Shown here: one piece after another, positions 1 through 64,000 of the stretch
How the letters are laid out: the number at the start of each line of letters is the position of its first letter
Position numbering within the stretch: position 1 is the stretch's first letter
Origin: Acidimicrobiales bacterium
GTDB lineage: Bacteria; Actinomycetota; Acidimicrobiia; Acidimicrobiales; Poriferisodalaceae
Assembly: GCA_009843525.1 (NCBI GenBank)
Contig: VYDH01000020.1
Coordinates: forward strand, 1 to 64,000
Direction: 5' to 3'
Length of the DNA stretch: 64,000 nucleotides
Notes under the pieces: model-generated
What the model was told of the DNA's origin: nothing
The model's database searches: none
Seen by the model: the letters and a program-made list of their open reading frames with translations, nothing else
Position numbers and translations under genes: made by a program

Positions 1-16
1 CACCGAACCGACTCTC

Positions 17-142
17 TCAGACCACCCCCCTTACACAGAGAACCTGACACTCTCCGGCTGCTGGACTGGCCAGCGGCACGACCGCGAGCACTGCCGCGAA
101 CGTAAGCGACGCAAGCAGCGCCGCAGCGAGTCTCTTGGACAT
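17..142 (-). CDS. Small exported peptide, unknown function
   Basis: A 41-codon reading frame on the minus strand. It starts with ATG, preceded by a strong GGAGGG ribosome binding site about 8 nt upstream. The product begins MSKR, continues with a hydrophobic Ala/Leu/Val core to about residue 24, and has an ASPAAG signal-peptidase-like site. Only about 12 residues, including two cysteines (near 32 and 36), remain after cleavage. It could be a genuine tiny secreted peptide or the 5' stub of a secreted protein whose rest was lost in the adjacent mobile-element wreck. The RBS and signal peptide make translation plausible; no function is inferred. Confidence 0.4.
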   Translation of the reverse strand: MSKRLAAALLASLTFAAVLAVVPLASPAAGECQVLCVRGVV

Positions 143-146
143 TGGT

Positions 147-281
147 GGGTTCCCTCCGGGCGGAAGACTTGGCTATGTGTGTCAACTCACAACCGCGCCA
201 GCCGCAGGGAGGGAACCCATGCAAAAAGTCGCCGCCTTCGCGGCTGGCACAGCCCAAAAGGGCGCTCGGTTGTGAGTTGAC
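147..281. repeat. Two interlocking inverted repeats
   Basis: An 11-bp inverted repeat lies at 147-157 and 208-218; each arm holds a GGAGGGAACCC box that would act as ribosome binding site in its own direction. A 15-bp perfect inverted repeat lies at 181-195 and 267-281 (GTCAACTCACAACCG and its complement). The second pair spans 101 bp and could be the ends of a small non-autonomous element or a two-site operator. A short 18-codon frame with a good RBS (219-275, plus) lies inside. The rest of 282-337 shows no feature. Confidence 0.5.
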
Positions 282-337
282 GGGCGCGACTCTCGCGCGT
301 TTCGCGTTGCCGTGCAAGAGAACGAACGCGCGCGCTG

Positions 338-1094
338 CTAGTGGTCGGTGCTGAGCAGTCCGGTGATGGCTAGGGCGTGGTGTGTGTCGGTGCCGCTTTC
401 GACGAGATGGCGGAATGCTTGGGCGCGTCCGGCGATGTCGAGCGGGTACCGGTCGAAATGCAGGGTGTAGTCGGCTTCGAGCTTCACGGTGAGTTCGGCT
501 TCGAGCAGCGCCGCCAGCGGCAGCACCGTGCCCATATGCCAGCGCCTCGCGCTGGGCGGTGCCGTCGGCGTCGGCGTCGGTGAACAGGCTCACGTTGCTG
601 CCACACGCCGCGACCATCCGCTCGAAGCTGTCGCGTGCCGCTGCGACCACTTCGGCGGGAGGCTTCGGGCCGAGCCGTGCGGGCTCCCAGTCGCGTCGCG
701 GTGCCGCTGTCGGCCCGGTGCCCCATCCGGCCGTCGTGCTGGGCTCCGTCACGGCTCGGCCTCTTGCGCCCTTGATGTCGGCTTGCAAGCCAGCGAGCGG
801 GTTCGTTTCGTCGTCGCCCTCAGCCGTCGCGTCGTCGGGCACGGGCAGCAGATGAGCGAGCGGCCCGGCGGCTTCGTCGCCCAGCGAGTGCTCGGTCTCA
901 GCGCCCAGCTTCGCGGTCAGCGACGCGAAGTCGGCCGGTCCCTGCCCCGTCCACGGCGTCGCCGTCGAGACGCCCCACGGCAGCCACACCACGGCCGACC
1001 ACGGCAGCCATTCGGTACGGCTGCCAGACGGCCCGTAATCGCTCGCTAAGACGTGCCACGACTCGGGCCGGGCAAGTCGGGCCTACCTAGTGCC
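338..1094 (-). pseudogene. Phage portal protein remnant (frameshifted, 5'-truncated)
   Basis: Read on the minus strand from 1094 down, one frame gives a portal-like sequence with segments such as TEHSLGDEAAGPLAHLLPVP, DWEPARLGPKPPAEVV and DGTAQREAL. Near position 535 the frame shifts by one base and continues as GTVLPLAALLEAEL to IAGRAQAFRHLVESG and ends with a stop at 338. These are hallmarks of the C-terminal half of actinophage HK97-type portal proteins, which form the DNA entry ring of the capsid. About 250 codons survive; the N-terminal half is missing and the left edge meets the IS110 fragment. No other phage structural gene is present, so this is a relic. Family assignment is from remembered motif patterns. 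Confidence 0.55.
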
Positions 1095-1619
1095 ATTAGG
1101 AGGCCGCGCCAGTAGGTACTTGTCGCCCACGGCTCGCTCCAGGGCCGGCGACACGGCCAAGAGGGCGTCCCGCAGCCGGTTCGCGCACCGGGTGGCGTCA
1201 GCGGCAAGGTCGGCGTCTCGGCCGTTGAGGACCCCCAGCCGCGCCAGCAGCTCGTCTGTGGGCTCGACCCAGTTCAGCCGGTCGGCGTTGCGGGCGGCGT
1301 AATCGGCGAGCACGAACGCGTCCTTGGGGTCGGTCTTGGCCGCCCCCGCATACAGATCAGCAGCCCGGCGCATCACCAGCCCCGACACATACGCCACCGG
1401 CACCTGCCGGCGGGCGGCTGTCTCGATCAGCAGCGCCGCCGCCGAGCCGGTCGTGTCGATCACCAGCCCCACAGCGCCGTGCGTCCCGGCGTCGTCGATC
1501 AACGCCACGATCGCAGCCTCGTCGTTGAGCACGCCACGCCCGAACAGCTCGGCGCCGTCGGCTCCCACGCCACCAGCTCCCGGCGCCCGCGCCTCAACCA
1601 CTTTACGACCAGCCCCCAA
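1083..1619 (-). mobile_element. Truncated IS110-family transposase (N-terminal domain)
   Basis: The minus-strand frame encodes about 178 residues matching the DEDD/RuvC-like N-terminal domain of IS110 transposases: GRGVLNDEAAI, VIDTTGSAAALLI, PVAYVSGLVMRRAADL, AKTDPKDAFVLADYA and NRLRDALLAVSPALERA. IS110 enzymes are normally about 400 residues; the C-terminal serine-containing domain is absent and the frame runs into the portal remnant at 1083-1094. The N-terminus before about residue 20 is also abnormal and lacks the usual first catalytic Asp motif. The element is therefore dead. The pattern is the actinobacterial branch of the family. Confidence 0.75.
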
Positions 1620-1829
1620 AGAGCATGTCCCTGTCAGAGGTCACACAGCACCCCACCCCAGCCGGCGGCAACACCCCCCAGGCCATCAAAATGACAAGGG
1701 GCCACAGCCCTACCCGCCAGAGCGAGCAACCAGCCCCAACGCTGCCACGCCGAGACCACCCAACAACGTAAAGGGGGTCCCTGCGTGTGGCCGAGGCTGC
1801 ACGTGGCGCGAGGTGGCAGAGTTCTCGCC
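1620..1829. other. Non-coding stretch upstream of the IS110 fragment
   Basis: About 210 bases without a convincing gene lie between the IS110 fragment and the next gene. In intact IS110 elements the non-coding end on the transposase's 5' side carries the guide (bridge) RNA; this stretch is in the right place for what remains of such an end, but no structure was verified. Confidence 0.3.
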
Positions 1830-2768
1830 ATGACATCACCCGGATCAGTCACCTTCGGACTGCTGCTGCCCTCGCGAGAGCTGGCGATGTATCCGCCGCA
1901 CGACGGCGATCCCCGCCGACTTGTCCATTGGGCCGTGCGAGCGGAAGAGCTTGGCTTCGACGCCGTGTGGATCGGCGATTCCTTGCTTGCCAAGCCGAGA
2001 GCGGAGCCGCTCTCGGTGCTGGCGGGCGTAGCGACGGCCACCGAGCGCGTCGATGTCGGCACGGCGGTGCTGCTGGCCTCGACGCGCAACGCGGCTCAGC
2101 TCGCCCAGCAGGCCGCCACCGTGAATGCGCTGTCGGGCGGCAGGCTCATCTTGGGCGTCGGCGCAGGTCCACCCGGGGCAGAGGTCAACGCCGACTTCGA
2201 TCTGGTCGGCGCCGATTACCACCGGCGAGGCACCCGCATGATGGAAGTGGTCCATCATGCCCGTGAGCTCTGGCGCGCCGAAGGCACACTCACCCAACAG
2301 CAACTGCAGCCGGTGTGTGCAACCGAGGGCGGGCCGCGTCTGTGGCTGGGAGGCTCAGGCCCGCGCGGGCTTGAGCGTGCAGGCCAGCACTTCGACGGCT
2401 GGTTCCCGACCGCCCCCTCGCTAGACGCATTCGCTGAGCAGCTCGCCATCGTGCGAGCACATGCTGCTGACGCAGGCCGCGACCCGGCGTCGATCACTGC
2501 CGCGGCGTACCTGACGGTCAACATCGGCGAGCCGGAAACCGCAGCCGCCGAGGTGGCCGAGCACTCGAAGCTCTATTACGGCGTAGAGATTGAAGTGCTG
2601 CGGCGCGTAATGGGTACGTACTCGGGCACTCCTGCCGAGGTCGCCACATGGCTGCAGAGCTACATCGACACTGGCTGCGAGCACATCTGCATCCGCTTGG
2701 CCTCGTCAGACGTGGACACCCAGCTCGACCGCCTCGTCGACGTGCTGGCCGAGCTCCTTCGTCGGTAG
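1830..2768 (+). CDS. Luciferase-like (LLM class) flavin/F420-dependent oxidoreductase
   Basis: A 312-residue TIM-barrel enzyme of the bacterial luciferase superfamily. Typical segments are the N-terminal FGLLLPSRELAMYPP strand, AEELGFDAVWIGDSL, the VGTAVLLASTRNAAQLAQQAATV and LSGGRLILGVGAG core, and PRLWLGGSGPRGLERA. Members use reduced FMN or F420 to oxidise or reduce small organic substrates. The ATG at 1830 is preferred because the conserved first strand follows directly; an upstream in-frame GTG would only add low-complexity residues. A weak AGGTGG lies upstream. It stands alone between the mobile-element wreck and the low-GC block. It is one of six such enzymes in this window. Substrate unknown. 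Confidence 0.85.
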   Translation: MTSPGSVTFGLLLPSRELAMYPPHDGDPRRLVHWAVRAEELGFDAVWIGDSLLAKPRAEPLSVLAGVATATERVDVGTAVLLASTRNAAQLAQQAATVNALSGGRLILGVGAGPPGAEVNADFDLVGADYHRRGTRMMEVVHHARELWRAEGTLTQQQLQPVCATEGGPRLWLGGSGPRGLERAGQHFDGWFPTAPSLDAFAEQLAIVRAHAADAGRDPASITAAAYLTVNIGEPETAAAEVAEHSKLYYGVEIEVLRRVMGTYSGTPAEVATWLQSYIDTGCEHICIRLASSDVDTQLDRLVDVLAELLRR

Positions 2769-2865
2769 CTCTGTGTAGAGGGGCATTGCTGATCCCTTCC
2801 GAGGAGGATGGCAACCATCTGCTAGCTTCCGTCTCGCGATTGTTAGGCATCGAACAGGAGACGAC

Positions 2866-3510
2866 ATGAAGAAGAAATTGGCAGCGGTATTCGCTTTGGC
2901 CTTTCTGCTGTTGGCCTTGGTTGATCCCGCCGGTGCGCAGAGCGAGGCGGAACCCAGCTCGTCGACCGATAGTGAACAGCCATCAGAGCAGCCGTCAGCA
3001 TCAGATTCGAAGCAAGCAAAGAAGGAATTCAAGAAATATCTGCGTGTTCTCAATAAGGACGCGGCATCCTTGGCCAGCCAGAGTGCAGATGGCGAGCAAG
3101 ATGAGATTGAATTCTACTGTTGCCATCTTGAGCCTAGGCACTATGACAACGCCACCGACTGCACGACTAAGGCGGACAATCCGCATATATCGACCAGCCG
3201 ACGACGTTCAGGGCGCGGCAACTATATCAAGGGGAATGGGACGGTCGAGTGTGGACGTCAGGTTCCCTACATCCGTATAGCAGTCAAGCTGCAGACACAA
3301 CGATGGTGGGGGACTTGGCAAGGTGCTACAGGGTGGGCCATTAAGGGCAAGGCCAACAAAAGCCAATGGTACCACTCCGCTGAACTCAAGTTTACTAATC
3401 ACCAAGGCCGCTTTCGGACCTTGGTCGCCAGCGAGGTGCAGTTGGGGAACGGCGACAGTCATTACGCTAAGGCGCTCTCCCGCCATGTGAAGATCACGAA
3501 CTCAGACTGA
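2866..3510 (+). CDS. Secreted protein of unknown function (low-GC block)
   Basis: A 214-residue protein with a clear signal peptide: MKKK, a hydrophobic stretch FALAFLLLALV and an AGAQ cleavage site near residue 24. A Ser/Glu/Gln-rich linker follows to about residue 50, then a basic segment and a mature domain with four cysteines (FYCC near 85, one near 103, one near 129) and a Trp-rich patch. The ATG has a GGAG site 8 nt upstream and a possible TAGCTT -10 box at 2823-2828. Base composition is markedly lower in GC than the flanking genes and codon use is relaxed, which suggests transfer. I do not recognise the family. Confidence 0.7.
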   Translation: MKKKLAAVFALAFLLLALVDPAGAQSEAEPSSSTDSEQPSEQPSASDSKQAKKEFKKYLRVLNKDAASLASQSADGEQDEIEFYCCHLEPRHYDNATDCTTKADNPHISTSRRRSGRGNYIKGNGTVECGRQVPYIRIAVKLQTQRWWGTWQGATGWAIKGKANKSQWYHSAELKFTNHQGRFRTLVASEVQLGNGDSHYAKALSRHVKITNSD

Positions 3511-3634
3511 GATATTCTGGCTAAGTCGACAGTCAGTTCTTGTCCGTACCTGTTCTGCTGCCGTGTGGATGCTACTGACGCTGCCACTCACAACAACGAA
3601 TTCGATGCAGGCCAAATGATTGGGCTAGGTGACT

Positions 3635-4330
3635 ATGTCGTTCGTCTATTGTAGCAGCCTGATAGATGAATGGGATCCGACCCACCGTCAGATCGATGAT
3701 GGGGCACTCGCCGTCGCTACCGACGATGGCGGTGAGGGGCGCATTGACCCCGTCTGGTCAGCACCTATCATTGAGCGATTGATCCATAATGGCCATGATG
3801 AGACAGTGGAACTGTCTTACCCCAGCTGGCTGGCCTTCCTGAATTGTTCTGTTGATTGCGTCGCTTGTTGGCCCGATCTTCGGGAAATCAATGTTCCGCG
3901 TGAGGTCGCCAGAGGTGGTGGCCTTGGACGACTCCTTGGACGGCTCGTTGGGAGGCATGCGTCGAGTGACTCGGCCACGAGGAATTTCAAGACTGATGTG
4001 CTGACTGCCGTTGAGTTGTTCCAAGCTCTGGCAGCGTGGCGGGATCCCAACCTGACGTCGGTCCTCTATGAGCGTCACGGCGTGCAGAGCATAGATTGGG
4101 CGCGCAGTGTTGCATGCGTGAGTTGCCCCGCCATTTGGATTGTCACAGATCCAGAGCTTCCATTGACGCTGATCAGCGACAGATCTGGAATGTACGAAGC
4201 CCTAGAGGCGCAGCGCCGTCTTCGTCCGGAGTCCAACTCCACAGCGATTGTACGTAATGCGCAGCACATGACTATTGACGAGTGCATCGCGGCGCTTTAC
4301 TCAGGAAGAGATATTGACTGGATGCCATGA
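3635..4330 (+). CDS. Hypothetical protein (low-GC block)
   Basis: About 231 residues from the ATG at 3635; an in-frame GTG six bases upstream is an alternative start, and an AGGTG lies just in front. The protein has no signal peptide. It is Cys-rich around CSVDCVACW and VACVSCPAIW. The C-terminal third (CPAIWIVTDPE to NAQHMTIDECIAAL) loosely resembles the end of an alpha/beta hydrolase, including a His in the expected place, but no nucleophile G-x-S-x-G motif is present, so I do not assign one. Its stop overlaps the next start by 4 nt (ATGA), so the two are translationally coupled. Low GC like its neighbours. Confidence 0.6.
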   Translation: MSFVYCSSLIDEWDPTHRQIDDGALAVATDDGGEGRIDPVWSAPIIERLIHNGHDETVELSYPSWLAFLNCSVDCVACWPDLREINVPREVARGGGLGRLLGRLVGRHASSDSATRNFKTDVLTAVELFQALAAWRDPNLTSVLYERHGVQSIDWARSVACVSCPAIWIVTDPELPLTLISDRSGMYEALEAQRRLRPESNSTAIVRNAQHMTIDECIAALYSGRDIDWMP

Positions 4331-4956
4331 AGCGGCGCAGAGAGCAAGGCCGATTGCCTCTTGAATTGGTCGTCCTCATGCTGATTCTGCTGCCCATGAG
4401 TTGCAGCGAATCATCGAAACTCACGAATGGCGGTGACGTCCGCAGCTTAGCTTCAGCGGTGCCGTCGACAGCGGACGCATATTCGCCAGTACCAATCCTG
4501 ATTGCGATGGCGTCATCTGGGCGACGATGTGAAGCAAGGCTGCTGGAGGCAGCTTGGAGTTACCCGACAAAGTACATCCGACCGCTTGAGCCGCCTGAAG
4601 CTCAGAGTTTCCCTACGTGTGCTCTTGCTGAAGCCCCTGAGGTTGCTAGCGCCAATGGTCTCGATGAGCTTGAGTTGCGGTTTGACGGCGGTGACACATT
4701 GCCTGATGTGATCGACATTTCGTGGTTTACACGTGTTCCTGAATCGGAGGCTGATGTGTTTCACGTAACCCAGTGCGCGGTAGCCGTCAATGAGTGTCGT
4801 ATAGCTACTGATCGAAACGCCGTAGTTGTCAAACCGCCGACTGAAGCAGCGAAAGCGGGAGTATGGGCCTTGTGGTTCACGCCCGAGGGTGTGGAAATCG
4901 GTCCGGATGACCATGATGCCTTTAACACCGCATTTTGGGGAGTGAGCTTGAGATGA
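4327..4956 (+). CDS. Putative lipoprotein or secreted protein (low-GC block)
   Basis: A 209-residue protein whose N-terminus has arginines (MKRRREQGR), a hydrophobic core (ELVVLMLILLP) and MSCSES; Cys26 could be a lipidation site, although Pro at -3 makes the lipobox imperfect. The mature part is acidic and holds four further cysteines. The start overlaps the upstream gene by 4 nt. It ends 56 bases before the truncated SsnA-like gene and marks the right end of the lower-GC segment. No family recognised. Confidence 0.6.
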   Translation: MKRRREQGRLPLELVVLMLILLPMSCSESSKLTNGGDVRSLASAVPSTADAYSPVPILIAMASSGRRCEARLLEAAWSYPTKYIRPLEPPEAQSFPTCALAEAPEVASANGLDELELRFDGGDTLPDVIDISWFTRVPESEADVFHVTQCAVAVNECRIATDRNAVVVKPPTEAAKAGVWALWFTPEGVEIGPDDHDAFNTAFWGVSLR

Positions 4957-5012
4957 CCCAAGCGCTCTGCTCTCGATCCAAGATGGATCTATAGCGGTCG
5001 TGAGGAACCTCG

Positions 5013-6062
5013 ATGGATGAATTGGGTGCGACGACGCCGGGACTGGTGTGCTCGCATCACCATCTCTACTCGGCGCTCGCCAGAGGCATGCCGGCCCCGC
5101 CGCGCACGCCCGGAGGCTTCGCTGAGATCCTTGAGCTGGTCTGGTGGCGACTCGACCGGGCACTCGACTTGGGAATGCTGGAGTGGTCAGCGAAGCTGGG
5201 CGCGCTGGAGGCGCTGGAGACTGGCTGCACGGCGATCGTCGATCATCATGAATCGCCCAATGCCATCGAGGGATCGCTGGATGTGATCGCTAGGGCCTGC
5301 GCCGAGGTCGGCGTGCGGGTCAGCTGCTGCTACGGCGTCACCGATCGGCACGGCACGGAGGGGGCTAGGTGGGGACTGGCGGAGAACGACCGGTTTCTTG
5401 CGGCGGGCGGGCGCGGATACGTCGGCGTTCATGCAGCTTTCACCTGCACCGATGACACGCTGGCCGCGGCCGCCGATCTGGCTGGCCGCCACGACGTCGG
5501 CGTGCACATTCACGTGGCCGAGGGCCCGCCCGACGCCGATGCAGCGGAGAGGCTGGCCGGCCTCACCGACGAGCGCTGGCTGCTCATCCACGGCGTGCAC
5601 CTGCAGGACGACCACGGGCTCCGCGGTACCGTCGTGCATAACCCCCGTTCCAACATGAACAACGCGGTCGGCTACGCCGATCCCCTGCGCTTCGCCGCCA
5701 CGAACCCGATCGCTCTGGGCACCGACGGCATCGGCGCGGACATGTTCGACGAGTTCCGGGTGGCCTACGCCCGGCTGCGCGAGCACGACGTCACCGCCTC
5801 GCCGGATCCGCCGTGGGAGTGGCTCGCGCAGGGCTGGGAGCTGATGCCCGAGGCTCGCGACGACACGGTGCACTGGTCGTACCCCAGTGCCGATCCGTGG
5901 CATCTCGCCTACACGCCCGGCGTGCACCCTCTCGACATCACGATCGACGGTGAGCCGGTGCTGGCCGGCGGCATCGCGACGCGTGTTGACGCCGCTGAGG
6001 TGCGGGCCAAGGCAGCTGAGCAGGCTCAGCGGCTGTTCGCGGCGCTCGACGAGCTCGACTGA
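5013..6062 (+). CDS. SsnA-like amidohydrolase, N-terminally short
   Basis: A 349-residue metal-dependent hydrolase of the SsnA/chlorohydrolase branch. It shows all metal-site motifs: the H-x-H pair in SHHHLYS, HIHVAEG, LIHGVHL and the Asp in LGTDGIGADM. The stretch LELVWWRLDRALDLGMLEW and NAIEGSLDVIARA match the SsnA signature. SsnA proteins are about 440 residues and begin with a beta-sandwich piece of some 60 residues; here the protein starts directly at the first metal motif. An in-frame TGA lies 12 bases before the ATG, so no longer start exists. GAGGAA sits 7 nt in front of the ATG. The gene may work without that piece or may have been cut when the low-GC block arrived. It is followed 40 bases downstream by a PLP enzyme; in E. 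coli ssnA and a diaminopropionate ammonia-lyase gene also share a cluster. Confidence 0.75.
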   Translation: MDELGATTPGLVCSHHHLYSALARGMPAPPRTPGGFAEILELVWWRLDRALDLGMLEWSAKLGALEALETGCTAIVDHHESPNAIEGSLDVIARACAEVGVRVSCCYGVTDRHGTEGARWGLAENDRFLAAGGRGYVGVHAAFTCTDDTLAAAADLAGRHDVGVHIHVAEGPPDADAAERLAGLTDERWLLIHGVHLQDDHGLRGTVVHNPRSNMNNAVGYADPLRFAATNPIALGTDGIGADMFDEFRVAYARLREHDVTASPDPPWEWLAQGWELMPEARDDTVHWSYPSADPWHLAYTPGVHPLDITIDGEPVLAGGIATRVDAAEVRAKAAEQAQRLFAALDELD

Positions 6063-6102
6063 GACCGAACTCGATGGAAACACTGGATTGGGGAGGTCAG
6101 CA

Positions 6103-7269
6103 ATGAGTGCTCTGGTCAACCGGAACCCGCTGTTCGACGGACGCAACTGGCCGGCAGTGCCGCCGGAGGTGATGGCGTTTCACCGCCGGCTGCCTGCGTA
6201 TGCACCGACGCTGGTCGTCGATGCTCCCCGGCTGGCCGACAGTCTCGGCGTGGGGCGGGTGCTGGTGAAAGCCGAGACGCAGCGCATGGGCCTGCCGTCG
6301 TTCAAGATCTTGGGCGCATCGTGGGCGTCGTACCGCGCCATCTGCGAGCACATCGGCGGCGAGCCGCCGCCGTGGGCGAACATCAATGAGCTGGCGGCCA
6401 GCTTGGCCCAATTGAGGCCCATGACCCTGGCCGCGGCAACTGACGGCAACCACGGCCGGGCGGTCGCGTTCATGGCGCGCCTGCTGGGATTCGACGCGCA
6501 CATCCTGGTGCCGGACGGCACATCGGAGGCTCGGATCGCCGCCATCGAGGGCGAGAGCGCGGCCGTGACCGTCGTGGACGGCACGTACGACGACGCCATC
6601 GAACAGAGTGCCGAGATGGCCGGCGATCGCTGCCTGGTTGTGTCCGACACCTCGTGGCCGGGGTACGAGACGATCCCCGCCAACGTTGCCGAGGGCTACA
6701 CGACGATCTTTGCCGAGGTCGACGACGCGCTCGCCGCCAACGGCATCGCACCGCCCGATCTGGTCGCTGTGCCCGTCGGCGTCGGTGCATTCATGGCCGC
6801 TGCGGTCACTCACTTCCGCAGTGGCGCTCATCGTCCGGTGCTGGTGTCGGTAGAGCCTGACGACGCCAACTGCGTCCAGCTGTCCACCATCAACGGCGAG
6901 ATCACCGAGACTCCCGGCCCGCACCGGTCGATCATGGTCGGCCTCAACTGCGGGGTGCCGTCGCCCTTGGCCTGGCCGATGATGGCGAGCGGCGTTGACT
7001 GGTGCGTCTCGGTGAACAGCGACGCTGCAGGCGCAGCAATGGGGGACTTGGCCGACGCCCAAGTGGTCGCCGGCGAGACCGGAAGCGCCTCGCTGGCCGG
7101 AGTGCGGGCGCTCCTGGCCGATGAGGAGGGCTCAGCGGCGCTGGAGGACCCGGCGAGCGCCACCGTGCTGATCATGGTCACCGAGGGTGCCACCGACCCG
7201 GCGAACTACGAGCGATTCGTCGGTCGGCCCCACACCCAAGTGGGTCGAGTCCTCACCGCTGCACGATGA
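6103..7269 (+). CDS. Diaminopropionate ammonia-lyase-like PLP enzyme
   Basis: A 388-residue fold-type II PLP enzyme. Lys68 in GLPSFKILGASWAS is the Schiff-base lysine, AATDGNHGRAVAFMARLLG is the phosphate/substrate loop characteristic of diaminopropionate ammonia-lyase (DpaL/YgeX), and IMVGLNCGVPSPLAWP and VAGETGSASLAGV match the same family. The expected reaction is deamination of 2,3-diaminopropionate to pyruvate and two ammonia; related beta-eliminating lyases cannot be excluded. Start chosen at the ATG with GGGAGG 7 nt upstream; a longer frame upstream overlaps the amidohydrolase and has no support. Likely co-transcribed with the SsnA-like gene. Confidence 0.8.
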   Translation: MSALVNRNPLFDGRNWPAVPPEVMAFHRRLPAYAPTLVVDAPRLADSLGVGRVLVKAETQRMGLPSFKILGASWASYRAICEHIGGEPPPWANINELAASLAQLRPMTLAAATDGNHGRAVAFMARLLGFDAHILVPDGTSEARIAAIEGESAAVTVVDGTYDDAIEQSAEMAGDRCLVVSDTSWPGYETIPANVAEGYTTIFAEVDDALAANGIAPPDLVAVPVGVGAFMAAAVTHFRSGAHRPVLVSVEPDDANCVQLSTINGEITETPGPHRSIMVGLNCGVPSPLAWPMMASGVDWCVSVNSDAAGAAMGDLADAQVVAGETGSASLAGVRALLADEEGSAALEDPASATVLIMVTEGATDPANYERFVGRPHTQVGRVLTAAR

Positions 7270-7341
7270 GGACAGTCGGGCACCGTCTTACCGCAGTACG
7301 TTGAGCCTCCAGCACTGACTGCAGACACGGGGAGGCTTGTC

Positions 7342-8118
7342 ATGCCGCTGGACCAAGCGAACTACCAGGCAATGCTCATCGACAAGCGCGACAACGGCGT
7401 TGCCGTAGTCACGCTGAACCGGCCCGAACGGCTCAATGCCGTCAACGGGCAGATGCATCACGAAATGGCGACATTCACCCGCGACGCCCAGACCGACGAC
7501 GACGTGAAGGTTGTGGTGCTGGCCGGTTCGGGCCGTGCGTTCTGTGCAGGTGGTGACTTCAGCGACACGGGCGGCCCGGCCGTCAGCTTCGAAGAGGGGC
7601 GCCAGATCGTCGATCACCTGCTCGAGCTGCGCAAGCCGATCATCTCCGCCGTGCAGGGCTATGCCATGGGACTCGGTGCCAACATCGCCCTGCTGTGCGA
7701 TGTTGTCGTGGCGGGGTACAGCTCGGTGTTTGCCGACACGCACGTCAACATGGGCATCGGCGCGGGCGACGGCGGCCAGGTGATCTGGCCGCTGCTGATG
7801 GGCGTCAACCGGGCCAAGTGGCATCTCATGACCGGCGAGCGGGTCACCGGCGAGATGCTCTACGACATGGGGCTCGTCAACTTCCTGGTGGACGATGACG
7901 CGATTCTTGACACTGCAGTCGAGAAAGCAGACCAGCTCGCCGCCGGCCCGCAGAAGGCCATCAGCGCCTCGAAGGTGCCGATCAACAACTGGATCCGGCA
8001 GATGTCCGCACAGATCCTGCCGCTGTCGCTGAGCCTGGAAGGCGAGACGTTCCACAGCAGCGACGCCCGGGAGGCCCAGCGGGCATTCGTGGAGAAGCGC
8101 CCGCCCAAGTTCGACTAG
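7342..8118 (+). CDS. Enoyl-CoA hydratase/isomerase (crotonase) family
   Basis: A 258-residue crotonase-fold protein. The oxyanion-hole elements are AFCAGGDFSD (about residues 68-77) and QGYAMGLGANIALLCD, with the usual N-terminal VTLNRPERLNAVN. The position often held by the first catalytic Glu reads FADTHVNMGIGAG, so hydratase activity is not certain; members include hydratases, isomerases and hydrolases of CoA thioesters. The ATG has GGGGAGG 8 nt upstream and a possible TACGTT -10 box near 7297. It ends 16 bases before the convergent Rieske beta gene. Confidence 0.85.
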   Translation: MPLDQANYQAMLIDKRDNGVAVVTLNRPERLNAVNGQMHHEMATFTRDAQTDDDVKVVVLAGSGRAFCAGGDFSDTGGPAVSFEEGRQIVDHLLELRKPIISAVQGYAMGLGANIALLCDVVVAGYSSVFADTHVNMGIGAGDGGQVIWPLLMGVNRAKWHLMTGERVTGEMLYDMGLVNFLVDDDAILDTAVEKADQLAAGPQKAISASKVPINNWIRQMSAQILPLSLSLEGETFHSSDAREAQRAFVEKRPPKFD

Positions 8119-8134
8119 CGGTTCACGGCGCTGC

Positions 8135-8629
8135 TCAGATGATGAAGGGCAGGTTCGGCAGCGGCGAAGTGGAGTTCACCAGCTCCACCTTCTTGGCAGC
8201 CATGCGCAGGCCGTCGGATGTGCGCCGCAGGCGGTGCGTCGCTCGGCCTGCCCACAGGCGCAGATGGCCCGTGGCCTGCACAGCGTGCTCGTAGAGCACG
8301 AAGTTGCTGCCCACCTCGAACTCATCGCCCTCGGCGCTCAGGATCTCGATATTCGATACCACCCGGCGCATCGATGACGGCGGGTCCTGTGCGTGATGAA
8401 CGCCGGTGGCGAGCTGCCGGATACGGGTGCCCAGGCGGGCCCGGTTGTCGTTGATGTAGCTGACCCGGGTGCCGGGCTCGTAGTCACCCGGGCCGAACGG
8501 CACCCAGTAGTGCATATCGTCGGTGACCAGCGCTTCCCATTCGTCATAGCGGGACTCGTCCGCCAGCCGGGCTTCGAGATACACGAACGCCTCGATGTCG
8601 CGACGCGTTGGCTCGTCCAAGGTCGCCAT
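8135..8629 (-). CDS. Aromatic-ring-hydroxylating dioxygenase, beta subunit
   Basis: A 164-residue cone-shaped (NTF2/SnoaL-fold) small subunit of Rieske dioxygenases. Typical features are EAFVYLEARLADESRYDEWEAL at the N-terminus, the MHYWVPFGPGDY segment and RRVVSNIEI. The subunit has no metal and stabilises the alpha3beta3 hexamer. It lies 9 bases downstream of the alpha subunit gene on the same strand and must be co-transcribed with it. No ferredoxin or ferredoxin reductase gene accompanies the pair, so electrons must come from proteins encoded elsewhere. Confidence 0.85.
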   Translation of the reverse strand: MATLDEPTRRDIEAFVYLEARLADESRYDEWEALVTDDMHYWVPFGPGDYEPGTRVSYINDNRARLGTRIRQLATGVHHAQDPPSSMRRVVSNIEILSAEGDEFEVGSNFVLYEHAVQATGHLRLWAGRATHRLRRTSDGLRMAAKKVELVNSTSPLPNLPFII

Positions 8630-8638
8630 CGCAGTTGC

Positions 8639-9946
8639 TCAGACGCGGTTATGCCGGTCGCCCACCACGCCGGCCATGACGTCGCGGTAGTGGTGCCAGA
8701 AGCCGCGATTGGTGGTCTCATCGGTGATGTCGCTCCAGCGCTGGCCGTCTGCTGACTGCTCGCGCTCGAGGCCCCGGCTGAGATCCACCCAGCCGTCATC
8801 GCCGACAGCAGCACCTTCGAAGGCACGATGCATGCGTTCCGCGATCACCGCGTCGTCGGTCAGGAAGAACGATGCAGGCCCCATCGCCGCCTCCGACTGC
8901 AGCACGAGCCGCCGGTTGACGCTCTCGTCGGTGCCCTCGACCAGCAGGGGAGTGTGGTGGTGCACCGTCACGCCCGGCGAGACCGGCTCGATCCGGGCGA
9001 TGTTCATCTCGGCCAGGAACAGGTTCGGGAACACCAGCGCGTGCGGCGGCCCGTCCCACATGATCGTTTTGGCCTTCTCGGGGCCATAGGACCCCTCAAG
9101 GGCCTCGCAGTAGTCGGCGACCTTCTCGCGTGTGGTGCCGAGCCAGGCCAGCTCGGTGGTGTAGCTGCGGCGGAAGTCGAGTTCGACGTGGCCTCCGTCG
9201 TAGGCACGTGTGACCGACGCTGAGGCATCCTCGCCGGTCATGACGATCTCGTCGTAATAGGTATCGGGCACCGCACGAGCCATCGAGGCATGGGTGAGGT
9301 TGAGGTGGTATCCGTCGTTGTCGCTCTCGGGCCACATCTTCCAGTTCGAGTCGATGTGCTGGCCGATCCAGCCCGCAGAGAGGCGGACACTGCCGGTGGG
9401 CGACATATTCGACGTGCGATCGATGAGATCGGTGCCGCCTGCGCCAAGATGATCGCTGAGCGGTCCAGCAGCGCCGCTGCGGTTGGCGAAGACGAACCCC
9501 CGGTAGTCGTCGACTTGCCCGGGGCGGTCGAGCCCCAGGTCGGCGGTGTCTTTGTGGAAGCCCTTTGGTCCGGGCACGCCGAGCAGCGTGCCGTCAAGGT
9601 CGTAGGTCCAGCCGTGGTAAGCGCAGCGGAAGTTGCGGTGGTTGCCGTCGTTCTGCGGGCAGAGCGTGGTGCCGCGGTGCGCACAGCGGTTCGCGACGAC
9701 GCTGATCGCACCGTCACGGTTGCGCACCATAAGCACGGGCTCGGTGCCGAGGCGCCGCGAAACCCAATCGCCGACTTCGGGTACCTCGGACTCGTGGCCC
9801 ACGAAGACCCAGCCGTCGGTGTAGATGCGTTGCATCTCGTCGGCGAACACAGCGGGATCGGTGTAAAGGCTGCCGTGGATGCGGTCTTCCTGCACGAGGT
9901 GCTGGTAGTCGTTCGATGCTGGTGAGCTCTGCACGGTTAGTGCCAT
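8639..9946 (-). CDS. Aromatic-ring-hydroxylating dioxygenase, alpha subunit
   Basis: A 435-residue Rieske oxygenase large subunit. The N-terminal [2Fe-2S] domain carries CAHRGTTLC and CAYHGWTYDLDG (C-x-H and C-x2-H). The catalytic domain has the bridging Asp and mononuclear-iron ligands in NWKMWPESDNDGYHLNLTH. It would insert O2 into an aromatic or similar substrate to give a cis-diol or hydroxylated product. Start at the ATG with an AGGGGGA site 6 nt upstream is preferred over an ATG seven codons earlier that lacks one. A TAGCGT -10-like box lies at 9971-9976. Partner of the beta subunit directly downstream. Confidence 0.9.
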   Translation of the reverse strand: MALTVQSSPASNDYQHLVQEDRIHGSLYTDPAVFADEMQRIYTDGWVFVGHESEVPEVGDWVSRRLGTEPVLMVRNRDGAISVVANRCAHRGTTLCPQNDGNHRNFRCAYHGWTYDLDGTLLGVPGPKGFHKDTADLGLDRPGQVDDYRGFVFANRSGAAGPLSDHLGAGGTDLIDRTSNMSPTGSVRLSAGWIGQHIDSNWKMWPESDNDGYHLNLTHASMARAVPDTYYDEIVMTGEDASASVTRAYDGGHVELDFRRSYTTELAWLGTTREKVADYCEALEGSYGPEKAKTIMWDGPPHALVFPNLFLAEMNIARIEPVSPGVTVHHHTPLLVEGTDESVNRRLVLQSEAAMGPASFFLTDDAVIAERMHRAFEGAAVGDDGWVDLSRGLEREQSADGQRWSDITDETTNRGFWHHYRDVMAGVVGDRHNRV

Positions 9947-10042
9947 CGATGTCCCCCTCGGTGTCATCGAACGCTAGGCGCTCGTGCCCGGTGGCCGCTG
10001 ATACCGGCCAGATCCCGGGCTTCGGGCTGCTGTTGATCGTCG

Positions 10043-10879
10043 TTAGATCCCGGGCGTCCGGTAGCCGTCACGCCGCCACAGGATCGGGAAGTGGTTTTCG
10101 TCCATCTCGTCGTCGGCGAGCCGGGCATAGCGAGAGTAGATGGGCCCATTGCCCTCGCCGAAGCCGGTTCGGTCGAACTGGGCTTCGCTGGAGGCGCAGT
10201 GCAGCACGAGCGCCCGCCGGTGCCGATCGGACTCATTCGGCCCCGACCCGTGCCACGCCCAACCGTGATGGAACGATCCGCCCCCGGCGGGAACCTCCAC
10301 CGGCGCAATGTCGAGTTCCGCACTGTTGGCGCCGGCGGCTGCGGTGACGGTGGCCCGGTAGTCCTCCGGCGCATGGAATTCGCCCATCTGGTCGCCGCCG
10401 GTCGGCCAACGGTGCGATCCCCGTGCCATCTCCATGGTGCCGCCGCCGGCCACCGTGTCGTCGAGTGCGATCCAGCACGAGAACATCTCGGTCGGCCTGT
10501 ACCAGGCCAGGTAGGCGTTGTCTCGATGGAAGCCGACAGAGCGTGCGCCCGGGGGCTTCCACAGCACGTTGTCCTGGATGATGCGGGCGCCAGTCCAGCC
10601 AGCCAGCGTGGCCACGGCCTCGCCCAGGCGGGCGTCGAGCACCGTCGAGGCGATCAGCCGGTCGGCCTTCCAACCGTTGCAGATCTGTCTGGTGAGCGTC
10701 GGATCGTCGCGGCCCGAGAGCCAGTTGACCTCGTCTGGAGAGATGCCGGTCTCAAAGTCGCCGCAGAACAGCCGCTCGAACCGCTCCCTGAGCGGCTCGA
10801 TCAGCTCAGGATCGATCAGCGAATCAACCGTGACGAAGCCATCTGTATCGAACGACGCCACGTCCCCGGCCGTGAGCAT
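10043..10879 (-). CDS. Phytanoyl-CoA dioxygenase (PhyH) family 2-oxoglutarate/Fe(II) oxygenase
   Basis: A 278-residue double-stranded beta-helix oxygenase. The iron ligands are visible as VGFHRDNAYL (H-x-D) and the distal His in HGWAWHGSGPN; the C-terminal RRALVLHC Arg would bind 2-oxoglutarate. Members hydroxylate phytanoyl-CoA, ectoine precursors, phosphonates and many secondary metabolites, so the substrate is open. The start ATG has no ribosome binding site but a TAGCGT box ends 6 nt before it, which suggests a leaderless mRNA. It is upstream of the Rieske alpha gene on the same strand with a separate promoter. Confidence 0.85.
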   Translation of the reverse strand: MLTAGDVASFDTDGFVTVDSLIDPELIEPLRERFERLFCGDFETGISPDEVNWLSGRDDPTLTRQICNGWKADRLIASTVLDARLGEAVATLAGWTGARIIQDNVLWKPPGARSVGFHRDNAYLAWYRPTEMFSCWIALDDTVAGGGTMEMARGSHRWPTGGDQMGEFHAPEDYRATVTAAAGANSAELDIAPVEVPAGGGSFHHGWAWHGSGPNESDRHRRALVLHCASSEAQFDRTGFGEGNGPIYSRYARLADDEMDENHFPILWRRDGYRTPGI

Positions 10880-10885
10880 GGCCTC

Positions 10886-10891
10886 ACGCTA
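10886..10891 (-). promoter_or_regulatory. Candidate -10 box for leaderless PhyH-family gene
   Basis: TAGCGT on the minus strand, 6 nt before the ATG at 10879. Confidence 0.5.
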
Positions 10892-11000
10892 GTTCTGCAG
10901 GCCCTTCACGCCGGATGGCCCGCTTCCACCGCACAACCGGACACCCTCAGCGCCCGGTTCCCGCCTGGGGTCGGCCGGCAATCCTCACGAGCGCCGCGGT

Positions 11001-11006
11001 TACCCT
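11001..11006 (+). promoter_or_regulatory. Candidate -10 box for leaderless nitroreductase gene
   Basis: TACCCT, 8 nt before the ATG at 11015, which has no Shine-Dalgarno sequence. Confidence 0.35.
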
Positions 11007-11014
11007 CGCCGCAG

Positions 11015-11917
11015 ATGGATGAGCCGATATTCGCACCGGGCACGCCTGATTACCAGGCGATCGTCGATCACGCGTTGATGACCACCCGGGGCGTGCGTCA
11101 ACGCCTCGATTTTGACCGGGAGGTCGACGACCAGATCATCCTCGACTGCATCGATGTGGCCGAGCAGGCACCGACCGGAGGCAACAACGGCAGCCGTCGC
11201 TGGATGATCATCCGCGATCAGCAGACCAAGGACCGGATGGCCGAGCTCTACCTGTCGGCCGGCGTCGACTGGGTCATCGAGACTGCCAAGCGTCTGGAGG
11301 GCAGCGGCCACCAGAACGAACGGCTGATGGCGGGCGCCCGTCATCTCGGCGAGAACATCGCCAGGACGCCCGCGCTCGTCATCCCCACCATTCTCGGGCG
11401 CCATGACGGCAGTGGACGACCGGGGCTGTTCGATTCGGTGATCCAATCGGCGTGGAGCTTCATGGTTGCGCTCCGGAGCCGAGGTTTAGGAACCGTCTGG
11501 ACCACGATGTACCTCAACGAGGCGCCGGCGGTCGCCGAACTGCTGGAGCTGCCAGACCACGTGACCCAGATCTGCCTCTTCCCGGTGGCCTACACGATCG
11601 GCACCGACTTCACGCCGACGTCACGGCGTTACCCGGCCGCCGATATCGCCTACTTCGATCGCTATGGCCGGACCAAATCGCAGAGCGGTCCAGGCGTCGT
11701 CGATGAGATCGATCTCAAGGCCAAGCCCGAAGCGGTGCGGGCCGCCATCGAGTCGCTCGACGTGCCTGCGGACGCCTGGCGCTTCGATCTCGAGCAGGTA
11801 CCCGGGGGAAGCCGGGTGCGCCTGCACGCGCCGGTCGGTCCCAGCGACGACTCATCGACGGTGCTGGCCGAGGTGCGACGCACGCTGGACACGCTGTCAG
11901 AACGGCTCAAGAGCTAG
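11015..11917 (+). CDS. Nitroreductase family protein with C-terminal extension
   Basis: A 300-residue FMN-dependent nitroreductase-fold protein. The N-terminal part has the family pattern ALMTTRGVRQRLDF, AEQAPTGGNNGSRRWMII for FMN binding and RSRGLGTVWTTMYLNEA (about residues 10-215). About 80 extra residues follow (from ATKAKPEAV-like EIDLKAKPEAVRA onward) that are not part of the usual fold and look like a small alpha/beta domain. Such flavoproteins reduce nitro groups, quinones or enones, or dehalogenate. A frame extends far upstream but the ATG at 11015, directly before the conserved domain, is preferred. Convergent with the acyl-CoA dehydrogenase gene, separated by hairpins. Confidence 0.75.
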   Translation: MDEPIFAPGTPDYQAIVDHALMTTRGVRQRLDFDREVDDQIILDCIDVAEQAPTGGNNGSRRWMIIRDQQTKDRMAELYLSAGVDWVIETAKRLEGSGHQNERLMAGARHLGENIARTPALVIPTILGRHDGSGRPGLFDSVIQSAWSFMVALRSRGLGTVWTTMYLNEAPAVAELLELPDHVTQICLFPVAYTIGTDFTPTSRRYPAADIAYFDRYGRTKSQSGPGVVDEIDLKAKPEAVRAAIESLDVPADAWRFDLEQVPGGSRVRLHAPVGPSDDSSTVLAEVRRTLDTLSERLKS

Positions 11918-11941
11918 CCCAACCTGCTGTGTCTGATGTTC

Positions 11942-11998
11942 CGGATGGCTTACGCCATCCGCCGTATCTGATGTTCAGGATGTCCTAGGACATCCTGA
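11942..11998. terminator. Tandem hairpins between convergent genes
   Basis: Two structures lie between the nitroreductase and acyl-CoA dehydrogenase genes. An 8-bp stem with a TTAC loop occupies 11942-11961. A perfect 24-bp palindrome occupies 11975-11998 and overlaps the stop codon of the dehydrogenase. Each is preceded by the same CTGATGTTC word. Neither has a long T tract, but the placement suits a bidirectional terminator. Confidence 0.55.
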
Positions 11999-13223
11999 AA
12001 TCGGGATCGTGGCGGCGGAGTTCGCGGCGGGCGATGGTCATCTTGTGGACCTCGTCGGGGCCGTCAGCGATCCGCAGCGTCCGCATCTGGGCGTACATCT
12101 CGGCCAGCGGGAAGAACTGGGTGACACCGCCGGCGCCGTGCACCTGGATGGCCCGATCGATGATCTTCAGCGCCATGTTGGGCACCACCACCTTGATGCC
12201 GGAGATCTCCTGCGCGGCGGCCTTGTTGCCGATGGTGTCCATCAGATGTGCCACATGCAGCACGTACTCGCGGGCCTGGTCGATCTCGATGCGTGCTTCG
12301 GCGATCCAGTCCTGGATGAGGCCTTGCTGGGCAACCGACTTGCCGAAGGTGTGGCGTTCGAGCGCCCGCTTGCACATGTGCTCCAGCGCCCGTTCGGCCA
12401 CGCCGATCGAACGCATGCAGTGGTGGATGCGTCCGGGGCCCAGCCGGGCCTGGCTGATGGCGAAGCCCTCGCCCTCGCCTCCCAGGATGTGGTCCTCGGG
12501 CACCCTCACGTTCTCGTACACCAACTCGGGGTGACCGCCCCGGTGGTGGTAGCCGAACACCAGCGGGTCGCGTTCCACCGTGATGCCCTCGGCGTCGCGT
12601 GGCACCACGATCATCGACTGCTGGCGATGGCGCGGCCCGTCCGGGTCGTTCTTGCCCATCACAATGAGCACTTTGCACTCGGGCCGCAGCGCGTTCGAGG
12701 AGAACCACTTGCGACCGTTCAGCACGTACTCGTCGCCGTCCTTGTCGATCCGCAGGCGGATGTTGGAGGCATCAGAGCTGGCCACTTCGGGCTCGGTCAT
12801 CGAGAAGGTCGAGCGGAATTCCCCCTCCAGCAGCGGTGCCAGGTACTGCTGCTTGACCCGCTCGGAGCCGTACAGGTTCAGAATCTCCATGTTGCCGGTG
12901 TCAGGCGCCGCGCAGTTCAGCGCCTCGGAGCTGAACGACACCTTGCCGAGCTCTTCGGAGATCGGCGAGTAGTCCAGGTTGGACAGCTTCGTGCCCGGCG
13001 CCTGCGGGTCGAGGTGGGGGATGAACAGGTTCCACAGGCCGCGCTCGCGCGCGGCCGCCTTGAGCTTCTCCATGATTGCCGGGGTGGCGTGCACTTGCCC
13101 GGCGGCTACGAGCTCTTCGTACTGCTCGTTGTACTCCTCCTCGTTGGGGTAGATGTGGTCGTCCATGAACGACTTCACGGCCTCCTGCATCTCGAGGCCC
13201 TTGTCGGTGTAGGCGTGCGCCAT
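11985..13223 (-). CDS. Acyl-CoA dehydrogenase family protein
   Basis: A 412-residue FAD-dependent acyl-CoA dehydrogenase of the ACAD10/11-like branch. The segments FSMTEPEVASSDASN (substrate/FAD loop), GRKWFSSNA, RLGPGRIHHCMRSIGVAERALEHM, RHTFGKSVAQQGLIQDWIAE and VHGAGGVTQFFPLAEMYAQMRTLRIADGPDEVH all match. It would introduce the alpha,beta double bond in an acyl-CoA thioester and pass electrons to ETF. Start ATG has GGGAG 8 nt upstream. Its stop lies inside the 24-bp palindrome shared with the convergent nitroreductase gene. Confidence 0.9.
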   Translation of the reverse strand: MAHAYTDKGLEMQEAVKSFMDDHIYPNEEEYNEQYEELVAAGQVHATPAIMEKLKAAARERGLWNLFIPHLDPQAPGTKLSNLDYSPISEELGKVSFSSEALNCAAPDTGNMEILNLYGSERVKQQYLAPLLEGEFRSTFSMTEPEVASSDASNIRLRIDKDGDEYVLNGRKWFSSNALRPECKVLIVMGKNDPDGPRHRQQSMIVVPRDAEGITVERDPLVFGYHHRGGHPELVYENVRVPEDHILGGEGEGFAISQARLGPGRIHHCMRSIGVAERALEHMCKRALERHTFGKSVAQQGLIQDWIAEARIEIDQAREYVLHVAHLMDTIGNKAAAQEISGIKVVVPNMALKIIDRAIQVHGAGGVTQFFPLAEMYAQMRTLRIADGPDEVHKMTIARRELRRHDPDFRMS

Positions 13224-13367
13224 GTCGGTGCTCCCGTTTCGTCGGTGAGGTGGGGCGAGGTTGGCGCCGAGCCGTACAGCGCCTGTGCGCCCCGAAAGCT
13301 AGCCCGTGGACGTGCGATGTTTCAGAGCCGCGGCAGGTGGCGGCCCTTGCCGCCGATCACTGCCGGC

Positions 13368-14159
13368 TCAGACGTGTGTGCCGACCCCGCCGTCGATCGT
13401 CAGGCAGGTGCCATTGATGTAGTTGGCGGCGCTCGACGCCAGGAAGACCACGCCGGCTGCGACCTCCTCCGCCGTGCCGTAACGCCCCTGGGGCACGCCG
13501 GTGGAGTTGCGGGCGAAGATCGCCTCGGCGTCGGTGTTGTTCGCCTCTGCTATCTCGGCTGCCGCCCGTTCCCACATGTCGGTGCGGATGAGCCCGGGGA
13601 TGACCGTGTTGGTGAGCACGTTGTCGGCGCCGTACTTGCCGGCCAGCGCCTTGGCGGTGGCCACCATGGCGGCCTTGGTGGCGGCGTAGTCGATGAGCGC
13701 TGCGTTGGGGGAGAAGGCGGCGCCAGTGGCGATCATGACGACCCGACCCCACTTCTGCTTGCGCATGTGCGGCAGGCAGAACCGCGTGCAGCGCACGGCC
13801 GACATGAGATTGAGCTGGTGCAGGTCGGTCCAGTCGTCGTCGGACATGTACAGGAAGTTCCGCGACGGCGAGGCGCCCACGTTGTTGACGAGGATGTCGG
13901 CAGGTCCCACATCGGCCGTGGCCGCCTCCAGGAATGCCTGCGTGGCGTCGGCATCGGACATGTCCGCGGTGTAGCCACGCACCGAGCCGGAACCCGACGG
14001 CGGCGAGTATGCAGCCAGGGCGTCCACTGCGTCGGCGCCACGGGCGCAGAACGCCACGGCGGCGCCGTGGTCAGCGAGCAGCGTGACCGATGCCTCGCCG
14101 ATGCCCTTGCTGGCGCCGGTGACCACTGCCGTACGTCCGGTCAGGTCCAAATCGAGCAT
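13368..14159 (-). CDS. Short-chain dehydrogenase/reductase
   Basis: A 263-residue classical SDR. It has the TGASKGIG cofactor motif near residue 14, NNVG (about 92), and the YAATK catalytic Tyr-Lys pair. At the position of the usual catalytic Ser, 13 residues before the Tyr, the sequence reads MIATGAAF, giving Thr instead; this can still support catalysis but is uncommon. The C-terminus INGTCLTIDGGVGTHV is typical. Start ATG with GGGAG upstream; a longer upstream frame overlaps the next gene and is not supported. It sits 46 bases downstream of an SsuD-like gene on the same strand. Confidence 0.85.
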   Translation of the reverse strand: MLDLDLTGRTAVVTGASKGIGEASVTLLADHGAAVAFCARGADAVDALAAYSPPSGSGSVRGYTADMSDADATQAFLEAATADVGPADILVNNVGASPSRNFLYMSDDDWTDLHQLNLMSAVRCTRFCLPHMRKQKWGRVVMIATGAAFSPNAALIDYAATKAAMVATAKALAGKYGADNVLTNTVIPGLIRTDMWERAAAEIAEANNTDAEAIFARNSTGVPQGRYGTAEEVAAGVVFLASSAANYINGTCLTIDGGVGTHV

Positions 14160-14205
14160 GGTTTTCTCCCATCGGTGACATCGCCGGCGAGGGCAATGCA
14201 GTGTG

Positions 14206-15378
14206 TCAGTCGGCAGCGGCCAGGGCAGTCTCGCTGGTGATGTCAGCGTCTTCGGTGCGGATCGAAGACGCATCGAGCTCGGCCGCGCCCTGCTTGATCC
14301 GGGGGATGAGCTCGTGGCCGAAGTCGACGGCGTCGTTGAAGGGGTCGAAGCCCCGGATCAGCACGTAGCCCACATCGCTCACACCGCCGCTCGCTGGTAT
14401 TCCGAGCCGGTAGTAGCGCAGGATCGCATCGGCCACCTGTTCCGGTGTCCCGACGAGGCACGAGGTGTTGCCGGGAGCACCTGTGGCCTCGGCGATCTTG
14501 AGCCAGAGCCGCTCGTCGTGCACATCACTGGTTGCGGCATAACCCAGCATCCGCTCGCCGCCATGGTCGTACGGCTTGCCCCGGTGACTGCCCGCCACGG
14601 TGAGCTTGTCGGTGCCGGCAGCCTCGATGCCCTCCAATATCCGATGGGCCCGGTCCCACGCCTCGCCTTCGGTGTCGCCGAGGATGGGCCGCACGCTGAT
14701 CGAGAACCGCGGCGTGCGTCCGTGCGCAGCGGCCCGGCGGCGGAAGTCGTCGAACCGTTCGGCCACAGCGGCACGTGGCTCCGCGTAGATGGCGTACACG
14801 TCGCAGCGCTGTGCGCCCATTTCCAGCGCTTCCTCGCTGGAACCCCCGAAGAAGATCGGCGGCGACGGCTGCTGCACCGGCTGCACGTCGGCACGCACGT
14901 TGCTGAATCGGTAGTACGGCCCGTCGTGGTCGAATGGCTCGGTTGACGTCCACGTGCGGCGCATCACGTCGATGTACTCGCCGGCACGGGCGTAGCGCTC
15001 GGCCTTCGGCAGGTAGTCGCCGTCACGCTGATTGTCCTTGTCGCTTGCCCCGGCGATGATGTGCAATGCGAAGCGCCCGCCGCTGAGCTGGTCGAACGTG
15101 GCCGCTTTGCGCGCTGCCAGTGTGGGCGCGACGAAACCCGGACGATGCGCGACCAAGTAGCCGAGACGTTCGGTGACCGAGGCCGCGTGGGTAGCCACCG
15201 ACCATCCGTCGGCCGAAGTGGAGGTGTAGCCCACCAGCACCAGGTCGAAGCCGGCCTCGTCGTGCGCACGGCTGAAGTCCTCGAGGAACTGGCGGGACAG
15301 CCCGCCCTCGATGACGTGCACGGTCGAGTCGTCCTTGGGCGGCGATACGCCGATCATCCCGATGACGTCGAGCGGCAC
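14206..15378 (-). CDS. SsuD-like luciferase-family monooxygenase
   Basis: A 390-residue member of the LLM superfamily closest in pattern to FMNH2-dependent alkanesulfonate monooxygenase. Landmarks are GYTSTSADGWSVATHAASVTERLGYLVAHRPG, DQLSGGRFALHIIAGASDKDNQRDGDYL (residues about 97-125) and PPIFFGGSSEEALEMGAQRCDVYAIYAEP. SsuD releases sulfite from alkanesulfonates, but relatives act on other substrates and no ssuE, ssuA, ssuB or ssuC is nearby. The GTG start has no ribosome binding site but a TACCGT box ends 6 nt upstream, suggesting leaderless transcription. Divergent from the P450 gene. Confidence 0.8.
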   Translation of the reverse strand: MPLDVIGMIGVSPPKDDSTVHVIEGGLSRQFLEDFSRAHDEAGFDLVLVGYTSTSADGWSVATHAASVTERLGYLVAHRPGFVAPTLAARKAATFDQLSGGRFALHIIAGASDKDNQRDGDYLPKAERYARAGEYIDVMRRTWTSTEPFDHDGPYYRFSNVRADVQPVQQPSPPIFFGGSSEEALEMGAQRCDVYAIYAEPRAAVAERFDDFRRRAAAHGRTPRFSISVRPILGDTEGEAWDRAHRILEGIEAAGTDKLTVAGSHRGKPYDHGGERMLGYAATSDVHDERLWLKIAEATGAPGNTSCLVGTPEQVADAILRYYRLGIPASGGVSDVGYVLIRGFDPFNDAVDFGHELIPRIKQGAAELDASSIRTEDADITSETALAAAD

Positions 15379-15617
15379 GTCACCACGGTACGCGCCGTGT
15401 CGAATCGACGCAGCGGCCCTGCGTCATGCTGAACCGACGCAGCAGTCGCGCGTCGTGCCGAGCGCACGGAGAATCTGTGCGCCGTGCCCGTCGCCCGGGA
15501 ACTCCGGCGCAGCGATCCACGGGCGGAATACCATCGACACCTGTGCGGATAGCTCGCAGCGTCCGTGCGTACCGTCACGATTCCGCGACGGCTGCCGGGA
15601 GTGGAGCGCCGACCGAC
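15379..15617. promoter_or_regulatory. Divergent promoter region (SsuD-like / P450)
   Basis: A 239-base intergenic region between divergent genes. The minus-strand TACCGT at 15385-15390 lies 6 nt before the GTG of the SsuD-like gene. The plus-strand TACCGT at 15570-15575 is a candidate -10 box for the P450 gene, about 35-40 nt upstream of its start. No clear operator repeat was found. Confidence 0.4.
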
Positions 15618-16838
15618 ATGTCAGAACGACCACCTGTCACCGACTGGGCAACAGACTTTGACCATCTCAGCGAGGAGTGGGCCGCGCAGGGACCTGAGAT
15701 CCTGGCCGACCTGCGAGAGCGCTGCCCGGTGGCCCAGACCGAGCGTTTCTACGGCGCGTACCTGGTGACCCGTCACGACGACATCGTCGAGACCGCCCGT
15801 GCCACCGACACCTTCTCGAATTGCATCACCGCGGTCAACACCAATCACCCGGACAACATCAAGCTGGATCTGTCTCCGATCACGCTGGATCCGCCCGAGC
15901 ACGGCCCGGTGCGCCGGCCGCTGCTCCCGTCGTTCAGCCCGAAGGCCACCGATGAGCTGGAGCCGACAGTCGTCGCCATGGCCGAGCGCCTGCTCGATGA
16001 CATGGGCGATCGCAAGCTGGTGGATGGCGCTCTCGACTTCGCGCAGTTGTTGCCTGTCGAAGTCATGGGCCACCTGTTCGGCGTCTCAGCCGAGATGGGC
16101 CCGAGGTTCCGGCAATGGGTGGACGGGATGCTCAAAGAGGGCCAGATCGACCTGGACATCGCCCGCAAGGCTTCCAGCGAGGTTCAGGAGTTCTTCGCCA
16201 GTCAGCTGGCGGATCGTGAGGCGATGGGCGACGGCGCGCCTGACGATCTCGTGACGATGGTGCTGAATGCGGAAGCTGAGATGCCCGACGGCAGCACACG
16301 CCCGTTCGGACGCAAGGAACGCATCGGTGCGCTATTCGTGCTGATGCTCGGTGGCATCGACACGACGTGGTCGACGCTGGGCTCGATGCTGTTTCACCTC
16401 GGATCCCACCCAGACGACCTCGAGCGGCTGGTGAACGAGCCTGAGCTGATGCCCACGGCCATCGAGGAGTTCCTGCGCTACTACAGCCCTGTCACGATTG
16501 CGCGGTACATCACCGAGGATGCCGACATCGCGGGCTGCCCCGTGTCGGGCGGCCGCCGTGTGCTGCTGTCGTACCCGTCGGCGAATCGCGACCCGGATTA
16601 CTTCGAGAATCCCGACGAGTTGATCCTGGACCGCCAGAACAACCGGCATATGGCGTTCGGGGTGGGGGTGCACCGGTGCCTGGGCTCGAACCTGGCGCGG
16701 ATGGAGCTGCGAGTGGGGCTCACCGCCTGGCTGGAGCGCTACCCGAACTTCGAGCTCGCCGTCGAGCCCGACGAGGTGAAGTGGTCGGTGGGCCCGATAC
16801 GCGGTCCCCGCAGCGTGCCCATCCGCATCCTGAGCTGA
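15618..16838 (+). CDS. Cytochrome P450
   Basis: A 406-residue soluble bacterial P450. The heme-binding loop FGVGVHRCLGSNLARMEL places the thiolate ligand at Cys354. The I-helix oxygen-activation motif is LMLGGIDTTWS, and the ExxR motif is EEFLRYY. The ATG at 15618 gives the usual N-terminus; a GGAG lies 11 nt upstream. Such class I enzymes need ferredoxin and reductase partners, none of which is nearby. It is followed 20 bases downstream by an F420/FMN luciferase-like gene and heads a plus-strand run that reaches the sterol-reductase-like gene, so an isoprenoid or steroid substrate is conceivable but not shown. Confidence 0.9.
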   Translation: MSERPPVTDWATDFDHLSEEWAAQGPEILADLRERCPVAQTERFYGAYLVTRHDDIVETARATDTFSNCITAVNTNHPDNIKLDLSPITLDPPEHGPVRRPLLPSFSPKATDELEPTVVAMAERLLDDMGDRKLVDGALDFAQLLPVEVMGHLFGVSAEMGPRFRQWVDGMLKEGQIDLDIARKASSEVQEFFASQLADREAMGDGAPDDLVTMVLNAEAEMPDGSTRPFGRKERIGALFVLMLGGIDTTWSTLGSMLFHLGSHPDDLERLVNEPELMPTAIEEFLRYYSPVTIARYITEDADIAGCPVSGGRRVLLSYPSANRDPDYFENPDELILDRQNNRHMAFGVGVHRCLGSNLARMELRVGLTAWLERYPNFELAVEPDEVKWSVGPIRGPRSVPIRILS

Positions 16839-16858
16839 GCCGGCGAAGCAACGAGCCC

Positions 16859-17746
16859 ATGAAGTTCGGCGCCGTCCTGCCGACGTGCGAGATCGGCGCT
16901 GATCCGCTGGCCGTGCGCGACTGGGCACAGGCGGCCGAGTCGCTCGGCTACTCCCACATCGTGACCTATGACCATGTGCTCGGCGCTGAGCACGCCGGAC
17001 GCGAGCCGGCTTTCTGGGGGCCCTACACCGAGCACGACGACTTCCACGAGCCATTCGTGCTCTTCGGCTATCTGGCCGGTGTCACCAGCACGATCGAGTT
17101 GGAAACCGGGATCATCATCCTGCCGCAGCGACAGGCTGCACTGGTGGCCAAGCAGGCGGCTGAAGTCGACATGCTGTCCGGCGGACGCTTTCGTTTGGGC
17201 GTGGGCTCGGGCTGGAACTACGTCGAGTACGAGTCGCTTGGCGCCGACTGGGACCGGCGCGGCGCGCTGCTGGACGACCAGATCGCTGTCATCCGGGCGC
17301 TGTGGGAGAACGACGTCATCGACTACACGAGCGAGTTCCACCGCGTCGACAGGGCCGGCATCCAGCCCCGCCCTGCGCGGCGCATCCCGATCTGGTTCGG
17401 CGGCTACACGCCGGCAGCGTTGCGGCGCGCTGCACGCTTGGGCGACGGCTTCACCTTCGGCGATTCGGGGCCTGACACGGTGGCACTCGCGGAACGGTTG
17501 CGGGAGATGCTCGCCGAACAGGGGCGTGATCCGGCCGACTTTGCGCTGGAGGGCGAAGCCAACTACGGCATCGGGGCGGACCGTTGGACGGCGCTCGTCG
17601 ACGACGCCCGGATTGCGGGTTTCAGCCACTTCTCGATCAACTGCCAGAGCACCACCTGCGAGTGGGGCGGCAATCCGGCTGCCGACCTGCAGAACACGGC
17701 CGAGCACATCGCCGCACTGGAAGCCTTCATCTCGTCGGTGCGCTGA
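16859..17746 (+). CDS. LLM class (F420-type) oxidoreductase
   Basis: A 295-residue luciferase-like protein. MKFGAVLPTCEIGADPLAVRDWAQAAESLGYSHIV-type N-terminus, TGIIILPQRQAALVAKQAAEVD, LSGGRFRLGVGSGWNYVEYESLG and PIWFGGYTPAALRRAARLGDGF are typical of the group often predicted to use F420. The ATG start directly precedes the first beta strand and lies 20 bases after the P450 stop, so the two are probably co-transcribed. Substrate unknown. Confidence 0.85.
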   Translation: MKFGAVLPTCEIGADPLAVRDWAQAAESLGYSHIVTYDHVLGAEHAGREPAFWGPYTEHDDFHEPFVLFGYLAGVTSTIELETGIIILPQRQAALVAKQAAEVDMLSGGRFRLGVGSGWNYVEYESLGADWDRRGALLDDQIAVIRALWENDVIDYTSEFHRVDRAGIQPRPARRIPIWFGGYTPAALRRAARLGDGFTFGDSGPDTVALAERLREMLAEQGRDPADFALEGEANYGIGADRWTALVDDARIAGFSHFSINCQSTTCEWGGNPAADLQNTAEHIAALEAFISSVR

Positions 17747-17789
17747 ACTAGAACCGGGCGAGACGCCCACAGCACGAGCGGGGTGGCGC

Positions 17790-19451
17790 ATGGAGCACAT
17801 CACGGTGTACCCGGCGGCCCGGATCCACACGATGGACCCGGGCAGGCCCCGTGGCAACGCCGTCGCCGTTGCAGACGGGCGCATCGTGTCGGTGGGCTCG
17901 ATGGAGTCGATGCAGCCGTGGTTGCGGCGCTACCCCTACGACGTCGACGACCGATATGCCGACAACATCATCTTTCCGGGCTTCATCGACCCGCATACCC
18001 ACCTGCGGCTGAGCGGCACCTACATGGGGCTGCACTACGTCGGCCCCATTGATTCGGCCTCGCCGACCGGCATCCGCAAGGGGCTGCCGAGCCGCGATGC
18101 GGTGCTGCACCAGCTCCGGGCGCTGGCCGCCGAGCATGCCGATCCCAGCAAGCCGCTGACTGCATGGGGCTACGACCCCGCCAGCCAGGACGGCCACCTC
18201 GACCGCGACATGCTCGACGAGATCAGCGACACCGTGCCGCTGTGGGTCTGCGCCTACGCGCCGCACATCGTCTATGCCAACTCCCCGATGCTTGAGCTGA
18301 TCGGGGTGGACGACGACTCGATCGGTCACGGCTTAGGCCGCTACGCCGACGGCCGGCTGAACGGCTGGTTCGTGGAGACCGAGGCGACCGCGCGGGCCAA
18401 TCGACCCGTCGCGGCGTCGATCTTCGGGCCGGGCACCGGCCGGGCTGCCATCGATCGCATGGGAGCGGTCGCCCGTGCCGCGGGGGTCACGACCACGGCG
18501 GATCTGGTGTGGGGGATGGCCGACGGGTTCGAGCCCGAGTGGGACGATCACGCAGCGGCCATTGCCGAGGGCACGTTCCCGCTGCGCATCTACATGATCC
18601 CCTTCGAGCCGAAACTGGTGCGCACCTACGGCGCCGAGATGCTCGACTTCCTGGCTTCCAAGAGGGCCGAGGGCGACGACCGGCTCAATACCCACGGGGT
18701 GAAGTACGTGAACGACGGCTCGTACCCGTCGATGACGCTGGTGATGAACTCGCCCGGATATCTCGACGAAGACACCGCCCACACCGGTGAGGTGCCGTGG
18801 GAGGACATGGTGGAGCGGATGCGACCGTTCTGGCAGGCGGGGGTGCAGATCCACTCGCACGCCAACGGCGACCGCACGGTTGACATGACGCTGGACACGC
18901 TGGCTGCACTGCAGGCCGAACGACCACGCTTCGACCATCGCTTCACCATCGAGCATTACTGCATCTCGACGCCGGCGCAGGCGAAGCGTCTCGCAGCACT
19001 CGGCGGGCTGGCCAGCGTGAACGTCTACTTCGTGCACTTCCGTGCGCAGCTGCACGCCGATCACGGTTTCGGTCCGGACCGCAGCGAGGCCACGGCCCGG
19101 CTGGGCTCGCTGGAGCGGGCCGGTGCCACGTTCGCGCTCCACAGCGACTTCAACCTGGTGGTCACGCCGCTGTCGCCGCTGCTGGCCGTGTGGTGCGCTG
19201 TCAACCGGGTAGGCGCCGACGGCGAGACCGTGATGGCGCCGGGGGAGCGGATCTCAGTGGACCGGGCGTTGCGTGCGGTCACCATCGACGCAGCCCACGT
19301 GCTGGCTCGCGACGACCGGCTGGGATCGATCGAGGCCGGCAAGCTGGCCGACTTCACCGTGCTCGACGACGATCCCTACGAAGTTGATCCGATGGCGCTG
19401 CGAGACATCGGCGTGGTCGACACGGTGCTCGGAGGCGAGCCGACCTCGTGA
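17790..19451 (+). CDS. Amidohydrolase family protein (YtcJ-like)
   Basis: A 553-residue metal-dependent hydrolase. It begins with the short beta-sandwich (residues 1-60), followed by FPGFIDPHTHL with the first metal-binding H-x-H, IHSHANGDRTVDMTLD, DHRFTIEHYCIS and ALHSDFNLVVTPLSP carrying the remaining ligands. The C-terminus AGKLADFTVLDDDPYEVDP is the usual closing strand. YtcJ-like proteins hydrolyse amides of varied substrates. Its stop overlaps the GTG of the following SDR by 4 nt, so translation is coupled. Confidence 0.85.
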   Translation: MEHITVYPAARIHTMDPGRPRGNAVAVADGRIVSVGSMESMQPWLRRYPYDVDDRYADNIIFPGFIDPHTHLRLSGTYMGLHYVGPIDSASPTGIRKGLPSRDAVLHQLRALAAEHADPSKPLTAWGYDPASQDGHLDRDMLDEISDTVPLWVCAYAPHIVYANSPMLELIGVDDDSIGHGLGRYADGRLNGWFVETEATARANRPVAASIFGPGTGRAAIDRMGAVARAAGVTTTADLVWGMADGFEPEWDDHAAAIAEGTFPLRIYMIPFEPKLVRTYGAEMLDFLASKRAEGDDRLNTHGVKYVNDGSYPSMTLVMNSPGYLDEDTAHTGEVPWEDMVERMRPFWQAGVQIHSHANGDRTVDMTLDTLAALQAERPRFDHRFTIEHYCISTPAQAKRLAALGGLASVNVYFVHFRAQLHADHGFGPDRSEATARLGSLERAGATFALHSDFNLVVTPLSPLLAVWCAVNRVGADGETVMAPGERISVDRALRAVTIDAAHVLARDDRLGSIEAGKLADFTVLDDDPYEVDPMALRDIGVVDTVLGGEPTS

Positions 19452-20242
19452 AACGACGCGTGCGTTCCCTGCCGGAGAGATACGGGGCATGGGCCGTGGT
19501 GGCCGGCGCTTCGGAGGGTCTGGGAGCGGCCTTCGCAGCCGAGTTGGCGACCCGAGGCATGAACTTGGTGCTGGTGGCGCGCCGGGGCCAGCTGCTCACC
19601 GAAGTCGCCGACGAGCTCCGCGGCACGCACGGCATCGTGGTTCGCTGCGTGGTGGCCGATCTGGCCGATCCGGCGTTCGTCGAGCAGCTCGCAACCGCAG
19701 CCGACGGCCTGGATGTCGGAATCATCGTGTACAACGCGGCATTCGCGCCGTTGGGCCCGTTCCTGGACAATTCCGAACCTGAGATCACCCGAGCGGTAGA
19801 TGTCAATGTGCGCGGCCCGATGCTGGCAGTGCGGGCGCTGGTACCGGCGATGTGCGGGCGGGGCCGCGGAGCAGTGGTGCTGATGTCGTCGTTGTCTGGC
19901 CTGCAAGGGACGCCCCGCATCGCCGTCTACGCAGCGAGCAAGGCGTTCAACACGCACCTCGCCGAAAGCCTGTGGTACGAGCTGCGATCTGCGGGCATCG
20001 ATGTCGTCGCCTGCTGCGCCGGAGCGATGCCCACACCGGGATACGAGAAGAACTTCGGCAAGAAGGTGCCCGGCATGCTGAACCCGCAGGAGGCCGCCCG
20101 CCAGACCCTCGATGCACTCAGCCGGGGGCCTCGTTTCGTGCCGGGACTCGTCAACCGCATGACAGCGGTACTCATGGGGCGCGTGCTGAGCCGTCGCGGC
20201 GCTGTCCGCCTCATCGGCAGGAACACAGAAAACGTGACGTGA
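19448..20242 (+). CDS. Short-chain dehydrogenase/reductase
   Basis: A 264-residue SDR starting with GTG in a GTGA overlap. VVAGASEGLGAAFA is the cofactor loop, YNAAFAP replaces the common NNAG, SSLSGLQGTPRIAVYAASK carries the catalytic Ser, Tyr and Lys, and CAGAMPTPGYEK follows. The pattern resembles the 17-beta-hydroxysteroid/acyl reductase-like SDRs (DltE/HSD-type) rather than the FabG type. Its stop overlaps the next gene (sterol-reductase-like membrane protein) by 4 nt, which suggests that both act on one hydrophobic substrate. Confidence 0.85.
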   Translation: MKRRVRSLPERYGAWAVVAGASEGLGAAFAAELATRGMNLVLVARRGQLLTEVADELRGTHGIVVRCVVADLADPAFVEQLATAADGLDVGIIVYNAAFAPLGPFLDNSEPEITRAVDVNVRGPMLAVRALVPAMCGRGRGAVVLMSSLSGLQGTPRIAVYAASKAFNTHLAESLWYELRSAGIDVVACCAGAMPTPGYEKNFGKKVPGMLNPQEAARQTLDALSRGPRFVPGLVNRMTAVLMGRVLSRRGAVRLIGRNTENVT

Positions 20243-21321
20243 CGGACTTTCTGGCGGGCTTCTTCGCTCCGTGGGCCGTCTTTGCCGTCATCGGGGTGCT
20301 GCATCTGGTGCTGCCGGCGCGACGTGTGACTGGCTACGCGCGCCACGAACGCAGCGGGGAGGCGCTGAGCTACCGCATCAATGGCCTGCTGGTCTTTGCG
20401 GTCACCGTGGGGCTCTGGTGCGCCGGATGTGCCAGCGGCGTCATTGCCTGGGACTGGTTGTGGCACCATCGCTGGTCGGGGACGGCAGGAGCGGTGGCGC
20501 TGGGACTGCTGGCATCGGCCGCGGTGGTTCTAGGGGCGCCGTCAGGGGGAAAGCGGCTGCTCGCTGAGTTCTATCTCGGCCGCCGCGCCAACCCCCAGCC
20601 GTTCGGCGGCCGCGCCGACGCCAAGATGTACCTGTATCTGGCGGGCGCGACGCTGCTCGAGCTCAACGTTCTCTCGTTCGCCGCCCACCACTTCGAGACG
20701 TACCCCGATGACGTGTCACCGGGAGTCGTGCTGTATGTGGTGCTGTTCAGCTGGTTCGTGTGCGACTACCTGGTCTTCGAGCACGTCCACCTGTACACCT
20801 ACGACCTCTTCGCGGAACGGGTGGGCTTCAAGCTCGTGTGGGGCTGCCTGTGCTGGTACCCGTACTTCTACGCCGTCGGGCTGTGGGCGGTGGCAGATCG
20901 TCCGCACCCGCATGCGTCCGTCTGGCTGGCGGTGGTGGCCGCCGTCGTGTTCCTGTTCGGATGGACGCTGGCGCGCGGGGCGAACATGCAGAAGTACAGG
21001 TTCAAGCGAGACCCCGAGCGGCTATTCCTGGGATTGGCCCCTCGGGCGCTGTCCGACGGCGAGCGCAGCCTGCTCGCAGGCGGCTTCTGGGGTCTGTCGC
21101 GGCACGTCAACTACCTGGGCGAGATCGCCATGGCGACCGGCCTCGTGCTGGCCCTGGGGCAGCCTGCGGTGATCTGGCCGTGGCTGTACCCGCTGTACTA
21201 CGTGGCGCTGCTGGTGCCGCGTGAACGCGACGACGACCGACGCTGCGCAGCCAAGTACGGCGAGCTGTGGGAGCGGTACCGCAGCAAAGTGCCGTGGCGC
21301 ATCGTGCCCCGGTTGTACTGA
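20239..21321 (+). CDS. ERG4/ERG24-type sterol reductase-like membrane protein
   Basis: A 360-residue integral membrane protein with about 8-9 hydrophobic segments. The C-terminal signature of the eukaryotic sterol C14/C24/C7 reductase family is complete: GGFWGLSRHVNYLGEI followed by LVPRERDDDRRCAAKYGELW, then ERYRSKVPWRIVPRLY at the very end. Upstream, FYLGRRANPQPFGGRADAK and DLFAERVGFKLVWGCL also match. These enzymes reduce sterol double bonds with NADPH. It is shorter than typical eukaryotic members (about 430). GTG start overlaps the SDR upstream, and its stop overlaps the GTPase start by one base. Bacterial members are known but few; real substrate (sterol or other polycyclic isoprenoid) is not evident. 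Confidence 0.8.
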   Translation: MTDFLAGFFAPWAVFAVIGVLHLVLPARRVTGYARHERSGEALSYRINGLLVFAVTVGLWCAGCASGVIAWDWLWHHRWSGTAGAVALGLLASAAVVLGAPSGGKRLLAEFYLGRRANPQPFGGRADAKMYLYLAGATLLELNVLSFAAHHFETYPDDVSPGVVLYVVLFSWFVCDYLVFEHVHLYTYDLFAERVGFKLVWGCLCWYPYFYAVGLWAVADRPHPHASVWLAVVAAVVFLFGWTLARGANMQKYRFKRDPERLFLGLAPRALSDGERSLLAGGFWGLSRHVNYLGEIAMATGLVLALGQPAVIWPWLYPLYYVALLVPRERDDDRRCAAKYGELWERYRSKVPWRIVPRLY

Positions 21322-22307
21322 TGAACCAGATCGACGCCGCATGGCAGGCCACCGTCGGCTCGATCGCGGCGGCACGGCGGCGGCACGGCGACAGTGGTGG
21401 AGACGCTGTCGGTGTCACGGTGCTGACGGGCTTCCTTGGCAGCGGCAAGACCACGGTGCTGCGGCAGCTGCTCGCCGAGCCGGCCGGGTTGCACATTGCT
21501 GCGGTGGTGAACGACATCGGGCCCGTGAACATCGACGCCGCGGTCATCGAGGGACTGCAGGTTGCGTCACGAGCGCCCGGCCGGGTCGAACTCACCAACG
21601 GCTGCGCATGCTGTGCACTGGTGGACGACCTTGCTGAGACACTGGAAGGGCTGGCCGTCTCGCAAACGAGCGATGCCATCGTGGTGGAAGCCAGCGGAGT
21701 TGCCGACCCAGCCACGCTGGCATTGGCCGTCGAGGGGGCTGCGGGCTGCATGCTCGACGGTGTCGTGGCCGTGGTGGACGCGCAGCAGCTGGCCTCCCAG
21801 TTGAACGACCCGCGCATCGGACCCGCCGTGCGTCGTCAGATCGACGTGGCGCACTTGGTGGTGCTGTCGAAGGTTGACCAAGTAGAAGGCGAAGAAGTTG
21901 CAGTCCTGACGGAGCGACTCGGCCAGCTTGCTCCGGGCCGCATGGTCGTTCCCGCGGTACATGGCCGCATCGATCCCCGGTTGCTGCTCGGTGCAGCGTT
22001 GCGTGGAGCAACCTTTCCAGCCGACGTGGGCGAGCACCCCTTCGAGGTGGCGACTGCAGTCGTGGCACCAACAAGGCCGTGGCAGGTGGCCGACGTTGCC
22101 CGCTGGTTCGAATCGTCGCCAGCCTCGCTGCTACGGGCGAAAGGGTGGTTCGCGAGCCCTGACGGATGTTGCCATGAGGTGCAGGCTGTCGGCCGGAGTT
22201 GGCGCATAGTTCCTGCGGCCGGCGTCCACTACTCGGCGATCGTGTTGATCGGCAGTTCCCAGGAAGCTGTCGACAGTGCAGCCGTTTCCCTACAGCAGCT
22301 CGGTTAG
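21321..22307 (+). CDS. CobW/COG0523 family GTPase (metallochaperone-like)
   Basis: A 328-residue G3E-family P-loop GTPase. Walker A is GFLGSGKTTVL (about residue 38), the metal-binding C-x-C-C motif is NGCACCAL, the Walker B-like VVEASGVADP and the base-recognition SKVD follow, and a C-terminal CobW-type domain ends the protein. Members deliver zinc, cobalt or other metals to target enzymes. The ATG shares one base with the stop of the sterol-reductase-like gene, so it is the last gene of that operon. It could supply metal to the amidohydrolase three genes upstream; this is inference. Its 3' end overlaps the convergent dioxygenase gene by 4 nt. Confidence 0.85.
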   Translation: MNQIDAAWQATVGSIAAARRRHGDSGGDAVGVTVLTGFLGSGKTTVLRQLLAEPAGLHIAAVVNDIGPVNIDAAVIEGLQVASRAPGRVELTNGCACCALVDDLAETLEGLAVSQTSDAIVVEASGVADPATLALAVEGAAGCMLDGVVAVVDAQQLASQLNDPRIGPAVRRQIDVAHLVVLSKVDQVEGEEVAVLTERLGQLAPGRMVVPAVHGRIDPRLLLGAALRGATFPADVGEHPFEVATAVVAPTRPWQVADVARWFESSPASLLRAKGWFASPDGCCHEVQAVGRSWRIVPAAGVHYSAIVLIGSSQEAVDSAAVSLQQLG

Positions 22308-23239
22308 CCGAGGACCCGGCTGCGCAGCCCCAATGGCTGGTCGGGCGCTCCGGCCATGTGCTGGCGCATCTCGGCCGAGGGTGGGCCGGCCGTGCCCCAG
22401 CGGTCGGACAGCTCGGGCGTGCGGGGCCATGTGCGAGGCACCCACGTGGCTTCGTCGACTTGCTGGACTTCGGCGGTGATCTCGGGAACGGTGCCGGCGG
22501 GGTCGACGAAATAGCCGAACGCGTTGTTGCCCGGTCCGTGGCGTCCGGGGCCCCAGCCGACGGTGTGTCCGGCGCGGTTGAGCCGCCCCAGCGATGCCAT
22601 GTAGGCATCCAGCGACGGCACTTCATACGCCACGTGGTTGAGCGAGACCCACTCTGCCCGGTTGAACGCAATGGAGTGATGGTCGGTGTTGCAGCGCAGG
22701 AACACCATCTGGCGTTCGCTCCAGTCGCTGACCCGGAAACCCAGCACGTCGCACCACCAGGTGCACAGCGCTTCGATGTCTGCCGTGTTGAGCACGACAT
22801 GTGCGAGCTTGACCGGTGTGGAATCAGCGTCGAACGGCGCAACGGCTTCGGTGCGAGCGGCTAGCTCGATGACACGCCCCTCTGGATCCGCGATCCTGAA
22901 TCCATAGCCGCCGCCGGCACGATCCAACTTCGCGGGTTCGCTCAGCAGTCGCACGCTGCGTTCTGCCAGCCCGGCTGCCGCAGCGTCGACGGCACGGTCA
23001 TCGGCTAGTCCCAAGCCGATGTGGTCGATGCCATTGCGATCTGCTCGTTGCAGCTCAAGCACGTGATGCTCCGGGCCTGTTGCCCGCAGTACCGCGGTGT
23101 CGTCATCGGAATCGGCGAGCCGCTGCAAGCCCCACGGTCCGGCGTAGTAGTCGACGCTCTCGTCGAACGCAGCGCAGCGAAGCGAGATGTGGCGCAGGTG
23201 GGTGATCGCCCATCTCCCCGGTTGCGAGTCGGGGCTCAT
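22304..23239 (-). CDS. Two-domain VOC protein, type I extradiol dioxygenase-like
   Basis: A 311-residue protein with two vicinal-oxygen-chelate domains. The N-terminal domain (about 10-130) has LRHISLRC and DHIGLGL. The C-terminal domain (about 140-275) shows the complete iron triad of extradiol ring-cleaving dioxygenases: His in AHVVLNT, His in NHVAYEV and Glu in VPEITAEV. It would cleave a catechol-type ring next to the diol. Start ATG overlaps the stop of the molybdopterin subunit gene (ATGA). It is the last gene of the minus-strand catabolic block and fits as the ring-opening step after hydroxylation. Confidence 0.8.
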   Translation of the reverse strand: MSPDSQPGRWAITHLRHISLRCAAFDESVDYYAGPWGLQRLADSDDDTAVLRATGPEHHVLELQRADRNGIDHIGLGLADDRAVDAAAAGLAERSVRLLSEPAKLDRAGGGYGFRIADPEGRVIELAARTEAVAPFDADSTPVKLAHVVLNTADIEALCTWWCDVLGFRVSDWSERQMVFLRCNTDHHSIAFNRAEWVSLNHVAYEVPSLDAYMASLGRLNRAGHTVGWGPGRHGPGNNAFGYFVDPAGTVPEITAEVQQVDEATWVPRTWPRTPELSDRWGTAGPPSAEMRQHMAGAPDQPLGLRSRVLG

Positions 23240-25599
23240 TGCTCGCCCCGTATTCCGTCCAGTGCGGCGAGCACGGTCTCTGGAGTCAGGGGCATGGATG
23301 TGACGCGAGCTCCGGTGGCATCGGCGACGGCATTGGCGATGGCCGACGCGATCGGCAGCATCGCTCCCTCGCCCAAGCCTTTCGAACCGAACGGCCCTGG
23401 GCCGTGGCCCTGTTCTTGGGTGATCGACACGAATTCCGCCGGAAGGTCGCTGGCTCGGGGCACCCGGTAGTCGACGAGCCTGCCGTTGGTGAGCACGGGA
23501 CCGTCGAAGCGCATGGTCTCGAACAGTGCACCGCCGAGTCCCATGATCGAGGCGCCTTCGTCCTGCCCCCGGCAGGCACCTTCGTGCAATACAGCGCCGG
23601 CATCGCCTGAAACCACCAAGCGGTGCACCGTGATGGCCCCAGTCTCGGCATCCACCGACACCTCCGCTGCGCCCCAGCCGTACTCCCACGACACGCACGG
23701 CGATTCCAGCGGGGCCCGATGGTCGGTGGGCGCTTTGAAGAAGCCCTCGCCAGTGAACTCGTACCCGGTGCCGCCGTAGAAGCCCATGACCAGCGGGGCG
23801 AGTGGGCGGCGCTCAACCTCGCCCGAGCCGTCGGGAGGTGTGACGACCACGAAGCCGTCCCGGAAGTCGACCCGCTCGACCGGGACGTCCAGCGCCGTCG
23901 CCGAGAACTGCAGGACGCGCAGTCGGGCAGCTTCGGCGGCCTTCTGCACCGCCTGTCCCATCACCGAGATCGCCGAAGACGCGTTGGTGCCCTGATCGAA
24001 TGGCGTGTGGTCGGTGTCTATGTCTGACCAGTGGACCCGCTCGCGGCTCACGCCGAGCACGCGTGCTGCGACCTCCCGCAGGGCGGTTTGGGAGCCCTGG
24101 CCCATCTCGACGGTGCCGCACTGCACCCAGGCGTCGCCCGAGGTGGCCACCTTCACTCGGGCCTGAGCCGGCTTGTTCACTCCTCCTGAGTCTTTGAAGC
24201 CCACGGCGACACCGCGACCCCTCCCTGCCGGGCGAGGGCTGTCCATACCGATGTGCGACGCCACCAGATCGAGACCCTCGACGAGATCGGAGTCCATAGC
24301 TGACTCGCCCGGCACGTACGGCTCGCCGAGACGGATCAGGTTGCGACGGCGCAACTCCACCGGATCCATGCCGAGCCGGTCAGCGATCATGTCGATCTGG
24401 CTTTCGCAGGCGAAGTTGGCCTGCGTGCCTCCGAATCCCCTGAACGGTCCGGCCGGCGTGGTGTTGGTGAGCACGGCGTCGGTGACCGAGCGGATGTGCT
24501 GCCAGCGGTACGGCCCGGCGACGCGGTAGCCGGCCTTCTCGGCCACGAGCGGGCTGGCGTCTGCGTACGCGCCGGCATCGAGCAGCACCACGGCGTCACG
24601 CGCCACCAGCGTGCCGTCGGCCATGACGCCGGTGCGAAGCGTCAGGCGGGCGTTGTGCTGGCGCATCGTCCAGAAGCCCTCGTCGAGCGTCAGGCAATAG
24701 CGCACCGGCGCGCCGGCCTTGAGCGCCAGCAGCGCAGCGATGGGCTCGGTCTTGCAGCCGTTCTTGGCCCCGAAACCCCCGCCGAGATAGCCGACATGCA
24801 TGCGCACCCGCTGCTCGCCGATGCCCAGCAGGCGTGCCATCTCCTTGCGGACCGGGAAGGGGTTCTGGCAACTCGACCACAGTTCCAGCCGGCTGTCGTC
24901 GCCGGTCACCTGCGCCGACCACCTGGCCACCGCGACGAACGGTTCGAGGTGAAGATGCTGCTGGCGACCGTCGAACGCGAAGACGTCGGTGAAGACGTGG
25001 TCGCAGCCTTCGAAGGCAGCTGGATCACCGGTCTCGTAGCCGAAGCGGTAACAGACATTGGGGCGCGGCCGGGCACCGCCGCTCGCGCCCTGGCCGTAGG
25101 CGGGCGTCATCCCCAAGGGTGCCTCGGGGAAGATCTCCGGTGCGCCGGGCGCCAGCGCCTCGTCGAAGTTCGTGACCGCCGGCAGTGGCTCGTAGGCGAC
25201 CTGCACCAGCGACAGCGCTCTGGCTGCGTCGAGCTCGGTCTCTGCAGCGATGGCGACTACCGGGTCGCCGATGCAGCGGACGCGCTCAAGCGCAAGGACC
25301 GGCTGGTCCTTGATGAAGTAGCCATAGCTGTGCGAGGCCACGAGAGGCGCATTCGATGGGCGGTGCTGGACATCACCGGCAGCCCAGCGATCACGGTGCT
25401 CACCCTCGAGCAGGTCACGGCGGCTGAGCACTGCCCGCACACCGGGAGCCTGTTCGGCGGCGGTGGTGTCGATGCGGGTGACGAGCGCATGGGCATGGGG
25501 CGAGCGGAGCACTTTGGCGTGCAGCATCCCCGCGAGTGCCACGTCGACGGCGTACGGCGCAGTGCCTGAGACCTTGAGCGACGCGTCCGACCGAGTCAT
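23236..25599 (-). CDS. Xanthine dehydrogenase family, molybdopterin-binding subunit
   Basis: A 787-residue large subunit of a molybdenum hydroxylase. The N-terminal a/b-hammerhead domain (about 1-120) begins KVSGTAPYAVDVALAGMLHAKVLRSPHA. The molybdopterin domain contains GGGFGAKNGCKTEP, FRGFGGTQANFACE, GQGSQTALREVAARVLG and the near-C-terminal KGLGEGAMLP with the catalytic Glu. These enzymes hydroxylate N-heterocycles (xanthine, nicotinate, quinoline, isoquinoline) or aldehydes with water as oxygen source. The start overlaps the stop of the FAD/2Fe-2S subunit gene by 4 nt. Substrate undefined; the neighbours suggest a ring compound. Confidence 0.9.
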   Translation of the reverse strand: MTRSDASLKVSGTAPYAVDVALAGMLHAKVLRSPHAHALVTRIDTTAAEQAPGVRAVLSRRDLLEGEHRDRWAAGDVQHRPSNAPLVASHSYGYFIKDQPVLALERVRCIGDPVVAIAAETELDAARALSLVQVAYEPLPAVTNFDEALAPGAPEIFPEAPLGMTPAYGQGASGGARPRPNVCYRFGYETGDPAAFEGCDHVFTDVFAFDGRQQHLHLEPFVAVARWSAQVTGDDSRLELWSSCQNPFPVRKEMARLLGIGEQRVRMHVGYLGGGFGAKNGCKTEPIAALLALKAGAPVRYCLTLDEGFWTMRQHNARLTLRTGVMADGTLVARDAVVLLDAGAYADASPLVAEKAGYRVAGPYRWQHIRSVTDAVLTNTTPAGPFRGFGGTQANFACESQIDMIADRLGMDPVELRRRNLIRLGEPYVPGESAMDSDLVEGLDLVASHIGMDSPRPAGRGRGVAVGFKDSGGVNKPAQARVKVATSGDAWVQCGTVEMGQGSQTALREVAARVLGVSRERVHWSDIDTDHTPFDQGTNASSAISVMGQAVQKAAEAARLRVLQFSATALDVPVERVDFRDGFVVVTPPDGSGEVERRPLAPLVMGFYGGTGYEFTGEGFFKAPTDHRAPLESPCVSWEYGWGAAEVSVDAETGAITVHRLVVSGDAGAVLHEGACRGQDEGASIMGLGGALFETMRFDGPVLTNGRLVDYRVPRASDLPAEFVSITQEQGHGPGPFGSKGLGEGAMLPIASAIANAVADATGARVTSMPLTPETVLAALDGIRGEQ

Positions 25600-27101
25600 G
25601 GCGCTGGTTCGGGGTGTGCGTCGCTGCGGCTGCGCAGTGCAGCTCCTGCTGCCTCGACGGCTTCGATCACCATCAGATAGCCGGTGCAGCGGCAGATGTT
25701 CGAATCGAGCCAGTCCACGATCGTGCTGCGGTCGGGCTCCTGATCGTGTGCCAGCAGCGAGCTGGCGGTCAGGATCAGGCCAGGTGTGCAGTAGCCGCAC
25801 TGGAATGCGCTGGCGGTGGCGAACGTCTGCTGCACCGCGCGCATGACAGCGGGCAGGCTTCCCGCCGGCTCGACGCTTGGGGATTCATTGGCCGCTTCGA
25901 TTGTGTGGATGTCGCAGCCGGCGGCCTGCCAGGCGAACGTGGAGCACGACGCCGTGGGCAGACCGTCGACCAGCACCGTGCAGGCACCGCAGACAGCCTG
26001 ATCGCAGCCGACGCGTGTGCCGCCGAGGCCAGCCCGAGTGCGGATCGTCTCGACCAACATCTCCGATGCCGGCGCAGCCGCTTCGAACGGCTCGCCGTTC
26101 AAGTGCAGTTGAAGTTCGACCGATCCGGCGTCGCCAGCCGCATGGTTGTCGTCCGGTAGTGCAGCGGCTTGGTCGCGTGGCCCTGCTGGCACGGCGTTCG
26201 GGCGCCGGGGCAGGTCGGTGGCCGATGGCTCTCCGCCGCCAGATCCGGCACTCGCCGAGCCGCCTCTGGCGTGTGCTTGAGCGCAGCGCTCGATGAGTAC
26301 CTCGATGACACGTCGCCGGTATCCGGATGAGGCATCGGAGTTGTCCAGCGGTTCGCCGAGTGGGTCCAACCCGGCACGCAGGACATCGAGATCGACGGTT
26401 CCATCGGCGCCGATGTCCAGCTCGATGACCTCGACATCGCGGTACGCGCAGCCGATAGCCGCATGCCGGTCGCCAACGGCCACCGAAGCGACCGGCTTGA
26501 GCGATCGGTCGAAGACGACACGGCCTTCAAGCGGCACCTGGCAGCCCACCAGCAGCCTGCCCGCGACCCGATCGGCAACCGAACAGCGCTGCTCGCCGCC
26601 GTCGGAATCGACGAAGACCAGTTCGGCGCCGGCCGCTGCAAGGATCGGCGCGGCGTCGTAGCCGGGGTTGAGCGACATGAGATTGCCGCCGACAGTGCCA
26701 GCAATGCGGATGCGCACGTTGCCGATTGTCCGCCACGCGGCAGCCAGATCAGGGCGATGGGCTCGCACCAGCGCGTCGGATTCGATGCGGGCGTGGGTGA
26801 CCGCCGCGCCGATGAACAGCGCGCCGTCACGCAGCGAGATATCGGTGAGCACATCCAAATCGCTGCCGGAGCCCCGACCGGCTTGGCGTAAGGGAACGAG
26901 GGCTGGCGCCTGCCCGCCGTCTCGCAGGCGCTGTGCAACGTCGATGCCGCCAGCGTGTGCCCACGCGCCGCTGACCACATTGGCCGCAGCGTCGGCCAGT
27001 GACGCCGGCCGGGCCAGTGCGAACGGCTCGATGCCGAGGTGGCTGCGCGAGATCAGCCCGCTCCTCGACGGATCCGCTGCCAGTTCTGGCTCCACAGTCA
27101 T
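25596..27101 (-). CDS. Fused FAD-binding and [2Fe-2S] subunit of molybdenum hydroxylase
   Basis: A 501-residue fusion. Residues about 10-280 are the CoxM-like FAD domain, with IGNVRIRIAGTVGGNLMSLNPGYDAAPIL. A Gly/Ser/Pro-rich linker (about 285-330) leads to a CoxS-like iron-sulfur domain with RVGCDQAVCGACTVLVDG for the plant-type cluster and QCGYCTPG plus NICRCTGYL for the second cluster. The domain order (FAD first, FeS second) differs from the FeS-FAD-Mo order of eukaryotic xanthine dehydrogenase and from the usual separate subunits. The second ATG (27101) is preferred because GGAG lies 8 nt upstream. Overlaps the Mo subunit gene by 4 nt, ensuring stoichiometry. Confidence 0.9.
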   Translation of the reverse strand: MTVEPELAADPSRSGLISRSHLGIEPFALARPASLADAAANVVSGAWAHAGGIDVAQRLRDGGQAPALVPLRQAGRGSGSDLDVLTDISLRDGALFIGAAVTHARIESDALVRAHRPDLAAAWRTIGNVRIRIAGTVGGNLMSLNPGYDAAPILAAAGAELVFVDSDGGEQRCSVADRVAGRLLVGCQVPLEGRVVFDRSLKPVASVAVGDRHAAIGCAYRDVEVIELDIGADGTVDLDVLRAGLDPLGEPLDNSDASSGYRRRVIEVLIERCAQAHARGGSASAGSGGGEPSATDLPRRPNAVPAGPRDQAAALPDDNHAAGDAGSVELQLHLNGEPFEAAAPASEMLVETIRTRAGLGGTRVGCDQAVCGACTVLVDGLPTASCSTFAWQAAGCDIHTIEAANESPSVEPAGSLPAVMRAVQQTFATASAFQCGYCTPGLILTASSLLAHDQEPDRSTIVDWLDSNICRCTGYLMVIEAVEAAGAALRSRSDAHPEPAP

Positions 27102-27138
27102 CGCAGCGTGTCTCCACATGGGGCGGTGAGGGGAATGG

Positions 27139-28809
27139 TCATCGGTCTGCCGATGGCATCTCGACCGGGGGCACGAATGGCGTCGGCATCGGTCCGAGTG
27201 CCTCGCAGTCCACCCGGATCAGCTGCGGGCTTCCCGCGCTCATGGCTGCTTCGAACGCACGGGCGAAGTCGTGGGGCGTCGTCGCATCGCAATAGCCCAG
27301 ATCGAATGCACTTGCCACCGAAGCCAGATCAGGGGCCAGCAAGTCGACGCCTGAGCGTCGGCCCAGGTGCTGGTCTTGGGTGTTGCGCAGCACGCCATAG
27401 CCGCCGTCGTCGAAGACCACGACGGTGACCGGCAGGTCTTCCTGGGCGAGGGTGGCCAACTCTCCTATCTGTGTCGCGAGTCCGCCGTCGCCGACCATCA
27501 CCATCGTCGGCTCGGCGGGGCGGGCGACAGCAGTGCCGATGGACATGCCCACAGCCTGACCGATGCCGCCGCCGCGGGGCACCACGTTGCTGGCCGAATC
27601 GATGATCGGCAGCAGGCGGTTGCCCCAGGAGCTGTTCGGGATGGTGATGTCGCGGACACGAGGCGCCCCATCGCTGAGGATGCTCGCCATGATGGCGCAG
27701 ATCTCCGAATATGGCCCGATGTCGCGGCTTAGCTGCGCCCGGCAGTGGTCTCGGGCAGCGGCGATCGCAGCGGTCCAAGAAGGCTGCGCCGCTGTCGCTC
27801 CGCCCACCAGTCGCTGGCCGAGCGCATCGAGCACGACACAGGCGTCGCCCACGATCCCGATATCGGCCGGGTACACCCGCCCGACGGCAGCGGGGTCGAC
27901 GTCGATCTGGATGTGGATTTGCGGCACCGCGAGCCGGTAGCTGCGCGTCTCGTTGGAACGGAAGTGGGTGCCGACCGAAATCAGCAGGTCGGCATGGTCG
28001 AGCAATTCGGCGCCCGCCGCCGAGGCCGCGAAGTTTCCGATGACCCGTGCATCGGTCTCGGGCAGCACGCCCCGGCCCGCGTTGGAGGTGAACAGGCCAG
28101 CTCCGGTCCGGCGCAGCAGGTCATCGACCTGCGTGCTGGCACCGACGGCGCCGCCTCCCGCCCACACCAGCGGCCGTTCCGCAGCAGCGACGAGCTCGGC
28201 GGCCCGATCCAGTGCACCCTCGTCAGGTCCGGGCACTTCGGGCGAACTCGGCGAGCTCGACGCAGTGCCGTTCTCGCCTGCCTCGAACGAGGCCGGTTCG
28301 CCGTACTGCAGGTCGACCGGCCACTCGAGGCTGACCGGGCCGCGCGGGTGGCGGCCCAAGCGCCTGGCGGCCGCAGTGAAGGCCCCCGAGGCATCGGCCT
28401 CGACAGTTGCCGCCCACACTGAACAGGCCTGCAGCATCCCGAGCTGGTTACGGGTCTCATGGATCACTCCACGGCCGCATCCCAGGTACTCGCTGGGAAT
28501 CTGGCCGGTGACGTGCAGCACCGGAGAGGCGGCGGTCAGGGCTTCGACAAGCGCGCCGGCTGCATTCGCTGCACCGGTGCCGGTGGAGGTCACCGCGCAG
28601 CCAGGCGTGCCCCTCACGCGGGCGTAGCCGTCTGCGGCGTTGACGGCAGCCGCCTCGCTGCGGGTAGGCACCCAGCGCAGCTGATGAGTCAGGGCATCGA
28701 CCAGGGGGAGGTTGTGCACGCTCACCACGCCGAACGCAGCGTCGACATCGAGTGCCCTCAGCACCTCGACGAGCAAGTCGCCGCCATTTCGAGGAGAACC
28801 ATCACTCAT
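27139..28809 (-). CDS. Thiamine diphosphate-dependent enzyme (acetolactate synthase-like)
   Basis: A 556-residue three-domain ThDP enzyme. Glu52 in TRSEAAAVNAADGYAR activates the cofactor; the central domain has the PLVWAGGGAV nucleotide-fold start; the C-terminal ThDP motif begins VMVGDGGLATQIGELATLAQ and contains GDGG with the downstream DGGYG. The family covers acetolactate synthases, benzoylformate and related 2-oxoacid decarboxylases and sulfoacetaldehyde acetyltransferase. With no small regulatory subunit nearby and its place inside a catabolic operon, a 2-oxoacid decarboxylase or C-C lyase role is likelier than amino-acid synthesis. Its start overlaps the SDR stop by 4 nt. Confidence 0.85.
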   Translation of the reverse strand: MSDGSPRNGGDLLVEVLRALDVDAAFGVVSVHNLPLVDALTHQLRWVPTRSEAAAVNAADGYARVRGTPGCAVTSTGTGAANAAGALVEALTAASPVLHVTGQIPSEYLGCGRGVIHETRNQLGMLQACSVWAATVEADASGAFTAAARRLGRHPRGPVSLEWPVDLQYGEPASFEAGENGTASSSPSSPEVPGPDEGALDRAAELVAAAERPLVWAGGGAVGASTQVDDLLRRTGAGLFTSNAGRGVLPETDARVIGNFAASAAGAELLDHADLLISVGTHFRSNETRSYRLAVPQIHIQIDVDPAAVGRVYPADIGIVGDACVVLDALGQRLVGGATAAQPSWTAAIAAARDHCRAQLSRDIGPYSEICAIMASILSDGAPRVRDITIPNSSWGNRLLPIIDSASNVVPRGGGIGQAVGMSIGTAVARPAEPTMVMVGDGGLATQIGELATLAQEDLPVTVVVFDDGGYGVLRNTQDQHLGRRSGVDLLAPDLASVASAFDLGYCDATTPHDFARAFEAAMSAGSPQLIRVDCEALGPMPTPFVPPVEMPSADR

Positions 28810-29555
28810 GGCATCACGAAGCCGCCGTCGACGACGATCGTCTGCCCGGTGATGTAGGCGGCTTCGTCCGACAGCAGGAAATTGACAGCGCCCACGACGT
28901 CATCTGGCTGCTGGGGTCGCGTGATGGCCCGGTTGGCGGCGTACAGCGCGTGGCGTTCTGCGGGGATCCGCTCTGCCGACGGCCCCTCGGTCAACCCCGG
29001 TGCCACAGCGTTGACGGTGATGCAGTGGTCGCCCAGCTCACGGGCCATCGCTCGTGTCAGGGCGATGAGCGCTCCCTTCGAGGCGACGTAGTGCGCCAGG
29101 CGGGGCGAGCCGTACAGCGCCGCATCCGATGCGATATTGACGATCCGGCCTTCGCCTGTGCCGATCATCTGCGGGGCGAGCGCTCGACTCACCAGCCACG
29201 GCCCTCGAGCATTGATGGTGTGAATCCGGTCCCATTCATCAGGCGTGATGTCCCAGAAAGTCTTGCCGCCCACGGCATCGGCCAGGCCAGCGTTGTTCAC
29301 GAGAGCCCAGAGCCCGCCACTGCCTGCGACATGAGCAGCAAGATCGGCGACCGACGACTCGTCGCTCACATCGGTCGGGACGAATTCGGCAGCACCGCCG
29401 GCGGCCTTGATGTCGCTCGTGACCTGCTCCCCGCGCTCGGGCACCAACTCGGCCACGACAACCGACCCGTCCTCGGCCGCGATCGCATGCGCCATGGCCT
29501 CGCCGAGCCCGCGCCCGGCGCCGGTGACGACGACGCAGCGACCGTGCAGGCTCAT
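28806..29555 (-). CDS. Short-chain dehydrogenase/reductase
   Basis: A 249-residue classical SDR with the VVVTGAGRGLGEAMA cofactor motif, NNAGLAD, the NIASDAALYGSPRLAHYVASK segment with catalytic Ser, Tyr and Lys, and the C-terminal YITGQTIVVDGGFVMP. FabG-like in pattern. Inside the catabolic operon it could oxidise a cis-dihydrodiol or an alcohol made by the Rieske oxygenase. Overlaps the ThDP gene downstream by 4 nt. Confidence 0.88.
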   Translation of the reverse strand: MSLHGRCVVVTGAGRGLGEAMAHAIAAEDGSVVVAELVPERGEQVTSDIKAAGGAAEFVPTDVSDESSVADLAAHVAGSGGLWALVNNAGLADAVGGKTFWDITPDEWDRIHTINARGPWLVSRALAPQMIGTGEGRIVNIASDAALYGSPRLAHYVASKGALIALTRAMARELGDHCITVNAVAPGLTEGPSAERIPAERHALYAANRAITRPQQPDDVVGAVNFLLSDEAAYITGQTIVVDGGFVMP

Positions 29556-29585
29556 GCTGGAGCTTGCCGTGCGGCGGCTCAGCCT

Positions 29586-30113
29586 CTAGTCCCGCGAGAT
29601 CCCCGCCATGGGGGAGTGCGGGGGATAGGTGGGCAGCTGAGGCTTCGACGCACCCAGCATCACCACGAACAATGCGTCGGTCTCACCCACGTTGCGGAGT
29701 GACCGGGCGGTGCCGGCCGGAATCTTGATGAGATCGCGGTAGCCGAGCAGCCGGCTGGCCGAATCATCACCGTGGTGAATCGTCACCTCGAGCTTGCCTT
29801 CGAGCACGAAGAACGCTTCTTCCACGTCGTGATGGGTGTGCTCGGGGCCTTCGGCGCCCGGCGGCAGCAGCATGTTGGAGAACGTGAAGTGCTCTGCAGC
29901 CAGCGCCCGTTCGTCGCCCGCGTGGTTGCCGGTGCCGCCCGAGCCGATGTAGCGGATCTGTGCGCGCCGGTACTGCGGGCCTGCCTTGGTCTGGAACGCC
30001 AGGGTGTCCCAATCCTCCCGACGGGTGTCGCGCATGGCGCACATGTCGTCGATCCGAGCCTCCAACTCGGCAGTTGCGGCTGTAGGAGCCGTGTCGGCGG
30101 TGGTCTGGCTCAT
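29586..30113 (-). CDS. Cupin-domain protein
   Basis: A 175-residue protein with one cupin barrel. The first motif PEHTHHDVEEAFFVLEG gives His, His and Glu metal ligands; the second motif falls near DLIKIPAGTARSLRNVG. The N-terminal 50 residues are helical. Single-domain cupins of this type include dioxygenases, isomerases and regulators; the complete His/Glu set in motif 1 suggests a metal enzyme. It lies between the SDR and the Rieske oxygenase genes on the same strand. A TAACCT box about 30 nt upstream might be an internal promoter. Confidence 0.75.
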   Translation of the reverse strand: MSQTTADTAPTAATAELEARIDDMCAMRDTRREDWDTLAFQTKAGPQYRRAQIRYIGSGGTGNHAGDERALAAEHFTFSNMLLPPGAEGPEHTHHDVEEAFFVLEGKLEVTIHHGDDSASRLLGYRDLIKIPAGTARSLRNVGETDALFVVMLGASKPQLPTYPPHSPMAGISRD

Positions 30114-30163
30114 CGTTGGTGTCCTGTGGTGGTCGGCGGTCGCAGGTTAAGTGGGGTCCAGTG

Positions 30164-31363
30164 TCAGTCAGCCAGGGCAATGGGCGCCGGGGGTGGCGGC
30201 TCTTCGAGGCCGAAGCGCTGCCGTTGCTCAGTGAAGGCCGGCTCGAGCGCCCGGCGCAGGTGTACCACGGGCCGGTCGGCCTGCGCGAGATGCTCGTCGC
30301 GGCGGGCTTCCTCGACGGTGCGCAGGCTCTCCAGCATCTCCTTGTCCTGATTGAGCACGTGCAGATGAGTGCCGCGCAGGCGCAGCCGGTACAGCGTTCG
30401 CCAGATGCGACGCTCGCGGCCCGACACCGCACGGAAGCGGGGAAAGTGCACCAACGTCGCTGCATTGTCACGCGGCGTCAGGAATCCCAGTATCCGCAGC
30501 GGCGGGCCCGGCCCGGCACTGGGCGGCAGCGGGATATCCAGACGCACAAAAGAGAGCGCGCCGGTGTGGATGTCGATCCAATCGAAGTTGGTGCCCGTTT
30601 GGTCTCGGCGGCGGACCTCGAAGCCGTCGTCGTGGTCGTCGACCACCACCCGGTCGTTGGTGATCCCCTCGTTGAGCGTGATCGAGCGGGCGTGCAGGAA
30701 CGGCGCATGCATCAGATCCACGAGATTTTCCAGCCCGAGCATCCAGTTGGCGCCCCACTCCACGGATTCGGGGAATGTCGAGTAGCGCCCGTCGGTGAAC
30801 TCAGCCGGAAGCCTGAGCGGCACAGGCTCGCTCTCGCCGATCCAAGCCCACAGATAGCCGGCCTGCTCGCTGACGGGGTAGTTCACGCTGACGCGAGTTC
30901 GCTCGGCCAGTGAGCAGGCGCCGCCCTGCGACGGCACCGACGTGCACTGGCCCTCGCCGTCGAACCGCCAGTGGTGATACGCGCACTGCAGCTGCCCGCC
31001 GACGACATTGCCGACCGACAGCCGAGCGCCCCGGTGCGGGCACAGGTCGGCCATCAGCCGGACCTCGCCGTCGCCGTCGCGCCACGCCACCAAATCCTCT
31101 CCGAGGAGGCGTGTCGGCACCGGTTGGGCACCCACTAGGTCTGCGACACCCAGCAGGTACCAGCGATCCCGCAGTCCGAGACGGGGGTCGCCCTTGGGCA
31201 GCTCTGGAGCCGGAGGCCAGATCGGCGGCCGTCGTGCCGCGCTTCGGGCGCCGACGCCCGAGTATTGGGAGATGCGGCGCCGGGCGAGATCGACCAGCGC
31301 CTCGGCCTCAGCTCGCACGGCACGAAGTGCTGGCGAAGTCGCTGCGCGCGGTGCCGACACCAT
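30164..31363 (-). CDS. Rieske non-heme iron oxygenase, single-component type
   Basis: A 399-residue oxygenase. After about 60 variable residues the Rieske domain shows CPHRGARLS and CAYHHWRFDGEG. The catalytic domain carries NWMLGLENLVDLMHAPFLH with the bridging acidic residue and two His ligands. The domain layout resembles vanillate O-demethylase and phthalate or ketosteroid oxygenases, which have no beta subunit. The ATG at 31363 is preferred over a TTG eight codons upstream; a TACAGT box lies 8 nt before it. Belongs to the minus-strand catabolic block. Reductase partner not present in the window. Confidence 0.85.
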   Translation of the reverse strand: MVSAPRAATSPALRAVRAEAEALVDLARRRISQYSGVGARSAARRPPIWPPAPELPKGDPRLGLRDRWYLLGVADLVGAQPVPTRLLGEDLVAWRDGDGEVRLMADLCPHRGARLSVGNVVGGQLQCAYHHWRFDGEGQCTSVPSQGGACSLAERTRVSVNYPVSEQAGYLWAWIGESEPVPLRLPAEFTDGRYSTFPESVEWGANWMLGLENLVDLMHAPFLHARSITLNEGITNDRVVVDDHDDGFEVRRRDQTGTNFDWIDIHTGALSFVRLDIPLPPSAGPGPPLRILGFLTPRDNAATLVHFPRFRAVSGRERRIWRTLYRLRLRGTHLHVLNQDKEMLESLRTVEEARRDEHLAQADRPVVHLRRALEPAFTEQRQRFGLEEPPPPAPIALAD

Positions 31364-31371
31364 GTCGTGCA

Positions 31372-31377
31372 ACTGTA
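31372..31377 (-). promoter_or_regulatory. Candidate -10 box for leaderless Rieske oxygenase gene
   Basis: TACAGT on the minus strand, 8 nt before the ATG at 31363. Confidence 0.3.
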
Positions 31378-31433
31378 TTCGCCTCAATCGCCGGACTCGG
31401 CGGGCTCAGGCAGCACTCAGCGTTCGCGCAGGT

Positions 31434-32525
31434 TCAGTCTCCGGTGAGGTGTGCCACCCGCGGCATCACGTCGTTGGCCAGCAGGTCCATCGAGCGGCGC
31501 CACGCCTCGGGTGCCTCGGAGTAGTCGAAGCAGAACAGCAGCAGATGGCCGAACCCGCCGACGTCGGCGTAGACCTTCTCGATCGATGCGGCGACCGTCT
31601 CGGGTGAGCCCACGAACCAGTTGTTGCGGGCGCAGTACTCCACGGTGACGACGCCGTCGGCAGGTGGGTTGCGCTCGTCGACGAGGAACTTGTGGAAGTC
31701 GAAGGCGCCGAGCAGCGGGATGAAGTACTCAGTCATCATCCGGCCCATCATCCCGCCGTAGGACAGCTCCCAGGCCTCCTCATCGGTCGGTGCGACGAAG
31801 ACTTCGCGCACCATCCGCCAGTCACTGCGGCTGACTTCCCGCCCTGCCCGGCGAGCACCTGCCTCGTAGGAATCCCAATGCCCGCTCACGTACTGCGGGT
31901 TCAGGTTCAGGCTGAGCGGCAGCCAGCCTTTCTCGCCCGCCATCTCCAGCGTCGGCGAGGGTGAGTTGAGCCCCGCCACACCGATCGGCGGATGGGGCTG
32001 CTGCAGCGGGCGAAGGTGATGCACGAGGTCCATGTCGGGCATGCCGTGGGGCACCGAGCCCTTCCAGTGCTTGCCCTCGTGGGTCCAGCCGGGTTCCTGG
32101 CTCCAGAGGTTGAGGATGAACTCCACCGACTCCTGGGTCATCTCGCGGTTCTCGCCGGCCATGCCGTCCACGCCGAACATCTCCCAGTCGCTGGGAAGTC
32201 CGCTCGCGGCGACACCGAAGTTGAGCCGTCCCTCGGAGATGTGGTCGAGCAGCGAGATCCGGTTAGCCAGCTCGGCAGGGTGGTAGTAGGGCATCAGGAA
32301 GCCGCCGGGGCCGATGCGGATGTTCTTGGTGCGCTGCAGCGCCGCAAGCGTCAGCAGGTCCGGTGCAGGATGCGGCTCCCACTTGGCCGCATGGTGCTCG
32401 CCGATCCAGGCTTCGCCGAAACCGAACTCGTCGGCCCACTCGATGACCTGCAGATCCCACTCCCAGCCCTCGCGCAGATCGCGCTCGGGCGGGTGGCTCG
32501 GCATGGTGAACAGCCCCAGTTCCAT
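31434..32525 (-). CDS. LLM class flavin-dependent monooxygenase
   Basis: A 363-residue luciferase-like enzyme of the larger FMN-dependent type. Patterns are MELGLFTMPSHPPERDLREG, GFGEAWIGEHHAAKWEP, LDHISEGRLNFGVAASGLPSDWEMFG and PPIGVAGLNSPSP. The N-terminus resembles limonene monooxygenase-like and alkanal monooxygenase-like proteins. SD GGGGA 7 nt before the ATG; a TAAGTT box at 32580-32585 may be its -10. It is the first gene of the minus-strand block and would therefore catalyse an early oxidation in that pathway. Confidence 0.85.
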   Translation of the reverse strand: MELGLFTMPSHPPERDLREGWEWDLQVIEWADEFGFGEAWIGEHHAAKWEPHPAPDLLTLAALQRTKNIRIGPGGFLMPYYHPAELANRISLLDHISEGRLNFGVAASGLPSDWEMFGVDGMAGENREMTQESVEFILNLWSQEPGWTHEGKHWKGSVPHGMPDMDLVHHLRPLQQPHPPIGVAGLNSPSPTLEMAGEKGWLPLSLNLNPQYVSGHWDSYEAGARRAGREVSRSDWRMVREVFVAPTDEEAWELSYGGMMGRMMTEYFIPLLGAFDFHKFLVDERNPPADGVVTVEYCARNNWFVGSPETVAASIEKVYADVGGFGHLLLFCFDYSEAPEAWRRSMDLLANDVMPRVAHLTGD

Positions 32526-32647
32526 CGTGATCCCCTGTCAGGCTCAGTGGCGCCGCACAGCCCGGCACCTCGCTGCCGCAACTTACTGCGGCCACCGCAC
32601 CCCGTCACCTCCGCCGCGGCGTTTCGAAGTGGGTGGGCTCGGCCACG

Positions 32648-32653
32648 TATCGT
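32648..32653 (+). promoter_or_regulatory. Candidate -10 box for leaderless lipoprotein gene
   Basis: TATCGT, 7 nt before the GTG at 32661. Confidence 0.45.
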
Positions 32654-32660
32654 CAGCGAC

Positions 32661-33143
32661 GTGTCCAGGACTTGCCGCGTCACGAGGAGCTTGGCGTTGG
32701 GTTCAGTAGCGCTGGTTCTCGCGGCACCACTGCTGGCTGGATGCGCCGAAGACGTCGGGCAAGGTGAACTCTGGGAGCGCAGAGCGCATTCGGGGCCTGA
32801 GCCCGCCGAACTGCTCGACTGGCGTTCGGACCACGACGAGCCGCACCCCGATGTCTCGTGTCGTGTAGGTGTGGGCATCCGCGCGGGCTGGTGGCAATGG
32901 CACGAACTCTCCGGGAACGAATGCCGCCATGTCGCCGTGTCGGCTTCGGCTACAGCCGAGCTGCCCGAAGGCCAGTCGCGGTCTCGGCGCGATGCACGAG
33001 AACCAATTCTGCTCAACGAAGACGACGTCGTCACTGGCTTCACTACCGAGGATTCTGGGGCTACTGGCTACATCGCAGCGACCTCGATTTCGCAGTGCTT
33101 CCTTGAGTTTGTGGGAACGGAACCCCCAACCCCGGAGCAATGA
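32661..33143 (+). CDS. Putative lipoprotein, unknown function
   Basis: A 160-residue protein starting with GTG. After RTCRVTRS a hydrophobic stretch ends in LLAGC, a proper lipobox with Cys28 as lipidation site. The mature protein is small, with cysteines near 73, 95 and 147 and Trp pairs (GWWQWHELSGNEC). It has no recognisable domain. The start is supported by a TATCGT box 7 nt upstream and by the signal peptide; a longer upstream frame would cross the divergent gene. The 173 bases after it hold no clear feature. Confidence 0.65.
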   Translation: MSRTCRVTRSLALGSVALVLAAPLLAGCAEDVGQGELWERRAHSGPEPAELLDWRSDHDEPHPDVSCRVGVGIRAGWWQWHELSGNECRHVAVSASATAELPEGQSRSRRDAREPILLNEDDVVTGFTTEDSGATGYIAATSISQCFLEFVGTEPPTPEQ

Positions 33144-33316
33144 CGATCTCACTCGGACAGTCGTGGAGTCCTCGAACGCAGGCCACTCAGATGGGCTAAT
33201 CCAAATGCATCGCTCGCCAGCACCTCATACATTCGTAGGGGCACCTGATGGTGCACGCCCTGTGGTTGCCGACGCAGCTGTGTGCACAGTCCCATCGGTG
33301 TGATCGGAGCGCACGG

Positions 33317-34921
33317 ATGCCTGTTGATCCGAATCGGAAGACGTGGAAGCCGGGGATGTCCTGGGAGGACGCGATCGCTGAGATCGCTTACCTCAAGGAG
33401 CTCGCATCTGAGATGGGCGGGCCCGACCGCATCGACCGCCAGCACCAGGGCGGTCGGTACACCGTGCGCGAACGCATCGCCAGGATGGCCGACCCAGGCA
33501 CGTTCATCGAGATGGGCGGGCTCATGGGCGGACCGGAGTACGACGACGAGGGCAACATCATCGGGTTCACGCCGGGTGGCTACGTGATGGGCCTCGCCGA
33601 GCTCGACGGGCGGCCGGTGGCAATCGGCGGCGACGATTTCACGATCTCGGGTGGCAGCCCGCACAACGTCCACAAGATCCCGCACCAGTTCGCCCAGCCG
33701 CTCGCCATCACCTACGGCATCCCGTACGTGCAGCTGCGCGAAGGCGTCGGCCACAGCTCACGGTCTGACGAGGAGTCGGGCCAGATGGCGCTGCCGGAGG
33801 GGGACATGTGGTGGCAAGGCGTGGAAATGCTGACCAAGGTGCCGGTGGCTGCGGGAATCATGGGTTCGGTCGCGGGCTGGCCCGCTGCTGCGGCGCTCAT
33901 GTCGCATTTCACGGTGATGGTGAAGGGCCAGTCGCAGATTTTCCCGTCGGGGCCGCCGGTGGTGCAGAGGGCCACCGGCGAGACGCTGTCGAAGGAGGAA
34001 CTGGGCGGCTACCGGATGCACGTGTACGAGAGCGGCCAGGTCGACAACGTGGCCGAGAGCGAGGAGGACGCGTTCGACCAGATCCGCCAGTTTCTCTCGT
34101 ACTTGCCCAACACCACCTCGGGGGTGGCGCCTCGTGTGGACACGGGCGACCCGCCCGATCGCCGGCCTGAGGAGCTGTTGAACATCATCCCCACGAACCG
34201 GCGGGCCGGTTATGACGCACGAGCGCTCATCCGCCACGTCGTCGACAACGGCGAGTTCTTCGAGATGCGCCGCCACTACGCCGGAGCGATCATCACCGGT
34301 TTCGCCCGGCTCGATGGCTACAGCGTGGGCGTGGTCGGCAGCGATCCGATGCGGCTGGCCGGTGCCATGGACGGCGACGGCGCCGACAAGTACGCGCACT
34401 TCGTGGACCTGTGCGACGCGTTCAACCTGCCGATGCTGATCTTCCTGGACATGCCCGGCTTCATGCTCGGCTCCGCCGCGGAGCGCAAGGCCACGATGCG
34501 CCGGGGCGTGCGCGCCCTGATTGCTTCAGCAGAGGCGAGCGTGCCCAAGGTGGAGTTCAACGTCCGCAAGTCATATGGCGTGGCTGCCGATGCGCCCAAC
34601 AGCATCGGCCTGCCTCATGCGCTCAACCTGCGTTTCGGATGGCCAGCGGGGGAGTGGGGCGGCATCCCGATCGAGGGCGGCGTTGCGGCGGCATACCGGC
34701 GCGAGATCGACGCCGCACCCGATCCAGAAGCACATCGAGAGATGATCGAAGAGCGGCTGCTGCGGCTCCGCTCGCCGTTCAAGGCAGCCATGCACGGCGA
34801 CGTCGTCGATCTCATCGATCCACGAGAGACCCGCCGCCTGGCGTGCACCTTTGTGAAGCTGGCCCAGCCGGTGCTGGAGGAGCTGGCCCGCCGCCCCAAC
34901 AAGCGCGCCGTCCGCCCCTGA
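33317..34921 (+). CDS. Acyl-CoA carboxylase carboxyltransferase subunit (MmdA/PCC-beta-like)
   Basis: A 534-residue carboxyltransferase with two crotonase-like halves. Visible are GGRYTVRERIARMADPGTF, GGDDFTISGGSPHNV, VPVAAGIMGSVAGWPAAAAL, the second-half YDARALIRHVVDNGEFFEM and DMPGFMLGSAAERKATMRRG. The family transfers CO2 between biotin and propionyl-, acetyl- or similar acyl-CoA, or works in methylmalonyl-CoA decarboxylases. The GGRYTV and GGD loops are intact but the usual SGGARIQEG loop is replaced by REGVGHSSRSDEE, so substrate range may differ. ATG at 33317 has GGAG 8 nt upstream. No biotin carboxylase gene adjoins; one lies at 47175-49082. Confidence 0.85.
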   Translation: MPVDPNRKTWKPGMSWEDAIAEIAYLKELASEMGGPDRIDRQHQGGRYTVRERIARMADPGTFIEMGGLMGGPEYDDEGNIIGFTPGGYVMGLAELDGRPVAIGGDDFTISGGSPHNVHKIPHQFAQPLAITYGIPYVQLREGVGHSSRSDEESGQMALPEGDMWWQGVEMLTKVPVAAGIMGSVAGWPAAAALMSHFTVMVKGQSQIFPSGPPVVQRATGETLSKEELGGYRMHVYESGQVDNVAESEEDAFDQIRQFLSYLPNTTSGVAPRVDTGDPPDRRPEELLNIIPTNRRAGYDARALIRHVVDNGEFFEMRRHYAGAIITGFARLDGYSVGVVGSDPMRLAGAMDGDGADKYAHFVDLCDAFNLPMLIFLDMPGFMLGSAAERKATMRRGVRALIASAEASVPKVEFNVRKSYGVAADAPNSIGLPHALNLRFGWPAGEWGGIPIEGGVAAAYRREIDAAPDPEAHREMIEERLLRLRSPFKAAMHGDVVDLIDPRETRRLACTFVKLAQPVLEELARRPNKRAVRP

Positions 34922-34988
34922 CTCAATCAGGGGAGCGATGCAGGAGCAGAGCGCCGCGCTCGCCCAGTGGCCACCGCGAGGGCACGGT

Positions 34989-34994
34989 TAGCGT
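34989..34994 (+). promoter_or_regulatory. Candidate -10 box for leaderless LLM gene
   Basis: TAGCGT followed by GACGCC and the GTG at 35001; the same TAGC-C/G-T GACGCC GTG arrangement occurs before 54585. Confidence 0.55.
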
Positions 34995-35000
34995 GACGCC

Positions 35001-35894
35001 GTGACTTCGGGAAATGGGCTCAGGTTCGGGTGGTTGTCGCCATGCATCGGCAACCGGTGGAGTGACCATCGGCCGATCGTGGCCGATCAGGTGGAGTGGC
35101 TCCTGCCTGAGGTGATCGGGCACTTCGACTCGCTCTGGATCGCCGATCACTTCTACGGGTTCGACGCCAAGACCGATCCGTTCCTCGAAGCTTGGACAAC
35201 GATCACCTGGTGTGCGGCTCGCCTGCCCGATGTACAGCTGTGCCATCACGTGCTCGGGCACGGTTACCGACCGCCGGCTTTGACAGCCAAGATGGCGGCG
35301 ACGCTGCAGTACCTGTCGGGCAACCGGTTCATCTTGGGCATCGGGGCGGGCTGGCGGGGCGACGAGTACGAGGCCTACGGCTACGAGTTCCCCTCGCCCA
35401 AGGTGCGATTCGCCCAGCTCGAAGAGGTGGTCACGATCTGCCGGTTGATGTGGACGCGGGACGACCCCAGCTTCGAGGGCCAGCACTACCGCATCGACGG
35501 CGCAACGGCACCTCCCTTGCCTGAAGTGCCGCCGCCGATCTGCATCGGAGCCTCGGGAGAGCAGATCGGCCTGAAGGTCGCCGCCCGCCATGCCGATATC
35601 TGGAACACGCCATGGCGGCGGGACCTCGAAGCGCTGCGACGCAAGTGCGGCATCGTGTTGGACGAACTCGAACGTCTCGGACGCGACCCGGCGGGCTTGG
35701 AGATGTCCACCACCGTCGAGCGCGCACTGCCCACGACTGACAGCGAGTCTGCCGAGTACGCCGAATTCCTGGCTTCGCTGGTGGATGTGGGAATCCGGCA
35801 CTTCGTGCTCGACTTCGGCAACCCCGGCAGCGCCGAGCCAGCACACCGCTTCGCCGAACAGGTCATCTCCCCGCTGCGTGCGAGTAGCAGTTAG
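35001..35894 (+). CDS. LLM class (F420-type) oxidoreductase
   Basis: A 297-residue luciferase-like protein. FGWLSPCIGNRW at the N-terminus, FDSLWIADHFYGFD, LSGNRFILGIGAGWRGDEYEAYGYEFP and PPICIGASGEQIGLKVAARHADIW are typical. It starts with a GTG that has no ribosome binding site but follows a TAGCGT box by 6 nt, so the message is probably leaderless. Ends convergent with the ABC ATPase gene, sharing the four bases TTAG. Confidence 0.85.
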   Translation: MTSGNGLRFGWLSPCIGNRWSDHRPIVADQVEWLLPEVIGHFDSLWIADHFYGFDAKTDPFLEAWTTITWCAARLPDVQLCHHVLGHGYRPPALTAKMAATLQYLSGNRFILGIGAGWRGDEYEAYGYEFPSPKVRFAQLEEVVTICRLMWTRDDPSFEGQHYRIDGATAPPLPEVPPPICIGASGEQIGLKVAARHADIWNTPWRRDLEALRRKCGIVLDELERLGRDPAGLEMSTTVERALPTTDSESAEYAEFLASLVDVGIRHFVLDFGNPGSAEPAHRFAEQVISPLRASSS

Positions 35895-37108
35895 GCGAAT
35901 GCAACGACGCTGGTGCCGGTGAACTCGACAGCGACCGAGTCGCCGCGGCGTACTTCGGGATCGGGTCCGCAGCGCACGCGCAGCTGAGTGCCGTCGAGAT
36001 TCGCCACGACCATCGAGTCGTGCCCGTAGAACTCCACCAGTTCGACCTCGGCTGTGGTGCCTTGGGCCAGGCGGAGCTGCTCCGGGCGCAACATCACATC
36101 GACAGTGCGCGCGGCGCCGTGCGATGCCGCCCCATCACCGTTCGCGCCAGTGGTATCGCTGAGCGGGAGGCGTCCGAGCGGGGTGTGCGCGAATCCATCC
36201 GAGGCGCCGCAACGCACCCATGACGCGGTGCCCACGAAATCGGCCACGAAGGGGTCGACGGGCCGGCGGTAGAGGCCATCGGGCGTGTCAACCTGTGCGA
36301 GACGGCCCTCGCAGAGCACGCCCACGCGGTCGCCCACCACAAAGGCCTCGTCCTGGTCGTGAGTTACGAAGACGGCCGTGATGCCCAATTCGATGAGCAA
36401 CCGCCGGACCTCGCTGCGAACGTCCTCGCGCAGCGATGAGTCGAGATTGGAGAACGGCTCGTCCAGCAAGAGCACGCCCGGCCGAGGAGCCAGTGCCCGC
36501 GCCAGGGCAACGCGCTGCTGCTGCCCGCCCGACAGCGTGGAGGGCATGCGTTCGGCAAACCCGGACAGACCCACCAGGTCGAGTGCTTCGGCGATGCGGC
36601 CGGCAGTCCGCTTCGACCGTTCGAGCCCGTAGCCGACGTTTCGGCCCACAGTGAGGTGCGGGAACAGTGCCCAGTCCTGGAACACCATCCCGACACGGCG
36701 CGACTCGGGAGCCACCCAGGAACCACCTCGCCCCGGCGGTCCCGAGACGAACCTCTCGCCGAGCTGAATGGTGCCGGCCAGGGGACGTTCGAGCCCTGCG
36801 ATCAGGCGCAGCAGCGTGGTCTTGCCGCACCCGCTGGGGCCGAGCAGCGCGACCGATTCGCCGGGCTCGACACGCAGCGAGAGGTCGTACACCGAATAGC
36901 TGCCCTGGGCGATTTCGTCAGCGGGATCGAGGCCCTCGGGGGAACTGACTCCGTGGGCCTGGCTGTACGAGTGGGTGACACCATCGAGGATGATCGAGCG
37001 TGCGCCCGGCCAGTGCCGATCTCGGCCGTTCCGGGCTAGGTCGTCCGGCGCTGCCGGGTCGGCGTACCGCCGGTCTCGCTTTGACCGAAATGCCCGGACC
37101 GTGCGCAC
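35891..37108 (-). CDS. ABC transporter ATP-binding protein (FbpC/PotA-like), orphan
   Basis: A 405-residue importer-type ATPase. Walker A GPSGCGKTTLL starts near residue 90, followed by the Q-loop VFQDWALFPHL, the signature LSGGQQQRVALARAL, Walker B VLLLDEPFSNLD and the switch His in VTHDQDEA. A TOBE-like regulatory domain (MLRPEQLRLAQG to the C-terminus) is present. Iron(III), spermidine/putrescine, molybdate or sulfate importers use this type. The GTG at 37108 is chosen because TATACT lies 7 nt upstream; a longer frame starts at 37195. About 40 residues precede the ATPase domain. No permease or binding-protein gene is in the window. Confidence 0.85.
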   Translation of the reverse strand: MRTVRAFRSKRDRRYADPAAPDDLARNGRDRHWPGARSIILDGVTHSYSQAHGVSSPEGLDPADEIAQGSYSVYDLSLRVEPGESVALLGPSGCGKTTLLRLIAGLERPLAGTIQLGERFVSGPPGRGGSWVAPESRRVGMVFQDWALFPHLTVGRNVGYGLERSKRTAGRIAEALDLVGLSGFAERMPSTLSGGQQQRVALARALAPRPGVLLLDEPFSNLDSSLREDVRSEVRRLLIELGITAVFVTHDQDEAFVVGDRVGVLCEGRLAQVDTPDGLYRRPVDPFVADFVGTASWVRCGASDGFAHTPLGRLPLSDTTGANGDGAASHGAARTVDVMLRPEQLRLAQGTTAEVELVEFYGHDSMVVANLDGTQLRVRCGPDPEVRRGDSVAVEFTGTSVVAFA

Positions 37109-37115
37109 CAATCGA

Positions 37116-37121
37116 AGTATA
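37116..37121 (-). promoter_or_regulatory. Strong -10 box for ABC ATPase gene
   Basis: TATACT on the minus strand, 7 nt before the GTG at 37108; suggests leaderless transcription. Confidence 0.5.
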
Positions 37122-37295
37122 AGCAGGGGACTCGGCACGTATCCAGAGGGCCGAATGCTGAATAGTGATGATGCCTGCCGCAGTTCAGTAGGCATAGCTA
37201 ACGCCCAAAGGAGCCGACGCCCGGAGGGCCAGAGCTACGCGACCCGTGCCGCAGTAGGTTGACGCCAACAGGCCGGCAGAGCACGGGGGCGAGCT

Positions 37296-37700
37296 GTGGC
37301 GCTGACGAATGATGATCGAGTAGAGATCCGGGACCTCATCTCCCGCTACAACAAGGCGATCGACACCGGCGATGCCGACGGGTACGCCAATACGTTCGCT
37401 CCCGACGGGCAGTTCATCGGGATCGTCGGCACCTTCAACGGCCGGGACGAGCTACGGACGTTCGCCGCCGCGTACTCGACCGAAGAGCAGTACGCAGAGT
37501 TCGCTTCTGCACAGCACTGGGTGACCAACGTCGTGGCCGACGGCGACGGATCCGAGGCCACTGTGTTCAGTCACCTGCAGATGGTCAAGCCGCTGCCTGA
37601 CGGTGGCAGGATCCTGCTGGTCGGGCACTACGACGACATCGTGCGCAAGATCGACGGCCAGTGGCTGTTCGCGCAGCGGATCGTTGTCTCGGACGCCTGA
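37296..37700 (+). CDS. SnoaL-like (NTF2-fold) protein
   Basis: A 134-residue NTF2-fold protein: helix DRVEIRDLISRYNKAIDTGDADGYANTFAPDGQF, then SAQHWVTNVVADGDG and a C-terminal sheet ending FAQRIVVSDA. This subfamily includes small dehydratases, isomerases and dioxygenase beta-like proteins. GTG start with a GGGGGCGAG site; a TAGGTT box followed by GACGCC at 37255-37266 is a plausible promoter. It precedes the aminotransferase gene by 34 bases. Confidence 0.75.
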   Translation: MALTNDDRVEIRDLISRYNKAIDTGDADGYANTFAPDGQFIGIVGTFNGRDELRTFAAAYSTEEQYAEFASAQHWVTNVVADGDGSEATVFSHLQMVKPLPDGGRILLVGHYDDIVRKIDGQWLFAQRIVVSDA

Positions 37701-37734
37701 TCCGGACCAGCCGAGCATTACTGGAGAGAGCATC

Positions 37735-39018
37735 GTGCCGCAGACCGGCCTACCGAACGGCAACGCGCCCGCGAGCGCATTCGACATGCCGACGTTTGAC
37801 ATGACCGGCAAGATGGCCGAGGGCCTGCCACGGCCGGCAGGGGCATGGACGCCGATCCCGCGCTTCAGCTTCGTAGGCGGGAACAACGACTCGCCGAGCG
37901 TGCCGGTCGGCGGCCTGACCGAGGCAGCCATGTCAGTGCTGACGAAGCATGGCTCCGAACTCGCCACCTACAACCTCGGCGGCAATCCGCAGGGCTTCGA
38001 GGGGTTGCGTGCGTTCGTCGCCGGATCGCTGGATGCGAATGCGCACATGCCGACGAGCAGCGAGCAGGTGCTGGTGGTGTCCGGTTCGCTGCAGGCGCTC
38101 GATCTGGTCAACGCAGCGTTCCTGCGCCCGGGGGACGTCGTGGTTGCCGAAGAGGCGACGTACGGGGGGATGATCTCGAAGGTCGCCCGGCGAGGAGCCA
38201 GGTGCGTCGGCGTCGAGCTCGACGACAACGGGATCGTTCCGGAACGGCTTGCCGGCCTGCTCGACGAGCTGGCTGCAGCCGGCACGCCGCCCCGGTTCAT
38301 CTACACCATCCCGACAGTCCAGAACCCCACAGGTTCGGTGATGCCGGTTGAGCGCCGGCGAGAGATCCTGGCCATCGCTCGGCACTTCGGCGTGCCGATC
38401 TTCGAGGACGAGTGCTACTCCGATCTCCAGTGGATCGGCGAGCGCCCGCCGACGCTGCGTGCGCTGGATTGCGCGGAATCGGAGGGGCCGAGCGCGGTGA
38501 TCTACTGCGGCTCGTTCTCCAAGTCGATCGCGCCTGCGCTCCGCGTCGGCTACATCGTGGGCGACGTGCCCATCGTGCGCCAGCTCATGGCCCTCAAGGA
38601 CGACGCCGGCACCGGCGCAATCGAACAGCTCGTGCTCGCCGAGTACGCAGCAGCCCACTTCGACGACCACGTAGCCCAGCTGCGGGAAACGCTGCGAGAG
38701 AAATGCGCGGTGATGCGCCGCGCCGTGAACACCCACATGGGTGCGCTGTCACAAGTGGCGATCAAGCTCGGCGGACCGGTGCAGGTGACCGACCCCAAGG
38801 GCGGCATCTTCGTGTGGCTCACGTTCCCCACCGGCACCGACACGTCGAGCTATCTGGCGCCAGCGGCCAAGCGAGGCATCCAGTTCAACGAAGGCGCGGC
38901 CTGGTCAGTAGAACCCGCTTGGGGCGCACGCCGTATGCGCCTCTGCTTCGGCAGCCTCTCCCAGGACGACATCCGCGAAGGGGTCGCTGCCCTCGCCGAA
39001 GTGATCGCCGCGAACTAG
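37735..39018 (+). CDS. PLP-dependent aminotransferase, class I/II (MocR/LysN-like)
   Basis: A 427-residue fold-type I aminotransferase. Landmarks are YNLGGNPQGFEGLRAFVA, SGSLQALDLVNAAFLRPGD, TIPTVQNPTGSVMPVERR, DECYSDLQW and the PLP lysine in CGSFSKSIAPALRVGY. The pattern matches 2-aminoadipate aminotransferase-type enzymes that act on diverse amino acids. GTG start with GGAGAG about 7 nt upstream; a longer frame upstream overlaps the previous gene and is not supported. A GC-rich hairpin follows its stop. Confidence 0.85.
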   Translation: MPQTGLPNGNAPASAFDMPTFDMTGKMAEGLPRPAGAWTPIPRFSFVGGNNDSPSVPVGGLTEAAMSVLTKHGSELATYNLGGNPQGFEGLRAFVAGSLDANAHMPTSSEQVLVVSGSLQALDLVNAAFLRPGDVVVAEEATYGGMISKVARRGARCVGVELDDNGIVPERLAGLLDELAAAGTPPRFIYTIPTVQNPTGSVMPVERRREILAIARHFGVPIFEDECYSDLQWIGERPPTLRALDCAESEGPSAVIYCGSFSKSIAPALRVGYIVGDVPIVRQLMALKDDAGTGAIEQLVLAEYAAAHFDDHVAQLRETLREKCAVMRRAVNTHMGALSQVAIKLGGPVQVTDPKGGIFVWLTFPTGTDTSSYLAPAAKRGIQFNEGAAWSVEPAWGARRMRLCFGSLSQDDIREGVAALAEVIAAN

Positions 39019-39034
39019 CCGCGACGTGTCATAC

Positions 39035-39053
39035 CGGCCGCTAGCCGCGGCCG
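39035..39053. terminator. GC-rich hairpin between convergent genes
   Basis: CGGCCGC and GCGGCCG form a 7-bp stem with a 5-nt loop, overlapping the stop codon of the minus-strand amidohydrolase. No T tract, but placement between convergent genes fits a shared terminator. Confidence 0.45.
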
Positions 39054-40789
39054 TGGCGCAGGAGCTTGCCGGGGGTAGCCCCGGTGCACTCGCCGTCCTG
39101 GAACGTCTCGACGCCGTTCACCAGGATGTGGCGGTAGCCATGCGCACGCTGCACGCGGCGCCACTCGCCGCCGGGCAGGTCGTAGACGGCCTCGCCGATC
39201 CACTCGGGATCGATGGCCAGCTCATCCATGTCGTAGACGAGCACGTCAGCCGGGGCGCCTTCTTTCAGCACACCGCGGTCCTGGAATCCGGCCGCGTGCG
39301 CTGCAAGCGCCGACATCCGGTAGTGCGCCTCTTCAACCGTCAGCCGCTGCTCGTCGCGCACGATCCACGCCAAGAAGTCCGTCGTCCAAGCACCGCCGGT
39401 GAAGAACTTGGTGTGCGCACCGCCGTCGGACACGCCCGGGATCGTGTACGGCGAGTCGGTGTACACCGCGGACATGTGGTCCACGTTGAACTCAGGACCC
39501 TCGCCCAGGAACTCCGTCTTCAGATCGGTCTCGAGCGACAGATCCAGCATCACGTCGATGTAGTGCTTGCCTTCCATCTCGGCGATCTCGCCCAGCGACT
39601 TGCCCACGTACTTCTGCAGGTCCTGACGTCGCGCCACTCCCTGCACAACCAGCTTGCGGGGAGGCCCGCCGACGGCGCCCTGCGTGTTCGCGAACAGCGT
39701 CGCCGCCTCATCGGTCTCGGCACGCAGCCGGTCCCGCAGGGCAGGGTCGGACATCTTGCGGATCTTGTCCTCGATCGAGCCCGTCGTCGCCTCGCGCCAT
39801 GCCGGGCTTGAGTCGTACAGGTTCCACTCGTCGAGCGAGAAGGCGAAGCCCGTGCGGATCGAAGCGCCCTGGCCGAAGATGCGCAGCCCGTCGTTGTGGG
39901 CCTGCTCGAGCCATTCGAGCCGTTCCTCGTGGACACGCGGGTTGCGCTGGCTCACGGGCACCACGTTGTCGATGATCGGTCGCCCGCTCACCTCGGCCAG
40001 CCGCCGCTTGAAGTCGAGATCCTCCGGATTGTTGACGTCGGGGCTCGTGGCCTGCGTGAGCTGGATGAAGCCCTCGTCGCGCTCACGCAGCACTTCGGCC
40101 AGCACGAAGATGTCGTCGTCGATCATGGTGTCGGTGACCATCGGCGAGCCGTCGAAGTCGGCTTGGGTGGAGTTGGGCCCGAGGCGCTGGATTGAAAAGC
40201 CGCACAGGCCGGCGTCCATGCCCTCGTGCAGCAGGCGCTGCATTTCCTTGCGCTCTGCGTTGTTGGCCGGACGGGTCTTGGCCGCTTCCAAACCCATCAC
40301 GTAGATCATCAGCGACGCCGTGGGCATGTACTGCAGGACGTTGACGCCTTTCGGCGTGCGGTCCAGCGAGTCGAGGTACTCGGGGATGGTCTCCCAGTCC
40401 CACTTCGGCAGCATGCCCTCCTGCATGGCTGCCAGCGGGATCGCCTCGGTGCGCACCATCGTGAGCATCGACCGCTCGCGGAAGTCGGGCTTGCAGGGAG
40501 CAAACCCGAAACCGCAGTTGCCGAGCACCACCGATGTCACCCCGTGCCAACTCGAGATGGAGCAGTACGGATCCCATCGGATCTGCGCGTCGTAGTGGGT
40601 GTGCAGGTCGATGGTGCCCGGGGCCACGATGCAGCCGCCCGCATCGATGACTTCCTTCGCTGGCTTGTCGGGACGGCCGCCGATCTGGGCAATGCGCCCG
40701 TCGGATATCCACAGGTCGCCGCGGAAGCTCGGCACGCGTGTCCCGTCGACGATCGTGCCGTCCTTGATGTGAATGTCGTATTCCTCCAC
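39041..40789 (-). CDS. N-acyl-D-amino-acid deacylase-like amidohydrolase
   Basis: A 582-residue amidohydrolase of the D-aminoacylase type. After the N-terminal beta-sandwich (about 1-55) come APGTIDLHTHYDAQIRWDP with the first metal ligands, VLGNCGFGFAPCKP with the bridging-Cys region typical of D-aminoacylases, and GVSDGGAHTKFFT for the distal Asp. The C-terminus GAPADVLVYDMDELAI returns to the sandwich. Members remove N-acyl or N-carbamoyl groups from D-amino acids or act on related amides. GTG start, with AGGGGGACATCG just before it; the same leader stands before the Rieske alpha gene at 9946. A promoter candidate is at 40822-40849. Confidence 0.85.
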   Translation of the reverse strand: MEEYDIHIKDGTIVDGTRVPSFRGDLWISDGRIAQIGGRPDKPAKEVIDAGGCIVAPGTIDLHTHYDAQIRWDPYCSISSWHGVTSVVLGNCGFGFAPCKPDFRERSMLTMVRTEAIPLAAMQEGMLPKWDWETIPEYLDSLDRTPKGVNVLQYMPTASLMIYVMGLEAAKTRPANNAERKEMQRLLHEGMDAGLCGFSIQRLGPNSTQADFDGSPMVTDTMIDDDIFVLAEVLRERDEGFIQLTQATSPDVNNPEDLDFKRRLAEVSGRPIIDNVVPVSQRNPRVHEERLEWLEQAHNDGLRIFGQGASIRTGFAFSLDEWNLYDSSPAWREATTGSIEDKIRKMSDPALRDRLRAETDEAATLFANTQGAVGGPPRKLVVQGVARRQDLQKYVGKSLGEIAEMEGKHYIDVMLDLSLETDLKTEFLGEGPEFNVDHMSAVYTDSPYTIPGVSDGGAHTKFFTGGAWTTDFLAWIVRDEQRLTVEEAHYRMSALAAHAAGFQDRGVLKEGAPADVLVYDMDELAIDPEWIGEAVYDLPGGEWRRVQRAHGYRHILVNGVETFQDGECTGATPGKLLRHGRG

Positions 40790-40821
40790 GATGTCCCCCT
40801 AGCTCAGTGCCCCGCCCAAAA

Positions 40822-40849
40822 AACCTAACACATCTTCGTAAATCGACAA
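40822..40849 (-). promoter_or_regulatory. Candidate promoter of the D-aminoacylase-like gene
   Basis: On the minus strand TTGTCG (40849-40844) and TAGGTT (40827-40822) are 16 nt apart in an AT-richer stretch, about 33 nt before the GTG. Confidence 0.4.
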
Positions 40850-40873
40850 TCGCACGGGGCGTTGCGCGAAGCG

Positions 40874-41653
40874 TCAGAAGATGCTGAAACCGCCGTCGAT
40901 CTTGATGACATCGCCGGTGTGCCAGCGGGCTGCATCGCTCATGAGGTACACCGCGATGGCGCCGAAGTCGTCTGGCACGCCCCATCGGCGCATGGGTATG
41001 CGGGGCATCACGTTGTCGACGAACTTGTCCCAGTTGAACAGCCGCTCGGTCATGGCGGTGTCGATCCAGCCCGGGATGACGGCGTTGGCATTGATCTTGT
41101 AGCGGGCCATCTCGACCGACAGGCCCATCATCATCGCCAGCATGGCGCCCTTGGTGGCTGCATACGCCTGACCCCGGGCGGCACCCTGGATGGCGGTGCC
41201 GCTGGACGTGAGCACTAGAGAGCCGCCCTCGCCCTGGGCGATCATCTGGCGGGTGGCGGCGCGCAGGGTAAAGAACACGCCGTGCAGGTTCACGTCGATG
41301 ACGCTGAACCAGTCCTCGTTGGAGTGCTCGTGGAAGCCCTTCTGATTCTGCGTGCCGATGCCGGCGTTCGGGAAGCAAGCATCGACGCGCCCGTAGCGCT
41401 CGACGACCGCCGCCATGGACTCCTCGACCTGCTCCTCGTCGGAGACGTCACAGCGAAGGGCGCTGGCGGACGGGTTGATCTCTTGCAACTCGGCCTCGGC
41501 CGCTGCGTTCTTGTCGGGGTTCGTGCCCCAGATACTGACGTCGGCACCCGCGGCCGCGACGCCACGGGCGTAGCCCAGACCGATGCCGCCGTTGCCTCCC
41601 GTGATGACAGCGACTTTGCCGGTGAGGTCGAAGCCCTCGTACTGGTATGCCAC
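40874..41653 (-). CDS. Short-chain dehydrogenase/reductase
   Basis: A 259-residue SDR: VAVITGGNGGIGLGYARG cofactor loop, FPNAGIG at the NNAG position, LTSSGTAIQGAARGQAYAATKGA with catalytic Ser, Tyr and Lys, and GDVIKIDGGFSIF at the end. GTG start with GGTTGAG upstream, 7 bases after the epoxide-hydrolase-like gene, so the two are co-transcribed. It could oxidise the diol or alcohol that the neighbour produces; this is inference. Confidence 0.85.
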   Translation of the reverse strand: MAYQYEGFDLTGKVAVITGGNGGIGLGYARGVAAAGADVSIWGTNPDKNAAAEAELQEINPSASALRCDVSDEEQVEESMAAVVERYGRVDACFPNAGIGTQNQKGFHEHSNEDWFSVIDVNLHGVFFTLRAATRQMIAQGEGGSLVLTSSGTAIQGAARGQAYAATKGAMLAMMMGLSVEMARYKINANAVIPGWIDTAMTERLFNWDKFVDNVMPRIPMRRWGVPDDFGAIAVYLMSDAARWHTGDVIKIDGGFSIF

Positions 41654-41660
41654 AGCGGGC

Positions 41661-42056
41661 TCAACCCTTGATCTGGCGCATGAACATGCCGTTGTCGAAG
41701 TAGTCGCGCCAGAATGTGATCAGGCCGTCGTTGACTTCGAAGATCCCCATCACCGGCAGCTCGATCAGCCTGCCGGAGCCGGTGTGGAAGCGGTCGACGC
41801 GCTCGTTCATCACGGTGTTGCCGGTGGCCGTCTGGCGGACGACCTCGAATTCCACGGGTCCGTCGCCCTTCGTCAGGCCGCTCAGGAACTCCTTCATGGC
41901 GTCGGGGCCAGTCATGTCGCCGACCGGCACATTGTCGTAATAGACGTCGTCGGAGACGTGGGCGGCCGCCCCGTCGAGGTCCTTTGCTTCAATGCAGGCG
42001 ATGAATTTGCCGACGACCTCGGTCGGTGAATCGGCGGAAGCAGTCGAATCAGTCAT
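41661..42056 (-). CDS. Limonene-1,2-epoxide hydrolase-like NTF2-fold protein
   Basis: A 131-residue protein of the limonene-epoxide-hydrolase type. It keeps the catalytic set known for that enzyme: Tyr-x-Asn in VYYDNVP, Arg-x-Asp in NERVDRF and the second Asp in FWRDYFD, about 30 residues further on. Epoxide hydrolysis to a diol is the expected reaction; in this fold small ketosteroid-isomerase-like proteins are the alternative. ATG with GGAGG 10 nt upstream. Forms an operon with the SDR downstream and is divergent from the CoA-transferase pair. Confidence 0.75.
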   Translation of the reverse strand: MTDSTASADSPTEVVGKFIACIEAKDLDGAAAHVSDDVYYDNVPVGDMTGPDAMKEFLSGLTKGDGPVEFEVVRQTATGNTVMNERVDRFHTGSGRLIELPVMGIFEVNDGLITFWRDYFDNGMFMRQIKG

Positions 42057-42196
42057 GTCGGGGCAACCCTCCGGCTTGGCCTGGCGGCAAGCGGATCCCG
42101 CCGCCGGGGTCTTGTCCTAGCACGGGGAGAGGGCAGCCTGCCGCGCTGCGTCTAAGGTCACCGGGCTATGGGATCGGAGCACATGAGGTGTCATCG
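42057..42196. promoter_or_regulatory. Divergent promoter region
   Basis: A 140-base region between the epoxide-hydrolase-like gene and the CoA-transferase pair. TAAGGT at 42153-42158 is a candidate -10 box for the plus-strand genes. Confidence 0.35.
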
Positions 42197-43585
42197 ATGA
42201 CGGCGAGCGCTAACCGCAGACCGCTTGCAGGGATCCGGGTCTTCGAGATCAGCATTGCGGTGGCAGCCCCCTGCTGCGGCAAGGCGATGGCGCATCACGG
42301 GGCCGAGGTGTTCAAGGTGGAGGCCCACAGCTATCCCGATGTGGCGCGAGCGTTCGGCTCCGCATGGGCTCGCGATCCCGAGCTGGCGGATGTCTTCTGC
42401 GACACAGGTCCCTACGTGCCCGAGATGTCGGCCGGCAAGCGCTCGGTCGGGCTCGAGCTGAAACAGCCCCAGGCACTCGAGGCCGCGAAACGCCTGCTGG
42501 CCACGTGCGACGTGTTCTTGACGAACTTCGCGGCGCCGGGCATCGCCGAACTGGGACTCGACTACGAATCCGTCAAGCAGGTGTGCCCCGACATCATCTA
42601 TGCAGGCATGACCGGGTTCGGGGTCGACCCCGACAAGCCGTACTACCCCTTCCGGGCCTTCGGCCCGAATCAGGCACCGCTCGTGGGATGGGACGCGCTC
42701 ACTGGCTTCCCGCACGAGGAACCCGCCGGCATTCCCTCCATCGCCCCGCCGGACTACATGGGCGGGTTGCACACCATGCTGGCGATTGTCACGGCGTTGC
42801 ACGAACGGGACCGCACAGGTGAGGGCCGGTTCATCGACATCAGCCAGCTCGAGACCACCGTGTCGTTCCTGGGGCCATACCTGGTGGGCCAGGACCTCGG
42901 CGTGCCCGAGCCGTTTCGCAATGGCAACCGGGTGTCGTGGGCGGCACCTGCGGGGATCTACCCATGCGCGGGCAACGATCGCTGGATCGCCGTCGAAGTG
43001 CCCGATGACGAGGCATGGCAGGCGCTGGCGGGTTTGGCCGAATGGTCTGATGTGCCTGCGCACGACGCCGGCGGCGGTGCCGCCTTGTCGACCTACCCGC
43101 ACGGCACGCTGGCCGATCGCGTTGCCAATCACGATGCGATTGATGCCGAGCTGTCCGACTGGACCAGCCGTCGCAGCCCCCAACAAGCGGCCGCGGAGCT
43201 GCAGGAGCTGGGCGTTGCGGCCTACGAGGTGCTCAACCACACGGGCGTGCTGGCTGACCCCCAGGTGCACGACCGCCGCCCGTATTCGATCGCCCCGAGT
43301 CCACGATTGGGCCGCGACCTGTTCGTTCGCAACCCGGTGCGCTTAAGTGCGACACCCCCGTATGTCACACGCGCCGGGCCCAACATGGGAGGCGACACCG
43401 TCGATGTCCTCACCGAGATCGGCTATTCGGAGGACGATGTGGAGCAGATGGTCTCTGACGGGACGGCGTTCGTAGATGCCCGACCTGAGGTTGTGCTGGA
43501 ACGGCCTTTCGACCGCTGGTACGAATCGGTCGGGATAGCGGAGTTCTACGACGCCGAAGACAGCATCACCGGCGGCAGCCAATGA
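42197..43585 (+). CDS. CaiB/BaiF (class III) CoA transferase, catalytic partner
   Basis: A 462-residue class III CoA transferase. The N-terminus LAGIRVFEISIAVAAPCCGKAMAHHGAEVFKVE, SAGKRSVGLELKQPQAL, NFAAPGIAELGLDYESV and TGFGVD are typical. Asp186 in APPDYMGGLHTMLAIVTAL is at the position of the catalytic Asp of formyl-CoA transferase. The family moves CoA between carboxylic acids through Asp-CoA intermediates. ATG with AGGTG 8 nt upstream. Its stop overlaps the second CoA-transferase gene by 4 nt; that partner lacks the Asp, so a heterodimer with one active site is suggested. Confidence 0.85.
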   Translation: MTASANRRPLAGIRVFEISIAVAAPCCGKAMAHHGAEVFKVEAHSYPDVARAFGSAWARDPELADVFCDTGPYVPEMSAGKRSVGLELKQPQALEAAKRLLATCDVFLTNFAAPGIAELGLDYESVKQVCPDIIYAGMTGFGVDPDKPYYPFRAFGPNQAPLVGWDALTGFPHEEPAGIPSIAPPDYMGGLHTMLAIVTALHERDRTGEGRFIDISQLETTVSFLGPYLVGQDLGVPEPFRNGNRVSWAAPAGIYPCAGNDRWIAVEVPDDEAWQALAGLAEWSDVPAHDAGGGAALSTYPHGTLADRVANHDAIDAELSDWTSRRSPQQAAAELQELGVAAYEVLNHTGVLADPQVHDRRPYSIAPSPRLGRDLFVRNPVRLSATPPYVTRAGPNMGGDTVDVLTEIGYSEDDVEQMVSDGTAFVDARPEVVLERPFDRWYESVGIAEFYDAEDSITGGSQ

Positions 43586-44808
43586 GCCCCGCGCAACACG
43601 GCCACGGCCCGTGGAATGGGGTTCGGGTGCTTGACCTGACCGGGCTGTCGGGTGCGTATGGCACCCGCGTTTGGGCGGCGCTCGGCGCCGACGTGATCTG
43701 CGTGGAACCCCCTGGGGGGAATCCGATCCGCACCATGCCGCCGCTGGCGCCGGGTCACGCAGGCCCCGAGGCCAGCCTGTGGTGGGCGTACTACGCGGCG
43801 TCGAAACGCAGTGTGGTGCTCGACCCGACCGACAGCGAGGATGCCGCGTCGCTGGTGAAGCTGATCGGCACAGCTGACGTGGTGCTCGACGATGCGATGC
43901 CCGCCGCCCAAGAGGCATACCCGTGGCTGGCAGACATGGGCCAGGGCGGGCTCGGTGTCTCCGGGATCGTCGAGAGGTATCCGCACCTGACTTGGGTATC
44001 GATCACGCCGTTCGGCATGACAGGGCCGCGACGTCACTGGCGTTCGTCGAATCTTGTCGCCTGGGCATCGTGCGGCTTGGCGTCCACCGTGGGCTTCCCG
44101 CACGGCCCCCCGCTGGCACCGGCAGGAGAGATCGGTGTGCTGATGCACGGCGCCTCGCTGCATGCGGTGATCGGTTCGATGATGTCGGTGCGTGCACGCA
44201 ATCAGGCTGGGGCGGCGGGTGAGCCGGCACTCGGCCAGACCATCGACCTGTCGTTGCAGGAAGTAGGACTGTGGCTGTCGCCTGAGACCGGTGTGCCGCT
44301 GTATCTCGACGACCAGGTGCCACGGCCTCGGGCCGGCAATCGCCGTCCGGTCACCAGCCCGATGGGCATGTACCCAGCGTCGGACGGTTACGTGGCGATC
44401 ATCGCTATCCAGCCGGCGCACTGGAACGCAGTCGCGCAATGGGTGCACGAGCTGACCGGCAACGAGGGCATCCTCGACGAGATCTTCATCGACATCGTGG
44501 TGCGCCGTGAGGCGCTGGAAGCCGTGGACGCGTGGGTTGAGGAGCTCACCACCCGCTTCACCAAACAGGAACTGTTCGTGGAAGGCCAACGGCGGCGCAT
44601 CCCGATCACCCCGGTCAACACCGTGGGCGATCTGCGTCACGACCCGCATCTCGAAGCCGTGGGCTGGTGGCGACCCGAGGAGCACCCGGTGCTCGGCACC
44701 TACACCGTTCCCGGCTCGCCCTTCACTACCGACGGCGACTGGTGGGCCTGGCAGCGAGCACCGATGCTGGGCGAGCACACCGACGGCGTGCTCGCCGAGC
44801 TGACCTAG
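43582..44808 (+). CDS. CaiB/BaiF CoA transferase paralogue lacking the catalytic Asp
   Basis: A 408-residue class III CoA-transferase fold protein: NGVRVLDLTGLSGAYGTRVWAALGADVICVEPPGG, YYAASKRSVVLDPTD, SITPFGMTGPR. At the catalytic position the sequence reads GVLMHGASLHAVIG, with Val where the neighbour has Asp186. The rest of the fold, including the C-terminal PITPVNTVGDLRHDPHL, is intact, so this is not a decayed gene. It probably pairs with the upstream protein; class III transferases are interlocked dimers. Overlap ATGA with the upstream gene. The window also has a fusion that keeps the Asp in only one of two domains (52056-54539). Confidence 0.8.
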   Translation: MSPAQHGHGPWNGVRVLDLTGLSGAYGTRVWAALGADVICVEPPGGNPIRTMPPLAPGHAGPEASLWWAYYAASKRSVVLDPTDSEDAASLVKLIGTADVVLDDAMPAAQEAYPWLADMGQGGLGVSGIVERYPHLTWVSITPFGMTGPRRHWRSSNLVAWASCGLASTVGFPHGPPLAPAGEIGVLMHGASLHAVIGSMMSVRARNQAGAAGEPALGQTIDLSLQEVGLWLSPETGVPLYLDDQVPRPRAGNRRPVTSPMGMYPASDGYVAIIAIQPAHWNAVAQWVHELTGNEGILDEIFIDIVVRREALEAVDAWVEELTTRFTKQELFVEGQRRRIPITPVNTVGDLRHDPHLEAVGWWRPEEHPVLGTYTVPGSPFTTDGDWWAWQRAPMLGEHTDGVLAELT

Positions 44809-44826
44809 CGACTCGCTCGGCAGCGC

Positions 44827-45732
44827 TCAGCGGGGCGGGTCGAGCAGGGGTGGACCGGTGGCTGTCACGTTGACCGGGTCGCCGACGGAGACCGCAACGC
44901 CCTCGGGGTCGATGGTGCACGCGACACCGAACATGGCATTGCCCTCCAGCATCCCCCGCATGCCTGGCGAGAAGCCTTCCGCGACCGAGCACCAGCGGTG
45001 CTTGCGCAGCACCAAGGCAGGTTCGCGGTGGCGCTCGCCGGTGTCCTGATCGATCTGCGGGACGGCGCAGCGGGGCCACACCACGCGAGCGGTGAGCTGG
45101 GCCGAGCCGATCGAGAACTCGGTCCAGGTGTCTTCCGACCAAGGTTCGTCGTTGGTCACGATGAGATTCGCCCGGAATCGTTCGATGCCGAACGGCTCTG
45201 AGGCCCGCGCCACCAGATCGTCGAGCGAGGCCGTATTGGCCACGAGCACCGGCGCGGCGTCAGCGAAACCGGTGAGGCGTCCCCGGAACAGCCGCATCGG
45301 ACGGGATGACTCAGGGGTGAACGCTGCGAGTCTGGCCGGGAAGCCGAGCACCTCGCTGAAGAACTCGGCCGCCTCGTCTCCTGCATCTGCGCACGCCACT
45401 TCATCGCCGATCAAGGCAAGGACAGTGGTGTCATTGGCGTCGGGGCGTTTCACGTCAATGGTGCCCATGCCGGGTGCGCTGATGGTCAGGCCGCCGTCGA
45501 TCGGCACGGCGGCGACGGTGGCGAGCGCCGCGTTGCGACGTTGGGTGACCGCTTCCCCGAGTGCGTCGGTGTCGTTGGGGGCCGTCACCACCTGCCATGC
45601 GCGGTCGCCTTCGAGCCCGGTTGCCGTGACCAGAGCCGAATCGAGCTCGACGCGGCGGCAGCCCTTGATGGGGTGAATGGTGATACCGGTGAGCGTGCCG
45701 GCGGCTTCGCCGCCATGTCCTTCTGCGGTCAT
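44827..45732 (-). CDS. MOSC-domain protein with N-terminal beta-barrel
   Basis: A 301-residue protein of the mARC/YcbX type. The N-terminal MOSC_N barrel shows GITIHPIKGCRRVELDSALV and GLEGDRAWQVV; the MOSC domain shows RFRANLIV, RCAVPQIDQDTGERHREP with the Cys that would hold the molybdenum cofactor, and the closing VGDPV. Such proteins bind sulfurated molybdenum cofactor and reduce N-hydroxylated compounds or deliver sulfur. The ATG has a TAGGGT box 6 nt upstream, suggesting a leaderless message. Divergent from the DddP-like gene. It adds to the molybdenum enzymes encoded here. Confidence 0.8.
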   Translation of the reverse strand: MTAEGHGGEAAGTLTGITIHPIKGCRRVELDSALVTATGLEGDRAWQVVTAPNDTDALGEAVTQRRNAALATVAAVPIDGGLTISAPGMGTIDVKRPDANDTTVLALIGDEVACADAGDEAAEFFSEVLGFPARLAAFTPESSRPMRLFRGRLTGFADAAPVLVANTASLDDLVARASEPFGIERFRANLIVTNDEPWSEDTWTEFSIGSAQLTARVVWPRCAVPQIDQDTGERHREPALVLRKHRWCSVAEGFSPGMRGMLEGNAMFGVACTIDPEGVAVSVGDPVNVTATGPPLLDPPR

Positions 45733-45738
45733 TCCCAG

Positions 45739-45744
45739 ACCCTA
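45739..45744 (-). promoter_or_regulatory. Candidate -10 box for leaderless MOSC gene
   Basis: TAGGGT on the minus strand, 6 nt before the ATG at 45732. Confidence 0.5.
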
Positions 45745-45812
45745 GGCTCGCCGCGCATCAGTGTCTCGGCCTCACAGCGGGGCTGTGCAGACCTTGGGAG
45801 GGGCGAGCGGTC

Positions 45813-47135
45813 ATGGCACTGCAGGGGTTCGATCGCCGCCACAAGCCCAAGATCGGCGTCGGCCGGGCCGAACCCCCGGAGTGGTTGCTGGACCACACCG
45901 ACCTCAACATGCACGCGCTCGGCCCGGGTGCCGAGCTGGAGGCCGAGTGGGCTGCTGCGGGGCTGCAGCTTCCCGACCGCTCGGCGCTGCGCCGGTACCG
46001 CCTGGAACGGGTCCGCGAGCAGCTGCGCGGCGCGGACTGCGATGCGGCACTGCTGTACGACCCGGTGAACATCCGCTACGCCACGGACACCACGAACATG
46101 TCGCTGTGGACCATGCACAACGCCGTCCGCTACGCGTTCGTGGCCGCCGAGGGGCCCGTCGTGGTGTTCGAATTCTCAGACGGCGAATTCCTCGACGCCC
46201 ACTCCGAGACGGTGGACGAGATCCGCCCGGGACTGTCGCACATCTACTTCAAGGCCGGGCCGCGCTCGGGCGAGATCGCCGGCCGCTGGGCAGCTGAGAT
46301 AGCTGGGCTGGTGGACGAGCACAGCGGGGGAGGGCGACGCCTCGCAGTCGATCAGCTCGAACTGCGCGGGATCCGGGCCCTGGAAGGCCGCGGCATCGAG
46401 CTGGTCAGCGCCGGCGAGCTGATGGAGCAGGCCCGTGCGATCAAGGGCCCCGACGACATCCGGGCCATGCGGTGTGCCGTGCACGCCTGCGAGGCTGCCG
46501 TCGGCGACATGGCGGCCGTCTTCGAGCCCGGAGTGAGCGAGCTGGATCTGTGGGCCGAGCTGTGGGCAGGGAGCCTGCGGCGCTACGGCGAGTGGATCGA
46601 GACCAGGCTGCTGTCGTCGGGCCCACGCACGAACCCGTGGTACCACGAGGCCAGCAGCCGCCGGGTAGGAGCAGGCGAGCTGATGGGCTTCGACACTGAC
46701 TTGGTGGGCGCATACGGCATGTGCGTGGACCTGTCGCGGACATGGCTGTGCGGCAGCGGCAGACCCAGCGGTGCCCAGCACGACGCGTGGTCGCTCGCAC
46801 TCGAACAGATCCAGCGCAACACCGAGCTGCACCGCGCCGGAGCAACACTGCGCGAGATCACCGACAAGGCGTGGTACCCCGATCCCGAGCATTACCGCGG
46901 CTACACGGTCATCTCCCACGGCGTCGGGCTGTGCGACGAATACCCGGCGATCTACCACCGCCACAAGTGGGACTCGATCGGCTACGACGGGGTTCTGGAG
47001 CCCGGCATAGTGATGTGCGTGGAGGCGTTCATCGGGCCGAGATCAGGCGGTGAGGGCGTGAAGCTGGAGGAGCAGGTGCTGATCACCGAGACCGGCAACG
47101 AGGTCCTCACCAGCCTGCCGCTCGGACTGGTCTAG
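45813..47135 (+). CDS. dddP: DddP-like DMSP lyase (M24 metallopeptidase fold)
   Basis: A 440-residue protein of the pita-bread fold. Every residue described for DMSP lyase DddP is present at nearly the same number: metal ligands Asp294, Asp296 (FDTDL), Asp306 (CVDLSR), His369 (SHGVGLCDE), Glu404 (CVEAF) and Glu419 (KLEEQ), plus Tyr364, 5 residues before the His, and Asp375, 6 after. DddP (about 446 residues) has these at 295, 297, 307, 371, 406, 421, 366 and 377. Other family segments are YATDTTNMSLW and GEWIETRLLSSGPRTNPW. The product would cleave dimethylsulfoniopropionate to DMS and acrylate. The alternative is an uncharacterised DddP relative. ATG with GGGAGGGG 10 nt upstream. Confidence 0.75.
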   Translation: MALQGFDRRHKPKIGVGRAEPPEWLLDHTDLNMHALGPGAELEAEWAAAGLQLPDRSALRRYRLERVREQLRGADCDAALLYDPVNIRYATDTTNMSLWTMHNAVRYAFVAAEGPVVVFEFSDGEFLDAHSETVDEIRPGLSHIYFKAGPRSGEIAGRWAAEIAGLVDEHSGGGRRLAVDQLELRGIRALEGRGIELVSAGELMEQARAIKGPDDIRAMRCAVHACEAAVGDMAAVFEPGVSELDLWAELWAGSLRRYGEWIETRLLSSGPRTNPWYHEASSRRVGAGELMGFDTDLVGAYGMCVDLSRTWLCGSGRPSGAQHDAWSLALEQIQRNTELHRAGATLREITDKAWYPDPEHYRGYTVISHGVGLCDEYPAIYHRHKWDSIGYDGVLEPGIVMCVEAFIGPRSGGEGVKLEEQVLITETGNEVLTSLPLGLV

Positions 47136-47155
47136 ACCCCAGAGCCGTCGGGGTC
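47135..47155. terminator. Hairpin after DddP-like gene
   Basis: GACCCC and GGGGTC form a 6-bp stem with a 9-nt loop starting at the last base of the stop codon, between convergent genes. No T tract. Confidence 0.4.
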
Positions 47156-47174
47156 CTCCAGGTCGTGGCGGCGA

Positions 47175-49082
47175 TCAAGCCGGATCTGCCGGCAGGTCGC
47201 GCTCGTGCTGTTCGAAGCTGACGAGCACCTGGTTGGCTTCGACTGCATCGCCTGGCCCGCAGCGGACCTCTGCAACGGTGCCCGCCCCGTGCGCGGCAAG
47301 CGAGTGCAGCATCTTCATCGCCTCCACCACCACGACCACGTCGCCCGTGGCAACGACATCACCCGTCACCACCGGCACGTCGACCACGACAGCGGGAAAT
47401 GGCGCAGCAACCGAGTCGACGTCGCCGGTGTCGCCGGTTGCGGTGGGCGCCCAGGCGTCGGAGCGGTCGGGCACCTCGAAGGTGATCGTGTGGCCGCGGA
47501 GATTGACGGCCACGCCATCACGCGTTGCACTGCTCGTGTTCGCGGCACGACCCGCCGCTATCGCCCTGGCGGACACCTCGTGGAGCTCGCCGACCTCATC
47601 GCGCAGCACGGCGACGGCGTCCGAGGTGTGCGGGGTCAGCCGGAAGTCGCTCAGCACGGTCCACGGCCCACTCGGGGCCGCTGCACGCTCGTCCAGCAAC
47701 GGGCCCAACCAGGCGGCCGCGGCGGCCGCGGCCGCCTCGGCGGCAGGCGGCGGCGCAGGCATCTCGGCGGCGCCGAGCCTATCGATCACGTTCGTGGTCA
47801 TCTCGCCATCGCGCAGTTGGGGCGCGTCGACGAGCCAGCGCAGGAATCCGGCATTCGTGGGAACCGGGCCCACGACCAGCCCGTCGAGCGCATCGCGCAG
47901 GGCGTCGAGCGCCGCAGGGCGGTCGGGGCGAGTGACGACGAGCTTGGCGATCAGCGGGTCGTAGTACGGGGAGATCTGACTGCCGGCGGCGATGGCGGCA
48001 TCCCAGCGCACTCCGGGGGGAACCTGCAGGTGGCGTACCGGGCCTGCCTGGGGAGTGAAGCCATCAGACGGGTCCTCGGCGTTGATCCGGGCTTCGATGC
48101 TGTGCCCGCTGAACGTGACGGCTGACTGGTCGAAACCCAGCGGCTCGCCGCCGGCGGCTCTCAGTTGCAGCTCCACCAGGTCGAGCCCGGTGATGGCCTC
48201 GGTGACGGGGTGCTCCACTTGCAGTCGGGTGTTCATCTCCAAGAAGAAGAACTCGCCGGTGCCGGCATCGACGATGAACTCCACGGTGCCGGCGTTGTCG
48301 TAACCGATGCGATGGGCGAGCGCCACCGCCGCGTCATGCAATCCCTCACGGGCGGCGGTATCCAGATTGGGTGCCGGCGCTTCCTCCAACAGCTTCTGGT
48401 AGCGACGCTGCGAGGAGCAGTCGCGAGTGCCGAGGTGGATGACCGTGCCGTGCCGGTCGCCGACGACCTGCACCTCCACATGACGGGGCCGCTCGATGTA
48501 GCGCTCCACCAGCACCCGGTCGTCGCCGAACGAGCGCAATGCCTCGGTGCGGGCTTCAGCCAGCGCGGCGTCGAACCCGTCAGCCGAGCGGACGATGCGG
48601 ATGCCCTTGCCGCCCCCGCCCGCTGACGCCTTGATCAGCACCGGAAAGCTCAATCGCTCGCGAACACCGTCGATGTCGACGTCGCTGAACCCGGGAATGG
48701 TCGGCACGCCCGCAGACTCCGCAATGGCACGAGCTTCGATCTTCGAGCCCATCTGGGCGATTGCGTCAGGATGCGGCCCGACCCAGGTCAGCCCGGCGTC
48801 GACGACTGCCCGGGCGAAGTCGGCGTTCTCGGACAGAAAGCCGTAACCGGGGTGAATCGCATCGGCCCCGGTCTCGTGGGCCGCCGCCACGATGGCCCCG
48901 GCGTCGAGGTACGAGCGCTCGAGCGAGGCCGGCCCAATGCAGATCGCCTCGTCGGCCTCGAGAGCAAACGGTGCATCACGATCGGGTTCGGCATAGACGG
49001 CGACCGTTCGCCAGCCCAGCCGGCGTGCCGTCGCGAACACCCGGCTCGCGATCTCGCCTCGGTTCGCGACCAGCAGCTTCAT
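47175..49082 (-). CDS. Biotin carboxylase/biotin carrier subunit of acyl-CoA carboxylase
   Basis: A 635-residue alpha subunit of the methylcrotonoyl/propionyl-CoA carboxylase type. The biotin carboxylase domain (about 1-445) has LVANRGEIASRVF, the ATP-grasp loop ASAGGGGKGIRIV, GTRDCSSQRRYQKLLEEAPAP and EMNTRLQVEHPVTE. An alanine run (PPAAEAAAAAAAAW, near 455) forms a linker. The C-terminal biotinyl domain has the biotin-attachment lysine in VVVVEAMKMLHS. It carboxylates biotin with bicarbonate and ATP. The beta subunit gene is 18 bases upstream on the same strand. Convergent with the DddP-like gene. Confidence 0.9.
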   Translation of the reverse strand: MKLLVANRGEIASRVFATARRLGWRTVAVYAEPDRDAPFALEADEAICIGPASLERSYLDAGAIVAAAHETGADAIHPGYGFLSENADFARAVVDAGLTWVGPHPDAIAQMGSKIEARAIAESAGVPTIPGFSDVDIDGVRERLSFPVLIKASAGGGGKGIRIVRSADGFDAALAEARTEALRSFGDDRVLVERYIERPRHVEVQVVGDRHGTVIHLGTRDCSSQRRYQKLLEEAPAPNLDTAAREGLHDAAVALAHRIGYDNAGTVEFIVDAGTGEFFFLEMNTRLQVEHPVTEAITGLDLVELQLRAAGGEPLGFDQSAVTFSGHSIEARINAEDPSDGFTPQAGPVRHLQVPPGVRWDAAIAAGSQISPYYDPLIAKLVVTRPDRPAALDALRDALDGLVVGPVPTNAGFLRWLVDAPQLRDGEMTTNVIDRLGAAEMPAPPPAAEAAAAAAAAWLGPLLDERAAAPSGPWTVLSDFRLTPHTSDAVAVLRDEVGELHEVSARAIAAGRAANTSSATRDGVAVNLRGHTITFEVPDRSDAWAPTATGDTGDVDSVAAPFPAVVVDVPVVTGDVVATGDVVVVVEAMKMLHSLAAHGAGTVAEVRCGPGDAVEANQVLVSFEQHERDLPADPA

Positions 49083-49100
49083 AGCGAACGTGCTTCCCGG

Positions 49101-50723
49101 CTACATTCGGTACACGATGCCGCTGCCCACTGCAGGAGCATCCTGGCGGGCCGCGAGCGCTAGGCAGAGCCCGAGTGCGTCACGCGTGTCGACCGGATCG
49201 ATCAGGCCGTCGTCCCACAGCCGTGCCGTGGCGTAATACGGATCACTCTGCTGCTCGTACTGAGCGGCCACCTCGGCACGCATGGCAGCGATCTCGGACT
49301 CGGTGGTCTCGGTGCCGCGCATGCCGGCGAGCCGGATGTCCACCAGCACTGTCTGCGCTGTCTCGGCTGACATCGTGGCGATTCGGCTGTTGGGCCAGGC
49401 AAACAGGAACCTGGGGTTGAAGCCACGCCCGCACATTCCGTAGTTGCCGGCACCGTAGGAGCCCCCGATGAGCACCGTGTAGCGGGGCACTGTCGCGTTG
49501 GCGACGGCGGACACCATCTTTGCCCCGTGCTTGGCGATGCCGGCTGCCTCGGAGTCGCTGCCCACCATGTACCCGGTGGTGTTCTGCAGGAACAGCAGCG
49601 GCACCCGCCGCTGCTCGCACAGCTCGATGAAGTGGGTGGCCTTGAGGGCGTCGGAGGAGAAGATGATCCCGTTGTTGGCGATGATGCCGACTTGATGGCC
49701 CCAGACCCGAGCAAAGCCGCAGGTGATGTGCTCGCCCCACTCGGGCTTGAACTCCGAGTAGCGGGAGCCGTCGACCAGACGGGCGATGACCTCTCGTGCG
49801 TCGAAGCCGATGCGGTCGTCAGCGGAGATCACGCCGTAGATCTCGGCTGGGTCGTAGTGGGGTGCTTCCGGTTCCACCCACGACAGCCAGCCCTCGCGGT
49901 GATCCACCGGACGCTGGTTGACGGCGGCGCAGAGCTCGCGCAGCTTGCCGTAGGCCGATCGCTCGTCGGGGGTCATGTAGTCGGACACGCCCGAGATGCG
50001 GGTGTGCAGCGCAGCGCCGCCGAGGTCGTCGGGCTCGATGATTTCTCCGAGGGCGGCCTTCACGATCGGCGGGCCGCCAAGGTAAATGCGGCCGATGCCC
50101 GACACCATGATCACCTCGTCGCTGAGGGCCGGAACGTACGCCCCGCCTGCCGTGCATCCGCCCAGCACCACCGAGATCTGGGGGAGGCCCATGGCTGAGA
50201 GCCGGGCCTGGCGGTAGAAGCTGCCGCCGAAGTGGTCCTTGTCGGGGAAGATGTCGTCCTGCAGGGGCAGGAACGCGCCGCCGGAGTCGACCAGGTAGAT
50301 GACGCCGAGGCCGTTCTCGGCGGCGATGTCCTGGGCACGCACGTGCTTCTTGATGCTGACCGGCAGCAGCGAGCCGCCCTTCACCGTGGCGTCGTTGGCG
50401 ATGAACATCCACGGCACGCCGCAGACCACGCCGACACCGGTGACGATGCCCGCGCCGGGGGCGCTGTTGTCGTACATCTCCCAGCCCGCCAGCGTGGAGA
50501 GCTCCAGAAACGGCGTGCCGGCATCGCAGACCAGGTCGATCCGGTCCCGCGGCAGGATCTTGCCCCGGCTGTGATGGCGCTCGATGGAGCGCTCCCTGCC
50601 GGCCCCGCCGGAGATGGCGAACTGCTGCCGCTCCCGCAGCGTCGCGAGCAGGTCGGCATAGGCAGCCGCGTTCTTCTCGAACTCGGTGCTGCCGGTGTCG
50701 ATGCGGCTTTCGAACTGTCTCAT
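49101..50723 (-). CDS. Acyl-CoA carboxylase beta subunit (methylcrotonoyl-CoA carboxylase-like)
   Basis: A 540-residue carboxyltransferase. The segments SRGKILPRDRIDLVCDAGTPFLELS, NDATVKGGSLLPVSIKKHVRAQDIA, DSGGAFLPLQDDIFPDKDHFG, GGCTAGGAYVPALSDE, IYLGGPPIVKAALGE and LIGGSYGAGNYGMCGR follow the MCC-beta pattern closely. With the alpha subunit downstream it forms a complete biotin-dependent carboxylase. Methylcrotonoyl-CoA (leucine pathway) is the best guess; geranoyl-CoA or other enoyl-CoA substrates are possible. No other leucine-catabolic gene adjoins. Confidence 0.88.
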   Translation of the reverse strand: MRQFESRIDTGSTEFEKNAAAYADLLATLRERQQFAISGGAGRERSIERHHSRGKILPRDRIDLVCDAGTPFLELSTLAGWEMYDNSAPGAGIVTGVGVVCGVPWMFIANDATVKGGSLLPVSIKKHVRAQDIAAENGLGVIYLVDSGGAFLPLQDDIFPDKDHFGGSFYRQARLSAMGLPQISVVLGGCTAGGAYVPALSDEVIMVSGIGRIYLGGPPIVKAALGEIIEPDDLGGAALHTRISGVSDYMTPDERSAYGKLRELCAAVNQRPVDHREGWLSWVEPEAPHYDPAEIYGVISADDRIGFDAREVIARLVDGSRYSEFKPEWGEHITCGFARVWGHQVGIIANNGIIFSSDALKATHFIELCEQRRVPLLFLQNTTGYMVGSDSEAAGIAKHGAKMVSAVANATVPRYTVLIGGSYGAGNYGMCGRGFNPRFLFAWPNSRIATMSAETAQTVLVDIRLAGMRGTETTESEIAAMRAEVAAQYEQQSDPYYATARLWDDGLIDPVDTRDALGLCLALAARQDAPAVGSGIVYRM

Positions 50724-50798
50724 CTGCGGGCGGTGTCCCTCAGCCGGGGCGTTTCCGTCGCCGAAGATCGTACGGGGCGCGCCGGTGCGTGAACCTGC

Positions 50799-51965
50799 TC
50801 AGAAGTTGCGGTCGCCGGAGTCCTGGCCCAGCAGCACCCGGCCGGCGGTGTCCATCTGGTATCCGCCCACCATGAAGTGCCCGGCCACGGCACGCACGTC
50901 ATTGAGCAGTGCACCGAGCGGCGATGCCGTGAAGTTGGCGGTGCTGCCGGCGGCGTCGACCAGCGTCTCGACCGCGGCGATGCAGTTCTGGACGCTCCAC
51001 GAGCAGGCCAGGCGGGCGCGGGCGTGCTGCGCCGGGGTGACCTCGCCGTGGGCCGAGGCGGTCTGCCAGATCTCGTCAAGCTGATCGGCCACGAACGATC
51101 GACCGGCACCGGCCAGCGCGGTGGCACGAGCGATCGCCGCATGGGCGTCGGGCCGTGCTGCCAGCTCAGTGCGGGCGAACAGCGGCGTCTTGGCGGTGGC
51201 CAGCGTGGTGAATTCGTCGATGGCGCGGTCGGCAATGCCCGAGGCCACGCCGGTCTTGGGGAATGGGAACCGCAGCCCTGAGGGCAGCCGGTAGAAGGGA
51301 TGCTCGTTGGGCTTGGGCAGCGAGAAGTTCTCGGCCACGCCGGCCCGTTCACTGGGCACGAAACAGTCGGTCAGCACGACGTCGTGGCTGCCGGTGCCAC
51401 GCAGACCCAGCGTGTGCCAGGTGTCGTCGATGAGCGACGGCTCGGCGGGCACCAGAACATGGCAGATGTCCTTGGGCCGGGTGCCCTCGACGATGTTGGC
51501 CACCACCCACCAATCGGCCACGCTGCAGCCGCTCACGAAGGTCCAACGACCGTTGACGAGCCAGCCGCCGTCGGTCGCACGCGCTATGCCACGTGGGACG
51601 CCCGAGCCGGCGATGACCGCATCAGGATGCTCCCCGTAGAACGTGGTGACCGTCGACGGTTCGAGGTAGGCAGCGAAGATCTCGGCTTCCTCATTGCAGG
51701 TCATGGCAACCCAGCCAGCCGACGGGTGCTCGTAGGTGACCCTGCGGGTGAACTCGATGAACTCAGCGGGGTGCCGACCGAGCCCGCCCAGCTCGGCGGG
51801 CACAAGCAGCTTCATGAGGCCGTCGCGTCCGAGGTCGGCGAAGATCTCCCGATCGGGATTGCGGTCGGCGTCGCAGCTTTCCCCGCACGCACGCACTCGC
51901 TCCAGCATCTCGTCGCTCAGCTCGCTGGGAGCTCGGAATCGCTGTGGCGAGGAGTTCTCGGCCAT
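50799..51965 (-). CDS. Acyl-CoA dehydrogenase-fold flavin monooxygenase (HsaA/DszC-like)
   Basis: A 388-residue protein with the acyl-CoA dehydrogenase fold. The pattern is that of reduced-flavin-dependent hydroxylases rather than true dehydrogenases: LVPAELGGLGRHPAEFIEFTRRV, SGCSVADWWVVANI, LGLRGTGSHDVVLTDCFVP and, near the end, DVRAVAGHFMVGGYQMDTAGRVLLGQD. HsaA hydroxylates phenolic secosteroids and DszC oxidises dibenzothiophene sulfur. The ATG has no ribosome binding site but TAGCTT lies 6 nt upstream. Divergent from the CoA-transferase fusion gene. Confidence 0.8.
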   Translation of the reverse strand: MAENSSPQRFRAPSELSDEMLERVRACGESCDADRNPDREIFADLGRDGLMKLLVPAELGGLGRHPAEFIEFTRRVTYEHPSAGWVAMTCNEEAEIFAAYLEPSTVTTFYGEHPDAVIAGSGVPRGIARATDGGWLVNGRWTFVSGCSVADWWVVANIVEGTRPKDICHVLVPAEPSLIDDTWHTLGLRGTGSHDVVLTDCFVPSERAGVAENFSLPKPNEHPFYRLPSGLRFPFPKTGVASGIADRAIDEFTTLATAKTPLFARTELAARPDAHAAIARATALAGAGRSFVADQLDEIWQTASAHGEVTPAQHARARLACSWSVQNCIAAVETLVDAAGSTANFTASPLGALLNDVRAVAGHFMVGGYQMDTAGRVLLGQDSGDRNF

Positions 51966-51971
51966 CTGGGC

Positions 51972-51977
51972 AAGCTA
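51972..51977 (-). promoter_or_regulatory. Candidate -10 box for leaderless HsaA-like gene
   Basis: TAGCTT on the minus strand, 6 nt before the ATG at 51965. Confidence 0.5.
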
Positions 51978-52055
51978 ACCGCCCCGTCACAGCAAGCGCC
52001 TGCGTATCGTCGTACCGATTCGACGTGCCAGCACGTTCATGAGTTCAGGGGCCAC

Positions 52056-54539
52056 ATGACCTCACCCGACGCCGCCCAGCACACGGCATCCGCGCCGCTT
52101 GCGGGTATGACCGTTCTCGATCTCACTGATCACCGCGGCGAATTCGGGCCGTGGATGCTGGCCGAATTGGGCGCGGACGTGATCAAGGTCGAGCCGCCCG
52201 GCGGCACGTCTGCCCGCGCGGCGCTGCCGGTGCGTGAATCGAATGGCGCGACAGACGACCTGCGCAGCTGGCAATTCTGCGCATACAACTCCAACAAGCG
52301 CTCCATCGTGCTGGACCTTGACGCCCCGGAAGACAGGGACGTGTTTGAGAGCCTCGTCAAGCTCGCGGACTTCGTCTACGAGTCGGGAGTGGCGGGAACG
52401 CTGGCCGCCGCCCGATACGGCCACGATGATCTTGCAGCGCTGAACGACCGGATCATTCATGTGCAGGTCACGCCGTTCGGCCTCGACGGGCCCCGCAGCG
52501 GCGATCCCGCCTCGGAGCTGTCGCTGGCGGCGCTGGGCGGGCCGGCGAACATGCAGGGCATCTTCGAGCGAGCGCCCGTCAAGGCGTCTATCGCTCAGGC
52601 ATGGCGCCACGCGGGCGCCGAATCCGCAGCGGCAGGGTTGATGGCCCACGCTCGAATGCGCGCCACGGGTTCGTCACAGCACGTCGGCGTGTCAGCCCAG
52701 GCGGCGATGACATGGACGCTGCTGAATGCCATGGAGACCCACGCGATCTGCGGGCGGGACTTCGAGCGCTCCGGCACGGTCGCGCAACTGGCCGTGCCCC
52801 TCGAGATGCGCTACCGCACACAGGACGGCTGGGCGATCGGAGTTGCCCGGGGCGTGGCGACAGGCCGCCTGCTCGAGTGGTACATCGAGGAGGGCCTGGC
52901 AGACGAGAGCTGGCGCGTCGAGGAATGGGATACCTACGACATGCGAGCCGCAGCCGGCGAACCGATCAGCCGAAACTTCGACGAGCTGTACCAGGCGATG
53001 GTGGGGCTGTGTGGGCGACACACGAACGCTGAACTGCTGCAGCGCTCAATGGTTCTGAAGGAGACGATTGCGCCGGTCCACACGGTGGCCGACCTCGTCG
53101 AGTTCGAGCACCTGCGAGCCCGCGACTTCTGGCGACCGACCGAAGCGGCGAACACGACCCCAGTGGAGCTTCCCGGCGGTCCGGCCACGATCGACGGAGT
53201 GCGCATCGGCACGAAACGGCAGCCGCCGCGACTCAATGAGCACAGCGTCGAGATCCGGGATCAGATCGCCGAGGCTGCCGCAGATCATGAGCACTCAGCT
53301 CAGCCCTTGGAGTGGAGTGTGGGCACTGCCGAACTGCCCTTTGCCGGGTTGCGCGTCGCTGACTTCAGCTGGATCGGAGTGGGACCCATCACCGCGAAGG
53401 CCCTCGCCGATCATGGCGCGACCGTGGTTCGGATCGAGTCGAGTTCGCGTCTCGACGGGCTGCGTGCGAACCCGCCCTTCAAGGACGACGTCATCGATGT
53501 GGACATGGCCCACTTCTTCGGCACCTTCAACACGTCGAAGCTCAGCATCGACATCGATCTCAAGACGCCCGAGGGCGTCGAGATCGCCCACCGGATGATT
53601 GCGTGGGCCGACGTCGTGGTGGAGGCCTGGACGCCGGGGACCTTCGCCCGCACCATCGCCGACGATGACCTGATCGCCGAGCTGAACCCTCAAGCCATCG
53701 TGGTGCACACGTCGCTGCTTGCCAGCGGCGGACCGATGTCGGCACTCGGCGGATTCGGATATCACGCAGCCGCCATCGCGGGCTTCTACCCGGTCGTGGG
53801 CTGGCCCGACCTGCCGCCCGACGGCCCCTACCTTGCCTACACCGACACCATCTCGCCGCGCATCATCACCACCACGCTGCTTGCGGCGCTGGATCGCCGG
53901 CGCAGGACCGGTCAGGGCTGTGTCATCGAAGCAGCGCAGCTCGAGTGCGGCCTGCAATTCCTCGCTCCCGAGCTCGCCAATTACGGCGAGAGTGGCACGG
54001 TGGCCACCCGGATCGGGAATCGCGATCCCGAAATGGCGCCCCAGGGTGTGTATCGGTGTGCGGGGGAGGACCGCTGGTGTGCGATCACCATCGCGGATGA
54101 CACCCAGTGGGCGACGCTGACCAAGCTCATGGGCGCTCCGCCGTGGGCCCTCGCACCCGAGCTGTCGACCCTTGATGGGCGGCTTCAGGCCCACGATGCG
54201 ATCGACGACGAGATCGCGGCGTGGACGGCTGACCAAGACGCAGCCACGCTGGAACGGCAACTGCTCGACGCCGGGATCGCGGCAGGCATGGTGCAGCGCA
54301 GCAGCGACCTGCTGGCGGACCCGCAGTATGCGCATCTCGGCTTTCATCGCTGGCTCGAGCACCCACGGATGGGCAACGTGCCCTATTCGGGCCATCAGTA
54401 CCGGATCGCGGGTTATGACCATGGTCCACGCCATGCCGCGCCGATGATCGGCCAGCACACGTTCGACGTGCTCAGCGAGTTCTTGGGCCTCAGCGACGAT
54501 GAGATTGCCGACGCCGCTGCGGCGGGTGCATTGGGCTGA
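52056..54539 (+). CDS. Tandem CaiB/BaiF CoA-transferase fusion, DddD-like architecture
   Basis: An 827-residue protein made of two class III CoA-transferase domains. Domain 1 (about 15-400) starts LAGMTVLDLTDHRGEFGPWMLAELGADVIKVEPPGG; at its catalytic position it reads QAWRHAGAESAAAGLM, without Asp. Domain 2 (about 425-815) starts FAGLRVADFSWIGVGPITAKALADHGA and has Asp597 in AYTDTISPRIITTTLLAAL. The DMSP CoA-transferase/lyase DddD has the same size and layout, with its catalytic Asp (602) in the second domain. Tandem CaiB proteins of actinobacterial steroid and terpenoid catabolism are the alternative. The ATG follows AGGGGCC; TATCGT at 52005-52010 may be its -10 box. The DddP-like gene 5 kb upstream makes a DMSP role worth considering. 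Confidence 0.8.
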   Translation: MTSPDAAQHTASAPLAGMTVLDLTDHRGEFGPWMLAELGADVIKVEPPGGTSARAALPVRESNGATDDLRSWQFCAYNSNKRSIVLDLDAPEDRDVFESLVKLADFVYESGVAGTLAAARYGHDDLAALNDRIIHVQVTPFGLDGPRSGDPASELSLAALGGPANMQGIFERAPVKASIAQAWRHAGAESAAAGLMAHARMRATGSSQHVGVSAQAAMTWTLLNAMETHAICGRDFERSGTVAQLAVPLEMRYRTQDGWAIGVARGVATGRLLEWYIEEGLADESWRVEEWDTYDMRAAAGEPISRNFDELYQAMVGLCGRHTNAELLQRSMVLKETIAPVHTVADLVEFEHLRARDFWRPTEAANTTPVELPGGPATIDGVRIGTKRQPPRLNEHSVEIRDQIAEAAADHEHSAQPLEWSVGTAELPFAGLRVADFSWIGVGPITAKALADHGATVVRIESSSRLDGLRANPPFKDDVIDVDMAHFFGTFNTSKLSIDIDLKTPEGVEIAHRMIAWADVVVEAWTPGTFARTIADDDLIAELNPQAIVVHTSLLASGGPMSALGGFGYHAAAIAGFYPVVGWPDLPPDGPYLAYTDTISPRIITTTLLAALDRRRRTGQGCVIEAAQLECGLQFLAPELANYGESGTVATRIGNRDPEMAPQGVYRCAGEDRWCAITIADDTQWATLTKLMGAPPWALAPELSTLDGRLQAHDAIDDEIAAWTADQDAATLERQLLDAGIAAGMVQRSSDLLADPQYAHLGFHRWLEHPRMGNVPYSGHQYRIAGYDHGPRHAAPMIGQHTFDVLSEFLGLSDDEIADAAAAGALG

Positions 54540-54572
54540 ATCCTTGCCGCTCAGCCGCTGCCCGCTTCCTCT

Positions 54573-54578
54573 TAGCCT
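54573..54578 (+). promoter_or_regulatory. Candidate -10 box for leaderless LLM gene
   Basis: TAGCCT followed by GACGCC and the GTG at 54585. Confidence 0.55.
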
Positions 54579-54584
54579 GACGCC

Positions 54585-55667
54585 GTGAGTGCCGCGCAAC
54601 CGGTGCCGCTGTCGGTGCTGGATCTGGCGACCGTTTCTGAGGGCGGCACCAGCGCGCAGGCACTGGCGGATACCACCGAGCTGGCTCGGGCTGCGGACCG
54701 CCTGGGCTACGAGCGCTTCTGGGTGGCCGAGCATCACAACATCGACACCGTGGCGAGCACGTCGCCGGCGGTGCTCATCGCCCACCTGGCCGCTCACACC
54801 AAACGCATCAAGCTGGGCTCGGGCGGGGTGATGCTGCCCAATCACAGCCCGGCCGTGATCGCCGAGCAGTTCGCGATGCTTGAGGCGTTGCATCCGGGAC
54901 GCATCGACCTGGGCGTCGGGCGAGCTCCCGGCAGCGATCGCATATCGGCCGCAGCAGTCCGGGGTCCGGCCGAGGACGGCTCAGTGCCCGATCCCTGGCA
55001 GGTGGACGACTTCCCGAGCCATCTGCTGGATCTGATGGCCTATCTCGGTGATGTGCGCATGACCGACGGGCCTCCGCTGGAGTTCCAGGCGACGCCGCAG
55101 GCCACGTCGATGCCACCGGTGCTGCTGCTGGGCTCCAGCGGCTACTCGGCCCAGCTCGCCGGCTACCTGGGTCTGCCGTTCGCCTTCGCCCACCATTTCG
55201 ACGGCGGGGGCGTGCTGGGCGCCGTCGATCTGTACCGGCAGCGGTTTCAGCCGTCGATGGCGCTCGACGAGCCCTACGTGATGGTCAGCGCGGGGCTGGT
55301 CACCGCCGCGGACAGCGAAACGGCCCGTTACCACGCAGCACCGTCGCTGCTTCGCCGACTGGGCATTCGTACAGGCCGGTTCTGGCCGCTGCTGCCGCCC
55401 GATGAGGCGATGGCTCATCCCGAATGGCAGCACGCGGCCGCGATGCCGACCAACGCCATCGTGGGCGATCCCGACGAAGCGGTGGCAGGTCTCGAGGCGC
55501 TGGCCGTTGCCACCGGTGCCCATGAGCTGATGGTGCACACCTCCACGTACGGCCTGGCTGAACGCATCACCAGCCTCGAGTTGCTGGCCGATGCCTGGAG
55601 CCAGCGCACATCCAACGGCGCTGCCGATGCAGCAGGCACGGCAGCGGCCCCGGCGGGGACTCCGTGA
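54585..55667 (+). CDS. LLM class flavin monooxygenase (MsnO8-like group)
   Basis: A 360-residue luciferase-like monooxygenase. LSVLDLATVSEGGTSAQALADT, ERFWVAEHHNIDTVASTSPAVLIAHLA, GSGGVMLPNHSPAVIAEQFAMLEALHPGRIDLGVGRAPGSD and VMVSAGLVTAADSETA match the group 1 luciferase-family oxidoreductases. FMNH2 is the expected cosubstrate. Its start shows TAGCCT 6 nt upstream and no ribosome binding site. The stop overlaps the GTG of a DMSO-reductase-family gene by 4 nt, a tight coupling of a flavin monooxygenase with a molybdenum oxotransferase. Confidence 0.85.
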   Translation: MSAAQPVPLSVLDLATVSEGGTSAQALADTTELARAADRLGYERFWVAEHHNIDTVASTSPAVLIAHLAAHTKRIKLGSGGVMLPNHSPAVIAEQFAMLEALHPGRIDLGVGRAPGSDRISAAAVRGPAEDGSVPDPWQVDDFPSHLLDLMAYLGDVRMTDGPPLEFQATPQATSMPPVLLLGSSGYSAQLAGYLGLPFAFAHHFDGGGVLGAVDLYRQRFQPSMALDEPYVMVSAGLVTAADSETARYHAAPSLLRRLGIRTGRFWPLLPPDEAMAHPEWQHAAAMPTNAIVGDPDEAVAGLEALAVATGAHELMVHTSTYGLAERITSLELLADAWSQRTSNGAADAAGTAAAPAGTP

Positions 55668-58048
55668 CGACAGCGCCGGACGCCCCCGCAACCACGGTGC
55701 GCACCACGGCGATGGCGACGCACTTCGGGTCGTTCCTGTTGGATTCGGCCGATGGCGAGGTGCTGGACGTACGCCGGCACCCCGCCGACCCCGAACAGTC
55801 GCACCTCGGGGAATCGCTGCGACATTTCGCCGAGAACCGGGTGATGCGCCCAGCAGTCCGGCAGTCGTGGTTGCGGGACGGACCGGGAGCGGCAACCCAC
55901 CTGCGTGGCCATGAGCCGTTCGTCGAGGTCAGCTGGGACCACGCATTGGACCTCGTCGCCGCCGAGCTCGCCCGGGTGCGCTCCCAGCACGGCCGGTCGT
56001 CGATCTTCGGCGGCTCGTACGGCTGGGGCTCAGCGGGACGCTTCGGGCTGGCGTCCAGCCAGCAGCACCGGTTCATGCGGCTTGCCGGCGGCTGCACCGA
56101 CCAGAAGGGCACCTACTCGTCTGCCGCAGCCGAAGCGCTGTTCCCCTACATGGTCGGCATGGGCTACCACGCCGCGCTGGCCCGTCAGACCTCGTGGTCG
56201 GTCATCTGCGAGAACACCGAGCTGTTCGTGTGCTTCGGCGGCATGCGCGCCACCAACAGCCACGTCACCTACGGCGGCCAAGGCCCGCATCACCACAACG
56301 ACTGGGTGGGTCGGGCCCGCAAGGCGGGCGTCGAGTTCGTCAACGTGGGCCCGCTGCGGGACGACTTCGATCCTGCCGTCGGCGCGCGCTGGCTGCCGAT
56401 CCGCCCGGGCACCGATGTGGCGTTGATGCTGGGAATCATCCACACGCTCGTCACCGACGGCCTCGCCGACGAGGAGTTCCTGGTCACCCATTGCCACGGC
56501 TGGGCGCAGCTGCGAGCACACGTGCTCGGCGAGGGCTTCGCAACCGCCTGCGGTGACTGGGACGGCGCAACGCCGTGGCGCGATGCCGTTGACTACGACA
56601 CGCCCAAGACGGCTGGATGGGCCGCATCAGTCACCGGCATCGAGGCTGCGCGCATCAGGGCGCTGGCGCACGAGATGGCCGCCAAACGCACCCTGGTCAA
56701 CCTCAGCCTGTCCACCCAGCGGGCCCACCACGGCGAGCAGCCGTACTGGACGGCGCTCGCTCTGGCGTGCGTGCTGGGCCAGGTGGGGCTTCCCGGCGGC
56801 GGCTACGCCTTCAGCTTCGGCACCCAGGGCAACACCGGCGCCGGTCAGGTGCGGGTGCGCGTGCCAGGCCTGCCGGTGCCGATGCGCCAGCCGGGTCCGC
56901 CGGTGATCGCGGTCTCACGCATCACCGAGATGCTCGAAGGGCCCGGTGAGCCGTTCGACTTCGACGGGCACCGCGGCCGGTTCCCCGACATCAAGCTCGT
57001 CTACTGGTCGGGCGGCAACCCCTTCCACCACCACCAGGACCTGAACCGGCTGGTGCGGGCGTGGCAGCGACCCGAGACGATCGTCGTCCACGAGCCCTTT
57101 TGGTCGCCGGTGGCCCGCCGTGCCGACGTCGTGCTGCCGGCAACCACACCCCTGGAACGAAACGACATCGGTGGCGCCGAGACGATGATCGTCGCGATGT
57201 CGGCGGTGGCGGAGCCCGTGGGGGAGTCCCGCGACGACTACTGGATCTTCGCCCGCCTCGCCGAGCGGCTGGACTTCGGGGAGAAGTTCACCGAAGGCCG
57301 CACTGCAGACGAGTGGCTCGAGGTGATCTACGAGATTCACCGGGCGGCGAATCCCGAGTCCCCTCCATATGACGAGTTCTTGCGCGACGGCTACGTGATG
57401 GCACCGGGCATGTCGCCGATGGGGGAACCCCGCCAGGTGTTCCTGGAGGCCTTCCGTGCCGACCCGACGGCTAAGCCGCTGCGCACGCCGAGCGGGAAGA
57501 TCGAGCTGTGGAGCGAGACCATCGCCGGCTACGGCTACGACGACTGCCCGCCGCACCCGGCGTGGATGGAGCCCTTCGAACGCCTGGGCGGAGCCCGCAG
57601 CGACCGGTTCCCGCTGCACCTGGTGTCGAACCAGCCCGCAGCGCGCCTGCACAGCCAGTACGACCACGCCGCTCCCAGCCAGGCCACCAAAGTGGCGGGC
57701 CGCGAACCGGTTCGCATGCATCCCGACACCGCCGCAGCACGGGGCATCGCCGACGGCGACGTGGTGCGGCTGTTCAACGACCGGGGTGCCTGCCTGGCCG
57801 GCACAGTGCTGGACGACGCCGTGATGCCCCAAGCGGTGCAGATTTCCACCGGCGCCTGGTACGACCCCGCCCCCGACGGCACCTGCCGAGCCGGCAATCC
57901 GAACGCGCTGACCGCGGACATCGGGACCTCCCGGCTGGCCCAGGGACCCTCAGCACACACCTGTCTCGTAGAGGTCGAGCTCTTCGAGGGCGAACCGCCG
58001 CCGGTGAAGTCGTACCTGCCGCCGGAGCTGGTGCGACTGGACAACTGA
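55664..58048 (+). CDS. DMSO/TMAO/biotin sulfoxide reductase-family molybdoenzyme
   Basis: A 794-residue bis-MGD enzyme. FGGSYGWGSAGRFG places Ser118 as molybdenum ligand, the hallmark of the DMSO, TMAO and biotin sulfoxide reductase branch; LAGGCTDQKGTYSSAAAEALFPYM, PLRDDFDP, LVNLSLSTQRAHHGEQPYW and SGGNPFHHHQDLNRLVRAW follow the same branch. There is no [4Fe-4S] Cys cluster at the N-terminus and no twin-arginine signal, so the enzyme is likely cytoplasmic, like BisC. It would reduce S- or N-oxides. GTG start overlaps the upstream monooxygenase. With the DddP- and DddD-like genes nearby, DMSO or a related sulfoxide is a plausible substrate. Confidence 0.88.
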   Translation: MTTAPDAPATTVRTTAMATHFGSFLLDSADGEVLDVRRHPADPEQSHLGESLRHFAENRVMRPAVRQSWLRDGPGAATHLRGHEPFVEVSWDHALDLVAAELARVRSQHGRSSIFGGSYGWGSAGRFGLASSQQHRFMRLAGGCTDQKGTYSSAAAEALFPYMVGMGYHAALARQTSWSVICENTELFVCFGGMRATNSHVTYGGQGPHHHNDWVGRARKAGVEFVNVGPLRDDFDPAVGARWLPIRPGTDVALMLGIIHTLVTDGLADEEFLVTHCHGWAQLRAHVLGEGFATACGDWDGATPWRDAVDYDTPKTAGWAASVTGIEAARIRALAHEMAAKRTLVNLSLSTQRAHHGEQPYWTALALACVLGQVGLPGGGYAFSFGTQGNTGAGQVRVRVPGLPVPMRQPGPPVIAVSRITEMLEGPGEPFDFDGHRGRFPDIKLVYWSGGNPFHHHQDLNRLVRAWQRPETIVVHEPFWSPVARRADVVLPATTPLERNDIGGAETMIVAMSAVAEPVGESRDDYWIFARLAERLDFGEKFTEGRTADEWLEVIYEIHRAANPESPPYDEFLRDGYVMAPGMSPMGEPRQVFLEAFRADPTAKPLRTPSGKIELWSETIAGYGYDDCPPHPAWMEPFERLGGARSDRFPLHLVSNQPAARLHSQYDHAAPSQATKVAGREPVRMHPDTAAARGIADGDVVRLFNDRGACLAGTVLDDAVMPQAVQISTGAWYDPAPDGTCRAGNPNALTADIGTSRLAQGPSAHTCLVEVELFEGEPPPVKSYLPPELVRLDN

Positions 58049-58058
58049 CAGCACTTGC

Positions 58059-58087
58059 GAACATTCGTGTTTAAGGAACGTACGTTT
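58059..58087. promoter_or_regulatory. SOS-box-like sites upstream of AlkB-like gene
   Basis: GAAC-N4-GTGT at 58059-58070 and GAAC-N4-GTTT at 58076-58087 each differ by one base from the actinobacterial LexA core GAAC-N4-GTTC. The second contains a 10-bp palindrome. Both precede a DNA-repair gene, so SOS control is conceivable. Confidence 0.35.
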
Positions 58088-58089
58088 GA

Positions 58090-58095
58090 TACCCT
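58090..58095 (+). promoter_or_regulatory. Candidate -10 box for leaderless AlkB-like gene
   Basis: TACCCT, 6 nt before the ATG at 58102. Confidence 0.45.
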
Positions 58096-58101
58096 ATGGC
58101 G

Positions 58102-58776
58102 ATGGTGTGGAACCGCACCGCCGTCACGGCCGGTGTCGGCGACTACCAAACCGATCTGTTCGCTCTGGGCACGCCCCAACTCAACCCGGCCGCAGCGGTG
58201 GTGCGCACGATCCTCGATGACCACAGCTGGATCGACGCATCGTCTCGATGGCTGAGCGGCGCCGACGAGCTGCTGGCTGACTTGGCGCAAAGGCTCCGCT
58301 GGACCAGGGCACAGCGCGAGATGTACGGCCGGATGGTGGAGGAACCACGGCTCGGCGCGCAGCTCAGGTGTCCTACTTCGAGCGCGCCGAGAGCCGTCAA
58401 CGCCATGTCGACGGCTCTCGGTGACCGATACGGGAAGCCGCTTAACTCTGTGTGGGTCAACTACTACCGGGACGGCCGTGACTCTGTGGCGTGGCACAGC
58501 GACCGCATCGGTATCAATCCCGACGATTCGCTGGTGGCCATCGTCTCCCTCGGCGGTCCTCGCCGTTTCCTGCTGCGACCCAAGGGCGGGGGGCGCAGTC
58601 GTGCCTTCACCCTGGCCTCAGGCGATCTGCTCGTGATGGGCGGCGCCTGCCAGCGGTCCTGGGAGCACTCAGTGCCGAAGACAGCGACGGCTTCGCCGCG
58701 CATGAGCGTCACCTTCCGTCACTCCCGCGAAGCCAGCCGTCGCCCGGAAAGGGGCGATCAACAGCTCAGAACTTGA
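58102..58776 (+). CDS. AlkB-like alkylated-DNA repair dioxygenase
   Basis: A 224-residue 2-oxoglutarate/Fe(II) dioxygenase of the AlkB family. The iron ligands are His132 and Asp134 in VAWHSDRIG and His189 in WEHSVPK, with the 2-oxoglutarate-binding Arg in RMSVTFR. NSVWVNYYRDGRD is the usual AlkB substrate-site strand. It removes methyl lesions such as 1-methyladenine and 3-methylcytosine from DNA. The second of two ATGs is chosen because TACCCT lies 6 nt before it; the first ATG (58096) would add two residues. Two LexA-box-like sites lie upstream. Its 3' end overlaps the convergent DUF2461 gene by 11 nt. Confidence 0.85.
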   Translation: MVWNRTAVTAGVGDYQTDLFALGTPQLNPAAAVVRTILDDHSWIDASSRWLSGADELLADLAQRLRWTRAQREMYGRMVEEPRLGAQLRCPTSSAPRAVNAMSTALGDRYGKPLNSVWVNYYRDGRDSVAWHSDRIGINPDDSLVAIVSLGGPRRFLLRPKGGGRSRAFTLASGDLLVMGGACQRSWEHSVPKTATASPRMSVTFRHSREASRRPERGDQQLRT

Positions 58777-59455
58777 GCCCGACAGCGGTACACAAGAACC
58801 TCATGAGCGGCTGTGTCTCGGCGCACCAAGCGGCGATCATCGAAGGGAAGTCGGGCTTGAGCGCGACGCCGTGGTCGAAGTCGCGCACTGCGATGAAGCT
58901 CTTGCGTTTGAGGTCCTCGATCATCGGGTGGTCCGCCGACCAATCACGGGGCGAGCGCTTGAGCCGCTCGCCTTCCATGCGCCAGCCGTCGGACTGGCAC
59001 GTGTCCCGGGCCGCAATCCATGCGTCCGGACCCTCGTCGATGGCCACGCGGTACGCAGCAAGCGCATCCCGATCAGGCATCCAGCTGCCGGCGCCGAAGA
59101 AGCAGCTCTCGGTGTCCAGGTGGACGTAGTAGCCGGGAGCGTGGACATCGCCGCCCCGGACATGGCGGAACTGGATGCCCACATTGGTCTTGTACGGAGT
59201 CTTGTCGGAGGAGAACCGCGTGTCGCGGAAGACGCGCATCAGCGAGCCGCCGACCTTCGTGTCGCGTGCGGTCATGTGCGGTGAGATCTCGCCCAGCAAG
59301 GCGCCCATGGCACGGATGAAGTCGAACGCAGGCTCGCGCACTTCCTCCTCGTAGCGCTCGCGGTTCTCGTTGAACCACTCCCGGTTGTTGTTCGCTTCGA
59401 GCTCTTCGAGAAACTCGAACAGCTCGGGTCCGAAAATGCCGTCGTCGTCGCTCAT
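58766..59455 (-). CDS. DUF2461 (TIGR02453) family protein
   Basis: A 229-residue protein with the DUF2461 signature FEFLEELEANNNREWFNENRERYEEEVREP at the N-terminus, SLMRVFRDTRFSSDKTPYKTN in the middle and PGYYVHLDTESCFFGAGSWMP after it. The family is widespread in bacteria and fungi and has no established biochemical role. ATG with AAAGGAC 8 nt upstream; a longer frame upstream is not supported. Convergent overlap of 11 nt with the AlkB-like gene. Confidence 0.85.
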   Translation of the reverse strand: MSDDDGIFGPELFEFLEELEANNNREWFNENRERYEEEVREPAFDFIRAMGALLGEISPHMTARDTKVGGSLMRVFRDTRFSSDKTPYKTNVGIQFRHVRGGDVHAPGYYVHLDTESCFFGAGSWMPDRDALAAYRVAIDEGPDAWIAARDTCQSDGWRMEGERLKRSPRDWSADHPMIEDLKRKSFIAVRDFDHGVALKPDFPSMIAAWCAETQPLMRFLCTAVGLKF

Positions 59456-59560
59456 CGGGTGTCCTTTCGGCTGCGGGTGCCACCTGCCGGGTCCGCACCG
59501 TAGCGATCCGACGGGAGCGGGAGAGCGTGAATTGCCCGCGACGGCGCGGTCGGCCAAACG

Positions 59561-59566
59561 TACGCT
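59561..59566 (+). promoter_or_regulatory. Candidate -10 box for leaderless DUF6457 gene
   Basis: TACGCT, 6 nt before the ATG at 59573. Confidence 0.5.
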
Positions 59567-59572
59567 GTGACG

Positions 59573-59827
59573 ATGAGCGACGAGACGGGTTCCGTGCCGC
59601 CGGACACCACGGCGCAGCAGTGGCTGGCGGGGTTTGCCGAGGTGATCGGTGCTCCTGCTCCGGGCGAGGACATCACCGAGGCGCTGCTGAACCTGGCAGG
59701 CGCGGCAGCCCACGATTCAGAGCGGATAGCGGCACCGATCGCCTGCTGGATGGCCGGCGTCGCCGGCGTGGACCCGGCGGAGGCCCTCGAACGTGCTCGG
59801 CGGTACGTCGAGAGCCGGGCCGGCTAA
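59573..59827 (+). CDS. Small DUF6457-like protein
   Basis: An 84-residue helical protein: QQWLAGFAEVIGAPAPGEDITEALLNLAGAAAHDSERIAAP-type helices, then IACWMAGVAGVDPAEALERARRYV. This is the DUF6457 pattern, an actinobacterial domain that also occurs fused to the molybdenum cofactor guanylyltransferase MobA. A role linked to molybdenum cofactor would suit the several molybdoenzymes in the window, but that is inference. The ATG at 59573 follows TACGCT by 6 nt; a GTG two codons earlier is the alternative. Confidence 0.7.
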   Translation: MSDETGSVPPDTTAQQWLAGFAEVIGAPAPGEDITEALLNLAGAAAHDSERIAAPIACWMAGVAGVDPAEALERARRYVESRAG

Positions 59828-59880
59828 GGGGCTTCCGCAGTTTCTGCAGCGGCCGACCTTGGCCCGCAGGACGCCCGTCG

Positions 59881-59886
59881 TAGGCT
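59881..59886 (+). promoter_or_regulatory. Candidate -10 box for leaderless metY
   Basis: TAGGCT, 7 nt before the ATG at 59894. Confidence 0.5.
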
Positions 59887-59893
59887 GCAGTAG

Positions 59894-61183
59894 ATGAGCG
59901 ATCACCAGTTCGGGTTCCGCACTCGTGCGCTGCACGCAGGCGGTCGGCCCGACCCGACAACCGGGGCCCGCGCAGTCCCGGTCTATCAATCAACGAGCTT
60001 CGTCTTCGAGGACGCGGCGGACGCTGCCGACCTCTTCGCCCTGCAGAAGTACGGAACCATCTACACCCGCATCTCCAACCCCACCGTCAACGCCTTCGAA
60101 GAGCGGGTAGCGAGCCTGGAAGGGGCCATCGGCGCGGTTGCGGCTGCCTCAGGCATGGCGGCGGAGTTTCTCACTGCGGCTGCGCTGTGCGAAGCCGGCG
60201 ACAACCTGGTCACCTCCTCGGCGCTGTACGGCGGCACCCACACCATGTTCGACGTGACGCTCGGCCGTTTCGGCGTCGAGGCCCGCTTCGTCGACGGCGA
60301 CAGCGTCGATGCCTATGCCGCTGCGATCGATGACCGCACCAAGTTCTGCTACACCGAGATCGTCGGCAATCCTTCAGGGTCCATCCCCGATCTGGCCGGC
60401 ATCGCCGAGGTGGCGCACGCCCACGGCCTGCCCCTCGTGGTCGATTCGACATTCGCCACGCCGTACCTGTGCCGGCCCATCGAACACGGCGCGGACATCG
60501 TGATCCACTCGGCAACGAAGTTCATCGGCGGCCACGGAAACTCCATCGGCGGGGTGGTGAGCGAGTCGGGCCGCTTCGACTGGGGAAGCGGGCGATTCCC
60601 GAACATGACCGATCCGGTGGCCAGTTACAACGACCTGCGGTTCTGGGAGAACTTCGGCGAGTACGCCTTCTGCACCAAGCTCCGGGTGGAGCAGCTCCGT
60701 GACATCGGTGCCGCGATGTCGCCGATGAACGCGTTCCTGCTGCTGCAAGGGCTCGAGACGCTGCCCCAACGCATGGATGAGCATGTGGCCAACGCACAGG
60801 CGGTCGCGGAGCACCTCGAGGCCCATCGCGGGGTGAGCTGGATCAGCTATGCCGGTCTCGAGTCCTCGCCCTACCGGGATCTTGCCCGCCAGTACATGCC
60901 TCAAGGGCCTGGTGCCATTTTCACCTTCGGCGTGAAAGGCGGCCGTCAGGCGGGTTCGGATTTCATCGAGGCACTGCAGATGATCAGCCACTTGGCCAAC
61001 GTGGGCGATGCACGCACGCTGGTCATCCACCCGGCTTCCACGACCCACCAGCAGCTCTCCGACGAGGCGCTCGAAGCGGGGGGAGTCAGCGCCGACATGA
61101 TCCGGTTGTCGATCGGCCTCGAAGACCTCGACGACATTGTCTGGGACCTAGACCAAGCCCTCGCGAAGGCGGTGCCCGCATGA
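59894..61183 (+). CDS. metY: O-acetylhomoserine sulfhydrylase (MetY)
   Basis: A 429-residue PLP enzyme of the Cys/Met metabolism family. FRTRALHAGGRPDPTTGARAVPVYQSTSF, YTRISNPTVNAFEERVASLEG and IHSATKFIGGHGNSIGG with PLP-binding Lys209 match O-acetylhomoserine (thiol)-lyase. It joins O-acetylhomoserine with sulfide to homocysteine, or with methanethiol directly to methionine. Leaderless start suggested by TAGGCT 7 nt upstream. Its stop overlaps the CoA-binding protein gene by 4 nt, a pairing common in actinobacteria. Confidence 0.9.
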   Translation: MSDHQFGFRTRALHAGGRPDPTTGARAVPVYQSTSFVFEDAADAADLFALQKYGTIYTRISNPTVNAFEERVASLEGAIGAVAAASGMAAEFLTAAALCEAGDNLVTSSALYGGTHTMFDVTLGRFGVEARFVDGDSVDAYAAAIDDRTKFCYTEIVGNPSGSIPDLAGIAEVAHAHGLPLVVDSTFATPYLCRPIEHGADIVIHSATKFIGGHGNSIGGVVSESGRFDWGSGRFPNMTDPVASYNDLRFWENFGEYAFCTKLRVEQLRDIGAAMSPMNAFLLLQGLETLPQRMDEHVANAQAVAEHLEAHRGVSWISYAGLESSPYRDLARQYMPQGPGAIFTFGVKGGRQAGSDFIEALQMISHLANVGDARTLVIHPASTTHQQLSDEALEAGGVSADMIRLSIGLEDLDDIVWDLDQALAKAVPA

Positions 61184-61689
61184 CGATCACGCATGAACCG
61201 GTGGACGGTTGGACGGAACCCAGTGCCGCCGAGCGACTGGATCTCATCCAGCGCACGGAGACCGTGGCGATGGTCGGCGTCTCCGCCAATCCGGCCCGAC
61301 CGTCGAACTTTGTGGCGACCTACCTGCTGAGCTCGAGCACAGACTTCGACGTGTACTTCGTGAACCCTGTGGCCGAGGAGATTCTGGGCCAGCCGTGCTA
61401 CCCGAGTCTCGCCGATCTGCCGGTCGTGCCCGATCTCGTGGACGTGTTCCGGCGACCGGACGACCTGCCCCGCGTGGCAGCCGAGACCATCGACATCGGG
61501 GCGCAGGCATTCTGGGTGCAGCTAGGACTGTGGAGCCCCGAGGCCGCCAAGCTCGCCCACGACGCGGGCCTTGATGTGGTAATGGACCGCTGCCTGAAGA
61601 TCGAGCACGCCAGGTTCCATGGCGGCCTACACCTGGCCGGGTTCGACACAGGCGTCGTGGACTCGCGCCGCAGCGTGGGCAGTCGCTAG
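61180..61689 (+). CDS. CoA-binding domain protein
   Basis: A 169-residue Rossmann-fold protein of the YccU/CoA-binding type. TVAMVGVSANPARPSNFVATYL is the nucleotide-binding loop, VYFVNPVAEEILGQPCYPSLADLP the second strand region, VDVFRRPDDLPRVAAETI the third, and a conserved FWVQLGLWSPEAAKLAHDAGLDVVMDRCLKIEH-type C-terminus carries the conserved Cys. Function is not established; in actinobacteria it accompanies metY, as here, where it overlaps by 4 nt. Confidence 0.85.
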   Translation: MTITHEPVDGWTEPSAAERLDLIQRTETVAMVGVSANPARPSNFVATYLLSSSTDFDVYFVNPVAEEILGQPCYPSLADLPVVPDLVDVFRRPDDLPRVAAETIDIGAQAFWVQLGLWSPEAAKLAHDAGLDVVMDRCLKIEHARFHGGLHLAGFDTGVVDSRRSVGSR

Positions 61690-61709
61690 CCGGCGACAGG
61701 CCGGTACCG

Positions 61710-63896
61710 ATGCGAGCCTTCGAGCGGGGAATCGGCCGGCGGCGGCGATGCGGGCTCGGCCTGCTCGTGGCACTGCTGCTGGCGACTGCCTGCTCTTCGC
61801 CCGAGGTGAGCGAGCCGGCGTCCGCGACGAGTGAGGCGGCAGTGGCCGACGCTGATCCTGCGCAGGCGGCCGCGGCCACCCCCGACGACGGCCAGGCCGC
61901 GACAACCGATGGAGCTGCAGACAGCGCGGGCACTGCCGCCGATCCGGTCGAGCTGACCTTCGAGGGCGGCCCGGCGGCCCCAGAGTTCCCTGCCGGCTAC
62001 GACTGGTTCAACGTCAGCCGGCCCTTGTCGATGAGCGGCGATCTGCGCGGCAAGATCGTGCTGCTCGACTTCTGGACCCAAGGCTGCATCAACTGCATCC
62101 ACATCATCCCGGATCTTCACCGGCTGGAGCAGGAGTATCCCGACGAGGTGGTGGTGATCGCGGTGCACTGGGCCAAGTTCCCCAGTGAGCGCGAGTCCGA
62201 AGCGGTGCGAGAGGCATCGATCCGGTACGGCCGCCAACACCCGATCGTGAACGACGATCAAGAACTGCTGAGCCGGGCCTACGGCATCAACGCCTGGCCG
62301 ACCGTTGTCGCCATCGACCCATTGGGCCGGGTGTTGGGTCCCATCGCAGGCGAGGGCGTATACGAACGGCTGGCACCAGCGATCGGCGTCATGGCTGATG
62401 AGTACGGCCACAACGGCCTCATCGATCCAACGCCGCTCGGTGAGCTCCTTGAGATCGAGCCGGCGCTGCCGACCGTGCTGAGCTTTCCCGGCAAGGTGCT
62501 GGCCGACGAGGCAGGTGACCGGCTCTTCATCGCTGATACCGGCCGTCACCGGGTGCTCGTGGCCACTCTCGAGGGCGAGCTGGTTGACGTGATCGGCACC
62601 GGAGCGGAAGGTTGGACCGACGGCGGGTTCGCCGAGGCGTCGTTCCGGCGCCCGCAGGGCATGGCCCTGGCGCGTGACGGCAACACCCTGTACATCGCCG
62701 ACCGCGAGAACCACCTCATTCGAGCTGCTGATCTGCGCGCCCGCGAGGTGACCACCATCGCCGGAACCGGCGAACCGGTCACGGTGTTCCATCGCGGACC
62801 GGCTGCACAGACCGCCATCGCCTCGCCGTGGGACCTGCATCTCGAAGGCGAAGTGCTGTACATCGCGGGAGCCGGCCGCCATCAGCTCTGGCTGATGAAC
62901 ACCGAGAGCGGAGTGCTCGACTTCTTCGCCGGAACCGGCGCCGAGGGCCTCGATGACGGCCACCGCCTCGACGCCACGCTTTCGCAGCCTTCCGGGCTTG
63001 CGGCCGGGTACGGCGTGCTCTACTTCACCGATCCCGAGGCCAGCGCCGTGCGGCAGGTCTCGCTCGGCCTCGACGGCCGGCTCGACACGCTGGTGGGCAA
63101 GCACCTGTTCGTGTGGGGCGACGAAGTGGGCAGCTTCGACGACACGCTGTTGCAGCACGCCGTGGGCATCGAGTTCGTCCCTGGCTCGCAGGGCACCGGG
63201 CTGTTGTACGTAGCAGACACGTATAACCACCGGATCAAGGTGCTCGACCTCGACACGAAGACGTCATCGGTGCTGGTGGGCGGCGGCACGCCCGGACTGC
63301 AGGACGGCTTCGGAACTGACGCCCTGCTGGCCGAGCCGAGCGGTCTCAGTGCCACGACCGGCACGCTGTATGTGGCCGATACGAACAATCACCGCATCCG
63401 CACGTTGGATCTCGCCACCGGTGAGCTGACCACGCTGGCGCTGTCGAATCTCGAGATCGCCACGGTGACGATGGCCGGCGTGATCGACGACAATGTCGTG
63501 CTCCTGCCCCAGCGAGTTGCCCCCGGCAGTGTCGAGATCGTCCTGGACCTCAAGGTGCCTGAGGGGTACAAGTTCAACACCGACGGGCTGTTCGAATTCG
63601 AGTGGTCTGCCGAGGGCGATTTGCTGAGTCCGCGCGACGCGGCCCGCTACGAGGCCCGGGGTCCGGAAATGCCGGTACGGCTGACTGGCACCGTGGGCGC
63701 CGACAGCGGCACAGCGGTTCTGACGGCCACTGCAGTGGTGTTCTACTGCCCGGCGGTCGACGAGACCTTCTGCCTGATCCGCGACGTGAACTTCATCGCG
63801 CCCATCGAGATCGACCCCGCCGGTGGGAGCAGCATCCGGCTCACGCACCAACTGCTGGCTGCTGAGGAGCTGGAACAACGCCTGGGAACGGGTTGA
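61710..63896 (+). CDS. Thioredoxin-like/NHL-repeat lipoprotein (NHLRC2-like)
   Basis: A 728-residue exported protein. Residues 1-28 form a lipoprotein signal (RRRR, hydrophobic core, LLATAC with Cys28). A low-complexity Ala/Asp/Thr linker runs to about 80. A thioredoxin-like domain (about 90-235) has FWTQGCINCIHIIPDL with a C-x-x-C at 126-129. An NHL beta-propeller (about 250-585) shows repeats such as LFIADTGRHRVLV, LYIADRENHLIRA, LYVADTYNHRIKV and LYVADTNNHRIRT. A C-terminal beta domain (about 600-728) follows. This Trx-NHL order is that of NHLRC2. Located on the outer side of the membrane, it may act in redox folding or as a scaffold. Confidence 0.85.
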   Translation: MRAFERGIGRRRRCGLGLLVALLLATACSSPEVSEPASATSEAAVADADPAQAAAATPDDGQAATTDGAADSAGTAADPVELTFEGGPAAPEFPAGYDWFNVSRPLSMSGDLRGKIVLLDFWTQGCINCIHIIPDLHRLEQEYPDEVVVIAVHWAKFPSERESEAVREASIRYGRQHPIVNDDQELLSRAYGINAWPTVVAIDPLGRVLGPIAGEGVYERLAPAIGVMADEYGHNGLIDPTPLGELLEIEPALPTVLSFPGKVLADEAGDRLFIADTGRHRVLVATLEGELVDVIGTGAEGWTDGGFAEASFRRPQGMALARDGNTLYIADRENHLIRAADLRAREVTTIAGTGEPVTVFHRGPAAQTAIASPWDLHLEGEVLYIAGAGRHQLWLMNTESGVLDFFAGTGAEGLDDGHRLDATLSQPSGLAAGYGVLYFTDPEASAVRQVSLGLDGRLDTLVGKHLFVWGDEVGSFDDTLLQHAVGIEFVPGSQGTGLLYVADTYNHRIKVLDLDTKTSSVLVGGGTPGLQDGFGTDALLAEPSGLSATTGTLYVADTNNHRIRTLDLATGELTTLALSNLEIATVTMAGVIDDNVVLLPQRVAPGSVEIVLDLKVPEGYKFNTDGLFEFEWSAEGDLLSPRDAARYEARGPEMPVRLTGTVGADSGTAVLTATAVVFYCPAVDETFCLIRDVNFIAPIEIDPAGGSSIRLTHQLLAAEELEQRLGTG

Positions 63897-63917
63897 CGCC
63901 CGACTTCGGCTGCTCGC

Positions 63918-64000
63918 ATGAGCCGCCGCCGAGCGCGCCGCTCCGGTATGGGCGATCACGAATCAAGCGCATTGTCTCGGCCGCGATGGCGTTGCTGGCT
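63918..64000 (+). CDS. Possible partial gene running off the window end
   Basis: An ATG 21 bases after the NHL gene opens a frame to the window edge, with an Arg-rich start (MSRRRARR). Another frame over the same bases reads IKRIVSAAMALLA, which looks like the start of a signal peptide but has no good start codon. The piece is too short to decide. Confidence 0.2.
   Translation, partial: MSRRRARRSGMGDHESSALSRPRWRCW

What the first reader, a model, noticed from the sequence alone, without database searches (positions are those of the whole stretch)
45813..47135. DddP-like DMSP lyase with a complete active site
All six metal ligands and the catalytic Tyr and Asp of DddP are conserved with an offset of only one to two residues, and the length matches (440 against about 446). 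DddP is best known from marine alphaproteobacteria and some fungi; a copy in a probable actinobacterium would widen the set of organisms that can release DMS.
Basis: partly seen in the sequence, partly recalled or inferred. Interest (0 to 1): 0.7.

Follow-up and report, generated by a model that had tools for sequence, protein, structure and literature searches.

The report
DddP sister-lineage enzyme in an actinobacterium
An uncultured actinobacterium carries an intact enzyme from a lineage next to, but outside, the known DddP enzymes that release the gas DMS; the genes beside its relatives point at least as much to breakdown of other betaines as to DMSP, so its substrate is open.

Summary
In detail: ORF 45813-47135 encodes 440 aa with all six DddP metal ligands and the catalytic Tyr and Asp. 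Its nearest solved proteins are two DddPs (363 and 352 bits; next a prolidase, 64). It scores 438.6 bits against NCBIfam's DddP cut-off of 600, lies outside the 31-row clade holding the DddP anchors, and joining its group to that clade is rejected (p-AU 0.009). The eight residues also occur in 7 of 7 rows of a clade annotated as proline or Xaa-Pro peptidases, so they do not prove DMSP cleavage. Gene neighbours differ by clade: acryloyl-CoA-reductase-family genes lie within 1.5 kb of 10 of 36 DddP-clade rows and 0 of 40 sister-clade rows; dimethylglycine-dehydrogenase-like genes beside 4 of 36 and 19 of 40. The nearest relative examined (73%) has a betaine-type transporter and a glycine-betaine-methyltransferase-like gene. 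One gammaproteobacterial lineage of the query's subclade (65-66%) has dmdA, mtoX and acuI instead. I favour a DddP-like enzyme for an N-methylated betaine-type osmolyte (0.47) over a DMSP lyase (0.33). Acidimicrobiial 'dddP' has been predicted in print since 2020.

The parts
45813..47135 (+). DddP-like M24-fold enzyme gene, 440 aa
   Evidence: ORF and translation; PDB and family matches
45796..45803 (+). Shine-Dalgarno-like GGGAGGGG, 9 nt before the ATG
   Evidence: sequence
45813..45977 (+). N-terminal extension (residues 1-55), counterpart of the RdDddP 'appendix' that prolidases lack
   Evidence: alignment; appendix described in PMC4108388
46107..46109 (+). codon of W99, aligned with W95 of RlDddP in the NM.LW..HN motif
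   Evidence: that a Trp and a Tyr bind the sulfur is from PMC5395565, that it is this Trp is recalled
46653..46655 (+). codon of S281, where clade A (DddP) has Gly in 31 of 31 rows and the query's group Ser in 12 of 12
46692..46700 (+). stretch with the codons of metal ligands D294 and D296 (FDTDL)
46728..46730 (+). codon of metal ligand D306
46902..46904 (+). codon of Y364 (RlDddP Y366)
46917..46919 (+). codon of metal ligand H369
46935..46937 (+). codon of D375 (RlDddP D377, proposed base)
   Evidence: role from PMC4108388 and PMC5395565
47022..47024 (+). codon of metal ligand E404
47067..47069 (+). codon of metal ligand E419
44827..45732 (-). divergent MOSC-domain gene, neighbour in most genus loci (not shown to be part of the pathway)
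   Evidence: Pfam MOSC and MOSC_N; synteny

Best explanation
A two-metal M24-fold enzyme of the long-type DddP superclade that works like DddP but, in this lineage, most likely on an N-methylated betaine-type osmolyte and not mainly on DMSP. The substrate would enter by an OpuA-type ABC transporter (encoded elsewhere in the host). Its carboxylate would sit on the two metals held by D294, D296, D306, H369, E404 and E419, its onium head in the aromatic pocket (W99, Y364), and D375 would act as base so that the bond to the onium group is cleaved; partners in relatives (dimethylglycine-dehydrogenase-like, MTTB-type and Rieske-type enzymes) would strip N-methyl groups. Shown here: ORF, residues, tree position, neighbour genes of relatives, transporter counterpart in the host. 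Inferred: substrate, metal, mechanism, product; the exact betaine is not named by the evidence.
For: The query sits in the sister group of the DddP clade, and the two groups have different neighbours within 1.5 kb, counted on rows with at least 1 kb on both sides: dimethylglycine-dehydrogenase-like 19 of 40 sister rows (query's subclade apart) against 4 of 36 DddP-clade rows; acryloyl-CoA-reductase-family 0 of 40 against 10 of 36 (one of the former checked: best PDB hit dimethylglycine dehydrogenase, 5.7e-66). In the query's subclade, of 17 such rows 2 have the dimethylglycine-dehydrogenase-like gene, 2 MTTB, 1 OpuAC, 1 choline-sulfatase and 1 dmdA. L201/G436, 73% identical, has an MTTB-family gene head-to-head with it (PF06253 659 bits; best named PDB hit glycine betaine methyltransferase 9yce 1.4e-88, trimethylamine methyltransferase 6e-41) and the OpuA genes beyond it; G428 also has the MTTB. 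L202: MTTB, Rieske and dimethylglycine-dehydrogenase-like genes; L035: MTTB and dimethylglycine-dehydrogenase-like; L203: choline-sulfatase overlapping its start (TIGR03417 669 bits, cut-off 433). L034: OpuA genes upstream. The host holds a close counterpart of L201's OpuA (86, 69 and 85% identical).
Against: L029 and L030, in the same 11-row subclade (66% and 65%), carry dmdA (620 and 618 bits, cut-off 410) and mtoX (752 in both, cut-off 650), L030 also acuI (445, cut-off 440). No exact substrate is named, and glycine betaine itself has no beta carbon for elimination. 4 of 36 DddP-clade rows also have the dimethylglycine-dehydrogenase-like gene and 1 an MTTB, so these neighbours do not exclude DMSP. 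Rows are related, so the counts are not independent. The query's own genus shows none of these neighbours.
Confidence: 0.47

Rival explanations
1. A DMSP lyase like DddP: DMSP carboxylate on the two-metal site, D375 takes the alpha proton, beta-elimination gives DMS and acrylate, and acrylate is handled by the host's AcuI-like enzyme.
For: All residues present; nearest solved proteins are DddPs; dmdA, mtoX and acuI beside same-subclade relatives L029 and L030. The host has an AcuI-like protein (best PDB hit AcuI 5gxe 1e-120; TIGR02823 418 bits, cut-off 297; 61% identical to the linked AcuI of L030) and a DmdA-like protein (best PDB hit 3tfh 2.3e-69, next 5e-28). Fungal DddP at 32% identity still cleaves DMSP (PMC4108388).
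Against: 438.6 bits of 600; outside the DddP clade, p-AU 0.00885. L029 and L030 are one lineage (the proteins are 96% identical); G446 has its dmdA on another contig, and no dmdA, mtoX or acuI match at 1e-10 was found in L031 or L033. Host DmdA-like and AcuI-like proteins are under the equivalog cut-offs (316 of 410, 412 of 440). At 1e-60 DmdA is absent from the nearest relatives G436 and G428, and AcuI from six of the nine non-genus subclade genomes searched, those two included. AcuI also rings in E. coli and B. subtilis.
Confidence: 0.33
2. A creatinase- or other amidinohydrolase-like enzyme of the M24 fold whose product (such as sarcosine) feeds the neighbouring FAD/folate oxidase.
For: Dimethylglycine-dehydrogenase-like or DAO-type FAD genes beside many relatives.
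Against: The creatinase chain in PDB scores 29 bits against 363 for DddP; DoeA 35.1 of 613 bits.
Confidence: 0.08
3. An Xaa-Pro type M24 peptidase.
For: M24 fold (PF00557 89.5 bits, Creatinase_N 37.5 bits); some relatives are annotated as Xaa-Pro peptidase family.
Against: Peptidase models far under their cut-offs (44.5 of 393; 36.8 of 630). D375 stands where peptidases have the His of their HE.P motif (recalled); D297 of RdDddP has no counterpart in methionine aminopeptidases (PMC4108388). RlDddP does not cleave Val-Pro (PMC5395565).
Confidence: 0.05

Closest known systems
DddP DMSP lyase (Ruegeria lacuscaerulensis 4rzy, Roseobacter denitrificans 4b28; NCBIfam NF043017)
   Same: fold family, full length with N-terminal extension, six metal ligands, catalytic Tyr and Asp, motif Trp; 44% local identity over 91% of the query
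   Different: 438.6 bits against a cut-off of 600; outside the 31-row DddP clade; Ser for Gly at position 282 and Trp for Phe at 155 (query W159); different neighbour genes in the sister clade; no activity data
Acidimicrobiial 'dddP' predictions (PMC7494906, with DddP groups III and IV including Actinobacteria; PMC13280387)
   Same: same class of host; probably overlapping protein groups (not tested)
   Different: there counted as DMSP lyase genes by similarity; the passages seen mention no enzyme test of them
Rhizobial, Paraburkholderia, Caballeronia and Pseudomonas M24 proteins (L094-L098)
   Same: all eight residues; 45.8-48.5% identical to the query
   Different: match begins at query residue 51-60, annotated CDS of 370-415 aa where annotated; separate clade
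M24 prolidase/aminopeptidase P (3q6d, 2zsg)
   Same: pita-bread fold (PMC4108388)
   Different: 64 and 44 bits against 363

Membership tests
DddP | six metal ligands (RdDddP D295, D297, D307, H371, E406, E421) | tested here: met
DddP | catalytic Tyr366 and Asp377 | tested here: met
   Y364, D375; also met by 7 of 7 rows of the L094-L098 clade, so not diagnostic
DddP | N-terminal extension before the creatinase-like domain | tested here: met
   55 residues before the position of RlDddP residue 52; structure not modelled
DddP | score over the NCBIfam equivalog cut-off (600 bits) | tested here: not met
   438.6 bits; 0 of 395 genomes of the host's class over it, 12 of 385 of the class of G443
DddP | place inside the clade of verified enzymes | tested here: not met
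   for the enzymes that could be included; fungal DddPs, O. doudoroffii DddP2 and the scallop-symbiont DddP were not available
[quoted passage not shown]
   needs an assay
DMSP catabolic gene context | linkage to dmdA, acuI or mtoX | tested here: inconclusive
   met in one gammaproteobacterial lineage of the subclade; not met in the window or in the sister clade for acuI (0 of 40)
M24 Xaa-Pro peptidase | score over a curated peptidase model | tested here: not met
   44.5 of 393 and 36.8 of 630 bits
Ectoine hydrolase DoeA | score over TIGR02993 cut-off | tested here: not met
   35.1 of 613 bits

The most novel reading that the evidence does not exclude
DddP is one branch of a larger family of betaine-type (onium-zwitterion) enzymes that share one active site; the sister clade, common in Acidimicrobiia and passed to Gammaproteobacteria, works with dimethylglycine-dehydrogenase-like and MTTB-type demethylating partners on N-methylated substrates, and part of the 'dddP' counted in ocean surveys is therefore not DMSP lyase.
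Probability: 0.38. Interest if true: 0.65.

Novelty: new variant of a known kind. Interest (0 to 1): 0.45.

Why it matters
dddP is often reported as the commonest bacterial DMSP lyase gene in seawater (PMC13360808; PMC10686828). [quoted passage not shown] One enzyme assay on this lineage would tell whether actinobacterial 'dddP' belongs in DMS budgets. PMC6309047 (2018) stated that no known functional ddd genes had been found in actinobacterial genomes although isolates made DMS.

Tried and rejected
Peptidase, ectoine hydrolase and creatinase readings were set low on model and PDB scores. Whether the biotin carboxylase and carboxyltransferase downstream (47175-50723) are a propionyl-CoA carboxylase for acrylate use was left open: the carboxyltransferase is nearest to AccD1 (615 bits), a propionyl-CoA carboxylase beta chain (605) and methylcrotonyl-CoA carboxylase beta chains (589) alike. 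That the double CaiB protein (within 51300-54539) is a DddD was not supported: only general CoA-transferase models matched, all below cut-off; I do not know whether NCBIfam holds a DddD model. No BCCT transporter was found in the host; 2 of the 10 other genus genomes and G436 have one. No structure model was obtained. The verified fungal DddPs and O. doudoroffii DddP2 could not be fetched. Rows dropped: three short fragments (L037, L017, L089), near-identical rows (over 82%, over 78% with named exceptions), and for the careful tree the far groups except two outgroup rows, which did not fall together. The 7 clade-A rows L181, L182, L184 and L186-L189 counted as acryloyl-CoA-reductase family are only 41-43% identical to the linked AcuI, and the one checked (L182) is nearest to YhfP-type chains (296 bits) before AcuI (248). 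Papers: PMC4108388 (passages and one section); PMC6309047, PMC10686828, PMC13280387, PMC13360808, PMC7494906, PMC10989825, PMC8547437, PMC5395565, PMC3338564, PMC12263773 (passages only); others only as search listings.

Full report
What is there. The ORF at 45813-47135 (+) is an intact gene: 440 aa, ATG, GGGAGGGG nine bases upstream, under purifying selection, with a counterpart in 9 of 10 other genomes of the genus at 79-91% identity. It is divergent from a MOSC-domain gene and convergent with a biotin carboxylase gene. Of nine genus loci, L021, L022, L023, L027 and L032 keep both sides; L024 and L028 keep what their contigs cover; L025 differs downstream; L026 has no MOSC match in its 2.5 kb upstream. 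At 1e-15 none of these neighbours was matched beside the relatives in other genera apart from general SDR, Cys/Met and ABC-ATPase matches in L033 and L034.

Active site. Aligned with RlDddP, all six metal ligands and the Tyr/Asp pair are present with an offset of one or two residues, and so is the Trp of the NM.LW..HN motif. Further out the Asp is replaced by Asn (with Tyr also replaced), Gly, Val or Glu.

Family models and census. NF043017 (DddP) gives 438.6 bits against a cut-off of 600. At E 1e-40, 45 of 395 genomes of the host's class and 21 of 396 of its phylum match, none over the cut-off. At 1e-60, 78 of 385 genomes of the class of G443 (the genome of L038, titled Kiloniellales) match, 12 over the cut-off.

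Tree. In the careful 85-row tree a 66-row long-type clade (100/95) splits into a 31-row clade A (100/99) with RlDddP, RdDddP and two plasmid proteins annotated DddP (L092, L093), and a 35-row sister group (89/78) that holds the query in an 11-row subclade (100/100; the 12-row group adds L027). Clade A plus the query's subclade is rejected as one clade (p-AU 0.00885); the groups had been seen in an earlier quick tree, so the p value is generous. The two outgroup rows did not fall together, so the root is not firm. Among the anchors only RlDddP has its activity described in passages I read; RdDddP is called putative. Fungal enzymes, one only 32% identical to RdDddP and still active, are missing, so 'outside' holds for the enzymes included. 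Clade A has Gly282 in 31 of 31 rows, the query's group Ser in 12 of 12.

Neighbours by clade. Matches of at least 150 bits within 1.5 kb, on rows with at least 1 kb on both sides: clade A (36 of 39 rows usable) acryloyl-CoA-reductase family 10, dimethylglycine-dehydrogenase-like 4, MTTB 1, Rieske 1; sister group without the query's subclade (40 of 44 usable) dimethylglycine-dehydrogenase-like 19, MTTB 1, acryloyl-CoA-reductase family 0; query's subclade (17 of 20 usable, same-genus duplicates included) dimethylglycine-dehydrogenase-like 2, MTTB 2, OpuAC 1, dmdA 1, choline-sulfatase 1. Fisher p for A against sister: 0.0003 (acryloyl-CoA reductase) and 0.0009 (dimethylglycine dehydrogenase), but rows are related, so these are not true probabilities. 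Of the ten clade-A reductases three (L112, L113, L115) are 54-64% identical to the linked AcuI of L030 and seven 41-43%; one of the latter is nearest to YhfP-type chains. Linkage of acuI and dddP in Ca. Puniceispirillum is in print (PMC3338564).

Neighbours in the query's subclade in detail. L029: dmdA and mtoX downstream; L030: after a reverse gntR, a PpoB2-type and a DUF1326 gene, dmdA, acuI and mtoX, each over its curated cut-off; the two are one lineage (96% identical proteins). G446 (L031) has a dmdA over the cut-off on another contig; L031 and L033 have no dmdA, mtoX or acuI match in the stretches held (21.3 and 10.8 kb). L201/G436 (73%): MTTB head-to-head, OpuAC 1.7 kb upstream with permease and ATPase beyond, and downstream a tandem paralogue with Asn for both catalytic residues. 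G428 has the same MTTB; its wider neighbourhood was not fetched. L034 (63%): OpuA ATPase, permease and binding protein directly upstream, a DAO-type gene downstream. L202: MTTB, Rieske (GbcA model 166 of 670 bits) and dimethylglycine-dehydrogenase-like upstream, an OpuAC downstream. L035: MTTB and dimethylglycine-dehydrogenase-like. L203: choline-sulfatase overlapping the called start by 4 bp. L031, L033 and L036 showed nothing telling among the neighbours scanned.

Host genome. A close counterpart of L201's OpuA lies elsewhere in the host (L212: 86, 69 and 85%), with a second OpuAC in L211 (79%); choline-sulfatase and choline dehydrogenase lie together with a further OpuA-like set (L213). AcuI-like at 1e-60: 9 of 11 genomes of the genus, host included; DmdA-like: 7 of 11; all under the equivalog cut-offs. 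Outside the genus, AcuI-like is found in 3 of 9 and DmdA-like in 7 of 9 subclade genomes searched (one of the seven a partial match, G447); G436 and G428 have neither.

Reading. All contexts concern uptake or breakdown of small onium zwitterions. Clade A goes with acrylate handling in part, the sister group with N-demethylation; the query's nearest relatives have MTTB and OpuA. That makes an N-methylated betaine-type substrate the better guess (0.47), with DMSP (0.33) kept alive by the residues and by the dmdA/mtoX/acuI lineage; creatinase-type 0.08, peptidase 0.05. The mechanism (carboxylate on the metals, Asp as base) is carried over from the DddP literature and not tested.

What was known. 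PMC6309047 (2018) reported no known functional ddd genes in actinobacterial genomes; PMC7494906 (2020) listed dddP in Acidimicrobiia MAGs and four DddP groups, two including Actinobacteria; PMC13280387 (2026) again lists Acidimicrobiia dddP. I saw no enzyme test of an actinobacterial DddP in the passages read; the searches were made, in a library that lacks most subscription journals. So such a gene's presence is not new; its place outside DddP proper, the clade-wise neighbour contrast and the failure of a 40% identity rule to separate the groups are the useful additions.

Noticed in passing
L201:8000-9160 (-) and L201:9238-10533 (-): Tandem pair in a near relative: an intact query-type gene and a paralogue in which both catalytic residues are Asn (Y366N, D377N by RlDddP numbering); the same double change stands in L134, and L040 has Ile and Asn.
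   Followed up: partly
L074, L075, L050, L123, L085, L202, L035: MTTB-family methyltransferase genes next to or near DddP-like genes in several clades, among them one protein over the DddP cut-off (L085, 638 bits).
   Followed up: partly
window 55664-58048 (+): Molybdopterin S/N-oxide reductase-like gene (TIGR00509 845.7 bits, cut-off 1017.55), kept near the dddP-like gene in the genus loci that reach that far.
   Followed up: partly
window 51300-54539 (+), second half: Two CaiB/BaiF CoA-transferase domains in one open frame, plus two single CaiB genes at 42026-44808.
   Followed up: partly
window 39041-40789 (-): Amidohydrolase of 582 aa kept at 91-99% identity in the five genus loci that cover it.
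   Followed up: no
L029, L030, L031, L033: Proteins of MAGs titled Gammaproteobacteria nested among Acidimicrobiia rows in the tree, which suggests transfer between phyla or mis-binned contigs.
   Followed up: partly
L021:6895-9016, L024:7797-9017, L025:6319-9017: About 1.2 to 2.7 kb more DNA between the second CaiB gene and the MOSC gene than in the window.
   Followed up: no
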